Shown here one piece after another: positions 1 to 64,000 of a DNA stretch of 64,000 bases; within the stretch, counting starts at the first letter, position 1, and every line of letters starts with the position of its first letter. This DNA comes from Vulcanimicrobiota bacterium (GTDB lineage: Bacteria; Vulcanimicrobiota; Vulcanimicrobiia; Vulcanimicrobiales; Vulcanimicrobiaceae). Where the stretch lies: contig DAIDGX010000023.1 of assembly GCA_027452165.1 (NCBI GenBank), forward strand, positions 310,001 through 374,000, written 5' to 3'. Both the position numbers and the translations under genes were made by a program. The notes beneath the pieces are model-generated. The model saw only the letters and a program-made list of their open reading frames with translations. It was not told where the DNA came from and did no database searches.

Positions 1-201
1 GTGCTGGTCTTCGTCGAGGTGAAACTTCGAACCGGATCGCGCTTCGGCTCGGCCCTCGCGGCGGTCGGGGCTCGCAAGCGTGCGACCCTGCGCGCCCTGG
101 CCGCCGACTACGCCCAAATCGTCGCGCCCGGGGTTCATTTTCGGTTCGACGTGGTCGCGATAGACGGTAATCGGCTAGCCCTCCATCGAAACGCCTTCTG
201 A
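1..201 (+). CDS. YraN family protein (UPF0102), C-terminal part
   Basis: This is the end of a YraN-family protein, a small fold related to Holliday-junction resolvases whose cellular role is not firmly established. The visible 66 residues begin with the family's VFVEVKLR core strand and run through a KR-rich helix (residues 25-33) to the RFDVVAID strand and the terminal NAF. The gene enters from the left edge, so the first GTG is probably internal; full-length members are about 115-125 residues. It is followed after 26 bases by the protein kinase gene on the same strand. The family assignment rests on motif recognition only. Confidence 0.8.
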   Translation: MLVFVEVKLRTGSRFGSALAAVGARKRATLRALAADYAQIVAPGVHFRFDVVAIDGNRLALHRNAF

Positions 202-227
202 CGCGTATTTATGGATACTACGGACTA

Positions 228-1550
228 GTGGAGTCACTCCAAGGACGGACGCTCGGCGGGCGGTACCAGGTTGCCGAGCTGATCGGGCGCGGCGGCACGG
301 CCGACACCTACCGGGCCCTCGATCAAACCCTTCATCGCGACGTGGCGGTGAAGGTTCTAATCGAACGCTCCGACGAGACCAACGCGCGCTTGCTCATGGA
401 AGCACGTGCGATGGCTCGCCTGAACCATCCGAACATCGTCGCGGTGTACGACGCGGGCGAAGACCACGGCATCTCGTACATCGTGATGGAGCTCGTGCGC
501 GGCAAGACGCTCTCACAACTCGAGAGCGGCGAACTGGGATACAAGCAAGCTCTCAGCTACGTGTACGAGGTGCTCGAGGCACTCGAGTACGCGAACTCGC
601 AAGGCATCATTCATCGCGACATCAAGCCCTCGAACATCATGATCGTGGAAGACGGCCGTCACACGAAGCTCACCGACTTCGGTCTCGCGCGTCGCGCGAG
701 CGAGGTAACGCAAACGACGCGCACCGGACAGATCGTCGGTACCATCTCATACCTTGCACCCGAGCGCTTCCTGAGCAAGCCTGCCGACGTACGCAGCGAT
801 CTCTACTCGGTCGGCATCGTGATGTACGAGATTTTCACCGGCACGCTCCCCTTCCGCAGCGACCGCGAGGACATCGTTGCCACGATGTACTCACACGTGC
901 ACGATCTGCCGACCCCGCCGCGCGAGATCAACCGCAACGTGCCCGAGGCGCTCGAAAACGTCATCATGCGCGCGATCGAAAAGGATCCGGGGCGCCGCTA
1001 TCAGAGCGCACGCGAGTTTCTCGGCGACATCGCCGCCCTGCTCGGACCGGCCGCGATGAGCAATCATGCTCAGCCATCGCCGGTTACTTCGTCAGCATCG
1101 ACCGCACCGCCGCCCGAACCGCGTTCGCTCAAGACATTCTCGCCAAGCGCCGGCGACAAAACGACCGACCCGACACTGCGTCACGCGCTCGATCGCGCGC
1201 TCGCCAACTCGCGTAATCGCAACGACGCCCTCGAAAACGTGCTCAAAGGCATGATTGCCACCCGGCGGCGCGAGTACGACGAGGCACGCGACGCATATCT
1301 CGCAGCGATGCATGAACTTTCAGCAATCAACAACGAGGTGGAGTACGGCAAAACCACCCTCAAGTACGCCACCATGGTGTTACAGAAAGCCGCCGACGGA
1401 CGCCGCGAACGCACCGAACTGCGCGACGCGGTAAACCGGCTGAACGAAGCCCTGCGTATCTTCCAAAGCTTCGGCCTGCACGAACAATACGCGCACGCCG
1501 AGTACATGATCAACGCCCTCGAGCGGACCGCAATCGGGATCATCTACTAA
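228..1550 (+). CDS. Soluble serine/threonine protein kinase with C-terminal helical region
   Basis: Hanks-type kinase that would phosphorylate Ser/Thr residues. The kinase domain covers about residues 12-270: glycine loop LIGRGGTADTY (18-28), catalytic Lys42 in VAVKV, HRDIKPSN with Asp131, DFG at 150-152 and APE at 177-179, so all key catalytic residues are present. A Pro/Ser/Thr-rich linker (about 285-325) joins a C-terminal helical region (about 330-440) that could be TPR-like. No membrane segment is visible, unlike PknB-type receptors. Start is GTG at 228. It is 10 bases upstream of an APC permease, with a stress protein beyond, so these could be substrates or co-regulated partners; that link is inference. 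Confidence 0.93.
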   Translation: MESLQGRTLGGRYQVAELIGRGGTADTYRALDQTLHRDVAVKVLIERSDETNARLLMEARAMARLNHPNIVAVYDAGEDHGISYIVMELVRGKTLSQLESGELGYKQALSYVYEVLEALEYANSQGIIHRDIKPSNIMIVEDGRHTKLTDFGLARRASEVTQTTRTGQIVGTISYLAPERFLSKPADVRSDLYSVGIVMYEIFTGTLPFRSDREDIVATMYSHVHDLPTPPREINRNVPEALENVIMRAIEKDPGRRYQSAREFLGDIAALLGPAAMSNHAQPSPVTSSASTAPPPEPRSLKTFSPSAGDKTTDPTLRHALDRALANSRNRNDALENVLKGMIATRRREYDEARDAYLAAMHELSAINNEVEYGKTTLKYATMVLQKAADGRRERTELRDAVNRLNEALRIFQSFGLHEQYAHAEYMINALERTAIGIIY

Positions 1551-1560
1551 GAAATAGGTA

Positions 1561-3180
1561 ATGTCGAAGGATCAGAAACCGGAGCTTCGTCGTTCCGTCA
1601 CGCCCTGGGGCTCCTTTTCGTGGGGCTACTCCGATGTCGGCGCCGACATCTTCGTTGGCCTCGGCCTCGTGCTGGGAGCAGCCGCGGGTGCCTCGAACGT
1701 CGCCTTCCTTTTCGCCGGCATCGTGTACATCTGCATCGGGCTTGCGTACACGGAGCTGGCCGCAACATATCCGGTCGCGGGCGGCGGCCAGTACTTCGTC
1801 CTGCGCGGGCTCGGCGACATCTTCGGCTTTATCGCCGGGTGGGCGGTGCTCCTGGATTTCACGATCGACATCGCGCTCTTCGCGTGGAGCTGCGTCGATT
1901 ATCTCAGCGAATTGCTGCCGATGGTTTCCTCGAGCGGCCATCCATGGGCGCATTTTATTCTCACCATCGGGCTGATCGTCGGCCTCTGCGTGCTCAACGT
2001 CATCGGCGTGCGCGAATCGACCGCGTTCAACGGGTTCGTCAGCGCCCTCGACATCGTAAGCGAGACCGCCATTCTAACGCTGGGCTTCCTCTTTGCCTTC
2101 AGTCCACACTTGCTGGTGCACACGATGCAGACCAGCTGGCCCTCGCCCTTTGAATTCATGAAGGGCATCTCGCTTGCGATCGTTTCGTTCGTCGGGCTCG
2201 AATCGATCTCTCAGGCCGCGGAAGAGACCCAACGTCCGGCGTCGATCATTCCGCGCACGTCGGTCGCCTTGATTTTGACGATCTTGATCTTCGCGCTCTC
2301 GTACTCCAACTTGGCGCTCGGCATGCACACGTGGCATCCGATCCCGCTCGATGCGAACGGGCACGCGCAGTTCTTCTGGCAGTACCTCGGTAACACCGAG
2401 AACAACGGCAAGGCCGTGGCGCTGATCGCAAAACAGGTGCCGTATTGGGGCGCGATCGCCGCCTTCTACGTGCCGGTTCTGGGCGCGATTCTGCTGTTGA
2501 TCTCGTCGAATTCCGGCGTTTTCGGAAGCTCGCGCATCGCGTACGCGATGTCGTCGGGCCGGCTGCTGCCGTCGATCTTCCAGCGCGTACATCCGAAGTT
2601 CCGCACGCCGACCGTTTCGCTGATGGTCTTTACCGGCGTCGCAGTGATCGAGGTGGTGTTCGCCGCGTTACCCTCCCTTAATCCCGCGATGGCGACGCTG
2701 TACGCGCAGCATTTCAACGGTGAGAGCGGCATCGACTTTCTGGGCGATCTCTACGCGTTTGGTGCGGCGACCAGCTACTCGTTCGTCTTCGTCGCGCTCG
2801 TGGCGCTACGGCTTTTCGATCCGTTGAGCCCGCGCAAGTTCAAGATTCCGCTCAACATCCCGCTGAAGTTTCGCGGCGAACGCGCCGAGTTTCCGCTGAT
2901 CGCCGTGATCGGGTTCATCGGCATCGTCGCGATCCTCGTCTTTACGATGATCACCCACCCGATCGGACGTATCGCCGGACCGCTGTGGATCGTCTTCGGC
3001 ATACTGCTCTACTTCGTATACCGTAAGCGCAAGGGGCTCCCGGTGCTGCGGTCGTCCAAACGCGACTGGCGCACCGAGCAGACGGAGATCCTTCGCCGCG
3101 CTGGCGAGCTCGAATTGATGGATGAGTACCTCGAGAACTTGAAGGCGAGCGAACAGCGTCGTGCCGAGGCGAACGCCTGA
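1561..3180 (+). CDS. APC superfamily amino-acid permease
   Basis: Polytopic inner-membrane transporter of the amino acid-polyamine-organocation superfamily, likely a proton-coupled amino-acid or amine importer; the substrate cannot be read from sequence. The 539-residue protein has about 12 hydrophobic segments between residues 30 and 485. The first helix is preceded by GADIFVGLGLVLG, the glycine-rich unwound TM1 typical of the superfamily, and a charged cytoplasmic tail (about 490-539) is rich in Glu and Arg. It starts 10 bases after the kinase stop and overlaps the next small ORF by one base (TGATG), so the kinase, permease and stress-protein genes are probably cotranscribed. Confidence 0.9.
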   Translation: MSKDQKPELRRSVTPWGSFSWGYSDVGADIFVGLGLVLGAAAGASNVAFLFAGIVYICIGLAYTELAATYPVAGGGQYFVLRGLGDIFGFIAGWAVLLDFTIDIALFAWSCVDYLSELLPMVSSSGHPWAHFILTIGLIVGLCVLNVIGVRESTAFNGFVSALDIVSETAILTLGFLFAFSPHLLVHTMQTSWPSPFEFMKGISLAIVSFVGLESISQAAEETQRPASIIPRTSVALILTILIFALSYSNLALGMHTWHPIPLDANGHAQFFWQYLGNTENNGKAVALIAKQVPYWGAIAAFYVPVLGAILLLISSNSGVFGSSRIAYAMSSGRLLPSIFQRVHPKFRTPTVSLMVFTGVAVIEVVFAALPSLNPAMATLYAQHFNGESGIDFLGDLYAFGAATSYSFVFVALVALRLFDPLSPRKFKIPLNIPLKFRGERAEFPLIAVIGFIGIVAILVFTMITHPIGRIAGPLWIVFGILLYFVYRKRKGLPVLRSSKRDWRTEQTEILRRAGELELMDEYLENLKASEQRRAEANA

Positions 3181-3359
3181 TGTTCGCGATACGCATGGTG
3201 CTTTCGGTTGCGATGATCGTCGTGGGCGGAATCATCTTCGCGCGCATGCTGCCATACCCGATCGCGCAGTCCTTCACCGGGCTCGTGCTCGGCGCGGCGA
3301 TGATCGCGCTTGGCGTGATTCGCATGCGGCAGCTCTTACGCGTGGGACAGAGCCGATGA
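3180..3359 (+). CDS. Small two-helix membrane protein (59 aa)
   Basis: A 59-residue ORF whose ATG overlaps the permease stop by one base and whose TGA overlaps the next gene's ATG (ATGA at 3356-3359). Translation gives two hydrophobic segments, about residues 6-21 and 33-47, and a basic tail (RMRQLLRVGQSR). Being framed exactly by coupled starts and stops on both sides is good evidence that it is translated. It could be an accessory subunit of the permease or of the membrane-anchored stress protein. No family was recognised. Confidence 0.65.
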   Translation: MFAIRMVLSVAMIVVGGIIFARMLPYPIAQSFTGLVLGAAMIALGVIRMRQLLRVGQSR

Positions 3360-3967
3360 CGACCGCACTTACCGCCGTCCATCCCACCGTCGCGGGCGCT
3401 TTCATTGCGCTCTTGATCGCGCTTGCCATCTTCTCCACGCTGTGGTGGATGCTGCATCCGCCCGCTTCCTTCGTGCAGAAGCTCGCCAAAGAGGCCGAGA
3501 GCGAGCTCGAGCGCATGGTCGGCTCGATCATCGTCGTCTTCTCACCCGACATCCTCTCCACGCATATGATGGCACTCGCGGCAAAGCTCGCTCGCGGCGA
3601 GCGCTCGGAGCTCTTGGCCGTCTATATCGTGGAGGTGCCCTACACGCTGCCCCCCGATGCCGAAATGCCGATCGAGGAACGTGAGGCGCTCGACGCACTT
3701 GGCGCGGCCGAAACGATTGCCACCAACAATGGCGTTTCTCTACGGACGGAGACCATCAAGGCCCGTTCTACCAAGCAAGCCGTGCTCGACCTCGCCAAGC
3801 GCGAAAAGGCAAACCTCATCATCCTCGGCTCGTTCCGCGAAGGCAAGTACACCGGCGCACCCCTCGGACGCTCGATTGAAGAGATCGCCGCCGACGCCAA
3901 GTGCGACGTTTTGATCGGCGTAGAAGGCAAGCACGGCACGCTGTTGTACGAAGAACCCACACCCTAA
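3356..3967 (+). CDS. Membrane-anchored universal stress protein (UspA) domain protein
   Basis: 203-residue protein with an N-terminal transmembrane helix (about residues 12-33) and a C-terminal UspA alpha/beta domain (about 56-190). The domain carries the nucleotide-binding loop region LGSFREGKYTGAPLGRSIEEI, matching the family's G-x2-G-x9-G-S/T pattern loosely, so ATP or AMP binding is plausible. The start at 3356 was chosen because its ATG overlaps the preceding stop; the frame is open further upstream but that region codes in another frame. Stand-alone Usp proteins usually lack a membrane anchor. A Usp domain next to a permease recalls transporters that carry Usp domains for regulation; here the two are separate genes. 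Confidence 0.85.
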   Translation: MTTALTAVHPTVAGAFIALLIALAIFSTLWWMLHPPASFVQKLAKEAESELERMVGSIIVVFSPDILSTHMMALAAKLARGERSELLAVYIVEVPYTLPPDAEMPIEEREALDALGAAETIATNNGVSLRTETIKARSTKQAVLDLAKREKANLIILGSFREGKYTGAPLGRSIEEIAADAKCDVLIGVEGKHGTLLYEEPTP

Positions 3968-3977
3968 CGGAGGTATC

Positions 3978-4646
3978 ATGCGCCACATCCGCACCCTCAC
4001 CGCCGTCGTCGCGGCGGCGTTCGTCACCCTCGCTCTCCCACACGCGGCCCGGGCCGCAAATTCCGCTCCGGCGATCGCGGCTTTCGACGCGGCGTTTGCC
4101 AAGGTGACGAGCTTCACGTACAAGCTCCACTCGCACGAGGTCCAAGGCACGAACTCGCAAGATCGCGTCTACGACTACTCGTTCATGAAACCGCATTTCG
4201 CCAAGACCCTGATCGAATCGGGTGACGGCAGCGGTTCAGGCGGCGTGTGGGCCGGCGGCAATCAGGTGAGCGGCCATCAGGGCGGCTTCCTTTCGGGCAT
4301 CCACCTGAAGGTGGATCTGCACGATCACCGGGCCGTCTCGCTGCGCGGATATACGATTCCGCAAGGACTCCCGCAGATGATCGTCGCGACCTATCAAAAC
4401 ACCAAGGGCGTGCTCAAGCAGAGTGCGGGCGGCAAGATCGACGGCGTCGAGACGACCGTTCTCGATCTCAAAGTTGCCGACCCCGCGAGCAACGACGGCG
4501 TAACCGAACAGGAGCTCTGGCTCTCGAACGCTACGCACTTCCCGCTGCGCGAGATCTACTACGCCGGTAAGGAAGTGGTGCTCGATCAGTCGTTCACCGA
4601 CTACAACTTCCACGCAAACCTGACGCAAAACGACTTCCCGTTCTAG
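3978..4646 (+). CDS. Secreted LolA-like protein
   Basis: 222 residues with a clear Sec signal peptide (about 1-26, cleavage after AARA). A good Shine-Dalgarno (ggagg) stands 7 bases before the ATG. The mature part has alternating beta-strand patterns (FTYKLHSHE, VYDYSFMKPHFAKTLI, GVETTVLDLKV, FPLREIYYAG) that resemble the LolA/RseB-like half-barrel fold seen in many outer-membrane lipoprotein-sorting relatives. A function in lipid or lipoprotein binding is inference from fold resemblance. It is the last gene of the unit, ending just before a strong terminator hairpin. Confidence 0.6.
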   Translation: MRHIRTLTAVVAAAFVTLALPHAARAANSAPAIAAFDAAFAKVTSFTYKLHSHEVQGTNSQDRVYDYSFMKPHFAKTLIESGDGSGSGGVWAGGNQVSGHQGGFLSGIHLKVDLHDHRAVSLRGYTIPQGLPQMIVATYQNTKGVLKQSAGGKIDGVETTVLDLKVADPASNDGVTEQELWLSNATHFPLREIYYAGKEVVLDQSFTDYNFHANLTQNDFPF

Positions 4647-4671
4647 GCGCAGTCCAGCGCCCGAAGACCAC

Positions 4672-4712
4672 GAGCGAGCCCGGCGTATCGACGCCGGGCT
4701 CGCTCTTTCGTT
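4672..4712. terminator. Strong hairpin terminator between convergent genes
   Basis: A perfect 14-bp inverted repeat (4672-4685 with 4692-4705) around a 6-base loop, followed on the plus strand by tttcgtt. It lies between the stop of the LolA-like gene and the stop of the sugar permease on the opposite strand, so it probably ends the plus-strand unit and may serve both directions. The T-tract is short. Confidence 0.75.
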
Positions 4713-5712
4713 AGGCGCGCGCCAAGTAGCGCTTGCGCAATTCGTCGAGTACGACCGCAAGCAGGATCACCACGCCGAGCACGACCTTTTGCAGATACGA
4801 ATCAACGTGGATCAGATTCATCGCGTTGTAGAGCAACCCGATGAGCAACGCCCCGAAGAACGTTCCGACGATCGATCCCTGACCGCCCATCAAACTCGTG
4901 CCGCCGACGACAACCGCCGCGATCGCTTCGAGCAGTTCGTCACCGGTGCCCGTCTGTGGTGAGCCCGACGAGAAGAGCGCCATGTAGAGAAAGCCGACCA
5001 CGGCGGCACACATGCCGCTGATCACATACACCAGCGTCTTCACGCGCGCCACGTTCACACCCGCGAGGCGTGCCGCTTCTTCGTTGCCGCCGAGCGCGAA
5101 GACGTAGCGGCCGAACCGCGTGCGATTGAGCAGCACCGTGGCAATCACGATCACCGCGATCATCCAAATCACCGGCGTGGGAATACTCGGCAGATGCAAT
5201 GCCTTTGTGAGGCCGCCCAGGAACGATCCATAGCCGACGCCCGCGAACGCATTTGACGTAACCGCGACCGGACGACCACCCGAGATGATGTAGGAGAGGC
5301 CAAGCGTGACTTCGAGCATCGCAAAGGTGGTGATGAAGGGCGGCAGGTTCAGCTTGACCACCGGAATCGCGTTCACCCAACCGGCCGCCGCGCCGACCGC
5401 AAGGCCCGCGAGCAACGTCACGATCAAGAGCGGCAGCCCCCCGATGTGCAGCGAGTTCGCGACGAGTGCCATCACCACGCCGGTCAGCGAAACGAGCGAT
5501 CCGATCGAGAGATCGATGCCCGCGGTGATGATCACGAACGTCTGCCCCACGCCGAGGATGCAGTTGTAGGTGATCTGCCGCAGCACTTGCACGATGTTGC
5601 CCGGCCGCAGAAACGCGCCGTGCGCCGCCGTATTGACGATCGCCATCATCACGACGACGACCAGGACGAGGATGACGTTGCGAAGCCAGACGTTTTTGAG
5701 CAGTGCGTTCAC
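4711..5712 (-). CDS. Sugar ABC transporter permease (RbsC/XylH type)
   Basis: Inner-membrane channel of a ribose-class (CUT2) sugar importer. The 333-residue form has about 8-10 hydrophobic segments and family-typical blocks such as GQTFVIITAGIDLSIGS and ALGGNEEAARLAGV, with GGTSLMGGQGSIVGTFFGA near the C-terminus. The GTG at 5712 was chosen as start because it lies one base beyond the stop of the ATPase gene and has gggag 9 bases upstream. It is the third gene of an SBP-ATPase-permease operon. The substrate is not defined by the sequence. Confidence 0.9.
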   Translation of the reverse strand: MNALLKNVWLRNVILVLVVVVMMAIVNTAAHGAFLRPGNIVQVLRQITYNCILGVGQTFVIITAGIDLSIGSLVSLTGVVMALVANSLHIGGLPLLIVTLLAGLAVGAAAGWVNAIPVVKLNLPPFITTFAMLEVTLGLSYIISGGRPVAVTSNAFAGVGYGSFLGGLTKALHLPSIPTPVIWMIAVIVIATVLLNRTRFGRYVFALGGNEEAARLAGVNVARVKTLVYVISGMCAAVVGFLYMALFSSGSPQTGTGDELLEAIAAVVVGGTSLMGGQGSIVGTFFGALLIGLLYNAMNLIHVDSYLQKVVLGVVILLAVVLDELRKRYLARA

Positions 5713-5713
5713 G

Positions 5714-7189
5714 CTAGGCGGCTCCCGTTGCGGCGGCGATGACAGCGTCGGGCGTGGCGTCGGCGCGCGCAAATTCGCGCGCGATGCGCCCGCCGCGAAT
5801 GGCGAGGATGCGATGCGACATGCCGAGCACCTCCGGCAGTTCGCTGGATACCATCACGATAGCCGCTCCGTTCTTGATGAGGTTGAGCATCAACGCGTAG
5901 ATTTCCGCTTTGGCGCCGACGTCGATGCCGCGTGTCGGCTCGTCGAAAAGAAAGACACGGGCCTTCCCAAGCAACCATTTTGCGAGTACCACTTTCTGTT
6001 GATTGCCTCCAGAAAGGTTGCGCACGAGTTGTTCCGGGCCGGGCGTACGAATGCTGAGCTCGCCGATCATGCGCTCCGCGGCCGTGCGTTCGCGCGTCTC
6101 GTCGATCAGGCGTTCGCGATTGACGAACAGCTCGAGGTGCGCAAGCGAGACGTTCTCGCGCACGCTCATGCCGAGCACCAGACCCTGCCCCTTGCGATCC
6201 TCGGTAATGAACGCGATGCCGGCGTCGATCGCATCGTGCGGTTCCCGAAGCTTCAGCCGGGTGTCGCCGACGCGAATGCCACCTCCATGCACGCGATCGG
6301 CTCCCGCGATCGCACGGACGATCTCACTTCGCCCTGCGCCGACCAAACCCGCAAGACCCACGATCTCACCCGCGCGTACACAAAAGCTTACGTCGTTCAC
6401 CGCTGGCGCGCGCAGCAAGTGCTCGACATCGAGCACGACCGGCGCATCCTCGGCCACCGGAGGCAATTCGGGAAAGTGGGAATCCAACGGACGCCCGACC
6501 ATCGCGCGAATGATCTCGCTCGCTGGAAAGTCCGCCGTGGCACGCGTTTCGATCGCGCTTCCGTCGCGCAAGACCGTCACACGATCGGAGATTCTCGGCA
6601 GTTCTTCCATGCGATGCGAGATGTAGATGATCCCCGCACCGTTTGCTTTCAGCTTTGCGATGATCGCAAAGAGCGCTTCGATCTCGCGATCGGTGAGCGC
6701 AGCGGTCGGTTCGTCCATCACGATGACGCGCGCCTTACGCGAAAGCGCTTTCGCAATCTCGATGAGCTGTTGAGCGCCGACCGAGAGGTGCGCTGGGCGC
6801 GCATCGAGCGAAAGCTCCATCCCGAGTTCGTCGATCACCGCCTTCGCCCGCGCGCGCGCCGCACGCTCGTCGATGAGTCCTCCACGCGTCGGCTCGCTGC
6901 CGAGCACGATATTATCGATCGCGCTCAGTTGGGGGACCAGGTTGAACTCTTGATAGATCATGCCGATGCCTAGCAGCTCGGCGTCACGCGGAGAATCGAT
7001 GCGAGCTTCGCGGCCGTCGATGAGAATCGACCCCGTGTCGGCACGTTGCGCGCCCGCGAGGATCTTCATCAGCGTCGATTTTCCGGCGCCGTTCTCACCG
7101 ACGAGCGCAAGCACTTCGCCCGCATGCAAGGTCAGCGACACGTCGGCGAGCGCGCGGACACCGGGAAATGATTTCCCGATGCCGCGCAT
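5714..7189 (-). CDS. Sugar ABC transporter ATP-binding protein (RbsA/MglA type)
   Basis: Tandem ATPase energising the sugar importer. The first domain has an intact Walker A (GENGAGKST, 31-39), signature region LSVGAQQ (135-141) and Walker B MDEPTA (158-163). The second domain begins near residue 250 with the degenerate Walker A AGLVGAGRSE (280-289) typical of this family, then LSGGNQQKVVLAKWL and FDEPTRGID. The ATG at 7189 is the only conventional start, but the in-frame codons just upstream read PLLE, which matches the usual N-terminal strand of these ATPases, so the real start may be non-standard and further upstream. No clear Shine-Dalgarno precedes 7189. Confidence 0.92.
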   Translation of the reverse strand: MRGIGKSFPGVRALADVSLTLHAGEVLALVGENGAGKSTLMKILAGAQRADTGSILIDGREARIDSPRDAELLGIGMIYQEFNLVPQLSAIDNIVLGSEPTRGGLIDERAARARAKAVIDELGMELSLDARPAHLSVGAQQLIEIAKALSRKARVIVMDEPTAALTDREIEALFAIIAKLKANGAGIIYISHRMEELPRISDRVTVLRDGSAIETRATADFPASEIIRAMVGRPLDSHFPELPPVAEDAPVVLDVEHLLRAPAVNDVSFCVRAGEIVGLAGLVGAGRSEIVRAIAGADRVHGGGIRVGDTRLKLREPHDAIDAGIAFITEDRKGQGLVLGMSVRENVSLAHLELFVNRERLIDETRERTAAERMIGELSIRTPGPEQLVRNLSGGNQQKVVLAKWLLGKARVFLFDEPTRGIDVGAKAEIYALMLNLIKNGAAIVMVSSELPEVLGMSHRILAIRGGRIAREFARADATPDAVIAAATGAA

Positions 7190-7215
7190 CTCGAGTAGCG
7201 GAGGGGTGGCGATGG

Positions 7216-8175
7216 CTATTGTGCCTTCTTCGCGTCGGCTTGCGTGAACGTACCGACCGGTACGTGGACGACCGGGCGGATCTTCTTTCCGGCGAAATAG
7301 TTATGGATGGTGTCGATCGTCAGCTTGCCGATCTGATCGGGGTGCTGCAACGCATCGCCATACATCTCGCCAGCCGCGATCGCCGTGCGTGCTTCCGGCG
7401 TAGCGTCGTAACCGATAATGGCGATTTTTCCGGTGAGTCCGGCGGCGCGGATCGCGGTGAGGGCACCAAGCGCGGAGTCGTCGTTGATGCCGAAAACGCC
7501 TTTGAGGTGCGGATTCGACTGCAACAGATCGCTCATGTCGCTGTTCGCCTTATCGCGCTGACCGCCGGCATCGACGTCAGCGACCACTTTCACGCCCGGG
7601 CAGCCGCTCGCAAGCGCGGCTTTGAACCCGCGGACGCGATCTTGAACGCTCGTCACCTCGGGCTCGTCGATGATCGCCACCGTGCCGGTTTTGCCGACGG
7701 CGGCACACATGAGTTTACCGGCCTCGCCGCCGCCCTGCACGTTGTCGCTCGCAATGTGAGCGACAACCTTACCGCGTTTGCTCGTGCTTGCGATATCGGC
7801 CGTGAAGACCGGAATCTTCGCCGCGTTTGCTTCGGCGATCGCGCTGCCGATTGCGGTCGAGTCGTACGGCGTGAGGACGATCGCATCGACCTTGTTCGAA
7901 ATGAAATCCTCGACTTGGCTCTGCTGCTTGGCGTTATCGCGGTTTGCGTCGACGACGATCAGCTTGTAGCCGTACTTTGCGGCCTCCGCTTTCATGCCGC
8001 TTTCCATGTTTTGGTAGAACTGCGCCTCGCGGTTTTGGATCGAGACGCCGATCGTCTTGGTAATCGCGGGAGCGGCCGAGGCGGACGCGGACGATCCCGA
8101 CTGGGTCGAGCCGTTCGAACAGGCGGCGAGAACGCTCCCGCAGAGGGCAAGAGCAAGCAAGCTGGTAGGCTTCAA
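7216..8175 (-). CDS. Sugar ABC transporter substrate-binding lipoprotein (RbsB type)
   Basis: Periplasmic-binding protein of type 1 fold that delivers sugar to the permease. The TTG at 8175 was chosen: it follows a caggaga Shine-Dalgarno and gives a lipoprotein signal with the lipobox SVLAAC, so the mature protein is lipid-anchored. The mature part shows GVSIQNREAQFYQNMESGMKAEA and VEDFISNKVDAIVLTPYDS, then DNVQGGGEAGKLMC and IIGYDATPEARTAI, all in family order. The frame extends about 75 codons upstream, but that stretch is proline/arginine-rich and non-coding in style. It is the first gene of the three-gene importer operon. Confidence 0.9.
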   Translation of the reverse strand: MKPTSLLALALCGSVLAACSNGSTQSGSSASASAAPAITKTIGVSIQNREAQFYQNMESGMKAEAAKYGYKLIVVDANRDNAKQQSQVEDFISNKVDAIVLTPYDSTAIGSAIAEANAAKIPVFTADIASTSKRGKVVAHIASDNVQGGGEAGKLMCAAVGKTGTVAIIDEPEVTSVQDRVRGFKAALASGCPGVKVVADVDAGGQRDKANSDMSDLLQSNPHLKGVFGINDDSALGALTAIRAAGLTGKIAIIGYDATPEARTAIAAGEMYGDALQHPDQIGKLTIDTIHNYFAGKKIRPVVHVPVGTFTQADAKKAQ

Positions 8176-8266
8176 AACGGTCTCCTGTGGCGATGCGTGA
8201 GCCGGGAACCCGGCTCGCGGGCATTTGCCCGCCGCGAGCGGACGTTCCTCGCAGGCGGGCGGGCGC

Positions 8267-8286
8267 GGGCGCGGGCGCCCGCGCCC
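8267..8286. repeat. 20-bp perfect GC palindrome in the importer's leader region
   Basis: A perfect 20-bp palindrome made only of G and C (arms gggcgcgggc and gcccgcgccc) lies about 90 bp upstream of the binding-protein start. It could be an operator or a transcript hairpin, or a chance product of the very GC-rich leader. There is no T-tract, so a terminator is unlikely. The rest of 8176-8359 shows no gene. Confidence 0.5.
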
Positions 8287-8359
8287 GTACGCGGGTCCTC
8301 GTTGTCCACAAACATCGACTTTTGGCTTGTGCAATCTGTGGAGAAGCGTGACCCCGCTG

Positions 8360-9007
8360 TTACGAAGGCAGCACGAAGGTGTGGGTGCGGTCGGCCTCAC
8401 GCTCGTTGGTCCAAAAGCGCGACCCGTCGAAGCTCAGGCCCCGGCCCCGGAAGGGAACGAGCGCCACGTCCTGTGCAACACCGGTCTTGAGGTCCACCCG
8501 GCTGATGTAATACTCACCGTTCTCCTCATCGTCGGTACCGAGGACGCACGCGTTGTCACCGATAACGGCGACGCCTGCAATTCCATGCGGCGCATCGAAC
8601 GAACGCAGCAGGGCGCCGCCGCTACCAAGCGTCAGGAGTTTGCGGTTATACCACTGCCCAAGCAGCACGTGACCATCGGCATCGATCGCCAGGTGCGATC
8701 CCGTGTCGTCAGGGCAACCGACATAGCCCTCTACGAAGCCGCCCACTGGTGAGTAGCGGCGAATCCGGCGCGTGTCGTCGTCGCCCTCGCCACAGGTCAT
8801 CACCAGCTCGCCATTGCCGAACGTCAGACCCCATGCCATGCCCGGAGGCTCGATTTCATCAACCTTCCGCCACGTGTCGCGATCCATCACATCGATGCGC
8901 CGGGTCGCACGCGAGGATATCCAGACGCGTTGGTGATCGACGGCGACGCCGTGCGGCTGCGGCGATACGGCAGCAAGCGTATCGAGAAGCATAATCGGTT
9001 TGAGCAT
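8360..9007 (-). CDS. Beta-propeller-like protein (YncE/SMP-30 style)
   Basis: 215 residues made of short repeated strand blocks (HGVAVDHQRVWISSR, AWGLTFGNGELVMTCG, SHLAIDADGHVLLGQ, AGVAVIGDNACVLG, LSFDGSRFWTNE), the pattern of a small beta-propeller. No signal peptide or catalytic motif is evident, so enzymatic activity cannot be assigned. ATG at 9007 was preferred; the frame stays open to a TTG at 9055 but those residues look non-coding. No good Shine-Dalgarno helps decide. It is divergent from the diguanylate cyclase across a short intergenic region. Confidence 0.65.
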   Translation of the reverse strand: MLKPIMLLDTLAAVSPQPHGVAVDHQRVWISSRATRRIDVMDRDTWRKVDEIEPPGMAWGLTFGNGELVMTCGEGDDDTRRIRRYSPVGGFVEGYVGCPDDTGSHLAIDADGHVLLGQWYNRKLLTLGSGGALLRSFDAPHGIAGVAVIGDNACVLGTDDEENGEYYISRVDLKTGVAQDVALVPFRGRGLSFDGSRFWTNEREADRTHTFVLPS

Positions 9008-9100
9008 GGGCGAGACGCTTCGGGCCCCGTTCGCCGCCGTCCCGTGCCCGAGCAAGCGCGGCTAAAATGATATTCTGATGACCGGCGTCAAGTAGTCCGA

Positions 9101-10990
9101 ATGGACCAGTCGAAGGCGCTTCGACGGCTTCGGTCGGCCGGGATCTCGGCGATGCTCATCGTCGCCGTAGCGGCGCTTGCTCAGGGAACGCTGCTGTACT
9201 GGCGCGCCGTGCGCACGCCTTCGATCTCGGCGTTCGTCTATCTGAGCGCCGAGCGCATCCACGCAACGCAGGAACTCACCCATCGCGTCGGCTCCGAAGA
9301 GGCGCTCGCGAGCCTCGAACGCGATCAAGCGGCGCTTTCGGATCTCGGTGCACACGACATGCAGACGTATGTCGCCTTTATCGCGGCAGCGCGCAGGGTG
9401 GCTCGCAACCCGCACGACGATCGCGCAGCCGCAACGGTGCAACGCCTCGGACCGTTGCTCATCGCTGAATACGGACGGCTTTCGCGTCGGTACGTGCGCG
9501 ATGCCGATGCGCGACGCATGCGTGTCGCCGCGTTCGGCATGGTGGGGGTGCTCACGATTCTCGTCGTGCTCTTGCTTGCGTACTTTTTCGTCTTTCGCCC
9601 CGCCGACAAGTACACGCAAGATGCGCTCGCGCGAGAGTTCGAACGTCGCGAACACTATCGCCCCCTATTCGAAAGCTCATCGAGCGCAATCGTGGAGATC
9701 GGCGCCGACGGCTCGATTCGCGATGCCAACCCGCAATTCTTGACCCTGCTCGGTTATCGCGCCGATGAGGTGATCCGCCGCGATTTCACCATACTCGTCA
9801 CCGCGGGCCGCACGGCGCTTGCAACCGCGCGGATGCGCGAAATGCTCAACGGCCGCACGCAAGTCTTCGAAGGCTTTTTGCTCTGCAAAGGAGGCTCCGA
9901 AGCGACGGTCGAGATATCGCCAATCCCCCTGCGCCGCGGCGATCGGATCGACGGCATCTTCATGACGTGTCGCGACTTGACACGCGAGCGGGCATTCACA
10001 AACGAAGAATCCCGCTCGGATCCGCGCCTGCGCGTTATCTACCAGCTTCTCTCTTCGACCGCCGACGTGAGCCTGACGATCGACGAAGCGCTTCGCTTCG
10101 GAACGATCGAGTTGCAGATGCCCTATGGATACGCAACCAGCCTCGTGGGCGACACGGTAACGATCCTACATCGCTACGGCCCGGGTGACATCTTGCAGGT
10201 GGGCGAGCAAATCCCGGCGACAGCCACGATCGGTAAGCGCATCGCCGCAAGCGCCCGTGCGGTCGCGGTGGAAGACCTTACCGCACCTCGGTATGCCGCA
10301 GAAGCACAGACGCTGCCGGTGCCCTGGAAGAGCTATATCGGTGGACGCATTTTCGTCGAAGGGACCCTCTACGGTGCGATTATTTTCTCAAGCGAATCGG
10401 TACGCGCGAAGAAGTTTACCAGCTCCGATCTGGACTTCATCGACCTGTTGAGCGAAGTGATCGGGGCCTCGATTGCGAGAGAGATCCACCAGCGGCAACT
10501 CCAGGCTCTCGCATCGCGCGACGTGCTCACGCAACTCGCCAATCGACGCACGCTCGAAGATGCCGTGACGCGCGCGCTTGCGAGCGCACGTCGAAGCGGA
10601 AGCGCGATCGCGTTACACTATATCGATCTCGATGACTTCAAGCCCGTCAACGATCGCTACGGCCACGCTTACGGGGACGAAGTGCTCGTTGAGACGGCAC
10701 GGCGATTGAGCGGCATCCTTCGCGCGGACGACCTGCTCGCGCGCCTCGGCGGCGACGAATTCGTGGCCCTGCAGGTCTCTATCGAGAACTTCGACGCGAT
10801 CCATACGCTTGCAACTCGCCTCGAAGAGGCGACGATGCCACCGATCCGCTTGAGCAACGGCACCGACGTCGTCGTAACCGCGAGCATCGGCACCGCCGTC
10901 GCACCGCGCGACGGTGATACGTTCAGCGCGCTCCTGCGCGTCGCCGATCTCGCGATGTACGCGAACAAATCGAAGCGCAAACAAGCATGA
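9101..10990 (+). CDS. Membrane diguanylate cyclase with PAS, GAF and GGDEF domains
   Basis: Synthesises cyclic di-GMP in response to a sensed signal. Domain order: TM1 (about 12-34), an extracytoplasmic helical region (about 40-140), TM2 (about 141-164), PAS (about 182-300), GAF (about 310-460) and GGDEF (about 465-629). The active-site sequence GGDEF is intact at 550-554, and an inhibitory-site RxxD (RADD, 541-544) sits five residues before it, so product inhibition is expected. No EAL domain follows. The gene is monocistronic or leads into the thioredoxin gene 31 bases downstream. Confidence 0.93.
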   Translation: MDQSKALRRLRSAGISAMLIVAVAALAQGTLLYWRAVRTPSISAFVYLSAERIHATQELTHRVGSEEALASLERDQAALSDLGAHDMQTYVAFIAAARRVARNPHDDRAAATVQRLGPLLIAEYGRLSRRYVRDADARRMRVAAFGMVGVLTILVVLLLAYFFVFRPADKYTQDALAREFERREHYRPLFESSSSAIVEIGADGSIRDANPQFLTLLGYRADEVIRRDFTILVTAGRTALATARMREMLNGRTQVFEGFLLCKGGSEATVEISPIPLRRGDRIDGIFMTCRDLTRERAFTNEESRSDPRLRVIYQLLSSTADVSLTIDEALRFGTIELQMPYGYATSLVGDTVTILHRYGPGDILQVGEQIPATATIGKRIAASARAVAVEDLTAPRYAAEAQTLPVPWKSYIGGRIFVEGTLYGAIIFSSESVRAKKFTSSDLDFIDLLSEVIGASIAREIHQRQLQALASRDVLTQLANRRTLEDAVTRALASARRSGSAIALHYIDLDDFKPVNDRYGHAYGDEVLVETARRLSGILRADDLLARLGGDEFVALQVSIENFDAIHTLATRLEEATMPPIRLSNGTDVVVTASIGTAVAPRDGDTFSALLRVADLAMYANKSKRKQA

Positions 10991-11021
10991 GCCCCTTGCG
11001 CCCTCGTCTAATAGCGGGGCC

Positions 11022-11621
11022 ATGGGTGTTCCAGTCAACCTCCGTGCGATCGCCACACTTTGTCTTACTGCGAGTTTTATCGCACCCGACGTTGCCCACG
11101 CAGCGGTCGAGCAGCTCTGCGCAAAGAGCCACACGATCGCCTACGACCGGCCGATCGACCTTACCGCGGAGACGCTCGACGGACCGAACTTTGTGCTGCA
11201 GCATGACCGCGGTAAGACCGTGGTGCTGCACCTCTTCGCAACGTGGTGTGGCCCGTGCAAATACGAAATGCCCGAAGTCCTTCGCCTCGCACGCCAGTAC
11301 AAAGACGAGGGTTTGAGCGTCGTGCTGATGGACGTGGGCGATTCCGACAACAGCGTGCGTCGCTTTCGCAAGAAATTCGGCATCACGCTGCCGATCGCGA
11401 TGGATCGGCACGAGGGCTTTGCCGAGGCAATCGAGCGCGGCGATAAACCCGGATCGGTCTTCTTTCCAACGACGCTCTTCATCTCGCCCGACGGATTCCT
11501 CATGTGCTACGTGCCGCACATGATGGACGCGACCGACTGGCAAGCCGAACTTTATAGTCTGCTTCCGGCCACACCGGCAACACCGGCCGCATCGCCCACG
11601 CCGATACCTGCGGGTCCGTAG
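11022..11621 (+). CDS. Secreted TlpA-family thioredoxin-like protein
   Basis: 199-residue exported thiol-disulfide oxidoreductase. Residues 1-27 form a signal peptide (cleavage after VAHA). The thioredoxin active site WCGPC lies at 75-79, in LFATWCGPCKYEMPEVL, and the fold continues through VVLMDVGDSDNSVRRF to the cis-Pro region FFPTTLFISPDG. An extra Cys at 33 and one in LMCYV are present. The C-terminus is a Pro/Ala/Thr-rich tail. ATG 11022 was chosen because translation upstream of it is arginine/serine-rich and overlaps the GGDEF gene. Likely roles are periplasmic disulfide reduction or cytochrome c maturation; no partner gene is nearby. Confidence 0.85.
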   Translation: MGVPVNLRAIATLCLTASFIAPDVAHAAVEQLCAKSHTIAYDRPIDLTAETLDGPNFVLQHDRGKTVVLHLFATWCGPCKYEMPEVLRLARQYKDEGLSVVLMDVGDSDNSVRRFRKKFGITLPIAMDRHEGFAEAIERGDKPGSVFFPTTLFISPDGFLMCYVPHMMDATDWQAELYSLLPATPATPAASPTPIPAGP

Positions 11622-11670
11622 CTTCCCGACTCTTGCCGCGCCGCGGCGTCGTCGCAGTTGAGCGCATGAG

Positions 11671-13209
11671 ATGCTCGCGCTTGCGTTTTCTGCCGGAATG
11701 TTCGGAATCGAAGGGTACGTCGTGCGCGTCGAGGCCGACAGTTCACCCGGAACCCCCACGTTCTCGATCATCGGCTTGCCGGATCGCGCGCTGCGCGAGG
11801 CGAGCGATCGCGTGCGCGCCGCGATCTTCAACTCGGGCTTCGCCTATCCCGCGGGACGATTGCTCGTCAACTTGTCGCCGGCAGATGTGCGTAAGGAAGG
11901 TCCAGCGTTCGACGTTGCGATCGCCCTCGCGCTCTTAGCCATCGACGAGCAGATCGACCGGTTGGCCCTGCAGAATGTCATCGCCCTCGGCGAGCTTGCG
12001 CTCGACGGCACGTTGCGCGGCGTAAGTGGCATGCTGCCGATGGTACTTGGCGCGCGCAACGCCGGTTTCACCAAGCTCATCGTGCCGCTGCAAAACGCCG
12101 ACGAAGCCGCGCTCGTGGACGGGATCGAGCTCTATGCGGTCGATTCGCTGCAAGCCGCGGTCGCGGTGATTCTCGGCAATGGGGGCATGCATCGCCGGCG
12201 CACCACCGCTCCGTCGCTCGCACCCGCCGACGACATCGTGCACGGCGATCTAGCGGACGTCCGCGGACAGAGCGGAGCGAAGAGGGCCCTCGAAATCGCT
12301 GCTGCCGGTGGTCATAATCTCCTCTTCGTCGGTCCGCCAGGTTGCGGAAAGACCATGCTCGCACGGCGACTGCCGTCGATTCTTCCGCCGATGACGATTG
12401 CCGAGGCCCTCGACGTCACCAAGATCTACAGCGTCGCGGGTTTACTCAAAGCACGCGACGGCGTGGTGAATGCGCGCCCATTCCGATATCCGCACCACAC
12501 CATCAGTCAAACCGCCCTCGTCGGTGGCGGATCGCTCGCGAAGCCAGGAGAGATTTCGCTCGCGCATCACGGCGTGCTGTTCCTCGATGAACTGCCGGAG
12601 TTCAGCCGCAGCGCGATCGAGGTGATGCGTCAGCCTCTCGAAGAGGGCGCGGTCACAATTGCGCGCGCGGCGGGAACGTTTACGTATCCAGCGCGCTTCC
12701 AGCTCGTCGCATCGATGAATCCGTGCCCGTGCGGCTATCGCGGCATGCGCGGGGCCGAATGTCGTTGCGATGACGCATCGGTCGCCAAGTACCTGGCCAA
12801 ACTCTCAGGCCCGCTGCTCGATCGCATCGACGTGCAGATCGAGATCGCGCGTGTGCCATTCGACGACATGGTCCGCCGCGACGGCGCCGAGCGCTCCACG
12901 ACGATTCGCGACCGCGTGCTTGAGGCGCGTGCCCGCCAAGGCGCGCGCTTTTCCGGCACCGCGATCAACTGCAATGCGGAAATTCCGGCCAATGCGATGC
13001 GCAAATACTGCGCGCTCGACGAGGGCGCGATGGGCGTGCTGGCAAGCGCAAGCGCCAAACGGCAGTTCTCCGCCCGCGCGCTCGACCGTATCGCGCGGGT
13101 GGCGCGCACGATTGCCGACCTCGCCGCCCTCGACGACATTCGCGCGACGCACATCGCCGAGGCGATTCAATATCGCAGCCTGGAGCGGCTCGACGGCCGA
13201 GCAGCTTGA
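11671..13209 (+). CDS. comM: ComM/YifB family AAA+ Mg-chelatase-like protein
   Basis: 512-residue hexameric ATPase of the YifB/ComM family, whose studied members promote branch migration during natural transformation. The N-terminal Lon-like region (1-170) has GIEGYVVRVEADSSPG and GLPDRALREASDRV. The ATPase domain has Walker A GPPGCGKT at 221-228, with LDELPEF as Walker B and a zinc-like cysteine cluster NPCPCGY...CRC, all hallmarks. The C-terminal magnesium-chelatase-like helical domain ends near residue 505. dprA elsewhere in the window fits a DNA-uptake or recombination theme. The ATG at 11671 matches the family's usual N-terminus. Confidence 0.93.
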   Translation: MLALAFSAGMFGIEGYVVRVEADSSPGTPTFSIIGLPDRALREASDRVRAAIFNSGFAYPAGRLLVNLSPADVRKEGPAFDVAIALALLAIDEQIDRLALQNVIALGELALDGTLRGVSGMLPMVLGARNAGFTKLIVPLQNADEAALVDGIELYAVDSLQAAVAVILGNGGMHRRRTTAPSLAPADDIVHGDLADVRGQSGAKRALEIAAAGGHNLLFVGPPGCGKTMLARRLPSILPPMTIAEALDVTKIYSVAGLLKARDGVVNARPFRYPHHTISQTALVGGGSLAKPGEISLAHHGVLFLDELPEFSRSAIEVMRQPLEEGAVTIARAAGTFTYPARFQLVASMNPCPCGYRGMRGAECRCDDASVAKYLAKLSGPLLDRIDVQIEIARVPFDDMVRRDGAERSTTIRDRVLEARARQGARFSGTAINCNAEIPANAMRKYCALDEGAMGVLASASAKRQFSARALDRIARVARTIADLAALDDIRATHIAEAIQYRSLERLDGRAA

Positions 13210-13237
13210 GCGATTCGCCTAGTAGAGTTGCGTCGAT

Positions 13238-13540
13238 CTACAAGCCACTCTCCCGCCTTGGTAGTGCGCCAAATATGGTCGCTTGCATTTCGGCAAGAGG
13301 CGGCGCTTTCCACGACGTTCCATCGACGAAGTCAACTGCATTTACGTAGGCCACCAGCCAAAGGCCGCGCTCGCCGTTGGGGTAGACATGATCTCGGCAG
13401 TTGCTCGCATCTGAGCGCACCTCTCCGGGCTTGGCAACGTAATGAAGGTCAAGTGGGAGCGGCTCAGACCCCTCGAAGTAGCGTCGCAGAGATGTACGCA
13501 GCTGCGCAATCGACGTCAAAAACGCACGGCCTAAAAGCAA
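13238..13540 (-). CDS. Unknown protein, N-terminally truncated paralog of the 13866-14372 gene
   Basis: 100-residue ORF beginning at a TTG inside the 3' end of the membrane gene. Its last 70 residues match the C-terminal half of the 168-residue secreted protein upstream: both contain NGERGL, then VDF-x-DGTSWKAPP and a short tail, aligned with no large gaps. The copy lacks the signal peptide and the first 55 or so residues of the longer paralog, so it could be a decayed duplicate or a separate single-domain protein. No known family was recognised. Confidence 0.5.
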   Translation of the reverse strand: MLLGRAFLTSIAQLRTSLRRYFEGSEPLPLDLHYVAKPGEVRSDASNCRDHVYPNGERGLWLVAYVNAVDFVDGTSWKAPPLAEMQATIFGALPRRESGL

Positions 13541-13884
13541 TTAGCCTGTGGATGAGCGACACTAAAGAGCAAAAGCAGCGTGGAAAAAACGACATAGATG
13601 CCGGCCGGTAAGAACGCTAACCGCAGTAGACTTACCTTGGCCGACCAGCATCGGTCGCTTACAACGGAGAGCCCTGCAGCCGCGATGAGCATCGTCACCG
13701 GCACTACAACGATGTAGGTCAATGGGAGATAATAACGCGGTCCGATGATGAGCCCCGCGTAGCTGAATATATGCTGGCACACATATCCGAAGAACAATCC
13801 GCTGAATACAATCGCGAATTGAACCACCATCGCATATGCGTATAAGTAGCGGAGCAAAAGCGCTCTCACATGACTAGCCGACAT
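13531..13884 (-). CDS. Small membrane protein, three predicted helices
   Basis: 117 residues with hydrophobic segments at about 17-43, 50-70 and 84-108. The start ATG at 13884 overlaps the end of the upstream secreted-protein gene by 19 bases, and its stop overlaps the following ORF, so it belongs to a four-ORF minus-strand unit. No family recognised. Its position between two copies of a related domain suggests a functional link, for example a membrane partner or immunity-like protein, but that is speculation. Confidence 0.6.
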   Translation of the reverse strand: MSASHVRALLLRYLYAYAMVVQFAIVFSGLFFGYVCQHIFSYAGLIIGPRYYLPLTYIVVVPVTMLIAAAGLSVVSDRCWSAKVSLLRLAFLPAGIYVVFSTLLLLFSVAHPQANCF

Positions 13885-14372
13885 AGAGGTCCCCGTAATA
13901 GAAGGGTGAACCGTTTTTTGATTTCACCAATGGGTGGGGCCTTCCAAGATGTCCCATCGGAGAAATCGACTTCGCTCACCCACGCTGCGAGCTTAAGACC
14001 ACGCTCGCCGTTAGCGTAACCGTACTTTCGACATGCACCTCGGACTGCACCACGGTGTACCGCGATCGCCTTGTAAGCCACATCAACCGGTAGCATTTGC
14101 CCACGAATTTGGCCCTTGTTATTAACAGGAGCAAACACAAACTGCGCGTGTGTGATCGCAACGTTCTTTTGATTCTCAAAGGCCAGGCAGTCGTCATAGT
14201 AAATCGATCCTTGGCGCAGGTTGATTACATCATAATCACTAACGGACTGCGATTCGACTGCCAACAATTTGACGCCTGAATGCACGAACTGAATTAACAA
14301 ACCACCACTGGGTGCCCTCGCTGCGCTCGTTGACACAAAAAACAGCGCCACGAGCAAAATGTTGCGCTTCAT
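13866..14372 (-). CDS. Secreted protein of unknown function
   Basis: 168 residues with a short signal peptide (about 1-19, MKRNILLVALFFVSTSAAR). The mature part is mixed alpha/beta with two Cys (in DDCLAF and GACRKY) and a conserved-looking C-terminal block, YANGERGLKLAAWVSEVDF then DGTSWKAPP. The same block recurs in the neighbouring 13238-13540 ORF. The ATG overlaps the stop of the upstream gene (ATGA at 14369-14372), indicating translational coupling. The base composition here is near 46 percent GC, far below flanking genes, which suggests recent acquisition. Confidence 0.65.
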   Translation of the reverse strand: MKRNILLVALFFVSTSAARAPSGGLLIQFVHSGVKLLAVESQSVSDYDVINLRQGSIYYDDCLAFENQKNVAITHAQFVFAPVNNKGQIRGQMLPVDVAYKAIAVHRGAVRGACRKYGYANGERGLKLAAWVSEVDFSDGTSWKAPPIGEIKKRFTLLLRGPLCRLVM

Positions 14373-15007
14373 TGAGAGCTGCAGGCCACGGCATAGTTGT
14401 CAGGAACTCGGCCGACAGTCCACCTATTCTTCCAGTATTGCAAAAGCAACGTCATATGCGAAACACGGTTCCCTAAAGCCAAAGTTAATGGTGGCTTGTC
14501 ATAACCCGCGATTCGCCAATCTCCGCCTGCCCCCAGCGCACGCAAAAAGCGCGCATTTGAATTTGCGACAAACCGGTAGGCAAACCTCAGAGCATAAGTG
14601 CCTTTTGCAAAGCGAAACCGCCCCGGCGCACTCTCAACTCTTGCCGAATCTGGCACATAACGAAAGGCGCCAACGGAAACGACGAGTCGCTCTGTGGATA
14701 TGTTCCACCCTCGGGCAAGACCCTCGGCCTTGCCCTTCGCAGTGAGAGCGTATCCGGGACCCGAGTAACACGCCGGTCCATCTGCCCTCGTGAGAACAAG
14801 CAGACCCGCGCTCAGTAAATCCGAATAGCCCCGCGGCGTGGGCCCGTCTAATCGCCTCTGCAGCAGAAAGCGCACCCGTGGTCTATTATCATTCAGGAAA
14901 CTGGTTGCAAGAGATGCCAGAGTTGCGTTTGCAATCCGAGGGAGGCGTTTAGTACCGACGACGGGGCCCGTCGTGAGCGCCGCAGCCACAAAGGCAACAG
15001 CTAACAC
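14369..15007 (-). CDS. Secreted protein of unknown function
   Basis: 212 residues starting at GTG 15007. The N-terminus (LAVAFVAAALTTGPVVG) looks like a signal peptide or anchor. The mature region is basic and beta-rich, with GYALTAKGKAEGLARGW resembling a winged-helix YxLTxKG turn, and later TYALRFAYRFVANSNARFL and SHMTLLLQYWKNRWTVG. Two Cys (ACYSG and the third-last residue) could pair. First gene of the low-GC four-gene unit. A TATTAT element lies only 13 bases before the GTG, so either the start is further in or the mRNA has a very short leader. Confidence 0.6.
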   Translation of the reverse strand: MLAVAFVAAALTTGPVVGTKRLPRIANATLASLATSFLNDNRPRVRFLLQRRLDGPTPRGYSDLLSAGLLVLTRADGPACYSGPGYALTAKGKAEGLARGWNISTERLVVSVGAFRYVPDSARVESAPGRFRFAKGTYALRFAYRFVANSNARFLRALGAGGDWRIAGYDKPPLTLALGNRVSHMTLLLQYWKNRWTVGRVPDNYAVACSSQ

Positions 15008-15211
15008 TGCTGTTCATGCATAATACTGCATCTCCGATTGGTACGAAGTTGCACCACACGTATCTGAAGGGGGCAGTGTACCAGGTGCCGAGGGAGAATC
15101 CCAACTAAACAGTGGCGCTTGCCCAGCAGCGCGAGCAATGGCATAAGCCGCCGGGAAGATGATATCTCCGCGGAAATGGCTACGGCCGATGGTCGCGGGA
15201 GGAATGATGTC
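15008..15211. other. Intergenic stretch, no supported gene
   Basis: About 200 bases between two minus-strand units. A 77-codon minus-strand reading frame crosses it (15001-15234) but its composition (scattered Arg, Leu, Cys, His) and start context do not look coding. It probably carries the promoter of the secreted-protein unit. Confidence 0.4.
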
Positions 15212-15619
15212 TTAGCCACCGTCACACAGCGCATTCTTGCACATCAAGAACGGCAAGGAGATCACGAGGGCCGCCGCGAGCATCAACGCACCGGAAAGTA
15301 TGCCAACCCAAAGTGCGAAGCCAATGATGCGCACATTCCTCTCCTTTGCAACGATGCCGCCGACGATCGCGCAGGCACCGATGCCGAATCCGGCGAGCGC
15401 GGGGCCGAAGAGCAGTGCGTTCGAGGGCGAATTCAGGAACGACGGACCTCCGTCGTGCGTGATGGCCGAGGCGCCGACGAGCACGAGCAGCGGGGCGATC
15501 ATAAGAATTAGGCCGGCTGCAATACCGAGCAGCCAGACGTGAAGCGGCCGCAGGCGTGAGAGGCCTCCGATGAAAGGTGCGATTGCATTTCCTCCCAAAG
15601 AGCTCGGTCGTTGCTCCAC
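15212..15619 (-). CDS. Small integral membrane protein
   Basis: 135 residues beginning at GTG 15619 with a weak aagg ribosome site. Hydrophobic helices at about 27-53, 67-91 and 98-124 are joined by short loops, and two Cys lie in the C-terminal tail (CKNALCDGG). No family recognised. GC content returns toward the genome norm here. It may be the start of the same minus-strand region of hypothetical genes but is separated from them by a 204-base gap. Confidence 0.6.
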   Translation of the reverse strand: MEQRPSSLGGNAIAPFIGGLSRLRPLHVWLLGIAAGLILMIAPLLVLVGASAITHDGGPSFLNSPSNALLFGPALAGFGIGACAIVGGIVAKERNVRIIGFALWVGILSGALMLAAALVISLPFLMCKNALCDGG

Positions 15620-15696
15620 TTTACCTTATCATGAATGGCTCTACGCCGGCTCACCGGATCCGCTTTTGCGCTAGGGTGGAGAGCGGGGTGTTCATA

Positions 15697-16014
15697 CTAT
15701 CGCGCCGCTGCGACCAGTGCTCTCATGAGCGCGATAAGGATTGATACCGCTTCGCTCGGTTCGATCGCCGGTACGCTGCCGAATGCACCTTTGATGAGAA
15801 CGAGCAATTGCGCAGCAGCGTCCAGCACACGTTCGCCTCGTATGCCGATCGTGCGCGCGACCGCGCGGAACGCGCTTAACCCGTCCTGCAACACCGCGCA
15901 GCGTCTCGTCATCGACCGTGGAGAACTCGTTCCGCTCGATCGGCAGGCTCCACCCCCGTGGGCGTTTCCGGCCCCGCCTGCAGGGGATGATCGCACGCGC
16001 TGACCGCCGATCAT
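15697..16014 (-). CDS. Possible hypothetical gene, perhaps frameshifted
   Basis: 105 codons from an ATG at 16014 preceded by a strong gggagagg Shine-Dalgarno. The C-terminal 65 residues (LSAFRAVARTIGIRGERVLDAAAQLLVLIKGAF and onward) look genuinely helical with normal codon choice. The first 40 residues are Gly/Ser/Arg-rich and look non-coding, while another minus-strand frame in the same stretch reads LPIERNEFSTVDDETLRGV. This suggests either a wrong start or a frameshift joining two frames. Without it, 15620-16111 would be an empty gap. Confidence 0.35.
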   Translation of the reverse strand: MIGGQRVRSSPAGGAGNAHGGGACRSSGTSSPRSMTRRCAVLQDGLSAFRAVARTIGIRGERVLDAAAQLLVLIKGAFGSVPAIEPSEAVSILIALMRALVAAAR

Positions 16015-16111
16015 CTCGATGACCTCTCCCGCCGATAGGACGCGAGCGCGGTCGAGGTCATGAGCCCGATGGGTTTGTCACGCTCCTTCGCTTGCGGCGT
16101 TGTCACCTAAC

Positions 16112-16819
16112 ATGGGCCGCTATCTCTTTGGTATTGCAGCGCTCGCGATCGGGGCTGCAAGTCTCGCCATGCACGATCAACTCGTCTCGAGTTGGTCGTT
16201 GCCGGGTGCAACGATCTTTCTCGACGGCACATCGCTTGCGCTGATCGCGGGTGGCGTCGCCACGATGTTTCCTACGGCCACAGCGCGTGGAATGCTGCTG
16301 CTGGGGATCGTCTATGCGCTCTTCACGCTGACGTTTCTACCGCAAATTTTCAACCAACCTGCGGTGTATGCAAGTTGGGGAGACGTCTTTTACGCGCTGG
16401 CACTCGTCGCCGGAGCTATGGCCTCCAACGGCTTTGTGGCGCCCGCCGTCACGATCTGGGGTCTGTGCAACATCTCTTTTGCAATCGAACAACTTGAGTT
16501 TTTCGCGCGCACGGCGAGCCTCGTTCCCGCGTGGATTCCGGGAGGTGGTGCGTTTTGGACCGTCGTCACAACGGCCGCACTCGCCCTTGGCGGTATCGCG
16601 TTGCTGATGCGCCGTCAAAGCCTACTTGCAAGCCGCCTGCTCGCGCTCATGTTTCTCGCCTTCGGTATCACCATTTGGATTCCGATGCTCCTCACGCATC
16701 CAAGCAGCCACGGCAACTGGAGCGAGGGACTTGAAACCTTCGCCATTGCCGGAACCGCGTGGATTGTGGCGGACGCGCTTGCCGCGTCGCACCCTTCAAC
16801 CTCGAGCGTCGCGCGCTAG
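16112..16819 (+). CDS. Multi-pass membrane protein of unknown function
   Basis: 235 residues starting at ATG 16112 (a TTG four codons earlier is possible). About seven hydrophobic segments span most of the length, separated by very short loops, with a conserved-looking central stretch GDVFYALALVAGAMASNGF. No transporter signature is visible. It ends convergently against the minus-strand gene at 16816 with a 4-base overlap. Confidence 0.7.
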   Translation: MGRYLFGIAALAIGAASLAMHDQLVSSWSLPGATIFLDGTSLALIAGGVATMFPTATARGMLLLGIVYALFTLTFLPQIFNQPAVYASWGDVFYALALVAGAMASNGFVAPAVTIWGLCNISFAIEQLEFFARTASLVPAWIPGGGAFWTVVTTAALALGGIALLMRRQSLLASRLLALMFLAFGITIWIPMLLTHPSSHGNWSEGLETFAIAGTAWIVADALAASHPSTSSVAR

Positions 16820-17379
16820 CGCGATCGCCCGTCGGAGAGAGCGGCCTTTCGCTCACGAACGACACTCTCGACGTCTGCAAGCGGCTGCGCAAGCGCCGCA
16901 AACGGAAGAGCCTCGGCGAGCGTCTGCGCGGTGATCGCGCGCGCTGCTTCGGCCAACGCGCGCGCGCGCGCCACGAGCATCGTATCCACATTCAGCAACG
17001 CCTGCAAGGCCGATGCGCCGTCGTTGCGTACATTCCAAACGGCGTCGAAATCCGGCGCGGTGGCGCCGCGTATCGCGGTCTCGATTTCCGCAAGCGATTG
17101 TTCGAAGGCGCGCATCTCACGCAGTTTCTTGCTCACCTCAGGCTTCGGGAACGGGTTTTCGCGCGTCGGCTCGCCCGCGGCGCTATTCCACCATCCCGAG
17201 ATCGCGGAGCTGACACATTCTTTAGCATCGAGCACATAACGGCTTGCGGCGCTGCGCACGGCAAGGTCGTCGCTACGCAAGCGCGCGCGATCGGTATAGC
17301 CGCTGAAATTGACCGAGCCGAGGAGGGCGCCGAGCTCGCGCTCGAAGCCCCCTTCGATCTCTTGCATGCGGCGATCCAT
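16816..17379 (-). CDS. Helical protein of unknown function, coupled to the SPFH gene
   Basis: 187 residues, largely alpha-helical and charged, with heptad-like stretches near 85-100 and 140-180; no signal peptide or membrane segment. The ATG overlaps the SPFH gene stop (TAATG), so it is translationally coupled and likely works with that protein. No family recognised. Confidence 0.65.
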   Translation of the reverse strand: MDRRMQEIEGGFERELGALLGSVNFSGYTDRARLRSDDLAVRSAASRYVLDAKECVSSAISGWWNSAAGEPTRENPFPKPEVSKKLREMRAFEQSLAEIETAIRGATAPDFDAVWNVRNDGASALQALLNVDTMLVARARALAEAARAITAQTLAEALPFAALAQPLADVESVVRERKAALSDGRSR

Positions 17380-18239
17380 TACACCGGTTCCGCCGGACGC
17401 TTACCGTTGCCGCCCTGTCCCGCACCGCTACCCAACGGCACGTTCACAAGCGGTGAGGAGCCGCTGATGTTAAAGCCCTCGCCGCACGCCATATTCGGCG
17501 CACTGATCACGCCGCGCTTGGCCATCTCGAGCGCGCAGAAATAGCGCACCGCCTCAAGTTCCGAAAGACCGAATGCCTTGAGCGAGATGAGCGACTTCAT
17601 CAACTCATCCGATGGTCGCACGAGCACCTTCACGCTGTTGAGCTGAATACCGTACTCTTTGAGGAACGCGGCAAGCTTGTCGTGCACGGCTTCGGTGATC
17701 TCTTGGATCTTTTCGTTTACTTGCTCGAGCGGTGTGCACTGCACGATTTGGTTGATCGCCTGCTCGATCACGGGTCCCGCGTAGGCGTTCACGTTATCGG
17801 TCGTGATGAAGTGACCAGCGTACGGCATATGTTGTACCACCTTCACCGCATCGTCGGTGGTATCAACGTGGATGTAGTAATCGACGCTGTACTCCATCTC
17901 GGCCATCTCTTTCGAGAGTGCCTGCCCCTGCGTCGTGCATACGAGCTTGGCGCGATTCAGATAGATCGCCTCGTACTGCCAGGGGTTCTGTCCGCCGTAG
18001 AACGCCGTCTGAATCGACCCGAAGAGTGGATGTTGCGGCGTCTCGACCTGATACTGGCCGGTCTCGTACACGTTCAGGATCGCACCGCGCGATTTCAGGA
18101 CGCAAAAATGATTGCTCTCGACGGTGAGCAGCGTGCCGTTCGCGATCCCGTCCGATGGGACGTGGAAGAGCAGCACGGTAGGCCCCATGACCTCCTTGCC
18201 TTCGTTGCTCAGGGTTGAAACGACGTTGCGAAGCGCCAC
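17379..18239 (-). CDS. SPFH/Band 7-like protein (YdjI/virion-core-protein type)
   Basis: 286-residue protein of the SPFH superfamily in the cytosolic subgroup that includes Bacillus YdjI. Recognisable parts are the N-terminal strand set (PTVLLFHVPSDGIANGTLLTVESNHFCVLKSRG), the core with YSVDYYIHVDTTDDAVKVVQHM, and the helical segment IQEITEAVHDKLAAFLKEYGIQL before SVKVLVRPSDELMKSL. The C-terminus is Gly/Pro-rich and likely disordered. GTG 18239 is preceded by aaggag. Such proteins form membrane-associated scaffolds, often under envelope or phage-shock stress; the specific job here is unknown. Confidence 0.8.
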   Translation of the reverse strand: MALRNVVSTLSNEGKEVMGPTVLLFHVPSDGIANGTLLTVESNHFCVLKSRGAILNVYETGQYQVETPQHPLFGSIQTAFYGGQNPWQYEAIYLNRAKLVCTTQGQALSKEMAEMEYSVDYYIHVDTTDDAVKVVQHMPYAGHFITTDNVNAYAGPVIEQAINQIVQCTPLEQVNEKIQEITEAVHDKLAAFLKEYGIQLNSVKVLVRPSDELMKSLISLKAFGLSELEAVRYFCALEMAKRGVISAPNMACGEGFNISGSSPLVNVPLGSGAGQGGNGKRPAEPV

Positions 18240-18295
18240 GAAATTCTCCTTACGATTACGATGTCACGTGAAAATGATACGAGGTCCAGCATAGA

Positions 18296-18324
18296 GTATC
18301 GAGTTGGTACGTAAAAGTTACAAA
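18296..18324 (-). promoter_or_regulatory. Candidate promoter for the SPFH operon
   Basis: On the minus strand TTGTAA (18324-18319) and GATACT (18301-18296) are spaced by 17 bases, a plausible sigma70-type pair about 57 bases before the GTG start. Both hexamers deviate from consensus at two positions. Confidence 0.35.
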
Positions 18325-18405
18325 CGCTCAAAAGCCGAGAAACTATCATAGCCGCTACCAGGGAGCCGCATCCGCCAGCCCGGCAAGCGTGTCGTATCGT
18401 ACATC

Positions 18406-18720
18406 ATGCACGTACGCATTATCGATAAAGCCTCCGGCGCCGTACTCGCCGATGCACACGACGCCCAGGTTCAAAAAGTGGAGGGGAACTGGTACATCGA
18501 TCCCACCGCCGTCAACCCCAACCTGCAACTCACCGCGCACGACTACACGTGCCCGTATAAGGGCACGTGCTACTATGCCGACTTCGTAAACGGCGCGGCG
18601 AGGGTTCCCGATGTCGCGTGGGTGTACGGCGAGCCCAAGGCCGGCTGGGAGCACATCAAAGGGCGTTTTGGATTCTATGCTGGCGACGCCAAGAAGACCC
18701 GAGACGAGGTATCCGAGTAA
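18406..18720 (+). CDS. DUF427 domain protein
   Basis: 104-residue protein filling the whole DUF427 fold: HVRIIDKASGAVLADAHDAQ at the N-terminus, the conserved Cys-containing core YTCPYKGTCYYADF, and VAWVYGEPKAGWEHIKGRFGFYAG at the C-terminus. The biochemical function of the family is not established. It is monocistronic, divergent from the SPFH operon and convergent with the secreted protein gene downstream. Confidence 0.85.
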   Translation: MHVRIIDKASGAVLADAHDAQVQKVEGNWYIDPTAVNPNLQLTAHDYTCPYKGTCYYADFVNGAARVPDVAWVYGEPKAGWEHIKGRFGFYAGDAKKTRDEVSE

Positions 18721-18729
18721 GCCGCCGCC

Positions 18730-19416
18730 CTAGTGCCAGTACGAGATTCCGATATACGGTCCGTTAAAGCCGGAATCGGTGGCAGCGGCATTGCGCGCAA
18801 ACCACGTCTCGCTCGAAAAGCCGATGCGTAGGTTCCATGGCCCGACGAGATTTGGGCGTAGGTTGATGCCGACGTCGGCACGCAGCACGCCGTAGGTACC
18901 GTTGCCGAGATCGGGGCCGTGGAGGCTCGGGTAGTACCACGCACTGTAGTACACCGAGCGCGGCATGTAGTAGTTCGCCCATCGATCGACGCCGACACCG
19001 AAGCCGCGTAGATTGTATGTGCTCGTATAATCGTACACGGGGTTATACGAAAAGTATCCCACGCCAACGCCGGTCGGAAGGTCCGGGCGCCCCAACTCCA
19101 CGTCGAACTCGTCGTCGAACTGGTCGTAATCGAAATTCCAGCGCGGGCCACCCGCCGCCGCGTAATGCGACGTGAGGCGCTCCCATTGCAGGCTGTTCGC
19201 AAAGCGGGCTCGCGGCGTTGCTTGAAACTCGTAGCGGGCACCGAGCTGCGTCAGGGTGCCGTGGCCGCCGATCCACTGATTGCCCGAGGTGACGATCGGC
19301 GCCCCCTCGATGTCGAGCGTTAGGTGGTTGGGTTCCGGGGGCGGGGTCTGGAGCGGCACGACGGGAGCGGGCGTCGGGTGTGCCAGGGCGAGCATCAGCG
19401 TAAGAGCTACCAACAT
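18730..19416 (-). CDS. Secreted beta-rich protein, possibly an outer-membrane barrel
   Basis: 228 residues with a short signal peptide (about 1-14) followed by a proline-rich linker (15-30). The rest alternates polar and aromatic residues (GARYEFQATPRARFANSLQW, WNFDYDQFDDEFDVELG, VGVGYFSYNPVYDYTST, NLRIGFSSETWFARN) and ends in YIGISYWH, a pattern typical of beta-barrel strands. It is too short for a large porin and could be an 8-stranded barrel. It lies 12 bases downstream of the response regulator gene on the same strand. Confidence 0.6.
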   Translation of the reverse strand: MLVALTLMLALAHPTPAPVVPLQTPPPEPNHLTLDIEGAPIVTSGNQWIGGHGTLTQLGARYEFQATPRARFANSLQWERLTSHYAAAGGPRWNFDYDQFDDEFDVELGRPDLPTGVGVGYFSYNPVYDYTSTYNLRGFGVGVDRWANYYMPRSVYYSAWYYPSLHGPDLGNGTYGVLRADVGINLRPNLVGPWNLRIGFSSETWFARNAAATDSGFNGPYIGISYWH

Positions 19417-19428
19417 CGAGTCCCCGAT

Positions 19429-20115
19429 TCAATCGGTGCGGGCGGTATATCCCACTCTTCGGATCGTTCGAATCAACGGTTTATCGCCGCGATCTCCCAA
19501 CTTCGAACGCAGGTATGAAATATATGTCTCCACGACGTTCGGCTCCACCTCGGCATCTCGCCCCCACACGCGGTCGAGCAACTGCTCCCGTGTAAAGACC
19601 CGGCCGGGTTCGCGTAACAACGTCGCCAACAGATCGAACTCGCGCGTGGTGAGCGTCACGGTCTGCGCGCCGCGCTCAACTGCGCGCGTGGCAACGTCCA
19701 TCACGATATCGGCGTAGCGGATCATATCGCGCTGCGCCAGTTGCGGACGGCGAAGCTGCGAACGCAACCGCGCCGCAATCTCACCCAAGTCGAAGGGCTT
19801 CGCCACGTAATCTTCCGCGCCGGCGGTCAAGGCGGCGATCTTATCTTGCGTGTCGGTGCGCGCCGAGAGCATGACGATCGGCGCTTCCGTGATGCGCCGG
19901 ATCATCGGCACGAGCGAAACCCCGTCGATTTTTGGCATCATCACGTCGAGCACGATGATATCTGGTTGCTCGCGTTCCAAAGTTGCAAGCGCCTGAACGC
20001 CGTCGCTTGAGCTCGTCACCACGAAGCCGTGCTGCGCGAGGCCGATCTCGAGCATCTCGCGCATATTCGGCTCGTCGTCGATCACGAGCACCGTGGGTTT
20101 ACCGAGATTCGGCAT
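19429..20115 (-). CDS. OmpR/PhoB-family response regulator
   Basis: 228-residue transcription regulator. The receiver domain has acidic residues Asp13/Asp14, phospho-acceptor Asp57 (IIVLDVMM) and Lys106 (KPFD). The C-terminal winged helix (about 135-225) has TREFDLLATLLREPGRVFTREQLLDRVWG and YISYLRSKLGD. ATG 20115 was preferred over 20127 because aggag lies 5 bases upstream of it. It overlaps the 3' end of the sensor kinase gene on the same strand, forming a two-component pair. Confidence 0.93.
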   Translation of the reverse strand: MPNLGKPTVLVIDDEPNMREMLEIGLAQHGFVVTSSSDGVQALATLEREQPDIIVLDVMMPKIDGVSLVPMIRRITEAPIVMLSARTDTQDKIAALTAGAEDYVAKPFDLGEIAARLRSQLRRPQLAQRDMIRYADIVMDVATRAVERGAQTVTLTTREFDLLATLLREPGRVFTREQLLDRVWGRDAEVEPNVVETYISYLRSKLGDRGDKPLIRTIRRVGYTARTD

Positions 20116-21352
20116 GTAACTCCTCATCGGCCGGCGGGAATCGCAAGGTAAAGACGGTCGCGCCGGGTGCGCTCGCGAGCGTCACCTCGCCGTTCCAGCG
20201 ATCGGCGACGCGTTTGACGATCGCAAGCCCGAGCCCGAGCCCCTCGGCGCCACTGCGGTCGCGCGACCGGTAGAATCGCTCGAAGACGGCATCACGTTCG
20301 TCCGGCGCAATACCCGGTCCGCTATCGGAGACCGCGATCGTCGCGCGCCCTTCGTTCATGCTCACCCGCACGTCGATCGGCGAACCAGGCGCGTACTTCA
20401 CCGCGTTTTCGATCAAGTTGCCGACCGCCGCGCTTAAATCGTCGCCGTCGATGACGATGCTCGTAGAATGATCGCAACGCAACCGGACCGTGCGCTCCGG
20501 AAAGCGCCGCTGCGCCGTTGCCACGATCTCACCGGCCGCCTCGCCCACGTCGAGCAGACGCGGTACGCTCACCGGTGAATTCAAGCGCGCGAGCGTGAGC
20601 ATCTTCTCCACCAGCACCCGCATGCGCGCGGTCTCGGCACGCATGCCTTCGATCACCCGCTCGTCGATCGCTGCGGCGGCTTCACTCGAGCGTAGAATAT
20701 CCACATAACCGCTTACGATCGTGAGCGGGGTCCGCAACTCGTGCCCCGTCTCGGCAAGAAAGCGTTGATAGCGCTCCGCGGCGTGACGGCGCTCTTCGAG
20801 ATTTGCGAGCAGGGCGCTACGCTCGCTGCCAGCGCGCAAAGCTGCTCGACGCACGACGATGACTCCGAAGAGGATGAGGCACAGCGAGGCGACGCCCACG
20901 TCTATCGCAAGAAAGCGGGCGAGTTGCGGGCCAAACGGCACGAACGTGATCGTTGTATCGCCGTCGATGATATTAACGGGTCGCATGTGCGCAAGCTGCA
21001 GCGCGAGGACCACGAGCGGCGGACGCGGGCGCAGGCGCGGCCCGGCGCCCGCACCCGGCGGATTGAGACCCGGCATCGCCGCAGGGTGCGTGCCGATCGC
21101 GGTGCCGAACGCGTCGATCACCGTCGCGTCGGCGCCGCGGAAAATGATGACGTGCAGATCGGGCCGTGCGAGCGCCGAGATCATCCGCTCGTCAGCATGG
21201 GCGTGCGCCGCAATCAACGTTCGCGCAACCGCAGCCTGAGCGGCGATCTCGGAGCGGATGAGGTGTAGGCGAACGTGCCACGCGATAACGCCGCCAGCGA
21301 TCACCACAACGATCGCAAGCGCCAGCCCGGCAACGGCTCGTCGCATCATCAC
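20099..21352 (-). CDS. Sensor histidine kinase
   Basis: 417-residue membrane kinase paired with the downstream regulator. TM1 is about 6-26 and TM2 about 147-168, bounding a periplasmic sensor with a Pro/Gly/Arg-rich loop (about 95-112). The DHp helix has phospho-His204 in ETGHELRTPL. The ATPase domain has the N box GNLIENAVKYAPG, DSGPGI, ERFYRS and GLGLGLAIV. No clear HAMP motif lies between TM2 and the DHp helix. The signal is unknown. Confidence 0.93.
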   Translation of the reverse strand: MMMRRAVAGLALAIVVVIAGGVIAWHVRLHLIRSEIAAQAAVARTLIAAHAHADERMISALARPDLHVIIFRGADATVIDAFGTAIGTHPAAMPGLNPPGAGAGPRLRPRPPLVVLALQLAHMRPVNIIDGDTTITFVPFGPQLARFLAIDVGVASLCLILFGVIVVRRAALRAGSERSALLANLEERRHAAERYQRFLAETGHELRTPLTIVSGYVDILRSSEAAAAIDERVIEGMRAETARMRVLVEKMLTLARLNSPVSVPRLLDVGEAAGEIVATAQRRFPERTVRLRCDHSTSIVIDGDDLSAAVGNLIENAVKYAPGSPIDVRVSMNEGRATIAVSDSGPGIAPDERDAVFERFYRSRDRSGAEGLGLGLAIVKRVADRWNGEVTLASAPGATVFTLRFPPADEELHAESR

Positions 21353-21461
21353 CCTCGATTTTCGGGCGTGGCCTTAAGCGAGCCTGTGATCGCTCTCAAG
21401 CACGGCCGATCCATCGCGAGCTAGCATGCGTCATCACCAACGCAGGAAGGGAAACCTCACG

Positions 21462-22463
21462 ATGCACGCACGTTCCCGTCTCGTCGCCCTCACGCTCGCC
21501 GCCTCGTTCGCGCTCAGCGCGTGTGGTGCCGGCGCCGGATCGACAAGCTCAAATCTTCCCGCCGTTGCCACGTCGGCAACGCCAAGCGCATCTGGAACCA
21601 CGGCCTCCGCCGGGCCCTTCTCGTGCCCGAACGCCCAAACGTCCTCCGGTCCGCTCGACTGCACGAAACTGCCGCTCGGCGACCTGAAATTCTCCACGAC
21701 GGGCCCGCAGCAAGGGTACGTCTATCTCTGCAACACGCCAAGCGGCGCACCCGTGGTCAGCACCGCGCCATGGATCGATGCCGCCGCCGGCACCTGGAAC
21801 CTCACGACCAAGATCGCCGTGCAAGGGAGCGTATCGTATCCCGGTACGTTTTCCGAAACGGTCAACGGTGCAACGCGTACGATCGTCAGTAACGGCGAGC
21901 CCGTCGCCCCCGAAACGACCGGCGTCTTTCCGATTCAGGCGAGCGATCCCGCCTCGCAATACGATCGCAACCCGAACAGCATCGGCGCACAGAGTGACGA
22001 CTTCTCCTTGCCTGCCGATCCAACCGCCGCCGCCGCGCCCGGTTGTCTATCGGGCGGCATGATCGGCATCACCATCACCGGCGTCGCGATCTACGACGCG
22101 TTCGACGCCGCCGGCTACGACGGTGCCGCGCACGAGGTTCAAGATAGCTGCAACGGACACCCGGATCAGTCGAGCACCTATCACATGCACGCGCACATCC
22201 AACAGTGCGTGCATGACGACGGTAGCCCCACGCAAAACTCTTCGCTCTTAGGCTACGCGCTCGACGGTTACGGCATCTACGGGCCGTGGTACAACGGCAA
22301 GATTTTAACCAGCGCCGACCTGGACGAGTGTCACGGCATCACGAGCCCGGTGGAGTGGGACGGAAGGCTCGTCACCATGTACCACTACGTCTCCACCTAC
22401 GATTTTCCGTACACGCTCGCGTGCTATCACGGCACGAAGATCGCGACCGGTCCGAGGGCGTAA
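21462..22463 (+). CDS. YHYH-domain lipoprotein
   Basis: 333-residue exported lipoprotein. ATG 21462 gives a signal peptide with lipobox ALSAC; aggaaggg lies about 15 bases upstream. The mature protein carries the YHYH-domain pattern: STYHMHAHIQQC, LGYALDGYGIYGPWYNG, DLDECHG and YHYVSTYDFPYTLACYHG. The His and Cys clusters suggest metal binding or disulfides, but the family's function is not established. It ends one base before the hemQ stop on the opposite strand. Confidence 0.85.
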   Translation: MHARSRLVALTLAASFALSACGAGAGSTSSNLPAVATSATPSASGTTASAGPFSCPNAQTSSGPLDCTKLPLGDLKFSTTGPQQGYVYLCNTPSGAPVVSTAPWIDAAAGTWNLTTKIAVQGSVSYPGTFSETVNGATRTIVSNGEPVAPETTGVFPIQASDPASQYDRNPNSIGAQSDDFSLPADPTAAAAPGCLSGGMIGITITGVAIYDAFDAAGYDGAAHEVQDSCNGHPDQSSTYHMHAHIQQCVHDDGSPTQNSSLLGYALDGYGIYGPWYNGKILTSADLDECHGITSPVEWDGRLVTMYHYVSTYDFPYTLACYHGTKIATGPRA

Positions 22464-22464
22464 C

Positions 22465-23310
22465 TCAGTCGACGCGTAGGTGCGGCAGGTTCTCGCCGTC
22501 GAGAAATACGGGAAACTCGCTCGGCGAGAACTGCAGACCGCTCCAAAACGGACCGAACTCGCCGTACCGCGCGCTCGCTTCATCGAAACGCATTTCATAC
22601 ACGAGCTTCTTGAATACGAGCGGGTCGTCGGCATAGAGATCGACGCCCCACTCGTAGTCGTCGAAGCCGATCGACCCCGAGATCACCTGCGTCACGGCAC
22701 CGTGGTAGGTGCGCCCCACCTTCCCGTGCTCGGTCATAAGTTTCGCGCGCTCGGCAAACGGCAGCATGAACCAGTTGTCCGCGCCGTCGCGTTTTTTGTT
22801 CATCGGATAGAAACACGCGTAGCGTCGCTGCGGAATCTTTGCCCAAAGACGCGGGCCCACGTACGGGCTCTCTGCCTGCTTGCGCACCAGGTCATCGAAT
22901 GCAGCGATCCATTCGGGCGAGTTCGGCGTCAAACCAAGCTCGTTTACCTGCGCGTGGATCTTGCCCGTCGCATCATACATACCGAGTTCCAAGACCGACA
23001 CATACGATCCGAGCGGTTGAAGAAATGCGCTCACCGCAAGCTTGTCCAGCAGTGCCTGCGCACGTGCCAAGCCGTCGAACGTGCGCGCGTAGTGCGTCAC
23101 CATCAAATCGCCCTTGTGACCGACCAACTGCGCGAGTCCCACGTCGCCGTCTTGTTCGGCGTGCAGACGCGAGCAGAGTTCCACCGCCGCATCGCTCGCC
23201 TCCTCACGTGAACGCGCGTCGAGTGCGTCCCAGGCGAGACGTTCGAAGGCGAACATGCGGTGGAGTATCCACCAGCCCTCGAGAGATTCCGGAACGTTGG
23301 GATCGCGCAT
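22465..23310 (-). CDS. hemQ: Coproheme decarboxylase HemQ (chlorite dismutase family)
   Basis: 281 residues. Converts coproheme to heme b in the coproporphyrin-dependent heme route used by Gram-positives and several diderm phyla. Diagnostic stretches are SYVSVLELGMYD, the YPMNKKRD motif, and RTYHGAVTQVISGSIGFDDYEWGVDLYADD with the proximal heme His, followed by FKKLVYEMRFDEASARYGEFGPFW. A chlorite-detoxifying role is unlikely because these features match HemQ. No other heme gene lies nearby. The start ATG 23310 matches the family length. Confidence 0.92.
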   Translation of the reverse strand: MRDPNVPESLEGWWILHRMFAFERLAWDALDARSREEASDAAVELCSRLHAEQDGDVGLAQLVGHKGDLMVTHYARTFDGLARAQALLDKLAVSAFLQPLGSYVSVLELGMYDATGKIHAQVNELGLTPNSPEWIAAFDDLVRKQAESPYVGPRLWAKIPQRRYACFYPMNKKRDGADNWFMLPFAERAKLMTEHGKVGRTYHGAVTQVISGSIGFDDYEWGVDLYADDPLVFKKLVYEMRFDEASARYGEFGPFWSGLQFSPSEFPVFLDGENLPHLRVD

Positions 23311-23315
23311 GATCG

Positions 23316-24299
23316 TTAGGTGTTACTCCCGGGCGAAAGCGCGCGCACGCGGCGCACTTCGGCTTCGACTTCGGCAAGGAGCGCCTCGGGGCGCTCGCGA
23401 TATTTCGGCCACAGTTGCGGCATGTGCGCGATATCGTCGAGCACGCGCGCATACACGGCGTTGACCGGCGTAGCGACGCCGTTCGCGCGACCGGCTGCCG
23501 CAACCGCGCCGTTGAGCACATCCACCTCGGTATGCGGCTTGCCCGCGCGCAGGTCGATCAAAAGCGACGGCGGCTTGGTTCCGCGTCCACGCACGATACG
23601 TCCGGCGAGCATGGTACGCGCAACCGGGCTCGGCAACGTGGTAACGCCGAAAAGTGCGTTGACCGGATAGCGCGGCAGGTCGATCGGCACGATATCGAGC
23701 GCCTTCATCACCGCGCGAACCTCGCGAATCATGCGGATCTCGAGCGTAAAGATCTTTTCGAAGAGCACGAGCCGGTTCGGAAGCACGTTCAGGATCGCGC
23801 AACTGGCGTTTGCGACGACGTTGAGCGCGAGCTTGCTCCACTTGAGCGCGCGCCAGTCCTCGACCACCTTGACGTTCAGCCCGCTGCTCGCGAAGGTGGC
23901 GGTAAGCCAGTTGTACGCGCGGTCGCCGACCGGCGCAAACGCAAGCCCGCCTGCATTTGCGGCGTTGACGCGTCCGTTGCGATCACGATCGACCGGTACC
24001 GTGAGGGCCGCGGCGACAACGCTTGGCGCCCCGAAGGCCTCGGCCAGCTTCTCTTCGTTGCCGACGCCGTTTTGCGGCGTAACGAACACGCATTTCTCCG
24101 GCGTCACGATCGCCTTGCGCAGCGTCGCGATCGCTCCGTCGGTATCGTAGGCTTTCGTTGCGACAATCGCCACGTCGGCGTCGAAGGGCGTCACCTCATC
24201 GAGCGCGCGCGGGGCATACGCCACCTCGACGCCGATCGACTGCAGGCGATCGCCAAGAAACGTGCCGACCGCGCCACGTCCGACGATGTACACCTTCAT
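23316..24299 (-). CDS. Ketopantoate reductase family oxidoreductase (ApbA/PanE)
   Basis: 327-residue NAD(P)-dependent oxidoreductase. The Rossmann motif is at the extreme N-terminus ([17 protein letters not shown]), followed by [14 protein letters not shown], the QNGVGNEE motif and the helical C-terminal domain with [18 protein letters not shown] (catalytic Lys region) and [24 protein letters not shown] 24299 overlaps the dut stop (ATGA), so the two are translationally coupled. It could be PanE of pantothenate synthesis or another 2-hydroxyacid reductase of the family; no other pan gene is nearby. Confidence 0.85.
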
Positions 24300-24754
24300 G
24301 ACGTGCTCCCCGTACTGCCGAAGCCGCCATCGCCGCGCCGGGTGGCCGGCAGTTCCGCGACCGTTTCGAAGGTCGCCTGGGCGACCGGCGCCACGACGAT
24401 CTGCGCGATGCGGTCGCCACGACGAACGACAAACGGCTCGTTGCCGAGATTCGCCAGAATCACGCCAACCGGGCCGCGATAGTCCGCGTCGATCGTGCCC
24501 GGCGTGTTCAAGCACGTCACGCCGAACTTCAACGCGAGGCCGCTGCGCGGCCGGATCTGCGCTTCATAGCCGGGTGGCAGTGCGATCGCGATGCCGGTAG
24601 GCACGAGCGCGCGCGCTCCCGGCGCGAGCGTGAGATCGTCGCGCACGGCAGCGCAGAGATCGGCGCCTACGGCGAGATCGCTCATGTACGAGGGAAGCGG
24701 CAACCCCTCGCCGTCGGGCAAGCGCTGGAGTGCAACGCGTACGCGTTCAGACAT
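24296..24754 (-). CDS. dut: dUTP diphosphatase
   Basis: 152-residue trimeric dUTPase that hydrolyses dUTP to dUMP, protecting DNA from uracil. All five motifs are present in order: [24 protein letters not shown] with the substrate Asp, RGDRIAQ, and the C-terminal [10 protein letters not shown] arm. It sits 9 bases downstream of nrdR, a sensible pairing with deoxynucleotide metabolism. Confidence 0.95.
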
Positions 24755-24763
24755 ACGGTTGCG

Positions 24764-25240
24764 TCATTTAGCAAGAAGCTGCGCTAACTCTTCCCGGAAA
24801 CTCTCGATGTCACGGAAGGAGCGGTACACGCTCGCGAAGCGGATGTACGCGACGGGGTCGAGGTTCTTGAGCGCCTCCATGAGTTTCTCGCCGACCATCG
24901 TCGCGCTCACCTCGCTTTCACCGCGCGCGAAGAGGTCGCGTTCCAGATCCGCGGCCACCGCCTCCATCTGACTCTCGGAGATGGGGCGCTTCTCGCACGC
25001 TTTACGCAGTCCGCCCAAGATTTTTTCGCGATTGTACTGCTCGCGCCGCCCGTCTTTCTTCACGACGAAGAGGCGCGGCGCTTCCATGCGCTCGTAGGTC
25101 GTAAAGCGATGCTTGCAGCGCGGGTCTAAACACTCGCGCCGGCGGCGAACCACGGTTTCGTCGTCGCGCGAATCGACGACACGCGTCTCGCTCTTGCGAC
25201 AGGTCGGACAGATCAGACGATAACCCTCATGGGTGCCCAC
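24764..25240 (-). CDS. nrdR: Transcriptional repressor NrdR
   Basis: 158 residues; nucleotide-responsive repressor of ribonucleotide reductase genes. The N-terminal zinc ribbon has Cys11, Cys14, Cys37 and Cys42; the second pair is spaced C-x4-C (CLDPRC) rather than the usual C-x2-C. The ATP-cone domain follows (FVVKKDGRREQYNREKILGGLRKACEKRPIS). GTG 25240 is the only plausible start and adds about eight residues before the zinc ribbon; gagga lies 9 bases upstream. It is transcribed from a near-consensus promoter and leads into dut. Confidence 0.93.
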   Translation of the reverse strand: MGTHEGYRLICPTCRKSETRVVDSRDDETVVRRRRECLDPRCKHRFTTYERMEAPRLFVVKKDGRREQYNREKILGGLRKACEKRPISESQMEAVAADLERDLFARGESEVSATMVGEKLMEALKNLDPVAYIRFASVYRSFRDIESFREELAQLLAK

Positions 25241-25257
25241 ATGTTGTGGGTCCTCGT

Positions 25258-25287
25258 ATTATACGGCACTATCCCTAGTAAACGCAA
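25258..25287 (-). promoter_or_regulatory. Promoter of nrdR-dut
   Basis: On the minus strand TTGCGT (25287-25282) and a perfect TATAAT (25263-25258) are separated by 18 bases, placing transcription start about 10 bases before the GTG of nrdR. The -35 element overlaps the T-tract of the terminator of the upstream zinc-ribbon gene. Confidence 0.8.
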
Positions 25288-25309
25288 AAAGGCCGCCCAA
25301 GCGGGCAGC
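25286..25309 (-). terminator. Rho-independent terminator after the zinc-ribbon gene
   Basis: On the minus strand gctgccc pairs with gggcggc around a gctt loop (one G-U pair), followed by ctttttg. It lies 27 bases past the stop of the DUF5679 gene. Confidence 0.8.
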
Positions 25310-25336
25310 CCCCTTACCGAACTTCTGAGCGCGCCC

Positions 25337-25486
25337 TTAGCTGGCGGCGCCGATCTTGAACATCTTGGTACCGCATTCGGGGCACTTGCCCTCGGTCGCG
25401 GGACGGCCATTCTTCATCGTGATTTGGACGGCGTCTTTGATCTGACGCTTCGTCTTGCACTTGACGCAATAGGCTTCTGCTGCCAC
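25337..25486 (-). CDS. DUF5679 zinc-ribbon protein (49 aa)
   Basis: A 49-residue protein: start GTG 25486 with ggagg 8 bases upstream, and Cys pairs at 7/10 (CVKC) and 35/38 (CPEC) that form a zinc ribbon. The core KRQIKDAVQITMKNGRPATEG is typical of DUF5679, small proteins of unknown role often found in GC-rich bacteria. The frame is open far upstream but the strong ribosome site and family length fix this start. It is a stand-alone gene, closed by the terminator before nrdR and divergent from dprA. Confidence 0.85.
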   Translation of the reverse strand: MAAEAYCVKCKTKRQIKDAVQITMKNGRPATEGKCPECGTKMFKIGAAS

Positions 25487-25625
25487 CAGTGGATCCTCCA
25501 GAGCGTGGGCTGGTTCTTCGGGCCGGCCCGGCATGAAACTGCGGGTGGGCCTATTCGGGCGAGGCCCCCTGCCTCCTGGTCGCCTGGGCCTAGAGTGTGT
25601 ACAGCTTTGTCGTGAAGGGCTGGCG

Positions 25626-26489
25626 ATGGAGCGGCCACGCCAAGAAATGACCCAAGTTCTCGAGGCGATACGGGGCGAGCGTGATTGGGCCTGGACGGGC
25701 GAAGGGCTGTGGGTCGCCGGTTCCCTGGAAGCGCTCGCCCGGCCGTGCGTGGCAATCGTCGGCACGCGCGCGGCCACCGCGTACGGCCGTGGCCTGGCCG
25801 GGCGCTTCGCCCGCGAGCTGGCCGGCGCCGGCTGCACCATCGTCTCCGGACTAGCCCTCGGCATCGACGCCGCAGCCCATGAGGGCGCGCTCGCTGCCGG
25901 AGCAGCGACGATCGGCGTCATCGGCAGCGGGCACGAGCGCTTCTTTCCAGCCCGTAACCGGCCGCTCGCCGAGCGCATGCTGGCCGCGGGCGGTGCCGTG
26001 CTCTCCCCCTATCCCCCCGAGCATCCCGCCCTCCCGCATCAATTCCTGGAACGCAACGCCGTCGTCGCGGCGCTCGCCGACGCGGTCGTGGTGATCGAGG
26101 CCCCCGCGCGCTCGGGCGCACTCAACACCGCCGGCTGGGCTGCGGGCCGCATCCCCGTCTTCGCCGTGCCCGGCGACGTCGATCGCGCGCACGTGCAGGG
26201 GTGCCACGCCCTGATTCGCGACGGGGCGATCCTCGCGCGCGGCGCTGCCGACGTGCTCGAGGTGCTCCGCATATCCGCAGCCGATCCACGCACCGCACCG
26301 CCGGCCGCGCGCGAGGGCCTTGCGGGGCAGGTGCTCGCACGCCTAGCCCAGGGCGATGCCGATCTCGACACGCTTGTGGCCGCGTGCGCGAGCACGGCCC
26401 CCGCAGCGCTCGCCGCGCTCACGCTTCTCGAATGCGAAGGGCTCGTCGAACGGAACGGTGCACATTTTTCGTCATGCAGTTCCGGCTGA
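25626..26489 (+). CDS. dprA: DNA processing protein DprA
   Basis: 287 residues; DprA loads RecA onto incoming single-stranded DNA during transformation. The Rossmann-like SMF domain spans about residues 40-240, with VAIVGTRAATAYGRGLAGRFA, TIVSGLALGIDAAAHEGAL, GSGHERFFPARNRPLAE and SGALNTAGWAAGR followed by VFAVPGDVDR. A winged helix-like domain (about 250-285) ends the protein. ATG 25626 has gaaggg about 8 bases upstream; the more upstream frame looks non-coding. It overlaps rlmH by 16 bases. With comM it hints at competence, though no pilus genes are in view. Confidence 0.92.
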   Translation: MERPRQEMTQVLEAIRGERDWAWTGEGLWVAGSLEALARPCVAIVGTRAATAYGRGLAGRFARELAGAGCTIVSGLALGIDAAAHEGALAAGAATIGVIGSGHERFFPARNRPLAERMLAAGGAVLSPYPPEHPALPHQFLERNAVVAALADAVVVIEAPARSGALNTAGWAAGRIPVFAVPGDVDRAHVQGCHALIRDGAILARGAADVLEVLRISAADPRTAPPAAREGLAGQVLARLAQGDADLDTLVAACASTAPAALAALTLLECEGLVERNGAHFSSCSSG

Positions 26490-26935
26490 TCGCGGTCGAT
26501 AAACTTCGCACGGCCTACGTGGCCCAGGCATGCGACGAGTTTCGTAAGCGATTGCGCGCGTATGCCCCGTACGACGAGATCGAGGTGCGCGCCGCGGCCG
26601 GCGGCGATCCGAGCGCCGCGATACGCGACGAAACCGGACGGATCCTCAAGCTGATTCGTCCCGACGACCGCGTGTGGCTGCTGGAACGCACGGGCAACGA
26701 GTTCTCGAGCATCGAGTTCTCGGCAAAGCTCGATGCGATCGCGCATGCGGGCACGACGCGCCTGACGTTTGTCGTAGCCGGAACCTACGGCGCGGGCGAT
26801 GCGCTGATCGCACGCGCCGAGCAGCTCTGGTCGCTCTCGAAGCTGACGTTTCTGCACGAGTGGGCCCGCATGCTCGTGCTGGAACAGCTCTACCGCGCGG
26901 CGAAGATCGCCCGCAATGAACCCTACCACCACTAG
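26474..26935 (+). CDS. rlmH: 23S rRNA pseudouridine1915 N3-methyltransferase RlmH
   Basis: 153-residue SPOUT methyltransferase that methylates pseudouridine 1915 in 23S rRNA helix 69. The trefoil-knot signature is clear: FVVAGTYGAGDAL, then SLSKLTFLHEWARMLVLEQLYRA and the invariant C-terminal PYHH. Length matches the family. The gene overlaps dprA upstream and argS downstream, so translation is likely coupled. Confidence 0.95.
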   Translation: MQFRLIAVDKLRTAYVAQACDEFRKRLRAYAPYDEIEVRAAAGGDPSAAIRDETGRILKLIRPDDRVWLLERTGNEFSSIEFSAKLDAIAHAGTTRLTFVVAGTYGAGDALIARAEQLWSLSKLTFLHEWARMLVLEQLYRAAKIARNEPYHH

Positions 26936-28604
26936 TTCCGCAATGCTGCCCGACGACGCACTCGCCGCGTTTGCGGGCGCGATCGCCGATCTCGTCGGCG
27001 AACGCTATCCCGGCACGCCCACCGTGAACGTCGCGTTCGAGGCGCCGCGTCGGCCCGAGTTCGGCGATTTTGCGACGAACGTGGCGTTCTCGCTTGCCAA
27101 AGTTGCGCGCCGTTCGCCGAACGACGTCGCCGCAAGCCTCGTTGCGGATCTACGCGAGCGCGCACCGCACGTCGCAGCGCTCTTTGCTGCAATCGATCCG
27201 GTGGCAGGCTTCATCAACGTTCGCCTCGCTCCCGTCGTCTGGCGGACGCAAATCGCCGCCATCCTGCGCGACGGCGAAGATTTCGGACGCCAGGCGCCGC
27301 GCGGCGAGCGTATCTCGCTCGAGTTCGGCAGCGCGAATCCCACGGGGCCGCTCGTCGTCGTGCAGGGGCGCACGCTCTCGATCGGCGGCACGCTCGCAAA
27401 CGCCTTGCGTTACTGCGGATACGACGTCTTCGTCGAATGGATCATCAACGACGCGGGAAGCCAAATGGACACGCTCGGCCGTTCGCTCTATGCACGCTAC
27501 CGGCAACGCTTCGATGCATCCTATCCCTTCCCGGAAGAAGGCTATCCGGGTGAGTACCTCGGACCGATCGCTGCGCGCATCGCCGAGCGCGACGGGGAGC
27601 AGTGGGTGGACGAACCCGAACGCGCATGGCTTCCATATTTCGCCGCGTTCGGGCGCGACACGCTCGTCGCGGAGCAGCAGGCCACCGCGAAGCGTTTCGG
27701 CGTTGACTACGACCTCTGGCAAAGCGAACGCGAACTGCACGAAGGTGGCAACGTGCTCGCCGACATCGAGCACCTTCGCAATCTGGGGCACACCTACGAA
27801 CAAGATGGCGCACTCTTCTTTCGCGCCTCGGAGTTTGGCGACGACAAGGATCGCGTGATCATTCGTAGTGATGGCCGCCCGACATACTACGGCGCCGATA
27901 TCGCGTATCACTACGAAAAGCTCAAGCGCGCCGACCGCGTGATCGACATCCTCGGGCCCGATCACCACGGCTACATCAACCGCCTCAAAGGCCTAGCCGA
28001 AGCACTCGGTTATCCTGGCCGGCTCGACGTCTTGATCGCCCAGCAGATTACGCTCATGCGCGGAAACGAACAGGTGAGCATGAGCAAGCGCGCGGGCAAC
28101 ATCATCACGCTCGATGACATCCTCGACGAGGTCGGCGTCGATGCGGCGCGCTTCTTCTTCGCGATGCTCGCGACCGATTCGCCGCTCACCTTCGATCTCA
28201 AACTCGCGGTGGAAGCGAGCAGCGAGAACCCCGTCTATTACGTGCAGTACGGCCATGCGCGTATCGCGTCGGTGCTCAAAAACGCCGGCGCTGCCGACGT
28301 GGAAGCGGCGCGGTCGGGCGCCTATCTCGACGCGCTGGGCGAGCCGGCCGAACTCGCGCTAGCGCGGCGCTTGAGCGAGCTTCCGCGCGTCGTGCAAGGC
28401 GTCGCCGATCACCTTGCGCCCCATCGTCTCGCGAAATACGCGCGCGACGTCGCCTCGGATTTCCACCAATTTTATACCGAATGCAAAATTCTCGTTGAAG
28501 AGCCCGCGCAGCGTCGCGCGCGCCTCGCACTTTGCCTTGCGGCCAAGAGCGTGCTCGCACGAGTACTCAGCCTGATCGGCGTCTCTGCACCCGAAACGCT
28601 CTGA
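26916..28604 (+). CDS. argS: Arginyl-tRNA synthetase
   Basis: Class I synthetase charging tRNA-Arg. An Add-1 domain (about 12-105) precedes the Rossmann catalytic core, with WIINDAGSQMDTLGRSL, GPDHHGYINRLKGLAEALG and the KMSK-type loop SMSKRAGN at 388-395; the anticodon-binding helical domain carries YVQYGHARI. Striking is the HIGH position: SANPTGPLVVVQGR at 139-152, where LHVGH is expected, so the catalytic histidines are absent. The start ATG 26916 lies within rlmH; ATG 26943 is an alternative. Confidence 0.93.
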   Translation: MNPTTTSSAMLPDDALAAFAGAIADLVGERYPGTPTVNVAFEAPRRPEFGDFATNVAFSLAKVARRSPNDVAASLVADLRERAPHVAALFAAIDPVAGFINVRLAPVVWRTQIAAILRDGEDFGRQAPRGERISLEFGSANPTGPLVVVQGRTLSIGGTLANALRYCGYDVFVEWIINDAGSQMDTLGRSLYARYRQRFDASYPFPEEGYPGEYLGPIAARIAERDGEQWVDEPERAWLPYFAAFGRDTLVAEQQATAKRFGVDYDLWQSERELHEGGNVLADIEHLRNLGHTYEQDGALFFRASEFGDDKDRVIIRSDGRPTYYGADIAYHYEKLKRADRVIDILGPDHHGYINRLKGLAEALGYPGRLDVLIAQQITLMRGNEQVSMSKRAGNIITLDDILDEVGVDAARFFFAMLATDSPLTFDLKLAVEASSENPVYYVQYGHARIASVLKNAGAADVEAARSGAYLDALGEPAELALARRLSELPRVVQGVADHLAPHRLAKYARDVASDFHQFYTECKILVEEPAQRRARLALCLAAKSVLARVLSLIGVSAPETL

Positions 28605-28672
28605 TCGCCGCGCCCACGGCGGCGGTTGCGCTGCCAAAGCCGACGCAGCGCGAGATGCGCACACGGCGTGTT

Positions 28673-29068
28673 TTAGGGCCAGGGTACGAGTTGGTAGCCG
28701 CTCCCGCGGGGCACGATCTTCAGCGTGATGATATGCCCGTCACGCGCGTGATCGGTTATATGTACGTCGATCGCGATCGGGCGATGGGTCGTGCAGTTCT
28801 CGAGTTGCACTTCGATGTAATAATTTGGCGTCACGTCGCCGGGAACGTAAAAGGTGTGATCGAACGTCTCGTGCGCGCGCAGCCCACCGAACCGCTCGAT
28901 GGGATGTGGCCCTTGGCGCTGCACGCCGACCTCCATGCAGTGCCACGTGGTGTTATAAACGAGGATACGCGTGAGCCGCGCCGCTCGTGCCGGAGACGGC
29001 AGGGACGCGAGCGTTACGGCGATCGCAAACGCCGCGATCGCGGGCATCCGAGTGAGTACGTTTCTCAT
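28673..29068 (-). CDS. Small secreted protein of unknown function
   Basis: 131 residues with a Sec signal peptide (about 1-29, cleavage after ARAA). ATG 29068 overlaps the AI-2E transporter stop (ATGA) and has ggagagagg upstream. The mature part is an immunoglobulin-like beta pattern (TRILVYNTTWHCMEVGVQ, PNYYIEVQLENC, IAIDVHITDHARDGHIITLKIVP) with two Cys that may pair. No family recognised. Last gene of the long pyrimidine-operon transcript. Confidence 0.65.
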   Translation of the reverse strand: MRNVLTRMPAIAAFAIAVTLASLPSPARAARLTRILVYNTTWHCMEVGVQRQGPHPIERFGGLRAHETFDHTFYVPGDVTPNYYIEVQLENCTTHRPIAIDVHITDHARDGHIITLKIVPRGSGYQLVPWP

Positions 29069-30141
29069 GAGCCTCTCTCCAATTGTGCGTGAATCCACGG
29101 CGCCACGAAGTAGCGCCAGAGAATTTTGATGAGGGCTGCCGCCGGAATCCCGAGCAGCAGTCCGGGAATGCCGAAGAGTTCGCCGCCCGCAAATACGGCA
29201 AACATCACACCGATCGGCGAGACACCGACCGACTGCCCCATGATCTTGGGGACGAGGACGTTGTCGCTGATGCGAGCCATTCCGAACATCACGAGTTGCA
29301 CCCAGAGGATCATCCACCCACCCTGCGGCGCGCAGAGCACGGCCGCGATCGCTTGCGCGATCAACATGCCGACGACCGGGATCGCGTAAGCAACCGCGGT
29401 GATGATGCCCAGGAGCAGCGAGAATTTGAAGCCGAGCATCGCCGAGACGGCGGCAACCACGATTCCGGTGATCGCGCTCACCACCACTTGCCCCGAGATG
29501 TAGCCACCGAAGGTCGCGGTGATCTCAGCGGCGAGCTTGCGCGCGGTTTCACGCCGATGCGCCGGAAACATCGAGGCGAAGCCCTCGGATATCCCCACAT
29601 CGTTCAACAGGAAGAAAAACGAGAGCACGATCGCCGAGAACGCGACGAAGAACGCGGTCGCCGTGCCGATCACGATCGTGCCCAGAGACGCGAGCGTTCC
29701 CGTCGCGAGCGCCGTCAAGCGCTCCGAACTGAGGGCCCCGATGTCGAACGCGTGTTGCGGGATACGCAGCCCCGGGATGTGCCCGATCATCCACGTTTCC
29801 GTCGCGGTGATCCAATCTTGCACGTTTGCAGCGTACACCGGCGCGTTCGTAGCAAGCGCTTGGAGTTGCGCAACCGTGAGTGGCACGATGATAATGAGTC
29901 CGATGGCGATCGCGACGATGAGTACCAGAAAGACGAGCGAGATCGCAACGGGCTTTGGCATCTTCTTTTCGAGTCGCGAGGTGACCGGTTGGAGCCCAAA
30001 TGCGATAAACGCCGCGATGATGAAGATCGAAAGCGTGCGGGGAATGTGCTCGGCGAAGAGCCACGCGAGGAGAAGCAGCCCGATCCCGCCGAGCGTGAAG
30101 AGTGCGCGGCGCCATCCGCGCGGGCTCAGAGCGCCTTGCAT
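29065..30141 (-). CDS. AI-2E family transporter (YdiK/PerM type)
   Basis: 358-residue membrane protein with about eight hydrophobic helices in the family's layout: two pairs near the N-terminus (15-55 and 65-90), then a long extramembrane segment (about 100-150) and a C-terminal group containing VAYAIPVVGMLIAQAIAAVL and NVLVPKIMGQSVGVSP. Members export small molecules or act as Na+/H+ antiporters; the substrate here is unknown. It overlaps the upstream acetyltransferase gene by 16 bases. Confidence 0.9.
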   Translation of the reverse strand: MQGALSPRGWRRALFTLGGIGLLLLAWLFAEHIPRTLSIFIIAAFIAFGLQPVTSRLEKKMPKPVAISLVFLVLIVAIAIGLIIIVPLTVAQLQALATNAPVYAANVQDWITATETWMIGHIPGLRIPQHAFDIGALSSERLTALATGTLASLGTIVIGTATAFFVAFSAIVLSFFFLLNDVGISEGFASMFPAHRRETARKLAAEITATFGGYISGQVVVSAITGIVVAAVSAMLGFKFSLLLGIITAVAYAIPVVGMLIAQAIAAVLCAPQGGWMILWVQLVMFGMARISDNVLVPKIMGQSVGVSPIGVMFAVFAGGELFGIPGLLLGIPAAALIKILWRYFVAPWIHAQLERGS

Positions 30142-30587
30142 AGCAGCCGCCGTTCGGTCCGGTATCCGGCGCGGGCGTAGAGCGCGCGCGCCGCGACGTT
30201 CTCTTCGGTGACCATGAGGGCCATATACGGCAACCCGCGCTTGCGGGCCTCATCCTCAGCCGCGACGAGCAGCGCCGACCCTACGCCCATCCCGCGCATG
30301 CGCGGCTCGACCGCGGTGTACGCAATGAATGCCTGATCGTCGCCCGTGACCTCGTCGGGCATCGACTCGACCACCAGGATGAAACCGGCTCGCTCGCCGT
30401 CGCGCTCGGCAACGAACGCAATGTGGGCGCGCCCATCGACGATTGCGAGCAACCGGTCGTAATTTTCGAGCACGAGTTCCGGGAGCGGATGGCGCAACGG
30501 CGTGACGCTCGCCATCACCGTGCGTCTCCCCAGCGTCTCGATGAACGCGCGATCGCCCGGTGCGGCAGCGCGAATCGAGATCGTCAT
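30126..30587 (-). CDS. GNAT family N-acetyltransferase
   Basis: 153 residues covering the GNAT fold, with the acetyl-CoA loop RMRGMGVGSALLVAAEDEA (R-x2-G-x-G) and the late ENVAARALYARAGYRTERR motif; substrate unknown. The ATG at 30587 lies 4 bases after the pyrE stop, so the gene is part of the pyr operon. Confidence 0.88.
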   Translation of the reverse strand: MTISIRAAAPGDRAFIETLGRRTVMASVTPLRHPLPELVLENYDRLLAIVDGRAHIAFVAERDGERAGFILVVESMPDEVTGDDQAFIAYTAVEPRMRGMGVGSALLVAAEDEARKRGLPYMALMVTEENVAARALYARAGYRTERRLLCKAL

Positions 30588-30591
30588 GCGG

Positions 30592-31167
30592 CTAGTTCCG
30601 GCGCGATCCCGGGTCGGTGATCGGCTCGCTCGCCGCACACTGCGGACATTCCTCGGGCGCATACGAGACGATCGGCATCTTCAGGATCGCGAAGGTCTCA
30701 ACGCCAAAGTCGGCCGCGCCGCGTTCGACGATAACCCCCACACCGACCGGATGCGCGCCGTGCGCACGCACCACGTCGAGCACCTCGCGCACCGAGAGTC
30801 CCGTCGTCACCACGTCTTCAACCACGAGCACGCGGTCTTGCGGCGTCAGCGCAAAGCTCCGGCGCAAGGTGGCAACGCCGTTCTCCTTCTCGACGAAGAT
30901 GCCGTTGGTTCCCAGGTGCCGCGCGACTTCATACCCGAGCACGATGCCTCCGACCGCGGCACTGACCACGACGCTCGGTTTTGCGTCGCGAAAATGCGCG
31001 GCGATCTCGCGAGCGACCGCTTCGACCAGCGGCGGCGACTCGAGAATGCGAAACTTCTGAATGAAGCGGTTGCTGTGCCGGCCGGAACTCAAACGGAAGT
31101 GGCCCTCGAGTAGCGCGCCGCGCTCGTGCAACGCAGCGGTAAGATCGACGTTCGAGACGTTAGGCAT
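30592..31167 (-). CDS. pyrE: Orotate phosphoribosyltransferase
   Basis: 191 residues; forms OMP from orotate and PRPP. The PRPP-binding loop VLVVEDVVTTGLSV and the flexible-loop segment FVEKENGVATLRRSF are present, as is VVVSAAVGGIVLGYEVAR. ATG 31167 overlaps the 3' end of pyrF by 8 bases. Together with pyrF, pyrD and pyrK upstream this covers the last steps of UMP synthesis. Confidence 0.94.
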   Translation of the reverse strand: MPNVSNVDLTAALHERGALLEGHFRLSSGRHSNRFIQKFRILESPPLVEAVAREIAAHFRDAKPSVVVSAAVGGIVLGYEVARHLGTNGIFVEKENGVATLRRSFALTPQDRVLVVEDVVTTGLSVREVLDVVRAHGAHPVGVGVIVERGAADFGVETFAILKMPIVSYAPEECPQCAASEPITDPGSRRN

Positions 31168-31882
31168 GCGCTCTCATTTCGTCAAGGACTGCGCGAGCCG
31201 CTGCAAGCGGATCGTTCGCGCCGGTGATCGGCCGGCCGACGACCAGGTAATCGGCTCCAACGGCCACCGCCTGGCCCGGCGTCATGACGCGACGCTGATC
31301 GCCGTGCTCGCTTCCGCCGGGGCGAATCCCAGGTGTCAAGGTGAGGAAATCCGCACCAAGTCGAGCCTTCAAGGCGGCTACTTCGTGCGCGCTACAGACC
31401 ACCCCCGAGCATCCCGCATCACGCGCGAGCATGGCCAGGCGCGTCGCGTTAGCCTCGGCATCACCGTGGAGACCGATCGCCGCAAGATCGCCCGAGGAAT
31501 GACTCGTGAGGATCGTCACCGCGAAGATATGCGGTTGCGAGGTACCCAACTCCGCCGCGCGCTCGGCTGCCGCGGCGACCGCTTCGCGCATCATCTCAGG
31601 TCCACCGAGGGCATGGACATTGACGATGTGCGCGCCGGGCCGCACGAGCGCCCGCATCGCCGCGCCAACCGTGCGCGGAATGTCGTGTAGCTTTGCATCG
31701 ACGAAATAGCGCACGTCGCGTGCTTCGCAGTACGAGAAGATGCGCTCGGGATACCCATAGAGCGACTCCATGCCGATCTTGAAGATCACATCGAGCTCGT
31801 AGAGTTCGTCGATCAGGTGCTCCGCGCGATCCGCGGAGGGAACGTCGAGCGCAACGATGAGCTGGGCCACGTTATCCCTCAT
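31160..31882 (-). CDS. pyrF: Orotidine 5'-phosphate decarboxylase
   Basis: 240 residues; final step of UMP synthesis. The signature DAKLHDIPRTV with the catalytic Asp/Lys/Asp network is intact, and the phosphate-binding end TPGIRPGG and ADYLVVGRPIT is present. Length fits the type-1 family. It overlaps pyrD by 11 bases and pyrE by 8, indicating coupled translation. Confidence 0.95.
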   Translation of the reverse strand: MRDNVAQLIVALDVPSADRAEHLIDELYELDVIFKIGMESLYGYPERIFSYCEARDVRYFVDAKLHDIPRTVGAAMRALVRPGAHIVNVHALGGPEMMREAVAAAAERAAELGTSQPHIFAVTILTSHSSGDLAAIGLHGDAEANATRLAMLARDAGCSGVVCSAHEVAALKARLGADFLTLTPGIRPGGSEHGDQRRVMTPGQAVAVGADYLVVGRPITGANDPLAAARAVLDEMRAHA

Positions 31883-32822
31883 CTCCTTCGAATTGGTAGG
31901 GGTTCGCGAAACCTACGTTAGCTTTGCCGATGATGTTCTGTAAACGCGGAATGTTGCGTTTTTCCAGGTACGCTTCGAGCTCATCGACGATGCGCATCGG
32001 AACGCGCGGATCGGTAAAGTTGCCTGTCCCGATCGAGATGGCGCTGGCACCAGCGAGAAAGAACTCGAGGGCGTCGGTCGTCGTCTCGATGCCTCCTTGA
32101 CCCACGATCGGAATCGTCACCGCGCGCGCGACCTCATACACGGCGAGCACCGCGATCGGGCGGATCGCCGGCCCCGACAGGCCGCCGGTCACGTTACCTA
32201 GCCGCGGCTTCCACGTCTCGACGTCGATTGCCATGCCACGGACCGTATTGATCACCGCGAGCGCATCGGCGCCGGCGGACTCGGCCTCTCGTGCGATCGA
32301 CGCGATATCGGTGACATTCGGCGAAAGCTTCACGATCAGCGTCTTATCGGTCGTTGCGCGTGCCGCGCGCACGACTTTCGCCGTCAGGTTCGGGTCGCAC
32401 GCGAACGTCTCGCCTTCATGCGCAACGTTCGGGCACGAGATATTCAACTCGATCGCCGCAATCTCGTCACGCGCGGCAAGCTTCTCGCACGTGTACGCAT
32501 AGTCATCGACCGAAAAACCGGCGACGCTGCCGACGACCGCGCACGGACGTTCGGCGAACTTGCGCACATCGTGATCGAGATACCACTCGATACCCGGATT
32601 CTGCAGACCGATGGCGTTGAGCATGCCCGCGGGCGTATGCACGAGACGCGGCGTCGGATTGCCCAACCGCGGCAGTCGCGTGACGCTCTTGAGCACCACC
32701 GCGCCGATCCGCGCGAGATCGACGAACGGCGCAAACTCCTCGCCCGAACCATAGCAGCCGCTACCGGTAAACGTGGGATACGGCAGTTTCAGCTTGCCGA
32801 TCGTAACCGAGAGATCTACCAC
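31872..32822 (-). CDS. pyrD: Dihydroorotate dehydrogenase B, catalytic subunit
   Basis: 316-residue FMN enzyme of class 1B, which oxidises dihydroorotate using NAD+ through the PyrK partner. Seen are FTGSGCYGSGEEF at the N-terminus, the active-site NISCPN (the Cys is the class-1 catalytic base), NTVRGMAIDVE, GGLSGPAIRP and GQGGIETTTDALEF. It starts with GTG 32822 inside the 3' end of pyrK; the neighbouring iron-sulfur subunit fits class 1B. Confidence 0.94.
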   Translation of the reverse strand: MVDLSVTIGKLKLPYPTFTGSGCYGSGEEFAPFVDLARIGAVVLKSVTRLPRLGNPTPRLVHTPAGMLNAIGLQNPGIEWYLDHDVRKFAERPCAVVGSVAGFSVDDYAYTCEKLAARDEIAAIELNISCPNVAHEGETFACDPNLTAKVVRAARATTDKTLIVKLSPNVTDIASIAREAESAGADALAVINTVRGMAIDVETWKPRLGNVTGGLSGPAIRPIAVLAVYEVARAVTIPIVGQGGIETTTDALEFFLAGASAISIGTGNFTDPRVPMRIVDELEAYLEKRNIPRLQNIIGKANVGFANPYQFEGDEG

Positions 32823-33637
32823 CGAAGCTCGTGCGCCCAGAAGACCGGGCCCTCCTTACAGATGCGTGCATAGACGACGTCGCTGCCCTGCAACTCCGCC
32901 GGGGGAAAGCTCGGCGCTTGCGCGCTCGAGCGCAGCAATGGCACGACGCAGCCCCAACAGCCACCGACGCCGCATGCAAACGTCTCTTCGAGCGAGAGTT
33001 GCGCGGGCACGTCGCGTTCGCTCGCCACTCGTGCGACGGCGCGAAGCATCGGCGTCGGCCCGCACGCAAGGATGAGATCGGGTTTGTCGCTTGCGTTCGC
33101 GAGCAGATCGGTGACGTAGCCATGGTGCCCGTCGCTCCCGTCGTCGGTTGCGACGAGTACTTCGCATCCCTCGTACGCGAAGCGCTCGCGTTCGACGAGC
33201 AACCCGCTCGTGCGCGCGCCGTAGAACAGCCGCACGCGCGCTCCCGCCGAACGCGCTGCCTGCGCGGGCAAGAGCACCGAGGCGATACCGACCCCGCCGG
33301 CTACGATTGCCACGTCACGCGCGCCACCAATTGTAAAGCCATTGCCAAGCGGCGCCATGACGTCAAATTTGTCGCCAATGCGCAGCGTGCCGAGTTCGCG
33401 TGTGCGCTTACCCACTTCGAAGAACAGGATGCTCGCGCGCTCGCCGTGCGCTTCGTAGATGCCGAGTGCCGTCGCGGCCACCTCGCCGCTCGGGGGAACG
33501 ACCATCGCGAAATGCCCGGGACGCGTCACACGCACGAGCTCCGGTGCGTGAAACCCTACGAGCACGATACCGGGTGCGAGCTCTCGACGATCGAGAACCG
33601 TCGCGTGATGGACGGCAGACGCAGAATCGGTGGGCAT
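32816..33637 (-). CDS. pyrK: Dihydroorotate dehydrogenase electron-transfer subunit PyrK
   Basis: 273 residues with FAD and NAD domains and a C-terminal [2Fe-2S] cluster. The FAD loop RPGHFAMVV, the NAD region VAIVAGGVGIASVLLPAQ and CGPTPMLRAVA are in order, and the cluster ligands lie in CGVGGCWGC with a fourth Cys in RICKEG near the end. It shuttles electrons from PyrD to NAD+. ATG 33637 was chosen (the TTG seven codons earlier is weaker). No good Shine-Dalgarno is visible. First gene of the operon. Confidence 0.92.
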   Translation of the reverse strand: MPTDSASAVHHATVLDRRELAPGIVLVGFHAPELVRVTRPGHFAMVVPPSGEVAATALGIYEAHGERASILFFEVGKRTRELGTLRIGDKFDVMAPLGNGFTIGGARDVAIVAGGVGIASVLLPAQAARSAGARVRLFYGARTSGLLVERERFAYEGCEVLVATDDGSDGHHGYVTDLLANASDKPDLILACGPTPMLRAVARVASERDVPAQLSLEETFACGVGGCWGCVVPLLRSSAQAPSFPPAELQGSDVVYARICKEGPVFWAHELRW

Positions 33638-33756
33638 AGCGGCCCAGACTTTCGCCAAATTTTAAAAAAAGTCCGGGCATTTGCGATGAACCTTTCTGCG
33701 ACTTTAGCCGTTATAGATAACAGAGACGCAGAATCTCGAGAAAGGAGGGTCCGCAG

Positions 33757-33897
33757 ATGGCAGGTCTTATGGTCTTCAGAACGCTCGCCGACGCACTTCG
33801 CGCCGGATATCAGGTGTACGATCGTACTGCGGACGGCTACCTCGTTCGCACGAGAACTTCGGCGGGTTGGGCGATCGCGATCGTCTCCTGCAAGTAG
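33757..33897 (+). CDS. Conserved-looking small protein (46 aa)
   Basis: A 46-codon gene with the best ribosome site in the region: aaaggagg at 33741-33748, 8 bases before ATG 33757. The protein begins MAGLMVFRTLADALRAGYQV and continues with YDRTADGYLVRTRTSAGW to AIAIVSCK, giving a compact helix-then-beta-hairpin outline. A TATAGA element at 33712-33717 could be its -10. It is followed by a strong GAAA-tetraloop hairpin, so it stands alone between the pyrK operon and the membrane protein gene. No known function. Confidence 0.75.
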   Translation: MAGLMVFRTLADALRAGYQVYDRTADGYLVRTRTSAGWAIAIVSCK

Positions 33898-33964
33898 TCC
33901 TCTTTTCATCGAGAACCGCATCTCATCGCACACGAGTAACCTCCAAAACGACCTCTAGCAGCAG

Positions 33965-34000
33965 CAACGCCGCCGGTTCGGAAACGAACCGGCGGCGTTG
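33965..34000. terminator. Strong hairpin between convergent small gene and membrane gene
   Basis: A perfect 16-bp stem (33965-33980 with 33985-34000) closed by a GAAA tetraloop lies 68 bases past the small-gene stop and 29 bases before the end of the opposite-strand gene. There is no T-tract beyond tcgtt, so it may act as a terminator, an mRNA-protecting end, or both. Confidence 0.65.
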
Positions 34001-34028
34001 TCGTTCGGCGGCGAACGGAGTCTCGCGG

Positions 34029-34631
34029 CTAGCGGAAATCCGGCGGCGACGGGGGCTTCTCGATCTCGGGCGTCGGGCCGGGGCGCCAGGCATAGGGGCC
34101 GGGGCGCGGCGCTTCCGGCGGTATCGGGCCGCCATCGGGGCCCGGACCCGGTCCCGGCGGCGGGCCAAAGGTGGTGCCCTGATGTTGCTGCCCCGTCCCG
34201 ATGGTGATGCCGGGCAGATGGGCGCCATTGAGCACCGCGTTGATGATCTGGGCGATGCCAACGAACATCACGATCAGCCCAACGAGCAGCGAGCCATTCG
34301 GATGCACCAATCCACCCATGAACGAGAATCCGATCAGCAAGGCAAAGCCGATCAGGGTCAGCGTGATGCCCTTACGCAGTTGCGCCTGCGCGTAGTAGGA
34401 CGGGTCGTAGCCGGGCATTGGCGGCATGCGCGTGCCCACGCCGGGCGGCGGCGGCACCGGACCCTGCCAGGTACCGCGGCGCATCGCGCGCGGATCGGGC
34501 GGCGGCATGTAGCCGTGGCGGATCATCTCCATACGCTCTTGGTGAGCGAGCACCCGTGAGATCACCCACGCAGCGACCGGCACCCCGAAGAGAAATATGA
34601 TGCCGAAGATGGGGACGAGTACGTCTTCCAC
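34029..34631 (-). CDS. Membrane protein with proline-rich tails
   Basis: 200 residues: a TM helix at about 8-24, a proline-rich segment (about 42-77), two more helices (about 88-103 and 112-130), then a long Pro/Gly-rich C-terminal tail (about 150-200). The layout recalls small phage-shock/DUF6249-like membrane proteins. It starts (GTG 34631) three bases after the stop of the DUF4097 gene and probably functions with it in the envelope. No enzymatic motif. Confidence 0.6.
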   Translation of the reverse strand: MEDVLVPIFGIIFLFGVPVAAWVISRVLAHQERMEMIRHGYMPPPDPRAMRRGTWQGPVPPPPGVGTRMPPMPGYDPSYYAQAQLRKGITLTLIGFALLIGFSFMGGLVHPNGSLLVGLIVMFVGIAQIINAVLNGAHLPGITIGTGQQHQGTTFGPPPGPGPGPDGGPIPPEAPRPGPYAWRPGPTPEIEKPPSPPDFR

Positions 34632-34634
34632 GAT

Positions 34635-35579
34635 CTAGTTCGCTCCGTTCGTTGTAATATGTATCGATCCGTCTTCGCTGTGCACGCGCATGTTCGACGA
34701 TCCGCTACCCACGCGGAACGTGTAGCTTGCGGAATCGTCGCCGTCGTGCGACACACCATCGACGTGGATCGATCCATCGGCGCTCGATGCATCGACCGAT
34801 GCGTCGCTTCCCGTATCTAGGGTGAGGGTGACGCGACCGTCCGTACTCGAAAAATCGTAGGCACCACCCGCGGGGAATACCCCTTCCAACCGCAGCGAGC
34901 CATCGTCACTATGAATCGTCGCATGCGGCGCGACGCCGGTAAACGCTAGGCGCGTTGCATCGATATGGCCGTCGTCGCTAGAAAGAGCGATGGTGTTTGC
35001 GGTGATCCGATGGGCAGTGATATGGCCGTCGTCGCTGTGGGCCCGGACGTCACCACGCACATCATACAGGCTGATGTGCCCGTCTTGCGAGGTCACTTCG
35101 GCACCGTTGTGGACGCCGGTCACCTCGGCGCTCGCACAGTGACCGATCGTCACATGCGCACCCGCCGGCACCTGCACCTCGATATGCTGATGCGAGAACA
35201 CGGCGATGCCGCTAAGCGAATAATCCGCGCGTTCGATGCGCACGCCGCCGGGGGTACGCGTCACCGTAAGTTGCGGAACGCGCGATAGGCTCCCGAAGTA
35301 CCAGCCGGAGAATGAAGTGTCGTCCTTCACGTGGACGAGCCCATCGCTCGAGGTGGTGACGACGACGCGACTCTCGGGATCATCGATCTGCACGTCCGGC
35401 GCGCTTCCCGCAGCGATCGGCGCGATCGGGCGCGGCACGAAACTCGATTGCGCGCCGGAACCGGCACTCCAACTGCCAATGTGCCACCCGCCGCGCAGCA
35501 GCATGACGGCAAGCCCGGCGATCAGCACCTCGACCGCGATCAGCATCGCAACGACCGCGATCCGCGATGGCTGCTGCAT
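34635..35579 (-). CDS. DUF4097-like exported protein
   Basis: 314 residues with one N-terminal anchor (about 8-26) and an extracytoplasmic repeat region of parallel beta-helix type: recurring SDDGHI/SDDGSL, TSQDGHISLYDV, SSTDGRVTLTLD and SADGSIHVDG units. This is the DUF4097 (adhesin-like/putative bactofilin-related) pattern. ATG 35579 was chosen; the open frame upstream is arginine/serine-rich and non-coding in style. It is divergent from an ECF sigma gene 230 bases away, which could control it. Confidence 0.75.
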   Translation of the reverse strand: MQQPSRIAVVAMLIAVEVLIAGLAVMLLRGGWHIGSWSAGSGAQSSFVPRPIAPIAAGSAPDVQIDDPESRVVVTTSSDGLVHVKDDTSFSGWYFGSLSRVPQLTVTRTPGGVRIERADYSLSGIAVFSHQHIEVQVPAGAHVTIGHCASAEVTGVHNGAEVTSQDGHISLYDVRGDVRAHSDDGHITAHRITANTIALSSDDGHIDATRLAFTGVAPHATIHSDDGSLRLEGVFPAGGAYDFSSTDGRVTLTLDTGSDASVDASSADGSIHVDGVSHDGDDSASYTFRVGSGSSNMRVHSEDGSIHITTNGAN

Positions 35580-35809
35580 GGTACGCACTAGAGGCGCGGA
35601 CCCCACCCGTCGAAGGTGGGTCGCAGGTCCGCCAAGGCGGGCCGACCAAGCGTCGTGCGCGCACCGGGAAGGGTTTTGTCGAGTTTGTTTGCCGTTAGCA
35701 TGGCGGGGTTGGGCCTCCGTAAACCGATCTGTCTCACGTACGCCGCGACGGGGCTGTTGTTTCGATTGCCTACGCGAAACACTCCCGCGCCCGCGGCCGT
35801 AGATAGGGC
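35580..35809. promoter_or_regulatory. Divergent promoter region between DUF4097 gene and ECF sigma gene
   Basis: 230 bases with no gene-like frame. It must hold the start signals for both divergent units. No sigma70 or ECF (GGAAC-type) promoter could be placed with confidence. Confidence 0.4.
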
Positions 35810-36397
35810 ATGTCGGCAGCGCTTGCGGAGCCACGGCGACTTCGAGCAGTGAACTCCGAACCCGAGGACGGCGACCTCGTGGCGATGACCCTGGGAGGCA
35901 ACCCCGAGGCCTTTTCGCTGCTCGTCGCACGCTACGACCGAGCGGTTTATCACTTGGCCTACCGCACCCTCCACGACGTCGAGGAGGCGAAGGATGCGAC
36001 CCAGGAAGCCTTTTTCAAAGCCTACCGGTCGCTGCGAACCTTCAAGACGGGCGCCAAGTTCTCAACCTGGATCTTTTCGATCGTTTATCACGCCTGCTGC
36101 GACCGTTTGAACCGTCGCAAGCGTTATAGTAATGAGGAGCTCCCCGACCGGGCCGATCCAGGGGCGGGCCCCGAGCGTGAGGCGATCGCACTCGACGAGG
36201 CACGTCGGCTGCGCGCGGCGATCGATGCCTTGCCGGAAAAGTATCGGACGGTCATCACGCTCTACCACCTGCAGAGCATGCAGTACGAGGAGATCGCCGA
36301 GGTCCTGGGGCTGCCGATGGGTACGGTAAAGACACATCTTTTCCGCGCGAAGGAGCAATTGCGTAAACTGCTCGGCGTGCAGGGGGTAGCGGAATGA
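35810..36397 (+). CDS. ECF-type RNA polymerase sigma factor
   Basis: 195-residue extracytoplasmic-function sigma factor. Region 2 has LVARYDRAVYHLAYRTLHDVEEAKDATQEAFFKAYRSL and FSTWIFSIVYHACCDRLNRR; region 4 has LPEKYRTVITLYHLQSMQYEEIAEVLGLPMGTVKTHLFRAKEQLR, the promoter -35 recognition helix. No C-terminal extension. Its stop overlaps the following gene (ATGA at 36394-36397), which is likely the cognate anti-sigma factor. Nearby envelope genes suggest an envelope-stress role. Confidence 0.93.
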   Translation: MSAALAEPRRLRAVNSEPEDGDLVAMTLGGNPEAFSLLVARYDRAVYHLAYRTLHDVEEAKDATQEAFFKAYRSLRTFKTGAKFSTWIFSIVYHACCDRLNRRKRYSNEELPDRADPGAGPEREAIALDEARRLRAAIDALPEKYRTVITLYHLQSMQYEEIAEVLGLPMGTVKTHLFRAKEQLRKLLGVQGVAE

Positions 36398-36765
36398 AAT
36401 ACGACAGCGACGACGCGCTCGACCGGGCACTCTTCGCGCTGCCGCTCGAAGAGCCGCCGGCCGATCTGCGCGCCTCGATTCTCTCGACGACGGTGTACCG
36501 TCCCGCGCCGCTGTTCAAACCGTGGGAGCTGGTGCTGCTCGGCGCTATCGTAGCCGTCATGGTGTGGCTTGTCGTGTTGATCGCCATGGGCGGCAGCACA
36601 CTCTTTGCCGCTAGCCTTGAGAAGGCGGGCTCGACGCTCGTGGGGCTGCTGAGTAACGTCGCCACCCTCGCGTGGATCGCCGCAGGCGGCGCCACTGCGA
36701 TCTGGCTCTCGATTTTCACGGATTTCCAATCTTTGTCGAAGGACGCGGTCACACGCGGTCGCTAA
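36394..36765 (+). CDS. Putative membrane anti-sigma factor
   Basis: 123 residues: a short acidic N-terminal part (1-45, DDALDRALFALPLEEPPADLRASIL) followed by two TM helices (about 46-66 and 85-108). The position directly after, and overlapping, an ECF sigma gene is typical of anti-sigma factors. The zinc anti-sigma motif HxxxCxxC is absent, so it would be a non-zinc type. Assignment rests on context and topology. Confidence 0.55.
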   Translation: MKYDSDDALDRALFALPLEEPPADLRASILSTTVYRPAPLFKPWELVLLGAIVAVMVWLVVLIAMGGSTLFAASLEKAGSTLVGLLSNVATLAWIAAGGATAIWLSIFTDFQSLSKDAVTRGR

Positions 36766-36774
36766 TCCGTCGGC

Positions 36775-37455
36775 ATGAACGAGCCGGCGCCTACCTATAA
36801 AATACTCGTTGTCGAGGACGACGCGGCAATCAGCCGCGTGCTCACGCTCGAGCTCACGCATGAGGGCTACGCGGTAGAGACCGCAAGCGACGGGCTCGAA
36901 GGGCTGGAAAAAGCGCTCAAAGAGCCCGACCTCGTGATCCTCGACCTCATGCTTCCCCGTATGGACGGACTCGAAGTCTGCCGTCGCGTACGCGCGAAGA
37001 GCGATGTCCCGATCATCATGCTCACCGCGAAAGATCGCGTGCCCGATCGCGTCGAGGGCTTGGATTTGGGCGCCGACGACTACCTAACCAAGCCGTTTGC
37101 CACGCTGGAGTTACTGGCTCGCGTGCGTGCACGGTTGCGTGAACGCCACCCGCACGCAAACGTGATTTCCTATCGTGACGTCGTGATGGATCGCGACCGG
37201 CGCGAAGTGACCCGCGCCGGGAACCCGGTCGTACTCACCGCCAAAGAGTACGCCCTGCTCGAATATCTCTTGTTACATCGCAACAAAGTGCACACGCGCG
37301 ACGATCTGTTCAATGGCGTGTGGGGCAGCGATTTTCTCGGCGATTCGAACCTGATCGACGTGTACATACGCTACCTGCGCGGCAAAATCGACGACGGCTT
37401 CGACGACAAGCTGATCACGACGGTACGCGGCGTAGGCTACACGATCAGAGATTGA
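36775..37455 (+). CDS. OmpR-family response regulator
   Basis: 226 residues. Receiver domain with Asp15/Asp16, phospho-acceptor Asp57 (VILDLML) and Lys106 (KPFA); winged-helix DNA-binding domain with LTAKEYALLEYLLLHRNKVHTRDDLFNGVWG and YIRYLRGKIDD. It starts 9 bases after the anti-sigma stop and overlaps the histidine kinase by three bases (TTGA). Forms a second complete two-component system in the window, possibly cotranscribed with the sigma factor. Confidence 0.93.
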   Translation: MNEPAPTYKILVVEDDAAISRVLTLELTHEGYAVETASDGLEGLEKALKEPDLVILDLMLPRMDGLEVCRRVRAKSDVPIIMLTAKDRVPDRVEGLDLGADDYLTKPFATLELLARVRARLRERHPHANVISYRDVVMDRDRREVTRAGNPVVLTAKEYALLEYLLLHRNKVHTRDDLFNGVWGSDFLGDSNLIDVYIRYLRGKIDDGFDDKLITTVRGVGYTIRD

Positions 37456-38879
37456 ACCTCACCTTTCGTTGGCGCATCGCCGCCGCGTACGCGCTGCTGC
37501 TGGTGCTCGTACTCACGGCGACAAGCGCCGTCATCGTCTCACGGTTTCAGGCGATCCTTTCACAGGAGGCGCGCCGCAACGTGGAGACCACGATGCGCGA
37601 GATTGCACAGGCAGCGCGTTCGAGCGATCCCTTTGCCTCGCAAGAGCTGACAGGCGACGCGATCGCGCCGTTCTTTACAAGCGAGAATTTGGATACGTGG
37701 GCCTCGCCCACGACCTTCGTGCAGGTCGATACGACGAGCGGTTATCCGATCGCGCGCACCTCCAACCTCGGCGGCGTGCGTATACCGCCCTACACGGCGC
37801 TCACACCCGCGCACGACACCGCATTTCGCACGATCTCGTATGGCGGACACACGTTGCTCGTGGAGGACCGGCTCTTCGGCGCAGGCGCGAGCGGCGCGAT
37901 CGTCCACGTCGCCGAATCGCTCGATGCGCTCGAGCGCACCTTCGCCCAGACCCGCGCCACGATCGCCCTCATCTTGCTCGGTGCCATAGCGGCCGTCGTT
38001 TTGCTCGCATTCGCGATCGCGTCGCGCGCGATCGCGCCGATCACGCGCCTCTCGCTTGCGATGCGTGAAATCGGCTCTGACCGGCTCGATCGAAGGCTCG
38101 ATGCGCCGCCACGCAACGACGAGATCGGCGAGCTCGTGCGCAGTTTCAACGACCTGCTCGCACGACTGGAAGAAGCATTCGCCCGCGAGCGCCAGTTCAT
38201 CTCCGACGCCTCGCACGAGTTAAAAACACCGCTCACCTCGATCAACGCAAACGCCCAACTGCTGCTGCGTTGGGGCGATCGCGACGAAACGATCCGGCGC
38301 GAGAGCCTCGAGACGATCCAGCACGAGAGCGCGATGCTCGCGGAGATGGTCAATGGCATGCTCACGCTTGCCAAGGCCGATCGTGGCGACGCGATGCCCA
38401 AGGAGCCGGTCTCGCTCGCGCACGTCGCGCAAGAGGCGCTGCGTTCGTGCGCGGGGCGTGCGGCCGAACGCGGTCTCGCGTTGAAGTACGAGCCGAGCGT
38501 GGAATCCACGATTGTCGAAGGCGACGCGCACCTCTTGCGACAGCTCGTGGGCAACCTGATCGACAACGCAATTAAATTCACGCCCGCGGGTCACGTGCGG
38601 GTGGCTCTCGGCGCGAACGGCGGCGATGCCTGGGTTGAGGTCAACGACACCGGCCCCGGGATTGCCGACGACGAGCTCGCTCGTGTCTTCGAGCGCTTCT
38701 ACCGGGCCGACAAGGCCCATTCTCGCTCGGTCGCGGGCACGGGTCTCGGTCTTGCCATCGTACGGTCGATTGCGCGCGTGCACGGCGGCCACGTCGAAGC
38801 CGGGCGCGCGCCGGAGGGTGGCGCACGCATGCGGGTTACGCTCCCGCGACTCGATCCAACCCTCACCGAGCTTTCATGA
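37452..38879 (+). CDS. Sensor histidine kinase with HAMP domain
   Basis: 475 residues from a TTG (37452) overlapping the regulator's stop as TTGA; frame and family N-terminus (RWRIAAAYALLLVLVLTATSAVIVSRF) support it. TM1 is about 9-30, a periplasmic region of about 140 residues follows, and TM2 is about 170-190. HAMP (about 190-245) leads to DHp phospho-His255 in SDASHELKTP, and the ATPase core shows DNAIKFTPAGH, NDTGPGIADDE, FERFYRAD and GTGLGLAIV. Complete and apparently functional. Confidence 0.94.
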   Translation: MNLTFRWRIAAAYALLLVLVLTATSAVIVSRFQAILSQEARRNVETTMREIAQAARSSDPFASQELTGDAIAPFFTSENLDTWASPTTFVQVDTTSGYPIARTSNLGGVRIPPYTALTPAHDTAFRTISYGGHTLLVEDRLFGAGASGAIVHVAESLDALERTFAQTRATIALILLGAIAAVVLLAFAIASRAIAPITRLSLAMREIGSDRLDRRLDAPPRNDEIGELVRSFNDLLARLEEAFARERQFISDASHELKTPLTSINANAQLLLRWGDRDETIRRESLETIQHESAMLAEMVNGMLTLAKADRGDAMPKEPVSLAHVAQEALRSCAGRAAERGLALKYEPSVESTIVEGDAHLLRQLVGNLIDNAIKFTPAGHVRVALGANGGDAWVEVNDTGPGIADDELARVFERFYRADKAHSRSVAGTGLGLAIVRSIARVHGGHVEAGRAPEGGARMRVTLPRLDPTLTELS

Positions 38880-38910
38880 TGCGCCGGTCACGACCTCATA
38901 GAATGAACTC

Positions 38911-39927
38911 GTGATGGTGGCGAGGTGGCGGGCGCGCGATGTGCTCCTGCCCGTTTTGTCGTTGGCGATCTTCCTGAGTGCGCGCGCGCGGGCTGACGCC
39001 GTGCAGCTTCCCGTCGCCGCGCCCCCCGTCATCTACGTGCGATTGACGCAGGGTCACCTGACGGTGCGGACCTGGCTACGCAACGTCGTGCAGGTGCAGG
39101 GCAGTCCCTCGATCGCGGCGCGCGAGCTACCCCCGGCGGTCGTGGCGCGACGTCTTCCGAGGCAGATGATGCTGTGGTCGCAGAGCCTCGTCGCGAAGGA
39201 CGGCGAACGCCTCACGCTTCCGGCCGAGCCATTTCCGCTCCCCGACCTCACGCAGCAAGCCCATGACGGCGTGCTCGTTCACGGCTCCGGTACCGCGACG
39301 ATCCTGGTTCCCGCAAACACCGCGTTGCTCGTCACCGTCGTGCGTCGCGGCTCGATCGCGATCGACGGCTATCGCAACGGCACCTTCACCGCGATGATGG
39401 GCGTGGGCCGCATCGCGCTCAACAACGTTAGCGGCACGGGCGCGGTACAACTGAACGCCGGCCCCTTCATCGCGCGAAATTCCGCCTTCGCGCGCATTCG
39501 CGTACGCACTGGCCGCGGCAATCAATTCTTCGAGCACTGCACCGCAGCGCAGATCCAAGCCACGAGCCTGCTCGGTTCGATCTTATACGACAACGGAACG
39601 TTCACGCCGGGGCTCGCGCACTTCGAATCGCAGCGCGGCAACGTAGCGCTCGGCGTCAACGGGAACGCGCAGGTGAACGCTCACAGCGATGTCGGGCGCA
39701 TCTTCAGCGCGCAGAACGTGCCGCTGCAACGCAGTGCGAACGATGCGCAAGCCACCTACGCGCGCGGTGGTCCGGTCGTCACCGCCACGAGCACCCGCGG
39801 CTCGGTGATCTTCTACCGCGGCTCGCTGCGCGCGCACCCTGCGCTATTCAAACGTTTCCAAACGCATCGCCCGCCGGTCCTACGCCGCGTACCGATCCAT
39901 CGGGGCGGCGGCAGGCCGAGGCACTAG
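38911..39927 (+). CDS. Exported beta-helix-like protein (DUF4097-type)
   Basis: 338 residues from GTG 38911 (or ATG 38914). The N-terminal hydrophobic segment (about 10-27) is a signal peptide ending near ARADA. The body is built of short strand repeats (GHLTVRTWLRN, GSIAIDGYRNGTFTAMMGVGRIALNNVSG, FIARNSAFARIRVRTGRGNQFFEHC, GNVALGVNGNAQVNAHSDVGRIFS) as in parallel beta-helices, similar in style to the DUF4097 protein at 34635. The C-terminus is very basic (RRVPIHRGGGRPRH). Being next to a two-component system suggests it is regulated by it. Confidence 0.6.
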   Translation: MMVARWRARDVLLPVLSLAIFLSARARADAVQLPVAAPPVIYVRLTQGHLTVRTWLRNVVQVQGSPSIAARELPPAVVARRLPRQMMLWSQSLVAKDGERLTLPAEPFPLPDLTQQAHDGVLVHGSGTATILVPANTALLVTVVRRGSIAIDGYRNGTFTAMMGVGRIALNNVSGTGAVQLNAGPFIARNSAFARIRVRTGRGNQFFEHCTAAQIQATSLLGSILYDNGTFTPGLAHFESQRGNVALGVNGNAQVNAHSDVGRIFSAQNVPLQRSANDAQATYARGGPVVTATSTRGSVIFYRGSLRAHPALFKRFQTHRPPVLRRVPIHRGGGRPRH

Positions 39928-40358
39928 AGTAAATACTTGCGCATCAACGCCATGTCGAGTTTGAACGTATGCTGCGCAAGCACGGCTTCGACACCGTAGC
40001 CGCAAGCCTCGAAAAAGCGCTGGGCGTTTCGCAGGTGCGGCACCATCACGGTCATCTTGTGGCAGTTGTAGTAGTTCGCGACGTCGGCCATCTGCTCGAC
40101 GATGGCACGCGCGATACCGCGCCGGCGGTGCGAGGGCGCGACGACCAGTTGCTTCACCGTTCCGAGTGACGCCGCGACATTCAGCGTTCCTGCCGCGACG
40201 AGCACATCGCCTTCACGCACCGCAAAGCCGTAGTCGGCATCGTGCCAGATGACGGGAAACTCGTACAAGGCGCGCAGGGATTCTCGTTCGTGCTCGCGGT
40301 AGAATGCGGCAAGCGCGTCGGGTTGAACGCGCGCGATCTCAACGGGCGGCTGCTGCAA
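39924..40358 (-). CDS. GNAT family N-acetyltransferase
   Basis: 144 residues; start TTG 40358 fixed by a ggag site 8 bases upstream, within the metallo-hydrolase gene (20-base overlap). The acetyl-CoA motif APSHRRRGIARAIVEQMADVA and the late strand MVPHLRNAQRFFEACGYGVE are typical. Substrate unknown. Third gene of a PadR-hydrolase-acetyltransferase operon; ends convergently against the exported gene. Confidence 0.8.
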   Translation of the reverse strand: MQQPPVEIARVQPDALAAFYREHERESLRALYEFPVIWHDADYGFAVREGDVLVAAGTLNVAASLGTVKQLVVAPSHRRRGIARAIVEQMADVANYYNCHKMTVMVPHLRNAQRFFEACGYGVEAVLAQHTFKLDMALMRKYLL

Positions 40359-41136
40359 TTTCGGTCTCCAGATCGATCGTGAGGTTGTCGTATGCGGCGA
40401 TCGCGCGCAGACCGAGTTCGTCTTCGAGCTCCTGTGCAAGCCGCGCCGGATCGGCTTCGAGCATCTTCGTGCCAAAGTGTTGAAAGATCGCAACGCGCGG
40501 ACGCACGCGCGCCACGACGCGACATGCATCGTCCCACGTCATATGATCGACGTCCATGCTGTCGCGGAAGCGCAACACGTTGACGATGAGCGCATCGGGA
40601 TGGTGCGCAGCGTAATCCTCGGCAATCTCCTCGACGTAACGGCCACAGGGCATATAACTGATACGTAAGCCGTCATGATGGAAGTGCATACCGTAGGTCT
40701 GCACGGCATGCACGTGGGGCATCGAGGTGTAGAGTTCGACGCCGCCGATTCGGTACGGGCCCGCGCGTGGCGCGAGCACCTCGACGCGCTCGACGAAGCG
40801 TTGCGCGTAGGGAAGTACCGTCGGTTCGCCCGAAAGCGCGTCGGCCGGCGCGAGCAGCACGCCGCGGCGGCGGAAGCCGCCCGAGGTCATGGCCTCGATG
40901 AGCGCCGTCGCGTCACCTGCGTGATCGAGATGCTTGTGCGAGAGGGCGATCGCGTCGAGTTCGCGCGGGTTGCACGGCGGGACGTGCGCAAGCGCCCGCA
41001 CGAGCGCGCCGGGGCCGGGATCGATGTGGATCTGCGTCTCGCCCAGGCGAAGCCACATACCGCCCGAAGCGCGCAACTGGCGCGCGACGACGAAACGGGC
41101 TCCGCCGCTGCCGAGGAAAAGGACCGAAGCCGACAA
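40339..41136 (-). CDS. Metallo-beta-lactamase fold hydrolase
   Basis: 265 residues. The metal site motif SHKHLDHAGDA (H-x-H-x-D-H) is present, preceded by IHIDPGPGALVRAL and followed by the later His residues in MPHVHAVQTYG and IFQHFG. The N-terminal FLGSGGARF resembles RNase Z/AHL-lactonase-like MBL proteins (PqsE/YycJ-like branch). Substrate cannot be read. It starts two bases after the PadR gene and overlaps the acetyltransferase. Confidence 0.85.
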   Translation of the reverse strand: MSASVLFLGSGGARFVVARQLRASGGMWLRLGETQIHIDPGPGALVRALAHVPPCNPRELDAIALSHKHLDHAGDATALIEAMTSGGFRRRGVLLAPADALSGEPTVLPYAQRFVERVEVLAPRAGPYRIGGVELYTSMPHVHAVQTYGMHFHHDGLRISYMPCGRYVEEIAEDYAAHHPDALIVNVLRFRDSMDVDHMTWDDACRVVARVRPRVAIFQHFGTKMLEADPARLAQELEDELGLRAIAAYDNLTIDLETEIAAAAR

Positions 41137-41138
41137 GA

Positions 41139-41549
41139 TTAGGCTAGATTACGAGCCTCTTGTCCCGGTTCATGCTTGCTCGCGTACAGGCTGAAAAATT
41201 GGTCCAGGTTCGAGCGATATTGCTCGAGCGCGGCATTCCACAAACGGAGCGCGCTGCCGCCTGATTCCGTGACGGTGTAGATGCGGCGTGCGGGTCCTTG
41301 GTCTTTCGGATCCCACCACGAGGAGATGTACCCCTCACGTTCGAGTTGGCGCAACGCTCGATAGACGGTGCCCGGGTCGGTGATCACGTCGAACTTCTCT
41401 TTGAGTTCTTTCATGATTTCGTATCCGTGCAGATTGTGGTCTTTCAGCATGACGAGCAGCCACGCCATCAGATAATTTTTCGGGGTACCTTTGGGTGGGA
41501 GTCCGTTCTCACGACCCGCGTGAACGGCTACCTGTTCCTCCACGAACAT
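41139..41549 (-). CDS. PadR-family transcriptional regulator
   Basis: 136 residues with the PadR winged helix (about 27-100: LMAWLLVMLKDHNLHGYEIMKELKEKF, PGTVYRALRQLEREGYISSWW, RRIYTVTESG) and a C-terminal dimerisation helix (about 105-125). First gene of the three-gene operon, which it probably regulates. A 12-bp direct repeat upstream is a candidate operator. Confidence 0.88.
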   Translation of the reverse strand: MFVEEQVAVHAGRENGLPPKGTPKNYLMAWLLVMLKDHNLHGYEIMKELKEKFDVITDPGTVYRALRQLEREGYISSWWDPKDQGPARRIYTVTESGGSALRLWNAALEQYRSNLDQFFSLYASKHEPGQEARNLA

Positions 41550-41640
41550 GTAACGCGTTGTATCCTTCCGAGAAATGGGCCTTTTGCACTAGGGCCAGTA
41601 GCTCGGCTTGAATTTTTCATTTACGGAAAGTTAACCTGCC

Positions 41641-41668
41641 GACAAAGTCGCATAATGACAAAGTCGCA
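41641..41668. repeat. 12-bp exact direct repeat, candidate operator
   Basis: gacaaagtcgca occurs at 41641-41652 and again at 41657-41668, separated by taat. The copies sit 16 bp apart (start to start) in an AT-richer intergenic region between the PadR operon and the helical protein gene. CATAAT between the copies could be a -10. Most PadR operators are inverted repeats, so binding by this PadR is a guess. Confidence 0.6.
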
Positions 41669-41728
41669 GCACACTCATCTTCTTCCCCTGTTGCTTGCAC
41701 TACTAGTATTTTGGCTTTTTAGAGGTTT

Positions 41729-42232
41729 TTGATCGTGCGCCATGTCTCGACGGCCGATTTCATGCAGCGCTTATTCGCCGCTGGCCCTGTCTCGCGGGCG
41801 TCCATCGTGAGCGGCCTCTTCGACGATGCCGACGTGGCCGCGATCGCCTCGGAGCATGGCGTACGCCGTGAGGCGCTCGTGCGGGCAGCCTCCGAGGACG
41901 AGGGGAGCGAAGCCGGCGCGCGCATGCGCGAAGCGGTCGCCCGCATGCGCTCCGGAGCACCGGCGTTGCCGAGCGGCGCCGCCTTTCCGCCCGAGCTCGA
42001 GCGCGCGACCGACGGCGGGCTCGAGCTCGTGGGCCTCTTCGTAAACCCGATGATGACGGCGGCCCTGATTCTGAAGACGCCGATGCCGCCGCTCGAGCAA
42101 GCCGGACGCGCGATCGACCCGCTGCTCTCGCTCGCCGCCTACGCATCCCGCGTCTTTCGCGTGCTTGCGGTAGAGCATCCCGACCTCTCGACCCCTCTCT
42201 CGAACGCTGCGGCCGCGCTCGAGCGCGCTTAG
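41729..42232 (+). CDS. Helical protein of unknown function
   Basis: 167 residues, mostly alpha-helical. TTG 41729 is preceded by agagg at 5 bases; GTG 41735 or ATG 41762 are alternatives. No membrane span or recognised domain. A hydrophobic helix lies at about 101-114 (VGLFVNPMMTAALIL). It ends five bases before the DUF1501 gene on the other strand. Confidence 0.6.
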   Translation: MIVRHVSTADFMQRLFAAGPVSRASIVSGLFDDADVAAIASEHGVRREALVRAASEDEGSEAGARMREAVARMRSGAPALPSGAAFPPELERATDGGLELVGLFVNPMMTAALILKTPMPPLEQAGRAIDPLLSLAAYASRVFRVLAVEHPDLSTPLSNAAAALERA

Positions 42233-42236
42233 ACAC

Positions 42237-43457
42237 CTACGCCAGCAGCGGTAACGGCGCGAATGACCCGCCGAGGATGGCGCTTGAGGGACGGCCGAGC
42301 CAGCGCTCGATCACGGTGGCATAGACCTGCCGGAAGTCGGTCGTGAAGCGCAGGTTCCCCATGTTCGTTTGTCCGAGGTCCGGCGCGGTACCGTAAAGCC
42401 CGCCCTTCACCCCGCCGCCGACGAGAAAGAGGGGCGATGCTTCACCATGATCGGTGCCGCCGCTCGCATTCTGGGCTATCCGGCGCCCGAACTCGCTGAA
42501 GGTCATGGTAAGCACGCGCTTCTCGTTGCCGTGCGCGGCGAGATCGTCGTAAAAAGCGCTGAGCGCGTCGGCAAGCTCGCCGAGCAGGCGGTCCTGCGTC
42601 GGCTTCTGGTTCACGTGCGTGTCGAACGAGCCATGCTGCACGTAGAGCACGCGCGTGCCCGTTCGCCCGGCAACGATCTGCGCGGCAAGCGCAAGGCTGC
42701 GTCCGAGGGGCGTCGCCGGATATGCTGCATCGGTCTTGTATCCCGCCACCAGACGCGGCAACTCTTCCGACCCGCGCTGCGCGTGATCTTCGATCTCCGC
42801 CACGTGCGCGAGATAGGGCGAGGTGAACGGAAAACGATTGTCGCTCACCAATTCGGTGAAGGTGCGCCGCGCCGCCGCGTTGCGATCGCTCAAGAGTCCG
42901 TACCCGCGCAGCTGCGCCACGGCGGGAACGTCGGTCTTCGTCGCGACGAGCACCTCGGGCAAAACCTGCGCGAGCGCGACGCCATTGAAGAGATTGCTCG
43001 CCGGAAGATTCGCGTCATCGAGGTAACGACCGAGCCAGCCGGTGTGCTCGTACCGCTCGGGAACGGCGGTCTGCCAAATCTCGGTGGAACGGAAGTGCGA
43101 GTGATCCGGGTTCGGATACCCCACCCCCTGCACGACCGCGACCATGCCCTTGTCGTACATCGCTTTCAGCGCGCGCATCGTGGGATTGAAGCCCACGTTT
43201 GCGTCGATGGCAAGCACGTCGCTTTTCGGAATCGCGAGCGACGGGCGCACCTGATAGTACTGCGGATTGCCGTGCGGCACGATGCAGTTCAAGCCGTCGT
43301 TTCCGCCCTGCAGGTTGACGAGCACAAAGACACGATCGCTTGCGCCGGGAAAGCCCGGAAGCGACGTATCAGCGAGCGCGCGCGCAAACACGTGATCGGC
43401 GTTCGCCACGACGGTGATTCCGGAGATCGCTCCGAGCAGAAAATTCCCGCGTTTCAT
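42237..43457 (-). CDS. DUF1501 domain protein (sulfatase-like fold)
   Basis: 406 residues, exported, with an N-terminal signal (KRGNFLLGAISGITVVANA) that has a Lys-Arg pair rather than a full twin-arginine motif. The DUF1501 core follows: VFVLVNLQGGNDGLNCIVPHG, LYVQHGSFDTHVNQKPTQDRL, and VLTMTFSEFGRRIAQNASGGTDHGEASPLFLVGGGVKGG with metal-ligand-like Asp/His residues. The family is alkaline phosphatase-like in fold but of unknown activity. It is 25 bases downstream of the DUF1800 gene, a widespread conserved pairing. Confidence 0.9.
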   Translation of the reverse strand: MKRGNFLLGAISGITVVANADHVFARALADTSLPGFPGASDRVFVLVNLQGGNDGLNCIVPHGNPQYYQVRPSLAIPKSDVLAIDANVGFNPTMRALKAMYDKGMVAVVQGVGYPNPDHSHFRSTEIWQTAVPERYEHTGWLGRYLDDANLPASNLFNGVALAQVLPEVLVATKTDVPAVAQLRGYGLLSDRNAAARRTFTELVSDNRFPFTSPYLAHVAEIEDHAQRGSEELPRLVAGYKTDAAYPATPLGRSLALAAQIVAGRTGTRVLYVQHGSFDTHVNQKPTQDRLLGELADALSAFYDDLAAHGNEKRVLTMTFSEFGRRIAQNASGGTDHGEASPLFLVGGGVKGGLYGTAPDLGQTNMGNLRFTTDFRQVYATVIERWLGRPSSAILGGSFAPLPLLA

Positions 43458-43482
43458 CGTTGCAGAGTCTCCTTCACGCTAT

Positions 43483-44925
43483 TCACGCGAGTTGATACGC
43501 TGGCATCGCCATCGTGAGGTAGGCCGCGCCGCGCGCCCGCTCTTCGTAATTTTCCGCCGACAGGGCGCCGAGCGCCGACGTGCCCGCGCCGTCGAGATAC
43601 GCCTCGAGCTGCGCATAGGATTCGGGCGGCGCATCGCCTTGCAGAATCGCATCGGCGAGCGCGTGCGCCGCCCTGCGTGCGTCAAGCGGCATGCGCGCAA
43701 GCGTCGAACGCGCCATGACCGGCGCGTTCACCATCGATGCGACGAAATTTGCGCGAGAGATCACGGTCTGCGAGGTGATCCAATTCTGACCGCCGGGCCA
43801 GCCCGCGACGTTGGGCGGCGAGAAGAGTATCTGCCCCATCTGCGCGAGCGCGGGAACGCTGCGCGGCTCGATTCGTGCCAAACCAAACGCTTTATGCGTG
43901 CCGACTACGAACTCGACGGGACTCTTCACCAGCGCACGGTAGGCGCGCGGCGAGTAGAACACGTTGCTGCGCAGCAGTGTCGAGACCACCGGCAACATCT
44001 CGTAGTCATGTTTATGGATCAGCGATGCGACCGCATCCCTAAGGTGCGGCTCGGCTCCGTCGTACACGAAGAAATCGAGCAACTTTCCAGCCCAGAATCG
44101 CGCGCAGGCGGGCTGCTCGTAGATCATGTTCACGATATCGGCGCCGTCGAAGTTTCCGGTGCGTCCGAGAAACGTCTTCACGCCATCATCGTGGGTGCGG
44201 TGATTGAAGAAGAACGTGCCGGTGCGACGATCGATGCTCCAGCCGGTGAAGGCGCGCGCCGATTGACGCACGTCCTCTTCGCTGTAGTTACCGTGGCCGA
44301 GCGTAAAGAGCTCCATCAGTTCGCGCGCGTAGTTCTCGTTGGGATGAGCCTTGCGAGAATCGGCGTTATCGAGGTAGAGCAGCATCGCCGGATCCTTGCT
44401 CACGGCCATCGTGAGATCGCGCAGGTTGCCGAGTGCATGCGAGCGATAGAGTTGATTCTGCGCGTACACGTACGTCGGCCACACGCCCTTCTGCAGCGCC
44501 GCGGTCGTAAAATGGCCGTGAAAGAAGAATGTCATCTTCTCCTGCAGCGGCGCCGGCGTTACCAGCATGCGCTCGAGCCACCACTCGCGCATCGAGCGGA
44601 TCGACGCGCCACTCGCCTTGCGTGCCTGCATGAGGAGCGCGCGGCGGCGCGCCTTATCCCCGCGAAAAAAGCTCGCCAGGAGCGGGCGCGGATCGTAGAC
44701 ATCGTCCGGCGCGGGTAGCGACGAGGTATCGGGAAAACGAATCAGCGCATCGACCGCGTCGCCCGGCGACATCTCGGCATAGCGCGCGATCTCGTCGGCG
44801 GAGCCGCCGAATCCGGCGCGCCGCAAGAGATGCGCAGCATGACGCGCGCTCCAGGGTCCGCGGTAGGGCTGCAGCGCCGTCATCGCATCGAGCGACCCGG
44901 CGGGACGAATCAATCCGATAGCCAT
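43483..44925 (-). CDS. DUF1800 domain protein
   Basis: About 480 residues. Typical DUF1800 blocks: PYRGPWSARHAAHLLRRAGFGGSADEI, FFFHGHFTTAALQKGVWPTYVYAQNQLYRSHALGN, NENYARELMELFTLGHGNYSEEDVRQSARAFTGW and VAGWPGGQNWI. Function unknown; encoded with DUF1501 in many genomes and suspected to act together outside the cytoplasm. Start is uncertain: ATG 44925 is given, ATG 44883 (MTALQPYRG) matches the family N-terminus well, and the frame continues to 44955. Confidence 0.9.
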   Translation of the reverse strand: MAIGLIRPAGSLDAMTALQPYRGPWSARHAAHLLRRAGFGGSADEIARYAEMSPGDAVDALIRFPDTSSLPAPDDVYDPRPLLASFFRGDKARRRALLMQARKASGASIRSMREWWLERMLVTPAPLQEKMTFFFHGHFTTAALQKGVWPTYVYAQNQLYRSHALGNLRDLTMAVSKDPAMLLYLDNADSRKAHPNENYARELMELFTLGHGNYSEEDVRQSARAFTGWSIDRRTGTFFFNHRTHDDGVKTFLGRTGNFDGADIVNMIYEQPACARFWAGKLLDFFVYDGAEPHLRDAVASLIHKHDYEMLPVVSTLLRSNVFYSPRAYRALVKSPVEFVVGTHKAFGLARIEPRSVPALAQMGQILFSPPNVAGWPGGQNWITSQTVISRANFVASMVNAPVMARSTLARMPLDARRAAHALADAILQGDAPPESYAQLEAYLDGAGTSALGALSAENYEERARGAAYLTMAMPAYQLA

Positions 44926-44990
44926 ATGTTCATTGAACGTACGTGGCGCGCCCATGTCCTGAAGGACGGGTTAAAGGGCTCGCTCGCCGA

Positions 44991-46586
44991 ATGGCGTGGC
45001 CCGTGAGCCTACTGGAATCGCGCCTCGATCGGCGCAGCGATGATTTTTCCCGGAACGCCGCGCGCATGGAGTCGCTCGTGGCGCAGTTGCGCGAGCGCCT
45101 GCTTGCGGTACGCGACGGCGGCGGCCCCGACGCGGTCGCCAAACACCGCAAGCGAGGTAAGCTGACCGCCCGTGAGCGCATCGACACGTTGATCGACACC
45201 GGCAGCGCGTTCTTGGAATTCTCGGCACTTGCCGCAAATGACATGTACGATAACGGCTCGCCCTCGGCTGGGGTGATCACCGGCATCGGCAGCGTGCACG
45301 GCCAACTCTGCGTCATCGTCGCAAACGACGCCACCGTCAAGGGTGGCACCTACTATCCGATGACGGTGAAGAAGCATCTACGCGCCCAGGAGATCGCCGA
45401 GCAGAATCATCTTCCGTGCATCTATCTGGTCGATTCCGGCGGCGCGTTCTTACCGCTCCAGGCCGATGTCTTTCCGGATCGCGATCACTTCGGGCGTATT
45501 TTTTACAATCAAGCGCGCATGTCGGGTAAGCGTATTCCGCAGATCGCCGCCGTCATGGGATCCTGCACGGCGGGCGGCGCGTACGTTCCGGCAATGAGCG
45601 ACGAGACGGTGATCGTGAAAGGACAGGGCACGATCTTCCTGGGTGGGCCGCCTCTCGTGAAGGCGGCAACGGGCGAAGAGGTGACGGCAGAAGAGCTGGG
45701 TGGCGCCGACGTACACACGCGCATATCGGGCGTCGCCGATCATTTTGCCAACGACGACCACCATGCGCTTGGCATCGTGCGGGAGATCGTCGAGAATTTG
45801 CACCGCGAACTGCCACAGCAGTGGGACCGCACCGAGCCGCGTCCGCCGAAGTACGATCCGCGCGACATTTACGGCATCATTCCGGCCGATAGCCGCATCG
45901 GCTACGACGTACGCGAGATCATCGCGCGTCTCGTTGACGGCTCGGAGTTTCACGAGTTCAAGGCGCGCTATGGCACGACGCTCGTCTGCGGATTCGCGCG
46001 CATCGAGGGACATCCGATCGGCATCCTGGCGAACAACGGCATCCTCTTCAGCGAGAGCGCGCTCAAGGGCGCGCACTTCATCGAACTCTGCGCTCAGCGC
46101 GGAACGCCGCTGCTCTTTTTACAGAACATCACCGGGTTCATGGTCGGCAAGCAGTACGAGAACGGCGGCATCGCCAAGGACGGCGCCAAACTCGTCACCG
46201 CGGTCGCGTGCGCCGAAGTGCCAAAATTCACCGTGGTGATCGGCGGCAGCTTCGGCGCGGGCAACTACGGCATGTGTGGCCGCGCGTACTCGCCGCGTCA
46301 GCTCTGGATGTGGCCGAACGCGCGGATCAGCGTGATGGGCGGACCGCAAGCCGCAAGCGTGCTCTCAACGGTCAAGGGCGAGATGTCACCCGAAGACAAG
46401 GCCGCGTTCGAAGCGCCCATTTTAGAAAAATACGAACGCGAGGGCAGCCCGTACTATTCGACCGCGCGCCTGTGGGATGACGGCATCATCGATCCGCTCG
46501 ATACCCGTCGCGCGATCGCGATTGGTCTGGACGCGGCGGCGTGCGCACCACAACCGGCAACCGCGTTCGGCATTTTCCGGATGTAG
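44991..46586 (+). CDS. mccB: Methylcrotonyl-CoA carboxylase beta subunit (acyl-CoA carboxyltransferase)
   Basis: 531 residues; the carboxyltransferase half that moves CO2 from biotin to 3-methylcrotonyl-CoA. Two crotonase-like domains are visible: [39 protein letters not shown] and the oxyanion region [16 protein letters not shown], then [27 protein letters not shown] and [19 protein letters not shown]. This pattern is that of MCC/PCC-type beta subunits. The leucine context (enoyl-CoA hydratase, alpha subunit, HMG-CoA lyase at 49827-53481) favours methylcrotonyl-CoA over propionyl-CoA. ATG 44991 is chosen; the frame opens at 44943. Confidence 0.88.
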
Positions 46587-46589
46587 CGC

Positions 46590-47468
46590 GTGCGCGCGCG
46601 CGTCGATCCCGGCGTGCTCGGCGCATACGCGCTGATGTGCGCCATCTGGGGCACGACCTGGCTCGTGATCAAGGTCTCGCTTGCCTACGTCCCGCCGCTC
46701 TCGGGCGCCGGCCTGCGTTTCGTGGTGGCGGGCGCGGCGCTCGGCCTGGTCGCACGAGCCCGCGGCGTGCGCGGCGCCGTACCGTGGAAGCTCGTGTTGG
46801 TCCTCGCGGCCTTTCTCTTCGGATTGAACTACGTGCTGACGTATCTCGCCGAAACACGCTTGGACTCGGGCCTCGTCGCCGTTCTCTTCGGCACGCTGCC
46901 GTTCTTCATGTTCGCGTTCGGCGCGATCGCGCACGAGCGTACCACGCCGCGCATCTGGATCGGCGCGGCGATTGCGTTTGCCGGCGTGGGCGCGATCTCA
47001 CTTGGCGGGCAGGTGCAGGGATCGCCGCTCTTTGCGCTCGCCGCCATCGGTGCGGCCCTCTTCTCCGCATTTGCGAACGTCTATGCCAAGCGGCATGCTC
47101 ACCACGATCCGCTGCGCACGCTTCCGCCATCCATGTTTATCGCCGGGTGCAGCGTCTTTGCGATCGGTCTGATCACCGAGCATCCCGCGTTGCGCCCGCT
47201 TCTCTCACAAGCCTCGCTGTTTGCGCTCGCCTACCTTGCGCTCGTCGGCAGCGGCATCGCCTTCTTCTTGAATCTTTGGCTGCTCCAGCGGATCGCGTCG
47301 TGGATTGTCGGGCTCTCGTCGCTTGTTATTCCGGTCATCGCGGTGAGCGTCGGGATCGCCTTCGGCGGCGAACACGCCACCGTGCGCGAGTTGCTCGGCG
47401 CGGCGCTCGTCATCGCGGGCCTCGCGGTCGCACTGACGGGACAACGCGAACTCACGGCCCCTGGCTAG
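46590..47468 (+). CDS. EamA/DMT family transporter
   Basis: 292 residues from GTG 46590, one codon after the mccB stop. Ten hydrophobic helices arranged as two EamA repeats (about 10-135 and 145-285), with WGTTWLVIKVSLAYVPPLSGAGLRFV near the start. Drug/metabolite transporters of this type exchange amino acids or other metabolites; here it could export an overflow product of leucine or acyl-CoA metabolism, but this is inference from position. It overlaps the next minus-strand gene by 4 bases at its end. Confidence 0.9.
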   Translation: MRARVDPGVLGAYALMCAIWGTTWLVIKVSLAYVPPLSGAGLRFVVAGAALGLVARARGVRGAVPWKLVLVLAAFLFGLNYVLTYLAETRLDSGLVAVLFGTLPFFMFAFGAIAHERTTPRIWIGAAIAFAGVGAISLGGQVQGSPLFALAAIGAALFSAFANVYAKRHAHHDPLRTLPPSMFIAGCSVFAIGLITEHPALRPLLSQASLFALAYLALVGSGIAFFLNLWLLQRIASWIVGLSSLVIPVIAVSVGIAFGGEHATVRELLGAALVIAGLAVALTGQRELTAPG

Positions 47469-48187
47469 GGGAGCGCATCTCCGGGCGGCTTCAATATCGT
47501 GAAGTACGGCCGCGATTGCACCCAGCGACCCGTGGCATTGACGAAATGCAGCAGTGCGACGGCTTTGGGTTTGGTCGGACAGCAGAGCGCGGCACCTTCG
47601 GCATAGTACGGTCCGGTGAGACGCAGTGCGTCGCCACCCTTCGTGCGCACGATCCCGGCTTGCAGATCGCACCCGTTCTCGACCGCAAGTACCGGAACGA
47701 TCGCATGCCGCTGCGCGTCATACGCAAAGAGATCGACGTGCGCGGTACCGCAATCTGCTGCCGCTTGCTGCGACTCGACGACGAGTTGTTGTCTGCCCGG
47801 CCCCATGAACGTTCCGGCCCCAACGATCTTCGCGTTCTGTACCGGGAACCAGAGCGGCACGCCGTTTACTTTGGCGACCGTGTCGAATGGCATCTTCCCG
47901 CCGGGCGAGCGATAGCGCAGACGGTAGCCCGCGCGCTCGGGCGCGTAGATCGAGAGATACTCTTGGTAGAACGTACGTCCATGTCCAACACCGACAACCT
48001 TGCGGCTAAGAACCGCTTGCCACAACGCATGCATTGCCGTGCCGCCCATATCTACGGCTTGCATCTGCAGCACGACGCCCGGCGGCGCCGGACGGAAGAC
48101 CGGATGCGCGGGGTTCTGCGCTCGAACCACGGCCGTTCCCACAACAATGAGCATTGCGGCGAACACGACGCCAAGCCATCGCTTCAT
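47465..48187 (-). CDS. Secreted protein of unknown function
   Basis: 240 residues. ATG 48187 has a perfect ggagg at 8-9 bases upstream. Signal peptide at about 1-23 (cleavage after VVRA). The mature part shows strands such as GYRLRYRSPGGKMPFDTVAKVNG and HVDLFAYDAQRHAIVPVLAV, and a Cys pair (CC in ALCCPTKPK) plus Cys in DCGTAH and NGCDL. No family recognised. It is downstream, on the same strand, of the molybdopterin oxidoreductase. Confidence 0.65.
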   Translation of the reverse strand: MKRWLGVVFAAMLIVVGTAVVRAQNPAHPVFRPAPPGVVLQMQAVDMGGTAMHALWQAVLSRKVVGVGHGRTFYQEYLSIYAPERAGYRLRYRSPGGKMPFDTVAKVNGVPLWFPVQNAKIVGAGTFMGPGRQQLVVESQQAAADCGTAHVDLFAYDAQRHAIVPVLAVENGCDLQAGIVRTKGGDALRLTGPYYAEGAALCCPTKPKAVALLHFVNATGRWVQSRPYFTILKPPGDALP

Positions 48188-48214
48188 GTTGGTATCCTCC
48201 GCCCTACACGCGGG

Positions 48215-48955
48215 TCAGATTCCCGCGTACCATTCGTACCCTTGGTCCTCCCAGTAGCCGCCTTTTCCTCCGTAGAGGTTCGAAAAGCTCCCGACGACCT
48301 CGATCCGCTTCACCCACTTCGCGCTCTTGTATCCCAACTGCGTCGGGACCCGCAAACGCACGGGCGCGCCGTGATCGGGATCGAGGTCGGAGCCGTTCAG
48401 GCGCAGCGAGAGAAGCGTCTGCGGATGGTATGCCTCCTTGAGATCGAGGCTTTCGTAATATGGCGTTCCTTGATCGTCGCGATCCATGCAGTGGAATACC
48501 ACGTAGCGCGCATCGGCGCGCGGGTGCGCTGCCGCAAGCACATCGCTAAGGCGTACGCCGCTCCACTCACCGATCGCGCTCCATCCCTCGACGCAATCGT
48601 GGCGCGTAATCTGCGTCACTTGCGGCATCGCGCGTAATGCGGGCAGCGAATACGCGTGCTTGCGTTCGACCGCACCATCGACTACCAGTCGATAGCTGGC
48701 GAAGCGATCGGCAACGTAGCTTTCGTACGTCGCGTCGTCGGGCGTCGGTAGGCCGTTAACGCGAAAATTGCGGTCGATTGCCGAGAGCGGATACTCGCGC
48801 GCGAGACCGCGCGTGCCGATCAGCAGATGGTTCAAGCCTTGCGCGGACCCGATCAGGTGATGGAACGCGTCGTTGTTGTTGAGCGCCGTACCGATCGGCG
48901 AGCATGCGGCCAGTGCTGACGAGATCGTGGATGCGAGAAAAAGGCGACGTTTCAT
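48215..48955 (-). CDS. Molybdopterin-dependent oxidoreductase (YedY/MsrP-like)
   Basis: 246 residues starting at ATG 48955, which overlaps the cytochrome gene stop (ATGA). The N-terminus MKRRLFLASTISSALAAC combines a Tat-like KRR and a lipobox, so the enzyme is probably exported folded and lipid-anchored. The sulfite-oxidase-type molybdopterin fold is seen in ITRHDCVEGWSAIGEWSGVRL (the Cys ligand of molybdenum), ARYVVFHCMDRDDQGTPYYESLDL and DHGAPVRLRVPTQLGYKSAKWVKRIE. Longer readings of this frame upstream merge into the cytochrome region and are not real. Likely a periplasmic methionine-sulfoxide or related reductase. Confidence 0.88.
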   Translation of the reverse strand: MKRRLFLASTISSALAACSPIGTALNNNDAFHHLIGSAQGLNHLLIGTRGLAREYPLSAIDRNFRVNGLPTPDDATYESYVADRFASYRLVVDGAVERKHAYSLPALRAMPQVTQITRHDCVEGWSAIGEWSGVRLSDVLAAAHPRADARYVVFHCMDRDDQGTPYYESLDLKEAYHPQTLLSLRLNGSDLDPDHGAPVRLRVPTQLGYKSAKWVKRIEVVGSFSNLYGGKGGYWEDQGYEWYAGI

Positions 48956-49767
48956 GGTCCGACCCCATCGTGATCGCCCAGACGGTACCAGCCGGTGATC
49001 ATCGAGCGCATCTGGTTGAGCAACCCTTGGGTCGCCACTTGGAACGTGTGTACGACAAAGAACCCGAGCAGGCCGAGCATCGCAACGAAGTGCCATAGCC
49101 GCGCGAACTGGCGCCCGCCAAGCAGCCACGTGAGCGGCTGGGCGATCGCATCGATGCCCGGCGAGAGCGCGAGCCCCGTGAGTACGATCATCGGCGCCAG
49201 CACGAACGCGACCACCGTGTAGGCGAGCTTCTGTAGTGGATTGTAGGTACCGTGCGCAGGCGGCTCCTTGCGTAACCGTAGGTAGTACGCCTGCATCGGC
49301 CACAGCTTCGGCAGATCGCTCGGACGCAACACCATCTCGCGCAGGTTGCCCTTGATCGCCGACGAGACGAGCCACGCAAGCCAGCACGATGCCGCGATCC
49401 ATGCAAAGAACAGATGCCAGCGGCGCCCGTCGGCGAGGTCTTGATAGGCCGGAATCGTGATCCAGCCGGGGAAGGCACGCGCGGTGCGGCCGCCCATACC
49501 GTCGTCGGTCCAGCCAAGCCAACCCGTCGTGGTGAACGTGCGTCCGAAGATCGTCGTCGTGCCCACCCCGTCGGCCGGCGAGTCGATCGAGAGCACGCGG
49601 CGGGCAGGGTTCGACTTGTCCGACGCGTCGAGATACGGTGCCGCGTTGAAGATCTGCAACCCGCTCGAGACGAGCGCCGCAAAGGCGATCACCCAAAACC
49701 AGTGGCTGACCCGGGTAAGCACGGCGTAGCGATAGACCTTGGTCCCAGGCAAGCGTTCCATCTTCAC
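48952..49767 (-). CDS. Cytochrome b561-like membrane subunit
   Basis: 271 residues, about four TM helices with His residues in RVSHWFWV, RRWHLFFAW, RLWHFVAML and VVHTFQVATQ, the heme-ligand arrangement of the Ni-hydrogenase/formate-dehydrogenase cytochrome b group (PF01292 style). It would deliver quinol electrons to the exported molybdopterin enzyme encoded next, an MsrP/MsrQ-like division of labour, though MsrQ itself is a different family. GTG 49767 or ATG 49761 is the start. Confidence 0.85.
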   Translation of the reverse strand: MKMERLPGTKVYRYAVLTRVSHWFWVIAFAALVSSGLQIFNAAPYLDASDKSNPARRVLSIDSPADGVGTTTIFGRTFTTTGWLGWTDDGMGGRTARAFPGWITIPAYQDLADGRRWHLFFAWIAASCWLAWLVSSAIKGNLREMVLRPSDLPKLWPMQAYYLRLRKEPPAHGTYNPLQKLAYTVVAFVLAPMIVLTGLALSPGIDAIAQPLTWLLGGRQFARLWHFVAMLGLLGFFVVHTFQVATQGLLNQMRSMITGWYRLGDHDGVGP

Positions 49768-49826
49768 ATCTACGAGAACGCCGCCCAGGCGGCCTTGGAT
49801 GAGCGGTCGAACCTGTTGCCTCCGCC

Positions 49827-50603
49827 ATGACTACGATCACCGTCTCGACGAACGACGGGGTCGCGCGCGTCACCCTCGCGCGACCCGATGTCCGCAACGC
49901 CTTCAACGCCGACGTCATTGCCGAACTGCGCGATACGTTCGAGCAGCTCTCGAACGATCCGCAGATCCGTGCCGTCGTGCTGAAGGGCGAGGGCAAATCC
50001 TTCTGCGGCGGCGCCGACATCAACTGGATGCGCGGTGCGCTCGACCTGAGCTACGACGAAAACGTGGCCGACGCCGAAAAAATGAGCGATATGTTCCGCG
50101 CGATCGACCGCTGCAGCAAGCCGGTGATCGGTCGCATCCACGGCGCCGCGCTCGGCGGCGGCGCGGGTCTCACGGCGGTCTGCGATATCGCGCTCGCAAG
50201 CGACGACACCCTCTTCGGGTTCACCGAGGTAAAACTCGGCATCATCCCTGCGGTGATCTCGCCATTCGTTCTTGCGAAGATCGGGACATCGCATGCACGG
50301 GCGCTCTTCGTCACCGGCGAGCGCTTCGATGCAGCGCGTGCGCTTCACATCGGACTCGTGCACGAGGTTATGCCGGCGGAGGCGCTCGATGCCGCCGTCG
50401 AGCGCGTGCTGGGCGAGATCGCAAGCGCCGGACCGAGCGCCGTTGCCGCGGCCAAAGCACTCGTTCCGCAGGTTGATGCCGCATCGTACGACGCGTCGCG
50501 GGATATCACCGCGCGCGCGATCGCCAAGCAGCGCACGAGCGAGGAAGGACAAGAGGGATTGCGCGCATTCTTAGAGCGTCGAAAGGCCACGTTCGCACGA
50601 TGA
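49827..50603 (+). CDS. Enoyl-CoA hydratase family protein (candidate methylglutaconyl-CoA hydratase)
   Basis: 258-residue crotonase. GEGKSFCGGADINWM and RIHGAALGGGAGLTAVCDIALA form the CoA-binding and oxyanion elements, and the later FTEVKLGIIPAVISPFV is typical. In leucine degradation this enzyme hydrates 3-methylglutaconyl-CoA to HMG-CoA. Its ATG is followed 774 bases later by an ATGA overlap with the carboxylase alpha subunit, supporting the pathway role. It could also act in other acyl-CoA routes. Confidence 0.88.
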   Translation: MTTITVSTNDGVARVTLARPDVRNAFNADVIAELRDTFEQLSNDPQIRAVVLKGEGKSFCGGADINWMRGALDLSYDENVADAEKMSDMFRAIDRCSKPVIGRIHGAALGGGAGLTAVCDIALASDDTLFGFTEVKLGIIPAVISPFVLAKIGTSHARALFVTGERFDAARALHIGLVHEVMPAEALDAAVERVLGEIASAGPSAVAAAKALVPQVDAASYDASRDITARAIAKQRTSEEGQEGLRAFLERRKATFAR

Positions 50604-52540
50604 TTCAACGTCTTCTGATCGCCAATCGCGGCGAGATCGCCGTGCGCGTCGCGCGCGGCGCACGCGAGATGGGTATCTCGCCCGTTGGCATCTATTCCGA
50701 GGCAGACGCCGACGCATACCACCTGCGTTTCATGGACGACGCGCGCTGCGTAGGGCCGGCATCAGTTGCACAGTCGTATCTCAACATCGATGCGGTGATC
50801 ACCGCGGCCCGCGAGATGGGCGCCGATGCCGTGCATCCCGGATACGGTTTTCTCTCCGAACGCGCCGCGTTCGCAAAAGCTGTGCGCGATGCCGGCATGA
50901 TCTTCGTGGGCCCGTCGCCCGAAGCGATGGGCGCGATGGGAAGCAAAATCGAGGCCAAGCGCCGCGTGCGCGAGTTCGACGTACCGGTGGTCCCGGGATA
51001 CGACGGCGACGACCAATCGCTTGGGACGTTGCGCACCGAAGCGGCGCGCGTCGGCTTTCCGCTCTTGATCAAAGCGAGCGCCGGCGGCGGCGGCCGCGGC
51101 ATGCGGGTGGTAGAGACGCTCGATGCGTTCGACGAGGCGCTCGACGCGGCAAAACGTGAAGCACTCGCCGCCTTTGGCGATGACGCCGTGCTGCTGGAAC
51201 GCTATCTGCGCGATCCGCGACACATCGAGTTCCAAGTGCTCGCCGACGCGCACGGAACCACGATTCATCTGGGCGAGCGCGAATGTTCGATTCAGCGACG
51301 CCATCAAAAGATCGTCGAAGAAGCTCCGTCGGTCGCGCTCTCACCCGAGCTTCGCGCAAAGATGGGCGCTGCAGCCGTACGCGCGGCGCAATCGGTGCAG
51401 TACGTGAACGCCGGAACCTGCGAGTTCATGCTCGATATCGACGGCGGCTTTTACTTCCTCGAGATGAACACACGCCTGCAAGTGGAGCATCCGGTGACGG
51501 AGCTCGTGTACGGCATCGATCTCGTACAGTGGCAACTCCGCATCGCAAACGGCGAGCGCCTAACGCTCGCGCAAGCCGACGTGCACCCGCGCGGCTGGGC
51601 GATCGAGACGCGCATCTATGCCGAGGATCCCGCCAATCACATGCTGCCCTCGACCGGCACGATCTCGACGTGGGCGCCGCCCGAAGGTCCGGGGATTCGC
51701 GTCGATGCCGGCGTGACGAGCGGCAGCGAGGTGAGCGTGTACTACGATCCAATGCTCGCCAAGCTCATCGTCTTCGGCAGCGACCGCGCGCACGCGATCG
51801 CACGCCTGCAGCGGGCACTCGACGATTTCACGATCGAAGGTGTGCGCGGAAACCTTCCGCTGCTCCGCTGGATCGCGCGTGACGAATGGTACCGCGAGGG
51901 CAAGACCACGACGAGCTTCCTCGCGCAGCGCTTAGACGAATCGATCTTTGTCGCGACCGAGATGCCGCGCGATGCGGCGGTGCTTGCTACCGGCGCGATG
52001 CTCGCGCACGGCGCGACGGCCTGGCGCATCGGCGGCGTCGGGATGCCGATACGCCTGCGCCACGATCGAACGACGCTCTCTGCCGAAGCGAGCGTCACCG
52101 CCGATGCGCGCCGTTTCATCCTGCACGGTGACCTTTCCGGCGAACTCGCCGTGGAGCCGCGTGGCAACGCGCTGCGGGTGCGTCTTGGTGATCTCGACGT
52201 CACGGGCGAGGTTGGGCGCGAAGGCGACGCGTGGATCGTGGGATTGGGCGATCGGCGCTACCGCATCGAGCCTATCGCGCCGCCCACGGCGGAGGCCGCA
52301 GCGGGTGCCGGCGGTTCGGGCGCGAGCGACGGCAGCATCAACGCGCCGATGCCGGGCAAGATCGTGAAAATCGCGGTGCGCGACGGTGACACCGTGGAGG
52401 AGCGTGCGCTCCTGGTCGTGCTCGAAGCGATGAAGATGGAGCACCGCATCGAAGCCTCCGCGGCGGCAACGGTCAAAGCCGTGCTCGTGCGCGAGGGCGA
52501 CGTCGTGGCGGGTGGCGCGCCGCTCGTGGAACTTCGGTAG
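50600..52540 (+). CDS. mccA: Methylcrotonyl-CoA carboxylase alpha subunit (biotin carboxylase plus BCCP)
   Basis: 646 residues. Biotin carboxylase domain (about 1-445) with IQRLLIANRGEIAVRVARGAREMG, GYGFLSERA, KASAGGGGRGMRVV and FLEMNTRLQVEHPVTE. A middle linker (about 455-565) precedes the biotinyl domain, where Lys612 in EAMKMEHRI is the biotin site. The ATGA start overlaps the upstream hydratase. With the beta subunit at 44991 it forms the complete carboxylase; the two subunits are separated by about 4 kb of other genes. Confidence 0.92.
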   Translation: MIQRLLIANRGEIAVRVARGAREMGISPVGIYSEADADAYHLRFMDDARCVGPASVAQSYLNIDAVITAAREMGADAVHPGYGFLSERAAFAKAVRDAGMIFVGPSPEAMGAMGSKIEAKRRVREFDVPVVPGYDGDDQSLGTLRTEAARVGFPLLIKASAGGGGRGMRVVETLDAFDEALDAAKREALAAFGDDAVLLERYLRDPRHIEFQVLADAHGTTIHLGERECSIQRRHQKIVEEAPSVALSPELRAKMGAAAVRAAQSVQYVNAGTCEFMLDIDGGFYFLEMNTRLQVEHPVTELVYGIDLVQWQLRIANGERLTLAQADVHPRGWAIETRIYAEDPANHMLPSTGTISTWAPPEGPGIRVDAGVTSGSEVSVYYDPMLAKLIVFGSDRAHAIARLQRALDDFTIEGVRGNLPLLRWIARDEWYREGKTTTSFLAQRLDESIFVATEMPRDAAVLATGAMLAHGATAWRIGGVGMPIRLRHDRTTLSAEASVTADARRFILHGDLSGELAVEPRGNALRVRLGDLDVTGEVGREGDAWIVGLGDRRYRIEPIAPPTAEAAAGAGGSGASDGSINAPMPGKIVKIAVRDGDTVEERALLVVLEAMKMEHRIEASAAATVKAVLVREGDVVAGGAPLVELR

Positions 52541-52563
52541 TCTATCGCGAGGTTGTGGCCGGC

Positions 52564-53481
52564 ATGACGCTTCCGAAAAACGTAACGCTCGTCGAGATGG
52601 GGGCGCGCGACGGCCTGCAGAACGAGCATGCGGTCGTTGCGACCGATGACAAGATTCGCTACATCGATTTGCTCTCGGCGACCGGCCTTCGCTGGATCGA
52701 GGCCACCTCGTTCGTCAGTCCGAAGGCGATTCCGCAGTTAGCCGATGCCGCCGACGTCTTCGCCCGCATTCGTAAGGTGCCGGGCGTGCGCTACCCCGTG
52801 CTCGTGCCGAACATGAAGGGCTACGAACGCGCGCGCGCCGCCGGCGTCGATGCGATCGCGGTCTTCACCGCCGCATCGGAAGCCTTTACCAAGCGCAATA
52901 TCAACATGACGATCGACGAATCGCTCGCCACGTTTCGCGACGTAGTCTCCGCCGCGAAACGCGACGGCATGTGGGTGCGCGGCTACGTTTCCACGGCCTT
53001 CGGATCGCCCTTCGGCGACGTCGTCACGCCGCAGATGGTGGTGGATGTCAGCGTGAAACTCATGGAGATGGGCTGCGACGAACTCTCGATCGGCGACACG
53101 ATCGGCCTCGGCGTACCAAGCCACGTCGATGCGCTAACGCCGGCACTCGCGCGCGCGATCCCGCTCGATCGCCTAGCCTACCATTTTCATGACACGCGCG
53201 GCACCGCGCTTGCCAACATCTATGCCGCGCTACAACACGGCGTACACATTTTCGATAGCTCCGCCGGTGGGCTCGGCGGTTGCCCCTACGCGCCTGGCGC
53301 AACCGGCAACGTGGGTACGGAAGACGTGTTGAACATGTTGCACGCGATGGGGATCGAGACCGGCGTCGATCTCGCGCGCGTGCGCGAAGCCTCGCGCTTT
53401 ATTCGCGGTGTACTCGACCACGAGCTCACGAGCAAAACCTTCCAAGCCCTCGAGGCAGCAGACGCCCGGAGTTCGGCATGA
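52564..53481 (+). CDS. mvaB: Hydroxymethylglutaryl-CoA lyase
   Basis: 305 residues; cleaves HMG-CoA to acetyl-CoA and acetoacetate, the last step of leucine catabolism. Metal and catalytic motifs: EMGARDGLQNE near the start, FTAASEAFTKRNINM, the loop TAFGSPFGDVV, HFHDTRGTALAN and GLGGCPYAPGATGNV containing the catalytic Cys. ATG 52564 preferred over GTG 52555 because gagg stands at a sensible distance. Its stop overlaps the amidohydrolase start (ATGA). Confidence 0.93.
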   Translation: MTLPKNVTLVEMGARDGLQNEHAVVATDDKIRYIDLLSATGLRWIEATSFVSPKAIPQLADAADVFARIRKVPGVRYPVLVPNMKGYERARAAGVDAIAVFTAASEAFTKRNINMTIDESLATFRDVVSAAKRDGMWVRGYVSTAFGSPFGDVVTPQMVVDVSVKLMEMGCDELSIGDTIGLGVPSHVDALTPALARAIPLDRLAYHFHDTRGTALANIYAALQHGVHIFDSSAGGLGGCPYAPGATGNVGTEDVLNMLHAMGIETGVDLARVREASRFIRGVLDHELTSKTFQALEAADARSSA

Positions 53482-54650
53482 TCGTACGGGCAGGAGTTTT
53501 CTACGACGGGACGCTCGCCTCGCCGAGGCATAACGTCGATATCGAGATCGACGGCGGCGCGGTCGTCGCAATCCGCCATGCGGCCGAAGGCGCGCGGTGC
53601 GACCGGTCAGCAGCGTGCGTAACGCCCGGACTCGTCAATGCTCACGTCCATTTGGAGATGAGCGGCGAAGCCGATACGATGGGCGCGCTTGCGCTCTTGA
53701 CGCCGAACCAGCGCATGATTCGCGCGATCGAGAACGCCGCGAAGACCTTGCGAGCAGGCGTCACCACGGTGCGCGATCTCGGTTGCACCAACGCGATTGC
53801 GATCGACATCCGCGACGGTATCGAGCAGGGGCGCATCCCCGGCCCTCGCATGCGCGCCTCAGGTCCGCTGCTCTGCATGACCGGCGGTCACGGCTGGTTC
53901 GCTGGGCGCGCAATCGACAGCCCGTGGGACGCGCGCAAAGGCGTACGCGAGAACATGTGGGCGGGGGCAGATTGCATCAAAGTCGTCGCAACCGGCGGCG
54001 TATTGACCAAAGGGGCGGTCCCCGGCAACGCGCAGCTGCTACCCGAAGAGCTCGAGGCGGCGATCCACGAAGCTCATCGGCACCGTTTGCGCGTCGCCGC
54101 GCACGCGATCGGCACCGAGGGCATCAAGAACGCGCTCCGTGCGGGCATCGACTCGATCGAGCACGGACACATGCTCGATGACGAAGCAATCGAGCTTTTC
54201 AAAGCAACGGGGGCGTATCTGGTGCCAACCCTCACCGCACCCGTGTGCATCCTGGAACATTTGCATGACGGCGGCCAACCCGAGTTCGTGATTCGCAAAG
54301 CGGAGGTGGTCAACGAGGCGATGCAGCGCAACATTCGCCGCGCGTACGAATCGGGCGTGAAGATCGCGGGCGGCTCCGATGCCGGAACACCGTTTAATTA
54401 CCACGAGAGCTACGCGTATGAACTGGAGCTGATGCACACGCTCCTAGGAATGTCGCCCCACGAAGCGCTGCATGCCGCGACGGCCGTCGCGGCCGACTTG
54501 ATCGGCCTGCATCGAGGCATCCTTGGCGAAGGAGAGCCTGCGGACATGCTGCTCTTGGAGCGCGACATCGCCGAGGATATTCGCGTGCTACGCACCCCTG
54601 TCGCGGTGATGAAGGGCGGAGCTTTCGTGCGCACCAGCGACGCACGATGA
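53478..54650 (+). CDS. Metal-dependent amidohydrolase
   Basis: 390 residues of the amidohydrolase superfamily (imidazolonepropionase/Xaa-Pro-type subgroup). Metal ligands: His56/His58 in NAHVHLEM, Lys in CIKVVATGG as the probable carboxylated lysine, His in AHAIGTEG and IEHGHML, and the catalytic Asp in GGSDAGTPFNYH. Substrate unknown; the family often acts on N-acyl amino acids or dipeptides. ATG 53478 overlaps the HMG-CoA lyase stop and its own stop overlaps the next gene. Confidence 0.88.
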   Translation: MIVRAGVFYDGTLASPRHNVDIEIDGGAVVAIRHAAEGARCDRSAACVTPGLVNAHVHLEMSGEADTMGALALLTPNQRMIRAIENAAKTLRAGVTTVRDLGCTNAIAIDIRDGIEQGRIPGPRMRASGPLLCMTGGHGWFAGRAIDSPWDARKGVRENMWAGADCIKVVATGGVLTKGAVPGNAQLLPEELEAAIHEAHRHRLRVAAHAIGTEGIKNALRAGIDSIEHGHMLDDEAIELFKATGAYLVPTLTAPVCILEHLHDGGQPEFVIRKAEVVNEAMQRNIRRAYESGVKIAGGSDAGTPFNYHESYAYELELMHTLLGMSPHEALHAATAVAADLIGLHRGILGEGEPADMLLLERDIAEDIRVLRTPVAVMKGGAFVRTSDAR

Positions 54651-55795
54651 CCGCACTCGCTGGTCTTCGCCTCGCCGTTCTCGCCCCGATTTCGTGGCCG
54701 ACGCCTCCGGCAGGCTATGGTCCGTGGGAGCAAATCGCGTTCAATATCGCCGACGGCATGCGACGCCGCGGGCTCAACGTCACCCTTTTTGCGACGGGGA
54801 ATTCGCATTTCGAGGGTGCGCTTTCGTCGGTGTTGCCTATCGGTGTGAACGAGGACCCCGCCCTGAACGGCGACGTCTTCTCGGCCCTGCACATCGGTGA
54901 GCTTTTTGCACGGGCGCACGAATTCGACCTGATTCACAACAACTTCGACTGGAAACCGATGACCTACGCGCTCGCAACGACGGCGCCGCCGCTGGTCACC
55001 ACGATCCACGGCTTTTCCAATCCCCAGATTCTCGCCGCGTATTACGCATGCGCGCGGCGCAGCTTCTACTGCTCGATCAGCGATGCCGATCGCGATCCTG
55101 GGCTTGCGTATCTCGCAACGACGTACAACGGCATCGATCCCTCGCAGTTCACGTTTCGCGACACGCCCGGCGAGTATCTCGTCTTCCTCGGGCGCTTCCA
55201 TCCGGAGAAGGGCACGCATCGCGCGATCGAGATTGCCAAACGCGCGGGCGTGCGCCTGAAAATTGCGGCGATTCCGCAAGACGAAGAGTATTTCCGTGAG
55301 ATGGTCGCACCCTACATCGACGGCGATCGCGTGCAGTTCCTAGGATCTGTCGAGCGCGACGCGCGCGACGCGCTGCTGAGCAATGCGCTTGCGCTCGTGC
55401 ATATGACGACGCGGCCCGAACGCTTTGGCCTCACGATGATCGAAGCGATGGCGTGCGGCACGCCGGTACTCGGCGCGAATATGGGCTCGGTACCTGAGAT
55501 CGTGGTGGACGGCGTTACCGGTTTCGTCTGCGACGATGTCGCACACGCGGTCGCGAAGGTGCCGCAGCTCGCAACGCTCGATCGCCGCGCGTGCCGTGCG
55601 CGCGTCGAGGAGACATTTAGCCTGGAACGCATGATCGACCGCTACCTCGATGCATACGCAGCCGCTCTCGCAGCCGGCACCCCACCACCGCCGACGCCCG
55701 AGCACATGCAATGGCGCAAGCATGACTGGTGGGACCGCCCCATGGCCTTTACCGACATTCCCGACCGCCCGCGCAGCCTTCCCTTCTTCCGCTGA
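54647..55795 (+). CDS. Glycosyltransferase family 4 protein
   Basis: 382 residues with the two-domain GT-B fold: N-terminal acceptor domain (LRLAVLAPISWPTPPAGYGPWEQIAFNIADGMRRRG) and C-terminal donor domain with VFLGRFHPEKGTHRAIEIAKRAG and the retaining-type motif PERFGLTMIEAMACGTPVLGANMGSVPEIV (E-x7-E type). Probably transfers a sugar in surface polysaccharide or glycolipid synthesis. It overlaps the amidohydrolase by four bases, so it is the tail of the leucine-related unit without an obvious metabolic link. Confidence 0.88.
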   Translation: MTALAGLRLAVLAPISWPTPPAGYGPWEQIAFNIADGMRRRGLNVTLFATGNSHFEGALSSVLPIGVNEDPALNGDVFSALHIGELFARAHEFDLIHNNFDWKPMTYALATTAPPLVTTIHGFSNPQILAAYYACARRSFYCSISDADRDPGLAYLATTYNGIDPSQFTFRDTPGEYLVFLGRFHPEKGTHRAIEIAKRAGVRLKIAAIPQDEEYFREMVAPYIDGDRVQFLGSVERDARDALLSNALALVHMTTRPERFGLTMIEAMACGTPVLGANMGSVPEIVVDGVTGFVCDDVAHAVAKVPQLATLDRRACRARVEETFSLERMIDRYLDAYAAALAAGTPPPPTPEHMQWRKHDWWDRPMAFTDIPDRPRSLPFFR

Positions 55796-55803
55796 ACTGG
55801 TCG

Positions 55804-56934
55804 CTAGACCCAGCGCAGCAGCCCGTGAGCCGCGCGGGCTTTGTCGAGGGCGACCGCGTCGATCGGGCCATCCACGACCATGGTAAAGTGGCCCATTTTG
55901 CGGCGCGCCACCGCGTGATGCTTGCCGTACATGTGCATGACGATCGTCGGATCGGCGAGCAGATCGTTCACGCCACCGAGATGGTCGCCCGTGCCTTCGC
56001 CGAGGATGTTCATCATGATCGCGTTTGCGTAGAGATGCGGCTGCGCGAGCGGTAGTCCGCAGATCGCGCGCACGTGCTGCTCGTACTGCGAGCATTGCGT
56101 CACATCGATCGTGTAGTGCCCGCTGTTGTGCGGACGAGGTGCCATCTCGTTCATCAGGAGCGCGCCGCCTTCGGTGAGAAAGAACTCGACGCAGTAGGTT
56201 CCGACGATATCGAGACGCCGCCCTAGAATACTCGCCATGTCTCGCGCCCGCTGCGAGATCTCATCGCTCACGCGCGCGGGTGCAATCGTCATGGAGAGAA
56301 TGCCGCGATCGTGTTGGTTCTCGGCCACGGGATAGGTGACGACGCTGTCGTCGGCCGCGCGGGTCGCAATCACGCTCACCTCGCGCACGAACGGAATCAT
56401 GCGCTCCCAGATCAGTTGTGCGCCCTTTGCCTCGGCGAAGGCGGCGTGCGCCGCTTCGAGCGAATCAACCCGCCACTGCCCTTTTCCATCGTACCCGCCA
56501 CGAACCGTTTTGAGTATCGCGGGAAATCCGATCGCGGCAGCTGCACGTGGAAGATCGGCAGGTGCGTTGATCTCGTCGAAATCGGCCGTTGGAATACCGC
56601 ACTCGCGCGCGAAACGCTTTTCGAACAAACGATTCTGCGTAACGCGCAGCACATGGCTCGCCGGCATCACGCGGTAACCGTTCGTTTCGAGATGCTGTAC
56701 CGATCCGATGGCAATATTCTCGAACTCGTAGGTGACGATGTCCGTGCGGCGGCCCAGGTCTTCGATCGCATGCAGGTCTTCGTACGCAGCGACGATCTGC
56801 TCGTCGGCGACCTGACCGCACGGCGAATGTTCCTGCGGGTCGAGTACGATCACGTCGTACCCCATGCGCTTGGCGTCGAGCGCAAACATGCGGCCGAGTT
56901 GGCCGCCTCCGATGACGCCGATCGTGCGAATCAC
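55804..56934 (-). CDS. purK: 5-(carboxyamino)imidazole ribonucleotide synthase
   Basis: 376 residues; ATP-grasp enzyme converting AIR to N5-CAIR. Features: [21 protein letters not shown] at the N-terminus, [84 protein letters not shown] 56934 overlaps the purE stop (GTGA). The frame is open much further upstream, but that part is antisense to other genes. Confidence 0.95.
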
Positions 56935-57422
56935 TGTGGCGAGCTGGCCGCCGCGGCGTCGTGCATGCGTTGCACGTAGGTATCCAGGCGGGCGGCGACC
57001 TGCGCGTCGTGCAACGCGATGATGCGGGCCGCAAAGAGAGCCGCGTTCACCGCTCCGCCGATCGCCATGGTCGCGACGGGAACGCCCGGCGGCATCTGTA
57101 CGATCGAGAGCAACGAGTCCATCCCCTTGAGCGCCTTCGATTGCACGGGCACGCCGATTACCGGCACGTTCGTCTTCGCAGCGGTCATGCCGGGAAGGTG
57201 CGCGGCCCCGCCGGCACCGGCAATGATTGCCTGGAGACCGCGCTCGCGCGCTTGCTCGGCGTAGGCAAACATCTCGTCGGGCATGCGGTGCGCCGAAACG
57301 ACGCGCGCCTCGCATGCGATGCCCAGTTCCTCGAGGGTAGCCTGCGCGGGGGCCATCGTCTCCCAATCGGAGCGGCTCCCCATGATGATGCCGACCAGGG
57401 GTGGCGTGCTTGCTTGCGTCAT
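56931..57422 (-). CDS. purE: N5-carboxyaminoimidazole ribonucleotide mutase
   Basis: 163 residues; converts N5-CAIR to CAIR, partner of PurK. Typical: [79 protein letters not shown]. Start ATG 57422; divergent from the GH5-like gene. Confidence 0.96.
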
Positions 57423-57465
57423 CGTTGCAGGCGGTTCGAGTCTCGAAAGCGGACAACCTACGACG

Positions 57466-58623
57466 ATGCGCTACCGCTTTGGCGTCAACTATTGGCCGGC
57501 TCGCAGCGCGATGTACATGTGGCAGCGGTTCGACCTGGGCGAGATCCGCGAGGACATGGCACGCATACGCGCGCTTGGGCTGCACCTCGTGCGCTTTTTC
57601 CTGCGCTGGGACGATTTCCAGCCCGCGCCCGATACGATGGACGACGCGATGCTGCGCCGTTTCGATGCGGTGATGCAGGCGATCGCGGATGCCGGCCTGC
57701 AGGCGATGCCGACGCTTTTTTGTGGGCACATGAGCGGCGTAAACTGGCTACCTTCATGGGCACTCGATACGAGCGAACCGCACGGACGCTTTCGCACGAT
57801 CTCCGGCCGCAACACGATGCCGTACGGCATCGGCGACTTCTACGCGGACGAAGCCATGCTGCGTGCGCAGTCACTCTTCGCCGAGCGCGTGGGCGAGCGC
57901 GCAAACGGGCATGCTGCACTCTATGCGTGGGATCTCGGCAACGAGTTTTCGAACCTCCGCGAGCCGCGTACACCGGATGACGCAGCGCGTTGGAGCGCCA
58001 TGCTAACCGATGTGCTCGTGCGCGCGTCGGGCGGCGCGGTGACCGGCGGCACGCACGGAGAGGACGTGGAACGCGATCGCCACCTGCGCCCATCGAGCCT
58101 CGCTGCGCCGTGGGGAATCGCGACGATGCACGGGTACTCCGTGTACTCCACCTTCACAAACGACCGCCTGGATACGTCAGCAGTGCCCTTTTACGCACGG
58201 CTCATGCAGGCGTTCAGCCGCAAGCCCCTTCTCTTCTCCGAATTTGGGAACCCGGAATGTCCACCGGGTGCGACGCACGCCGGCGCATTCGCCTGTTTGA
58301 GCGAGGATGAGATGGCGACGTACGGCGAGCGCGTGCTGCGCGCACTGCATCGCATCGGAACGATCGGTGCGATGTGGTGGTGCTGGTCCGACTATGCCGA
58401 TAGCCTCGCTGCGCTTGCGCCCTTCGACGACGCGCCACACGAACTTCGCTTCGGCATGCTTCGCGCGGACGGACGACTGAAGCCGGTGGCACGCATGCTC
58501 GCTCGCGTCGCCGCGGAGTCGTGGCAGGTGCTTCCCACGGCTGCGCCGATCGTTGACGAAGACGTGTTTTACGCTTCGTTACCACAAGGACTCCATGCGC
58601 TCTATCATCGTTACCGGCGCTAG
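57466..58623 (+). CDS. Glycoside hydrolase family 5-like protein
   Basis: 385 residues, TIM-barrel glycosidase of cellulase type. [14 protein letters not shown] begins the barrel; the predicted acid/base Glu160 is in WDLGNEFSN and the nucleophile Glu259 in LFSEFGNP, both in family positions. There is no signal peptide, so it would act in the cytoplasm, perhaps on oligosaccharides or glycolipids. ATG 57466 overlaps nothing upstream; its 3' end overlaps the dehydrogenase gene by 29 bases. Confidence 0.82.
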
Positions 58624-59671
58624 CGCCGGGATCGGAGCCGCGCTAGCGCGGCATGCTGCAACCCGCGGGTGGGCCGTTCTCCTGGTCGCGCGTCGCGGCG
58701 ATCGTATCGCCGCCCTGGCGCACACGTTGCAGGCAAACAGTGCGCGGTGCGAAGCGCTGCCCTGCGACGTAACCGCTGCTGACGCGCCCAACCGCATCGT
58801 GGAGGCTGCGACCCGCGCATTCGGCCGAATCGACGTGCTCGTCAACAACGCCGGGAGCGCGACGCCGGGAGAACTCTTGACGCAAAGCGGAGCGGTGGTG
58901 GATGCGCAATGGCAGTTACACGTTGCGGCGCCGCTGCGCATCGCGCGGGCAGCGCTTCCCGCAATCGAACGCGAACGCGGCGGGCTCGTCTTCGTTGGAT
59001 CGGGACTGGCGCGCGTGCCCGCCCCCGGCTACGGCGCGTATGCACCGGCAAAGGCTGCCGTGCGCGCGGCGTCGATTCAGTTGCGTCGCGAGCTTCGTGC
59101 GCGGGGCGTCTTCGTCACCTACGTCGATCCCGGCGTTGTCGCAACCGAGTTCAGCGCGGCATCAGGACTCGTCGAGCGACCCGCGTCGTGGCACGCGACA
59201 CCGGAACTCGTTGCAAAACGCATCTTACAGGGCATTGAACGACGCGCCGCGCGCGTTAACGCGGTGCCGTGGCAAACGGCAGCAACCGTCGCTGGCGAAT
59301 GGTTTCCCATCCTCGCCGACGCCGCTATGCGCCGCGTCGTCGCCGCACCCGTACCTGCACCACCGGCCGAAGCTGAACCAGCAGCGCAGCAAACGCAGCC
59401 GAACTCCCCCCCCGATGCCTTCGAAGATGCGCTCCAACCGCTTCGCCGGCGCATGGAACGCGTCAACTTGCCCGCGTCGTTCGTCCGCGATCTTCTCGTT
59501 GAAGGATCGACCGTAACGCTCGCCGAGGCGGCGATGCGCTGGGCCGGCATGCCGAACAAAAACGAGCGCGCAGCATTACACGAGGTCCTCGACGCTCTTG
59601 CAAACGCTGGGTACCTCGAAGAAACCGCGCCCGAGACGTGGCGCGTGCGAGGCGCCTTGCTCGAAGGCTAG
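58595..59671 (+). CDS. Short-chain dehydrogenase/reductase with C-terminal extension
   Basis: 358 residues. Residues 1-250 are a classical [14 protein letters not shown] (7-17), NNAG (84-87), catalytic Ser136, Tyr149 and Lys153 (GAYAPAK). A further 100 residues include a Pro/Ala/Gln-rich linker (about 250-285) and a helical domain with ALHEVLDALANAGYLEETA that resembles a winged helix. The extension is unusual for the family. ATG 58595 (aagga 4-5 bases upstream) lies inside the GH5 gene. Substrate unknown. Confidence 0.85.
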   Translation: MRSIIVTGASAGIGAALARHAATRGWAVLLVARRGDRIAALAHTLQANSARCEALPCDVTAADAPNRIVEAATRAFGRIDVLVNNAGSATPGELLTQSGAVVDAQWQLHVAAPLRIARAALPAIERERGGLVFVGSGLARVPAPGYGAYAPAKAAVRAASIQLRRELRARGVFVTYVDPGVVATEFSAASGLVERPASWHATPELVAKRILQGIERRAARVNAVPWQTAATVAGEWFPILADAAMRRVVAAPVPAPPAEAEPAAQQTQPNSPPDAFEDALQPLRRRMERVNLPASFVRDLLVEGSTVTLAEAAMRWAGMPNKNERAALHEVLDALANAGYLEETAPETWRVRGALLEG

Positions 59672-59862
59672 TGCGAGGATCGAACGAGCGGCGCGACGAG
59701 GCAGAAGTTAAAGAGACCTGCGGCGAGCGGAACGAGTCCCACGATCCACAGTACCGTGCCGGCCGTGCTCTGCATCCTCCAGCCGATGACGATGAGCACG
59801 ATGCCCACAACGATGCGCAACCCGCGCCCGAGCCCACTGCCCATGAAGCCAACGAATCCCAT
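59668..59862 (-). CDS. DUF2892 family small membrane protein
   Basis: 64 residues with two hydrophobic segments (about 14-30 and 34-57). ATG 59862 has ggaggg at 8-13 bases upstream. The pattern GRGLRIVVGIVLIVIGW then VGLVPLAAGLFNFC matches DUF2892/YgaP-like transmembrane proteins, which have the conserved NxCP-like Cys near the end. It follows the znu genes on the same strand with a 56-base gap and overlaps the dehydrogenase's end by four bases. Confidence 0.75.
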   Translation of the reverse strand: MGFVGFMGSGLGRGLRIVVGIVLIVIGWRMQSTAGTVLWIVGLVPLAAGLFNFCLVAPLVRSSH

Positions 59863-59918
59863 AGCTCTAATCCCTCCCGGTAGCTTCCTACCACGGTACT
59901 TCTTTAAGACCGCATGCG

Positions 59919-60761
59919 CTATCCCATCGGCTTCATAACGCGCGACCGGCGCGTCCGGATGTACTTGATTCCGAGCGCGACGAAAAAGAGCATCGTTGCC
60001 AGAAGCACGATCGTAGCGCCGCTGGAGCTGCGGGCGAAGTAGGAGAGATAGAGCCCGCCAACCGTGCTGATCACCCCGAGCGCGGCCGCGAGCCACATCA
60101 TCGGCGCAAAGCGGTCGGTTAGCTGATAGGCCGCCGCCGCGGGTGTAACGAGCAACGCGGCGACAAGCACGATGCCCACGGCTTGCAGCGAAACGATGAT
60201 CGTGAGCGCAAGCATGACCAGCAGCACGTACTCGACCACCCCCGAGCGGATGCCGCTCGCCTCGGCCACCACGGGGTCGAACGAGGTGTAGAGCAGTCCG
60301 CGAAAGAGTACGACGGTGGCGATCGCAATCGCGACGGAAAGGCCAAGAATTAGCCAGAGGTCCCCATGGCTGACGCCCAGGATGTCGCCGAAGAGAAAGC
60401 TCTGCAGGTCGATGGCGTAGCTGCGCTGCCTGCTCATCAGGAAGACGCCGAGCGCGAAGGCCCCGGTGAACAGCACGCCGATCGTCGTGTCGAGCGAGAT
60501 GCGCCCGCGCCGGTGCACGAAGCCGATGCCAAGCGCCGTGATCACCGCGACGATGGCCGCACCGATGTAGTAATCGAAATTTTTCAAGTACGCGATCACG
60601 ATGCCGGCAAACGATGCGTGCGCGATGCCGTCACCGATGAACGATAGCTTGCGCAATACGACATACGTTCCCATCGTCGAGCACAAAAGCCCGACCGCAA
60701 GCGCCGCGAGAAACGCGCGCTGCATGAACTCGTACTGGAACGGCGCGAGTAAGTCGATCAT
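59919..60761 (-). CDS. znuB: Zinc/manganese-type ABC transporter permease
   Basis: 280 residues with about eight TM helices and the family's order of blocks: FVLRKLSFIGDGIAHASFAGI-type start (residues about 30-50), YYIGAAIVAVITALGIGFVHRRG and GVLFTGAFALGVFLMSRQ, ending with SVVVLLATMLFF. Forms the membrane channel of a metal importer with ZnuC and ZnuA encoded immediately upstream; zinc rather than manganese is inferred from the adjacent zur operator. Confidence 0.9.
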   Translation of the reverse strand: MIDLLAPFQYEFMQRAFLAALAVGLLCSTMGTYVVLRKLSFIGDGIAHASFAGIVIAYLKNFDYYIGAAIVAVITALGIGFVHRRGRISLDTTIGVLFTGAFALGVFLMSRQRSYAIDLQSFLFGDILGVSHGDLWLILGLSVAIAIATVVLFRGLLYTSFDPVVAEASGIRSGVVEYVLLVMLALTIIVSLQAVGIVLVAALLVTPAAAAYQLTDRFAPMMWLAAALGVISTVGGLYLSYFARSSSGATIVLLATMLFFVALGIKYIRTRRSRVMKPMG

Positions 60762-61555
60762 CCATGAATCTCCGGGTGGAGCGCGTGTTCTGGGTGCGCT
60801 TCGTGATCGTGGCGCAAATGGCCATGTGTGTGCGTGTGCTCGCGAATGCCTGCGTAGGCTCCCGAACTCACGACCTCTTGCGGCGTCCCAAGCGCAAGCA
60901 CCTTACGATCGAGTACCATTAGGCGATCGAACCAATCGTTGACGTTGTCAAGGTCGTGCGTCGTCATCAAGACGGGAAGCCCCGTAGAGACGAGCTCTCG
61001 CACCACGCACGACAGCGCGTGTTCGGTTTGCGCATCGACGCCCGTGGTCGGCTCGTCGAGCAGCAACAGCTTCGGTTCTTGCGCGATCGCGCGCGCCACG
61101 AACACGCGCTGCTGCTGTCCACCCGAGAGCTGCGCGATGTGCCGATGCGCGAAGGTTGTCATGTTCACGAGATCGAGCGCGCGGGTTACGATCTCACGAT
61201 CCGCACGGGTAAACCGCTGCCAAAATCGCATGCGCGGAAATCGCCCCATCGCGACCACGTCCCACACCGACGCTGGGAACGACCAATCGACCGCCTCGAC
61301 TTGCGGCACGTATGCGATGCTGCCGGGGAGGAGCGCCCGCGGCGCTTTCCCCAGAACGCACACCTTACCGCTCACCGGCGCGAGCAGCCCCGCGATCGTT
61401 TTGAGCAGCGTCGATTTGCCGGAGCCGTTCGGACCGACGATGCCGAGCGCTTCGCCATAATGCACGGCGAGCGTCACGCCATCGAGCGCGGTGAAGCGAT
61501 CGTAGCGTACGACCACGTCGTCGAGCCGAACGGCTTCTCCGGCAAAATCGCTCAC
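60758..61555 (-). CDS. znuC: Zinc ABC transporter ATP-binding protein with His-rich tail
   Basis: 265 residues. Walker A GPNGSGKST (41-49), signature LSGGQQQRVFVARAIA, Walker B LLLLDEPTTGVD. The last 28 residues contain ten His (HTHTHGHLRHDHEAHPEH...), an unusual metal-binding tail for a cytoplasmic ATPase. ATGA overlap with znuB and a similar overlap with znuA. The tail could sense or buffer zinc. Confidence 0.93.
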   Translation of the reverse strand: MSDFAGEAVRLDDVVVRYDRFTALDGVTLAVHYGEALGIVGPNGSGKSTLLKTIAGLLAPVSGKVCVLGKAPRALLPGSIAYVPQVEAVDWSFPASVWDVVAMGRFPRMRFWQRFTRADREIVTRALDLVNMTTFAHRHIAQLSGGQQQRVFVARAIAQEPKLLLLDEPTTGVDAQTEHALSCVVRELVSTGLPVLMTTHDLDNVNDWFDRLMVLDRKVLALGTPQEVVSSGAYAGIREHTHTHGHLRHDHEAHPEHALHPEIHG

Positions 61556-62436
61556 TTCATCGACCGCACGATGAAGTTCGTATCGTATTCGAGCATCGAG
61601 ATGTAGTCGCGTACGTCGGGCGCCGTACCGATCGAATCGTCGTAGAGATTATCGACAACCGAGATATGCGCGCTTCCGGCGACCTGATGGGCGAGTTTCG
61701 GGCTGTACTCGGGCTCGCTAAAGATCGCGTGGACGTTATGCGCTTTGGCGAGATCGATCAGGTGAGCGATCTGCTGCGGGTTCGGTTCCTCACCGGGGCT
61801 CGTTTCGATGACGCCGAGGGTTAGGATGCCGAAGCGCGCGTTGTAGTAGTTGAAGGCAGGATGATAGACGATCATCACGCGCCGCTGCTTTGGAATCGTT
61901 GCAAATTGGGCTGCGATGTGCGCGGTAAGCGCATCGAGTTTGGCGTCGTAACGTGCGGCATTCGTGCGATACTCCGCAGCGTGCGCGGGATCGAGCGAGA
62001 TGAGACCGTCACGAATCGCGTTGACGTAGTGTTTCGCGTACTGCGGATCCATCCATAAATGTGGGTTCCCGCCGACAACGTTGAGGCCGTTGCTGCCCAC
62101 GACGATCTTGAGCTTGGTCGTACCCACACTCGCGATGGTCTTGGCAAGCCACGCTTCGAGACCCGCGCCGTTCTCGACGAGTAGCTGCGCTTGCTCCAAA
62201 CGCGCCGCATCTTGCGGCGTAGGCTGATAGGTTTCTGGCGAAGCGCCGACCGGCACGAGGCTCGAAACGGTGACGTGACTGCCACCGACGGCTTGCACAA
62301 ACGAATTGAATGTCGAGATCGTGGTGAGGACGCGAATCGGCCCACCGGCGGCCGGTGTGGATGCGTGCGATGAGCACGCGGCGAGAATGCACACACTGAT
62401 AAGTGCTGCGATACGATTTAGCGACAGGCGCTGCAT
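61552..62436 (-). CDS. znuA: Zinc ABC transporter substrate-binding lipoprotein
   Basis: 294 residues. Lipobox CILAAC gives a lipid-anchored periplasmic protein. Cluster A-I fold: GASPETYQPTPQD (the first ligand position here is Glu rather than His), LVENGAGLEAW, GGNPHLWMDPQYAKHYV with His, MIVYHPAFNYYNARFG with a second His, and FSEPEYSPKLAHQVA. No His-rich loop. It captures zinc for ZnuBC. Start ATG 62436 overlaps the zur gene end by 19 bases. Confidence 0.92.
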   Translation of the reverse strand: MQRLSLNRIAALISVCILAACSSHASTPAAGGPIRVLTTISTFNSFVQAVGGSHVTVSSLVPVGASPETYQPTPQDAARLEQAQLLVENGAGLEAWLAKTIASVGTTKLKIVVGSNGLNVVGGNPHLWMDPQYAKHYVNAIRDGLISLDPAHAAEYRTNAARYDAKLDALTAHIAAQFATIPKQRRVMIVYHPAFNYYNARFGILTLGVIETSPGEEPNPQQIAHLIDLAKAHNVHAIFSEPEYSPKLAHQVAGSAHISVVDNLYDDSIGTAPDVRDYISMLEYDTNFIVRSMK

Positions 62437-62807
62437 ATTCCGGAAAACTCCATCTTGTGATCGGCGAGAGCGAATCCGTGCACCGTGCGGAGCGATTCGG
62501 CGAGCTGTTCGATTGCCGAACAATCGACGTCTTCGACGCGCCCGCACGACGTGCAGATTGCGTGGTGGTGATGATGGGCCGGCTCGCACGCCTTATACGT
62601 GGTCTCGCCCGCGTCGTCAGAGCGCGCCGCCACCTCACCGCGTTCGAGCAGGTGCTCGAGGGTACGATAGACGGTGGACAGCGAGACCTTGTGCGCTTCG
62701 TTCAGGCGACGGTGGATCTCGGCTGCCGAAAAGAACCGCGGCTCTGCATGGAGCAGGCCGGCGATCAGTTCGCGTGGCTTGGTGACGTATACAGAACGGG
62801 TGCCCAT
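62418..62807 (-). CDS. zur: Fur-family zinc uptake regulator
   Basis: 129 residues. Winged helix (about 10-75): FFSAAEIHRRLNEAHKVSLSTVYRTLEHLLERGEV; the metal-binding half has HHHHHAICTSCGRVEDVDC and the closing CSACR, giving two CxxC zinc sites. A Zur identity (rather than Fur or PerR) is inferred from the znu operon that follows. No Shine-Dalgarno precedes ATG 62807, so translation may be leaderless or coupled. The 19-bp operator lies 11 bases upstream. Confidence 0.88.
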   Translation of the reverse strand: MGTRSVYVTKPRELIAGLLHAEPRFFSAAEIHRRLNEAHKVSLSTVYRTLEHLLERGEVAARSDDAGETTYKACEPAHHHHHAICTSCGRVEDVDCSAIEQLAESLRTVHGFALADHKMEFSGICSACR

Positions 62808-62817
62808 GGAGGGTCTA

Positions 62818-62836
62818 TTTGCGAACCGTTCGCAAA
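62818..62836. promoter_or_regulatory. Zur-type operator (19-bp, 9-1-9 palindrome)
   Basis: tttgcgaac - c - gttcgcaaa: two 9-bp arms separated by one base, the architecture of Fur/Zur boxes. It sits between the stop of the exported gene and the zur ATG, ideally placed to repress the zur-znuACB operon. Confidence 0.8.
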
Positions 62837-62837
62837 A

Positions 62838-63431
62838 TCATTTATGACAGCGGGCGAGCGCCGTGCGCCCTTGCGCCTGAACCGTGGTCTTCCAGTAGTT
62901 CGAGGTATCGGCGAAGGCTGGCAAGGCAAGCTTTACCTGCGCCGCCCGGGCACGGATCAGCGGCACGATGGGGGCAAGGAGCTGCGGCACCTCACCCGTT
63001 GCCGGCACCCCTTGGGCAACCTCGAGCCATGCCCCGGCCATGAACGCGGCGGCGATGCGGTCCCGCGCCAGGGGACACGCCACCGCAAATTTGGCGAGCG
63101 CGGCGTCCGCCTGAGCCAGATAGGCCAGGGCCGCCGCCGCATGGAGTTGCCGTGCGATGGGAACGAGCGCTGCCTCAGAGGGACAGACGGCCGCATCGAT
63201 CTCCGCTTCGCCCCGGATATCCCCGAGCAGCCGCTCACCCGCAGCGATCTGCGCATCGGGTTCCCGCCCCCGCTGCGCGATCAGGCGTTCCGCGCGATCG
63301 GCAAGAGCATCTGCGACCTGCCCATTGCAACGCCCGGGAACGGAGGCGACGGCAAAGGGCCAAGCACCCAGCCCCGCAGCGAGTACAAAAGCTCCAAACA
63401 TCGCATCAAACCTTGCGTAGCCTCTCGCCAT
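62838..63431 (-). CDS. Exported protein of unknown function
   Basis: 197 residues. The signal peptide (about 10-30, DAMFGAFVLAAGLGAWPFAVASV) is followed by an all-helical domain (ADRAERLIAQRG, AALVPIARQLHAAAALAYLAQADAALAKFA) with four Cys. ATG 63431 has aaaggg immediately upstream. It could be a helical periplasmic stress or metal-binding protein; no family recognised. It shares its 5' region with the divergent tRNA promoter. Confidence 0.65.
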   Translation of the reverse strand: MARGYARFDAMFGAFVLAAGLGAWPFAVASVPGRCNGQVADALADRAERLIAQRGREPDAQIAAGERLLGDIRGEAEIDAAVCPSEAALVPIARQLHAAAALAYLAQADAALAKFAVACPLARDRIAAAFMAGAWLEVAQGVPATGEVPQLLAPIVPLIRARAAQVKLALPAFADTSNYWKTTVQAQGRTALARCHK

Positions 63432-63437
63432 AGCCCT

Positions 63438-63467
63438 TTGACAGGGGATAAACCCAGCGCGTATAAT
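63438..63467 (+). promoter_or_regulatory. Consensus promoter of the tRNA gene
   Basis: TTGACA at 63438-63443 and TATAAT at 63462-63467, both perfect, with an 18-base spacer. Transcription should begin near 63474, about 36 bases before the mature tRNA. The -35 begins 7 bases from the divergent gene's start codon. Confidence 0.9.
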
Positions 63468-63472
63468 CTCCC

Positions 63473-63495
63473 GCGTTGCCCCCGCGGAGCAACGC
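63473..63495 (+). ncRNA. 5' leader hairpin of the pre-tRNA
   Basis: gcgttgc (63473-63479) pairs perfectly with gcaacgc (63489-63495), a 7-bp stem in the leader removed by RNase P. It may guide processing or protect the transcript. Confidence 0.5.
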
Positions 63496-63509
63496 AAGAA
63501 ACACATCGT

Positions 63510-63585
63510 GGGGATGTAGCTCAGCTGGTAGAGCACTTGCTTCGCATGTAAGGGGTCAGGAGTTCGAGTCTCCTCATCTCCACCA
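63510..63585 (+). tRNA. tRNA-Ala (anticodon CGC)
   Basis: 76-base cloverleaf with encoded CCA (63583-63585). Acceptor stem GGGGATG pairs with CATCTCC (one G-U), D arm GCTCAGCTGGTAGAGC, T arm GAGTTCGAGTCTC. The anticodon loop TTCGCAT places CGC at 63543-63545, which decodes GCG alanine codons, common in this GC-rich genome. Confidence 0.96.
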
Positions 63586-63589
63586 ATTG

Positions 63590-63627
63590 AAAATCCGCGT
63601 CGTTACTACGATCGTGGATTTTTTTCT
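63590..63627 (+). terminator. Terminator of the tRNA gene
   Basis: aaaatccgcg...cgtggatttt forms a long stem with one bulge around a short loop, followed by a run of seven T. It ends transcription 5-40 bases after the tRNA. Confidence 0.85.
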
Positions 63628-63628
63628 C

Positions 63629-64000
63629 TCAGCGGAATGGATTGATGATGCGTACGCCATCGATGGTACGGCCATGCGCCAGGTCTTCGGAACAGAGCTC
63701 CTCGCAGCCGAGCCCACGGGCAGCGGCAATGATCGCGCTGTCCCAATACGAAAACCGGTGGACCGCACGAATCTCGAACGCGTCCTCGATGAGTGCCAGC
63801 GTGGTCTCCTGCACTGGGAAGCGCGTCCACGTTTTTACCAGACCGACGGCAATCTCGTGTGACAACGCGTCGGCGCGCGTCGCTCGCGTCGCCTGAACGT
63901 AGAACTCCTGGAGCACCTGCACCGAGAGAGCGCAGTCGTCATGCTCCAGGAGCGCGATGGCTCGCTCGCGTTTGGTCGATTCGCCGGGATCGGTGCTGAT
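63629..64000 (-). CDS. PIN-domain protein, partial (C-terminal part)
   Basis: 123 residues are visible; the frame is open to the right edge, so the N-terminus with the first catalytic Asp is missing. The C-terminal PIN signatures are clear: LSVQVLQEFYVQATR, FSYWDSAIIAAARGLGCEELCSEDLAHGRTIDGVRIINPF. PIN proteins are often VapC-type endoribonuclease toxins; the antitoxin would be outside the window. GTG 63922 is an internal codon, not the start. Confidence 0.82.
   Translation of the reverse strand: MSTDPGESTKRERAIALLEHDDCALSVQVLQEFYVQATRATRADALSHEIAVGLVKTWTRFPVQETTLALIEDAFEIRAVHRFSYWDSAIIAAARGLGCEELCSEDLAHGRTIDGVRIINPFR

What the first reader, a model, noticed from the sequence alone, without database searches (positions are those of the whole stretch)
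13238..15007. Low-GC island with a four-gene unit of unknown proteins and a duplicated domain
Between comM and the next recognisable genes lies a minus-strand unit of four overlapping ORFs with no known family. Two members (13866-14372 and 13238-13540) share the block NGERGL plus VDFxDGTSWKAPP over about 70 residues, and a three-helix membrane protein lies between them. A hand count of 14101-14280 gives 83 G+C of 180 (46 percent), versus 45 of 60 in a typical stretch at 50101-50160. The two longest are secreted. This has the look of an acquired, possibly secreted-effector or envelope system with a partly decayed paralog.
Basis: partly seen in the sequence, partly recalled or inferred. Interest (0 to 1): 0.62.

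Follow-up and report, generated by a model that had tools for sequence, protein, structure and literature searches.

The report
Orphaned tail of giant secreted-protein locus
In an uncultured soil bacterium, a small cluster of genes for exported proteins is the leftover end of a much larger gene locus for a giant secreted protein; relatives carry the same leftover pattern, which suggests these small proteins stay useful, perhaps as protection, after the giant gene is lost.

Summary
Four overlapping minus-strand ORFs lie in the lowest-GC stretch of the window (54.3% against 63.3 ± 2.2%). ORF 13238-13540 carries a truncated copy of the C-terminal half of ORF 13866-14372 (49% over 61 aa, E 6e-19).

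The host is a Candidatus Eremiobacterota MAG. Just upstream of the 212-aa gene, the window keeps the last 47 codons (15017-15157) of a giant exoprotein. A congener still has the same pair directly 3' of a 1371-aa ORF of that family (DUF642/CBM/lectin-like domains, an HExxH motif). A relative's homologue has ALTTAQ repeats.

A tail profile finds 7 copies in 6 of 149 phylum genomes: 3 on long ORFs and 4 orphan stubs. Every tail with an intact or near-intact 3' end is followed by small extracytoplasmic proteins of the same few kinds: 212-type, 168-type (distantly DUF5780, Ig-like fold) or serpin-like.

So the unit is an orphaned 3' cassette at comM, a variable site in all three congeners. My inference (about 40%) is that the small proteins are extracytoplasmic immunity or inhibitor proteins kept after the exoprotein was lost. 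"Acquired" and "partly decayed paralog" are supported; "secreted effector" is not shown. Published orphan-immunity and Maf cassettes look similar, but here the tail is conserved, not variable.

The parts
15017..15157 (-). Orphan 3' stub of a giant exoprotein gene: last 47 codons including the natural C-terminus, no start codon
   Evidence: 85% aa identity to the C-terminus of the congener's 1371-aa ORF. Differences fall mainly at codon position 3 (0.085/0.085/0.511).
14369..15007 (-). 212-aa extracytoplasmic protein ('212 family'), conserved Cys80/Cys209, GTG start a few bases after the stub's stop
   Evidence: Homologues: G002 44%; G069, G092 (x2), G004, own contig C4; tandem two-domain paralogues in own C18, G001 and G002. 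No Pfam/NCBIfam match. AF2 alpha/beta model, pLDDT 73, no clear PDB match.
13866..14372 (-). 168-aa extracytoplasmic protein ('168 family'), Ig-like beta-sandwich, conserved Cys62/Cys114, C-terminal VxxVxFxDGTxW motif
   Evidence: Homologues in G002, G069, G092, more distant in G127, G120. hhalign 98.9% to a broad Eremiobacterota secreted domain family, itself weakly DUF5780. AF2 model all-beta, core blocks pLDDT about 80-93.
13531..13884 (-). 117-aa predicted membrane protein, orphan
   Evidence: 3-4 hydrophobic segments. No homologue in 40 relatives better than marginal hits to large unrelated ORFs.
13238..13540 (-). 100-aa ORF: 5'-truncated duplicate of the 168 family (C-terminal half only, one Cys of the pair lost)
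   Evidence: BLASTP 49% over 61 aa, E 6e-19. Profile matches only positions 96-165.
13207..15157 (.). Low-GC segment absent from the equivalent comM-SPFH interval of two congeners
   Evidence: 54.3% GC. blastn colinearity breaks at the comM stop codon in both congeners.
11671..13209 (+). comM (Mg-chelatase/YifB family), the variable-site anchor
   Evidence: Pfam Mg_chelatase E 4e-94. Split by a 17-kb insertion in G001; two partial 3' copies behind it in G002.
16816..18239 (-). Conserved right flank: 187-aa gene and SPFH/Band-7 gene
   Evidence: Colinear in both congeners. Pfam Band_7.

Best explanation
The unit is an orphaned 3' cassette of a giant exoprotein locus. In relatives, a very long modular secreted protein (ALTTAQ repeats, DUF642/CBM/lectin-like domains; in the congener also an HExxH module) ends in a conserved tail. 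Directly behind it, sometimes with overlapping stop and start codons, lie one or more small exported proteins of interchangeable kinds (212 family, 168 family, serpin-like). In the window lineage the exoprotein was lost except for its last 47 codons. The two small genes stayed open, a membrane-protein ORF and a truncated duplicate of the 168 gene follow, and the cassette sits at the comM variable site. Shown: the anatomy, the recurrence and the homology. Inferred: the small proteins fold outside the cytoplasm, stabilised by disulphides, and bind and neutralise an activity of the exoprotein or of related exoproteins from neighbouring cells. They would be immunity or inhibitor proteins, which would explain why they are kept after the exoprotein is gone.
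For: Tail stub in the window at 85% identity. The congener has tail, 212 and 168 in the same order. A tail-profile search of 149 phylum genomes finds 7 tails, 3 on long ORFs and 4 orphan stubs. The genes behind them are: G002 212+168; window 212+168; G026 168, start overlapping the tail stop; G069 stub2 212; G069 stub1 serpin-like+168; G032 two serpin-like + two DUF5780-like. In G069 the flank [FkbM 3' end + tail] is duplicated, 96.6% identical over the 145-bp FkbM end. The serpin-like cargo gives the inhibitor hint: the top 5 PDB profile hits are all serpins, at the matching C-terminal strand (best E 0.043), and Pfam Serpin E 0.045. The congener exoprotein's HExxH-containing module (about residues 718-1012) is missing from the G026 homologue, so the exoprotein is modular. 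The stub shows third-position bias and 4-fold divergence (0.56) near that of comM (0.44), so it was under coding constraint until recently. Precedents for orphan immunity genes retained after effector displacement: PMC5361080; for silent toxin-CT/immunity cassettes: PMC4287609.
Against: The tail is conserved (57-87%), whereas in known polymorphic toxins the C-terminus is the variable toxin. No toxin domain was identified: the HExxH motif has no Pfam match and is absent from other family members. G092 has 168-212-212 without any tail found. The serpin match is sub-threshold and is not in the window. At least two stubs look degraded: G069 stub2 lacks the tail's final residues, and an in-frame stop lies just ahead of the recognisable tail in G032. 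So stubs may be debris. MAG assemblies can mis-handle long repeat genes, and the 95%-complete window genome could have the exoprotein on a missing contig.
Confidence: 0.5

Rival explanations
1. The small proteins are accessory or partner subunits of the exoprotein (export chaperone, cell-surface tether, or co-secreted Ig-like binding subunits), not inhibitors. The cassette in the window is a partner set that has lost its main protein or works with another one.
For: Genes lie directly 3' of the exoprotein with coupling-like spacing. The Ig-like fold is common in surface and binding proteins. Related Ig-like domains occur as tandem 2-4 copies in stand-alone secreted proteins across the phylum.
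Against: Partners would be expected to be constant, but the kind of protein in this slot changes between loci (212, 168, serpin-like). They remain in at least three genomes after the exoprotein is gone.
Confidence: 0.27
2. Decaying debris: a horizontally acquired fragment at the comM hotspot with no current function.
For: Low GC, truncated 168 copy, start-less stub, orphan TM ORF. G001 and G002 show repeated insertions at comM.
Against: The 212 and 168 genes are intact. Their invariant cysteines are kept across the family, and differences from the congener are concentrated at third positions.
Confidence: 0.15
3. An independent two-gene secreted module (212+168) with its own role, and only hitchhiking next to exoprotein genes.
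For: G092 has 168-212-212 with no tail found. Single and tandem 212-family paralogues sit elsewhere, for example near TonB receptor genes.
Against: Tails are rare (7 in 149 genomes), yet every tail with an intact or near-intact 3' end is followed by these kinds of gene.
Confidence: 0.08

Closest known systems
Orphan immunity-gene arrays of T6SS clusters (Vibrio cholerae, PMC5361080)
   Same: Old effector lost or displaced while its 3'-adjacent small gene(s) are retained; mosaic arrays spread by recombination.
   Different: No T6SS here. The retained 3' stub is conserved across loci. Toxin activity and immunity function are untested.
MafB/MafI cassettes of Neisseria (PMC4287609) and Rhs/CDI orphan CT-immunity modules
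   Same: Start-less C-terminal fragments of a secreted protein, each followed by a small gene, next to or away from the full-length gene.
   Different: There the C-terminal fragment is the variable toxin; here the tail is the conserved part and the small genes vary.
Pfam DUF5780 (PF19092) and the C. difficile exported protein of PDB 5tta
   Same: Broad-family relatives match DUF5780 (best E 6.6e-8). 5tta is the best PDB sequence hit of the broad-family profile (E 0.055) and a high-probability fold hit of the window protein.
   Different: The window protein itself does not match DUF5780; the link is through intermediates only.
Serpins (PF00079; bacterial miropin)
   Same: The protein in the same slot in G069 and G032 has a serpin-like C-terminal strand.
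   Different: Sub-threshold, C-terminal only, and absent from the window.

Membership tests
DUF5780 (PF19092) | Score above the Pfam gathering cut-off (28.2 bits) | tested here: not met
   Window 168-aa and 100-aa proteins: no match at E<=1. One broad-family protein in another Eremiobacterota genome passes (33.2 bits). In the genome scan none passes.
DUF5780-like Eremiobacterota secreted Ig-like family | Profile homology over the CxxFxN...DGTxW core | tested here: met
   hhalign 98.9% probability, E 2.3e-17. The A4 profile picks up tandem-domain members at E down to 3e-9.
Polymorphic toxin / CDI / Rhs / Maf cassette | Conserved N-terminal part with a variable C-terminal toxin domain | tested here: not met
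   The C-terminal tail is conserved between loci. No toxin domain was found by Pfam in the exoproteins.
Polymorphic toxin / CDI / Rhs / Maf cassette | Start-less C-terminal fragments followed by small partner genes | tested here: met
   Window, G032 and two in G069.
Polymorphic toxin / CDI / Rhs / Maf cassette | Small gene protects against the cognate toxin | not testable with these tools
   Needs a growth or binding assay.
Orphan immunity gene | Homologue of a gene paired with an effector elsewhere, here without the effector | tested here: inconclusive
   Paired with a giant exoprotein in G002 and orphan in the window (no other exoprotein match in its genome). Whether that exoprotein is an effector is unknown.
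Known anti-phage defence system | Match to a PADLOC model | tested here: not met
   Only a chance-level PglX hit, E 0.033.
Serpin (for the neighbouring cargo P0001, not in the window) | Pfam PF00079 above cut-off | tested here: not met
   Best E 0.045 in one of three members. PDB profile hits E 0.043.

The most novel reading that the evidence does not exclude
Eremiobacterota carry a lineage-specific system in which a giant secreted repeat protein with a conserved tail is paired with interchangeable extracytoplasmic inhibitor proteins (Ig-like, 212-type, serpin-like). Recombination through the conserved tail and FkbM 3' ends builds and scatters orphan tail-inhibitor cassettes: an antagonism and immunity system with inverted geometry, in which the tail is constant and the partners vary.
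Probability: 0.22. Interest if true: 0.75.

Novelty: new variant of a known kind. Interest (0 to 1): 0.45.

Why it matters
It turns an unexplained low-GC patch into a testable locus type in a phylum with very few cultures. It links giant exoproteins to a defined set of small exported partner proteins that persist after the giant gene is lost. If these are immunity or inhibitor proteins, it would be a new architecture for interbacterial antagonism in which the conserved part is the tail. It also gives a provisional home to two uncharacterised families: a DUF5780-like Ig-fold domain that is widespread in Eremiobacterota, and the 212 family.

Tried and rejected
- Chance ORFs: rejected by a congener's syntenic pair and third-position bias.
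- Direct family matches: no Pfam or NCBIfam match for any of the four ORFs; PADLOC only chance level.
- Plasmid or viral origin: no plasmid match and no relative in viral contigs for the 168 protein. This does not exclude other mobile elements.
- First genome-contig scan with the single 168 protein found nothing; the family alignment worked.
- A comM 3'-end duplicate behind the island, as in G002: none found in the window beyond short chance matches. So the insertion mechanism at this site is not established.
- 117-aa ORF as part of the conserved unit: no homologue; treated as an orphan.
- 212-family function from structure: moderate model (pLDDT 73) with only weak NTF2/cystatin-like hits, not used. 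A helix-strand-helix-LTxxG pattern recalls winged-helix domains; noted as a lead only.
- Weak 168-like hits in G006, G024, G026:C21, G031, G047 and G052 read as unrelated or antisense frames; discarded.

Full report
Observation. The four ORFs exist as described and overlap like an operon. The unit is the lowest-GC 1.77-kb stretch of the window, 54.3% against 63.3 ± 2.2%. The 100-aa ORF carries the C-terminal 61 residues of the 168-aa protein at 49% identity, E 6e-19. Its first ~25 residues do not match, and the partner cysteine is lost, so it is a truncated duplicate.

Are they genes? The host is a 2.64-Mb MAG. Homologues of the 168-aa protein come mostly from records titled Candidatus Eremiobacterota or WPS-2. 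Of the two other genomes searched from the same genus, one (G002) carries a 213-aa and a 182-aa gene in the same order at 44% and about 51% identity; the other (G001) lacks the pair. Differences concentrate at third codon positions (0.37/0.36/0.65 and 0.34/0.29/0.61). The two strongest ORFs are therefore real coding genes. The 117-aa ORF has no relatives.

Families. Direct Pfam and NCBIfam searches find nothing. A profile of the 168 family finds relatives in 17 of 149 phylum genomes, many as tandem copies in 300-660-aa secreted proteins. hhalign between the window family and that broad family gives 98.9%, E 2.3e-17; the broad family was collected with a profile of the window family, so this is not fully independent. 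Broad-family members match DUF5780 weakly to clearly (best E 6.6e-8, above its cut-off). The AF2 model of the 168-aa protein is an all-beta sandwich with a confident core. Its PDB neighbours are Ig-like folds with no E-value below 0.001. The 212 family also occurs as tandem-domain proteins in all three congeners; its model gives no clear fold match.

The key finding. Comparing the G002 locus with the window showed that the last 47 codons of a 1371-aa ORF lying 5' of the G002 pair are preserved in the window just upstream of the 212-aa gene (15017-15157; 85% aa identity). Only this tail is left; a 135-aa membrane-protein ORF ends just upstream of it. At 4-fold sites the stub differs from G002 by 0.56 (25 sites), close to comM (0.44), while its protein sequence is conserved. 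The exoprotein was thus under selection for most of the time since the two lineages split and was lost recently. The 212 and 168 genes are near saturation at 4-fold sites (0.77, 0.65), so they diverge faster or were exchanged. This contrast rests on few sites.

The exoprotein. The G002 ORF has DUF642, CBM and lectin-like matches and one HExxH motif. A homologue in G026 has ALTTAQ repeats, DUF642 and CBM, is interrupted by two identical IS66-type copies, and lacks the HExxH-containing segment.

Recurrence. A tail profile finds 7 tails in 6 of 149 genomes. Three are on long ORFs (G002, G026, G090) and four are orphan stubs (window, G032, two in G069). The genes that follow are: G002 212+168; window 212+168; G026 a 168-type gene whose start overlaps the tail's stop; G069 stub2 212; G069 stub1 serpin-like then 168; G032 two serpin-like then two DUF5780-like. 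The G090 ORF continues past the tail into other sequence. In G069 the end of a neighbouring FkbM methyltransferase gene plus the tail is duplicated (FkbM part 96.6% identical over 145 bp), so the array formed by recombination. FkbM genes also flank the G032 and G026 loci. G092 has 168-212-212 with no tail found.

Location. comM is a variable site in this genus. G001 comM is split by a 17.2-kb insertion with 10-bp inverted ends and an approximately 10-bp repeat. G002 has two partial comM 3' copies, a GNAT gene and low-GC membrane ORFs behind an intact comM. In the window the island begins right after the comM stop, and colinearity with the congeners resumes fully at the 187-aa/SPFH genes. No comM duplicate was found in the window, so the insertion mechanism is open. 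Insertion of islands into comM is known in Acinetobacter (own knowledge; papers listed).

Mechanism. Shown: the homology, the linkage, the orphan stubs, and retention of intact small genes. Inferred: export, from the N-termini and cysteine pairs. Inferred further: an inhibitor or immunity role. The reasons are that the small genes are interchangeable, are kept after exoprotein loss, and one type is serpin-like, though only at sub-threshold scores. Published analogues are orphan immunity arrays in V. cholerae (PMC5361080) and mafB-CT/mafI cassettes (PMC4287609). The membership test for polymorphic toxins fails on a defining feature: the tail is conserved, not variable. So it may work like an orphan-immunity cassette, but I do not file it as one. 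I give about 0.85 to the anatomy and about 0.4 to the inhibitor/immunity role; 0.5 is for the statement as a whole.

Limits. Only 149 phylum genomes were available, with few loci. MAG assembly of long repeat genes is error-prone. No dedicated signal-peptide predictor and no multimer modelling were available. The literature search found no paper on ALTTAQ repeats and only one mentioning DUF5780.

Noticed in passing
L119/L120 (G001:C26, about 8226-25431): In a congener, comM is split near codon 73 by a 17.2-kb element with inverted ends GCCTTGCACA/TGTGCAAGGC and an approximately 10-bp duplicated CCGACTTGCG. Its cargo includes an HTH gene next to an ImmA/IrrE-like gene, a SWIM zinc-finger-like gene and others.
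   Followed up: partly
L121:7998-9542 (G002:C15): Two partial copies of the comM 3' end (last 94 and 47 codons, both ending at the comM stop) lie behind an intact comM, with a GNAT gene and low-GC membrane ORFs. This resembles successive integrations at the comM 3' end.
   Followed up: partly
L138:6604-11712 and L113:6908-12190: Part of the exoprotein's C-terminal region (FGGxHDxPxxMPDKYDT) resembles part of large ORFs in G019 and G014 that look like phage tail tape-measure proteins.
   Followed up: no
L135:9072-11344 and L136:572-1774 (minus strand): A family of diverged serpin-like secreted proteins follows exoprotein tail stubs; bacterial serpins in such a position are unexpected.
   Followed up: partly
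L136:1868-1993 and 2948-3073: The 3' end of an FkbM methyltransferase gene is duplicated at 96.6% nucleotide identity next to two more diverged tail stubs, a trace of recent recombination.
   Followed up: partly
window 15212-15619 (minus strand): 135-aa predicted three-helix membrane protein directly upstream of the stub, at host-like GC (62%), with no match in the congeners' loci compared; origin unclear.
   Followed up: no
L134:2235-4594 and 8742-11101: Two identical IS66-type copies interrupt one giant ALTTAQ-repeat exoprotein gene in G026.
   Followed up: no
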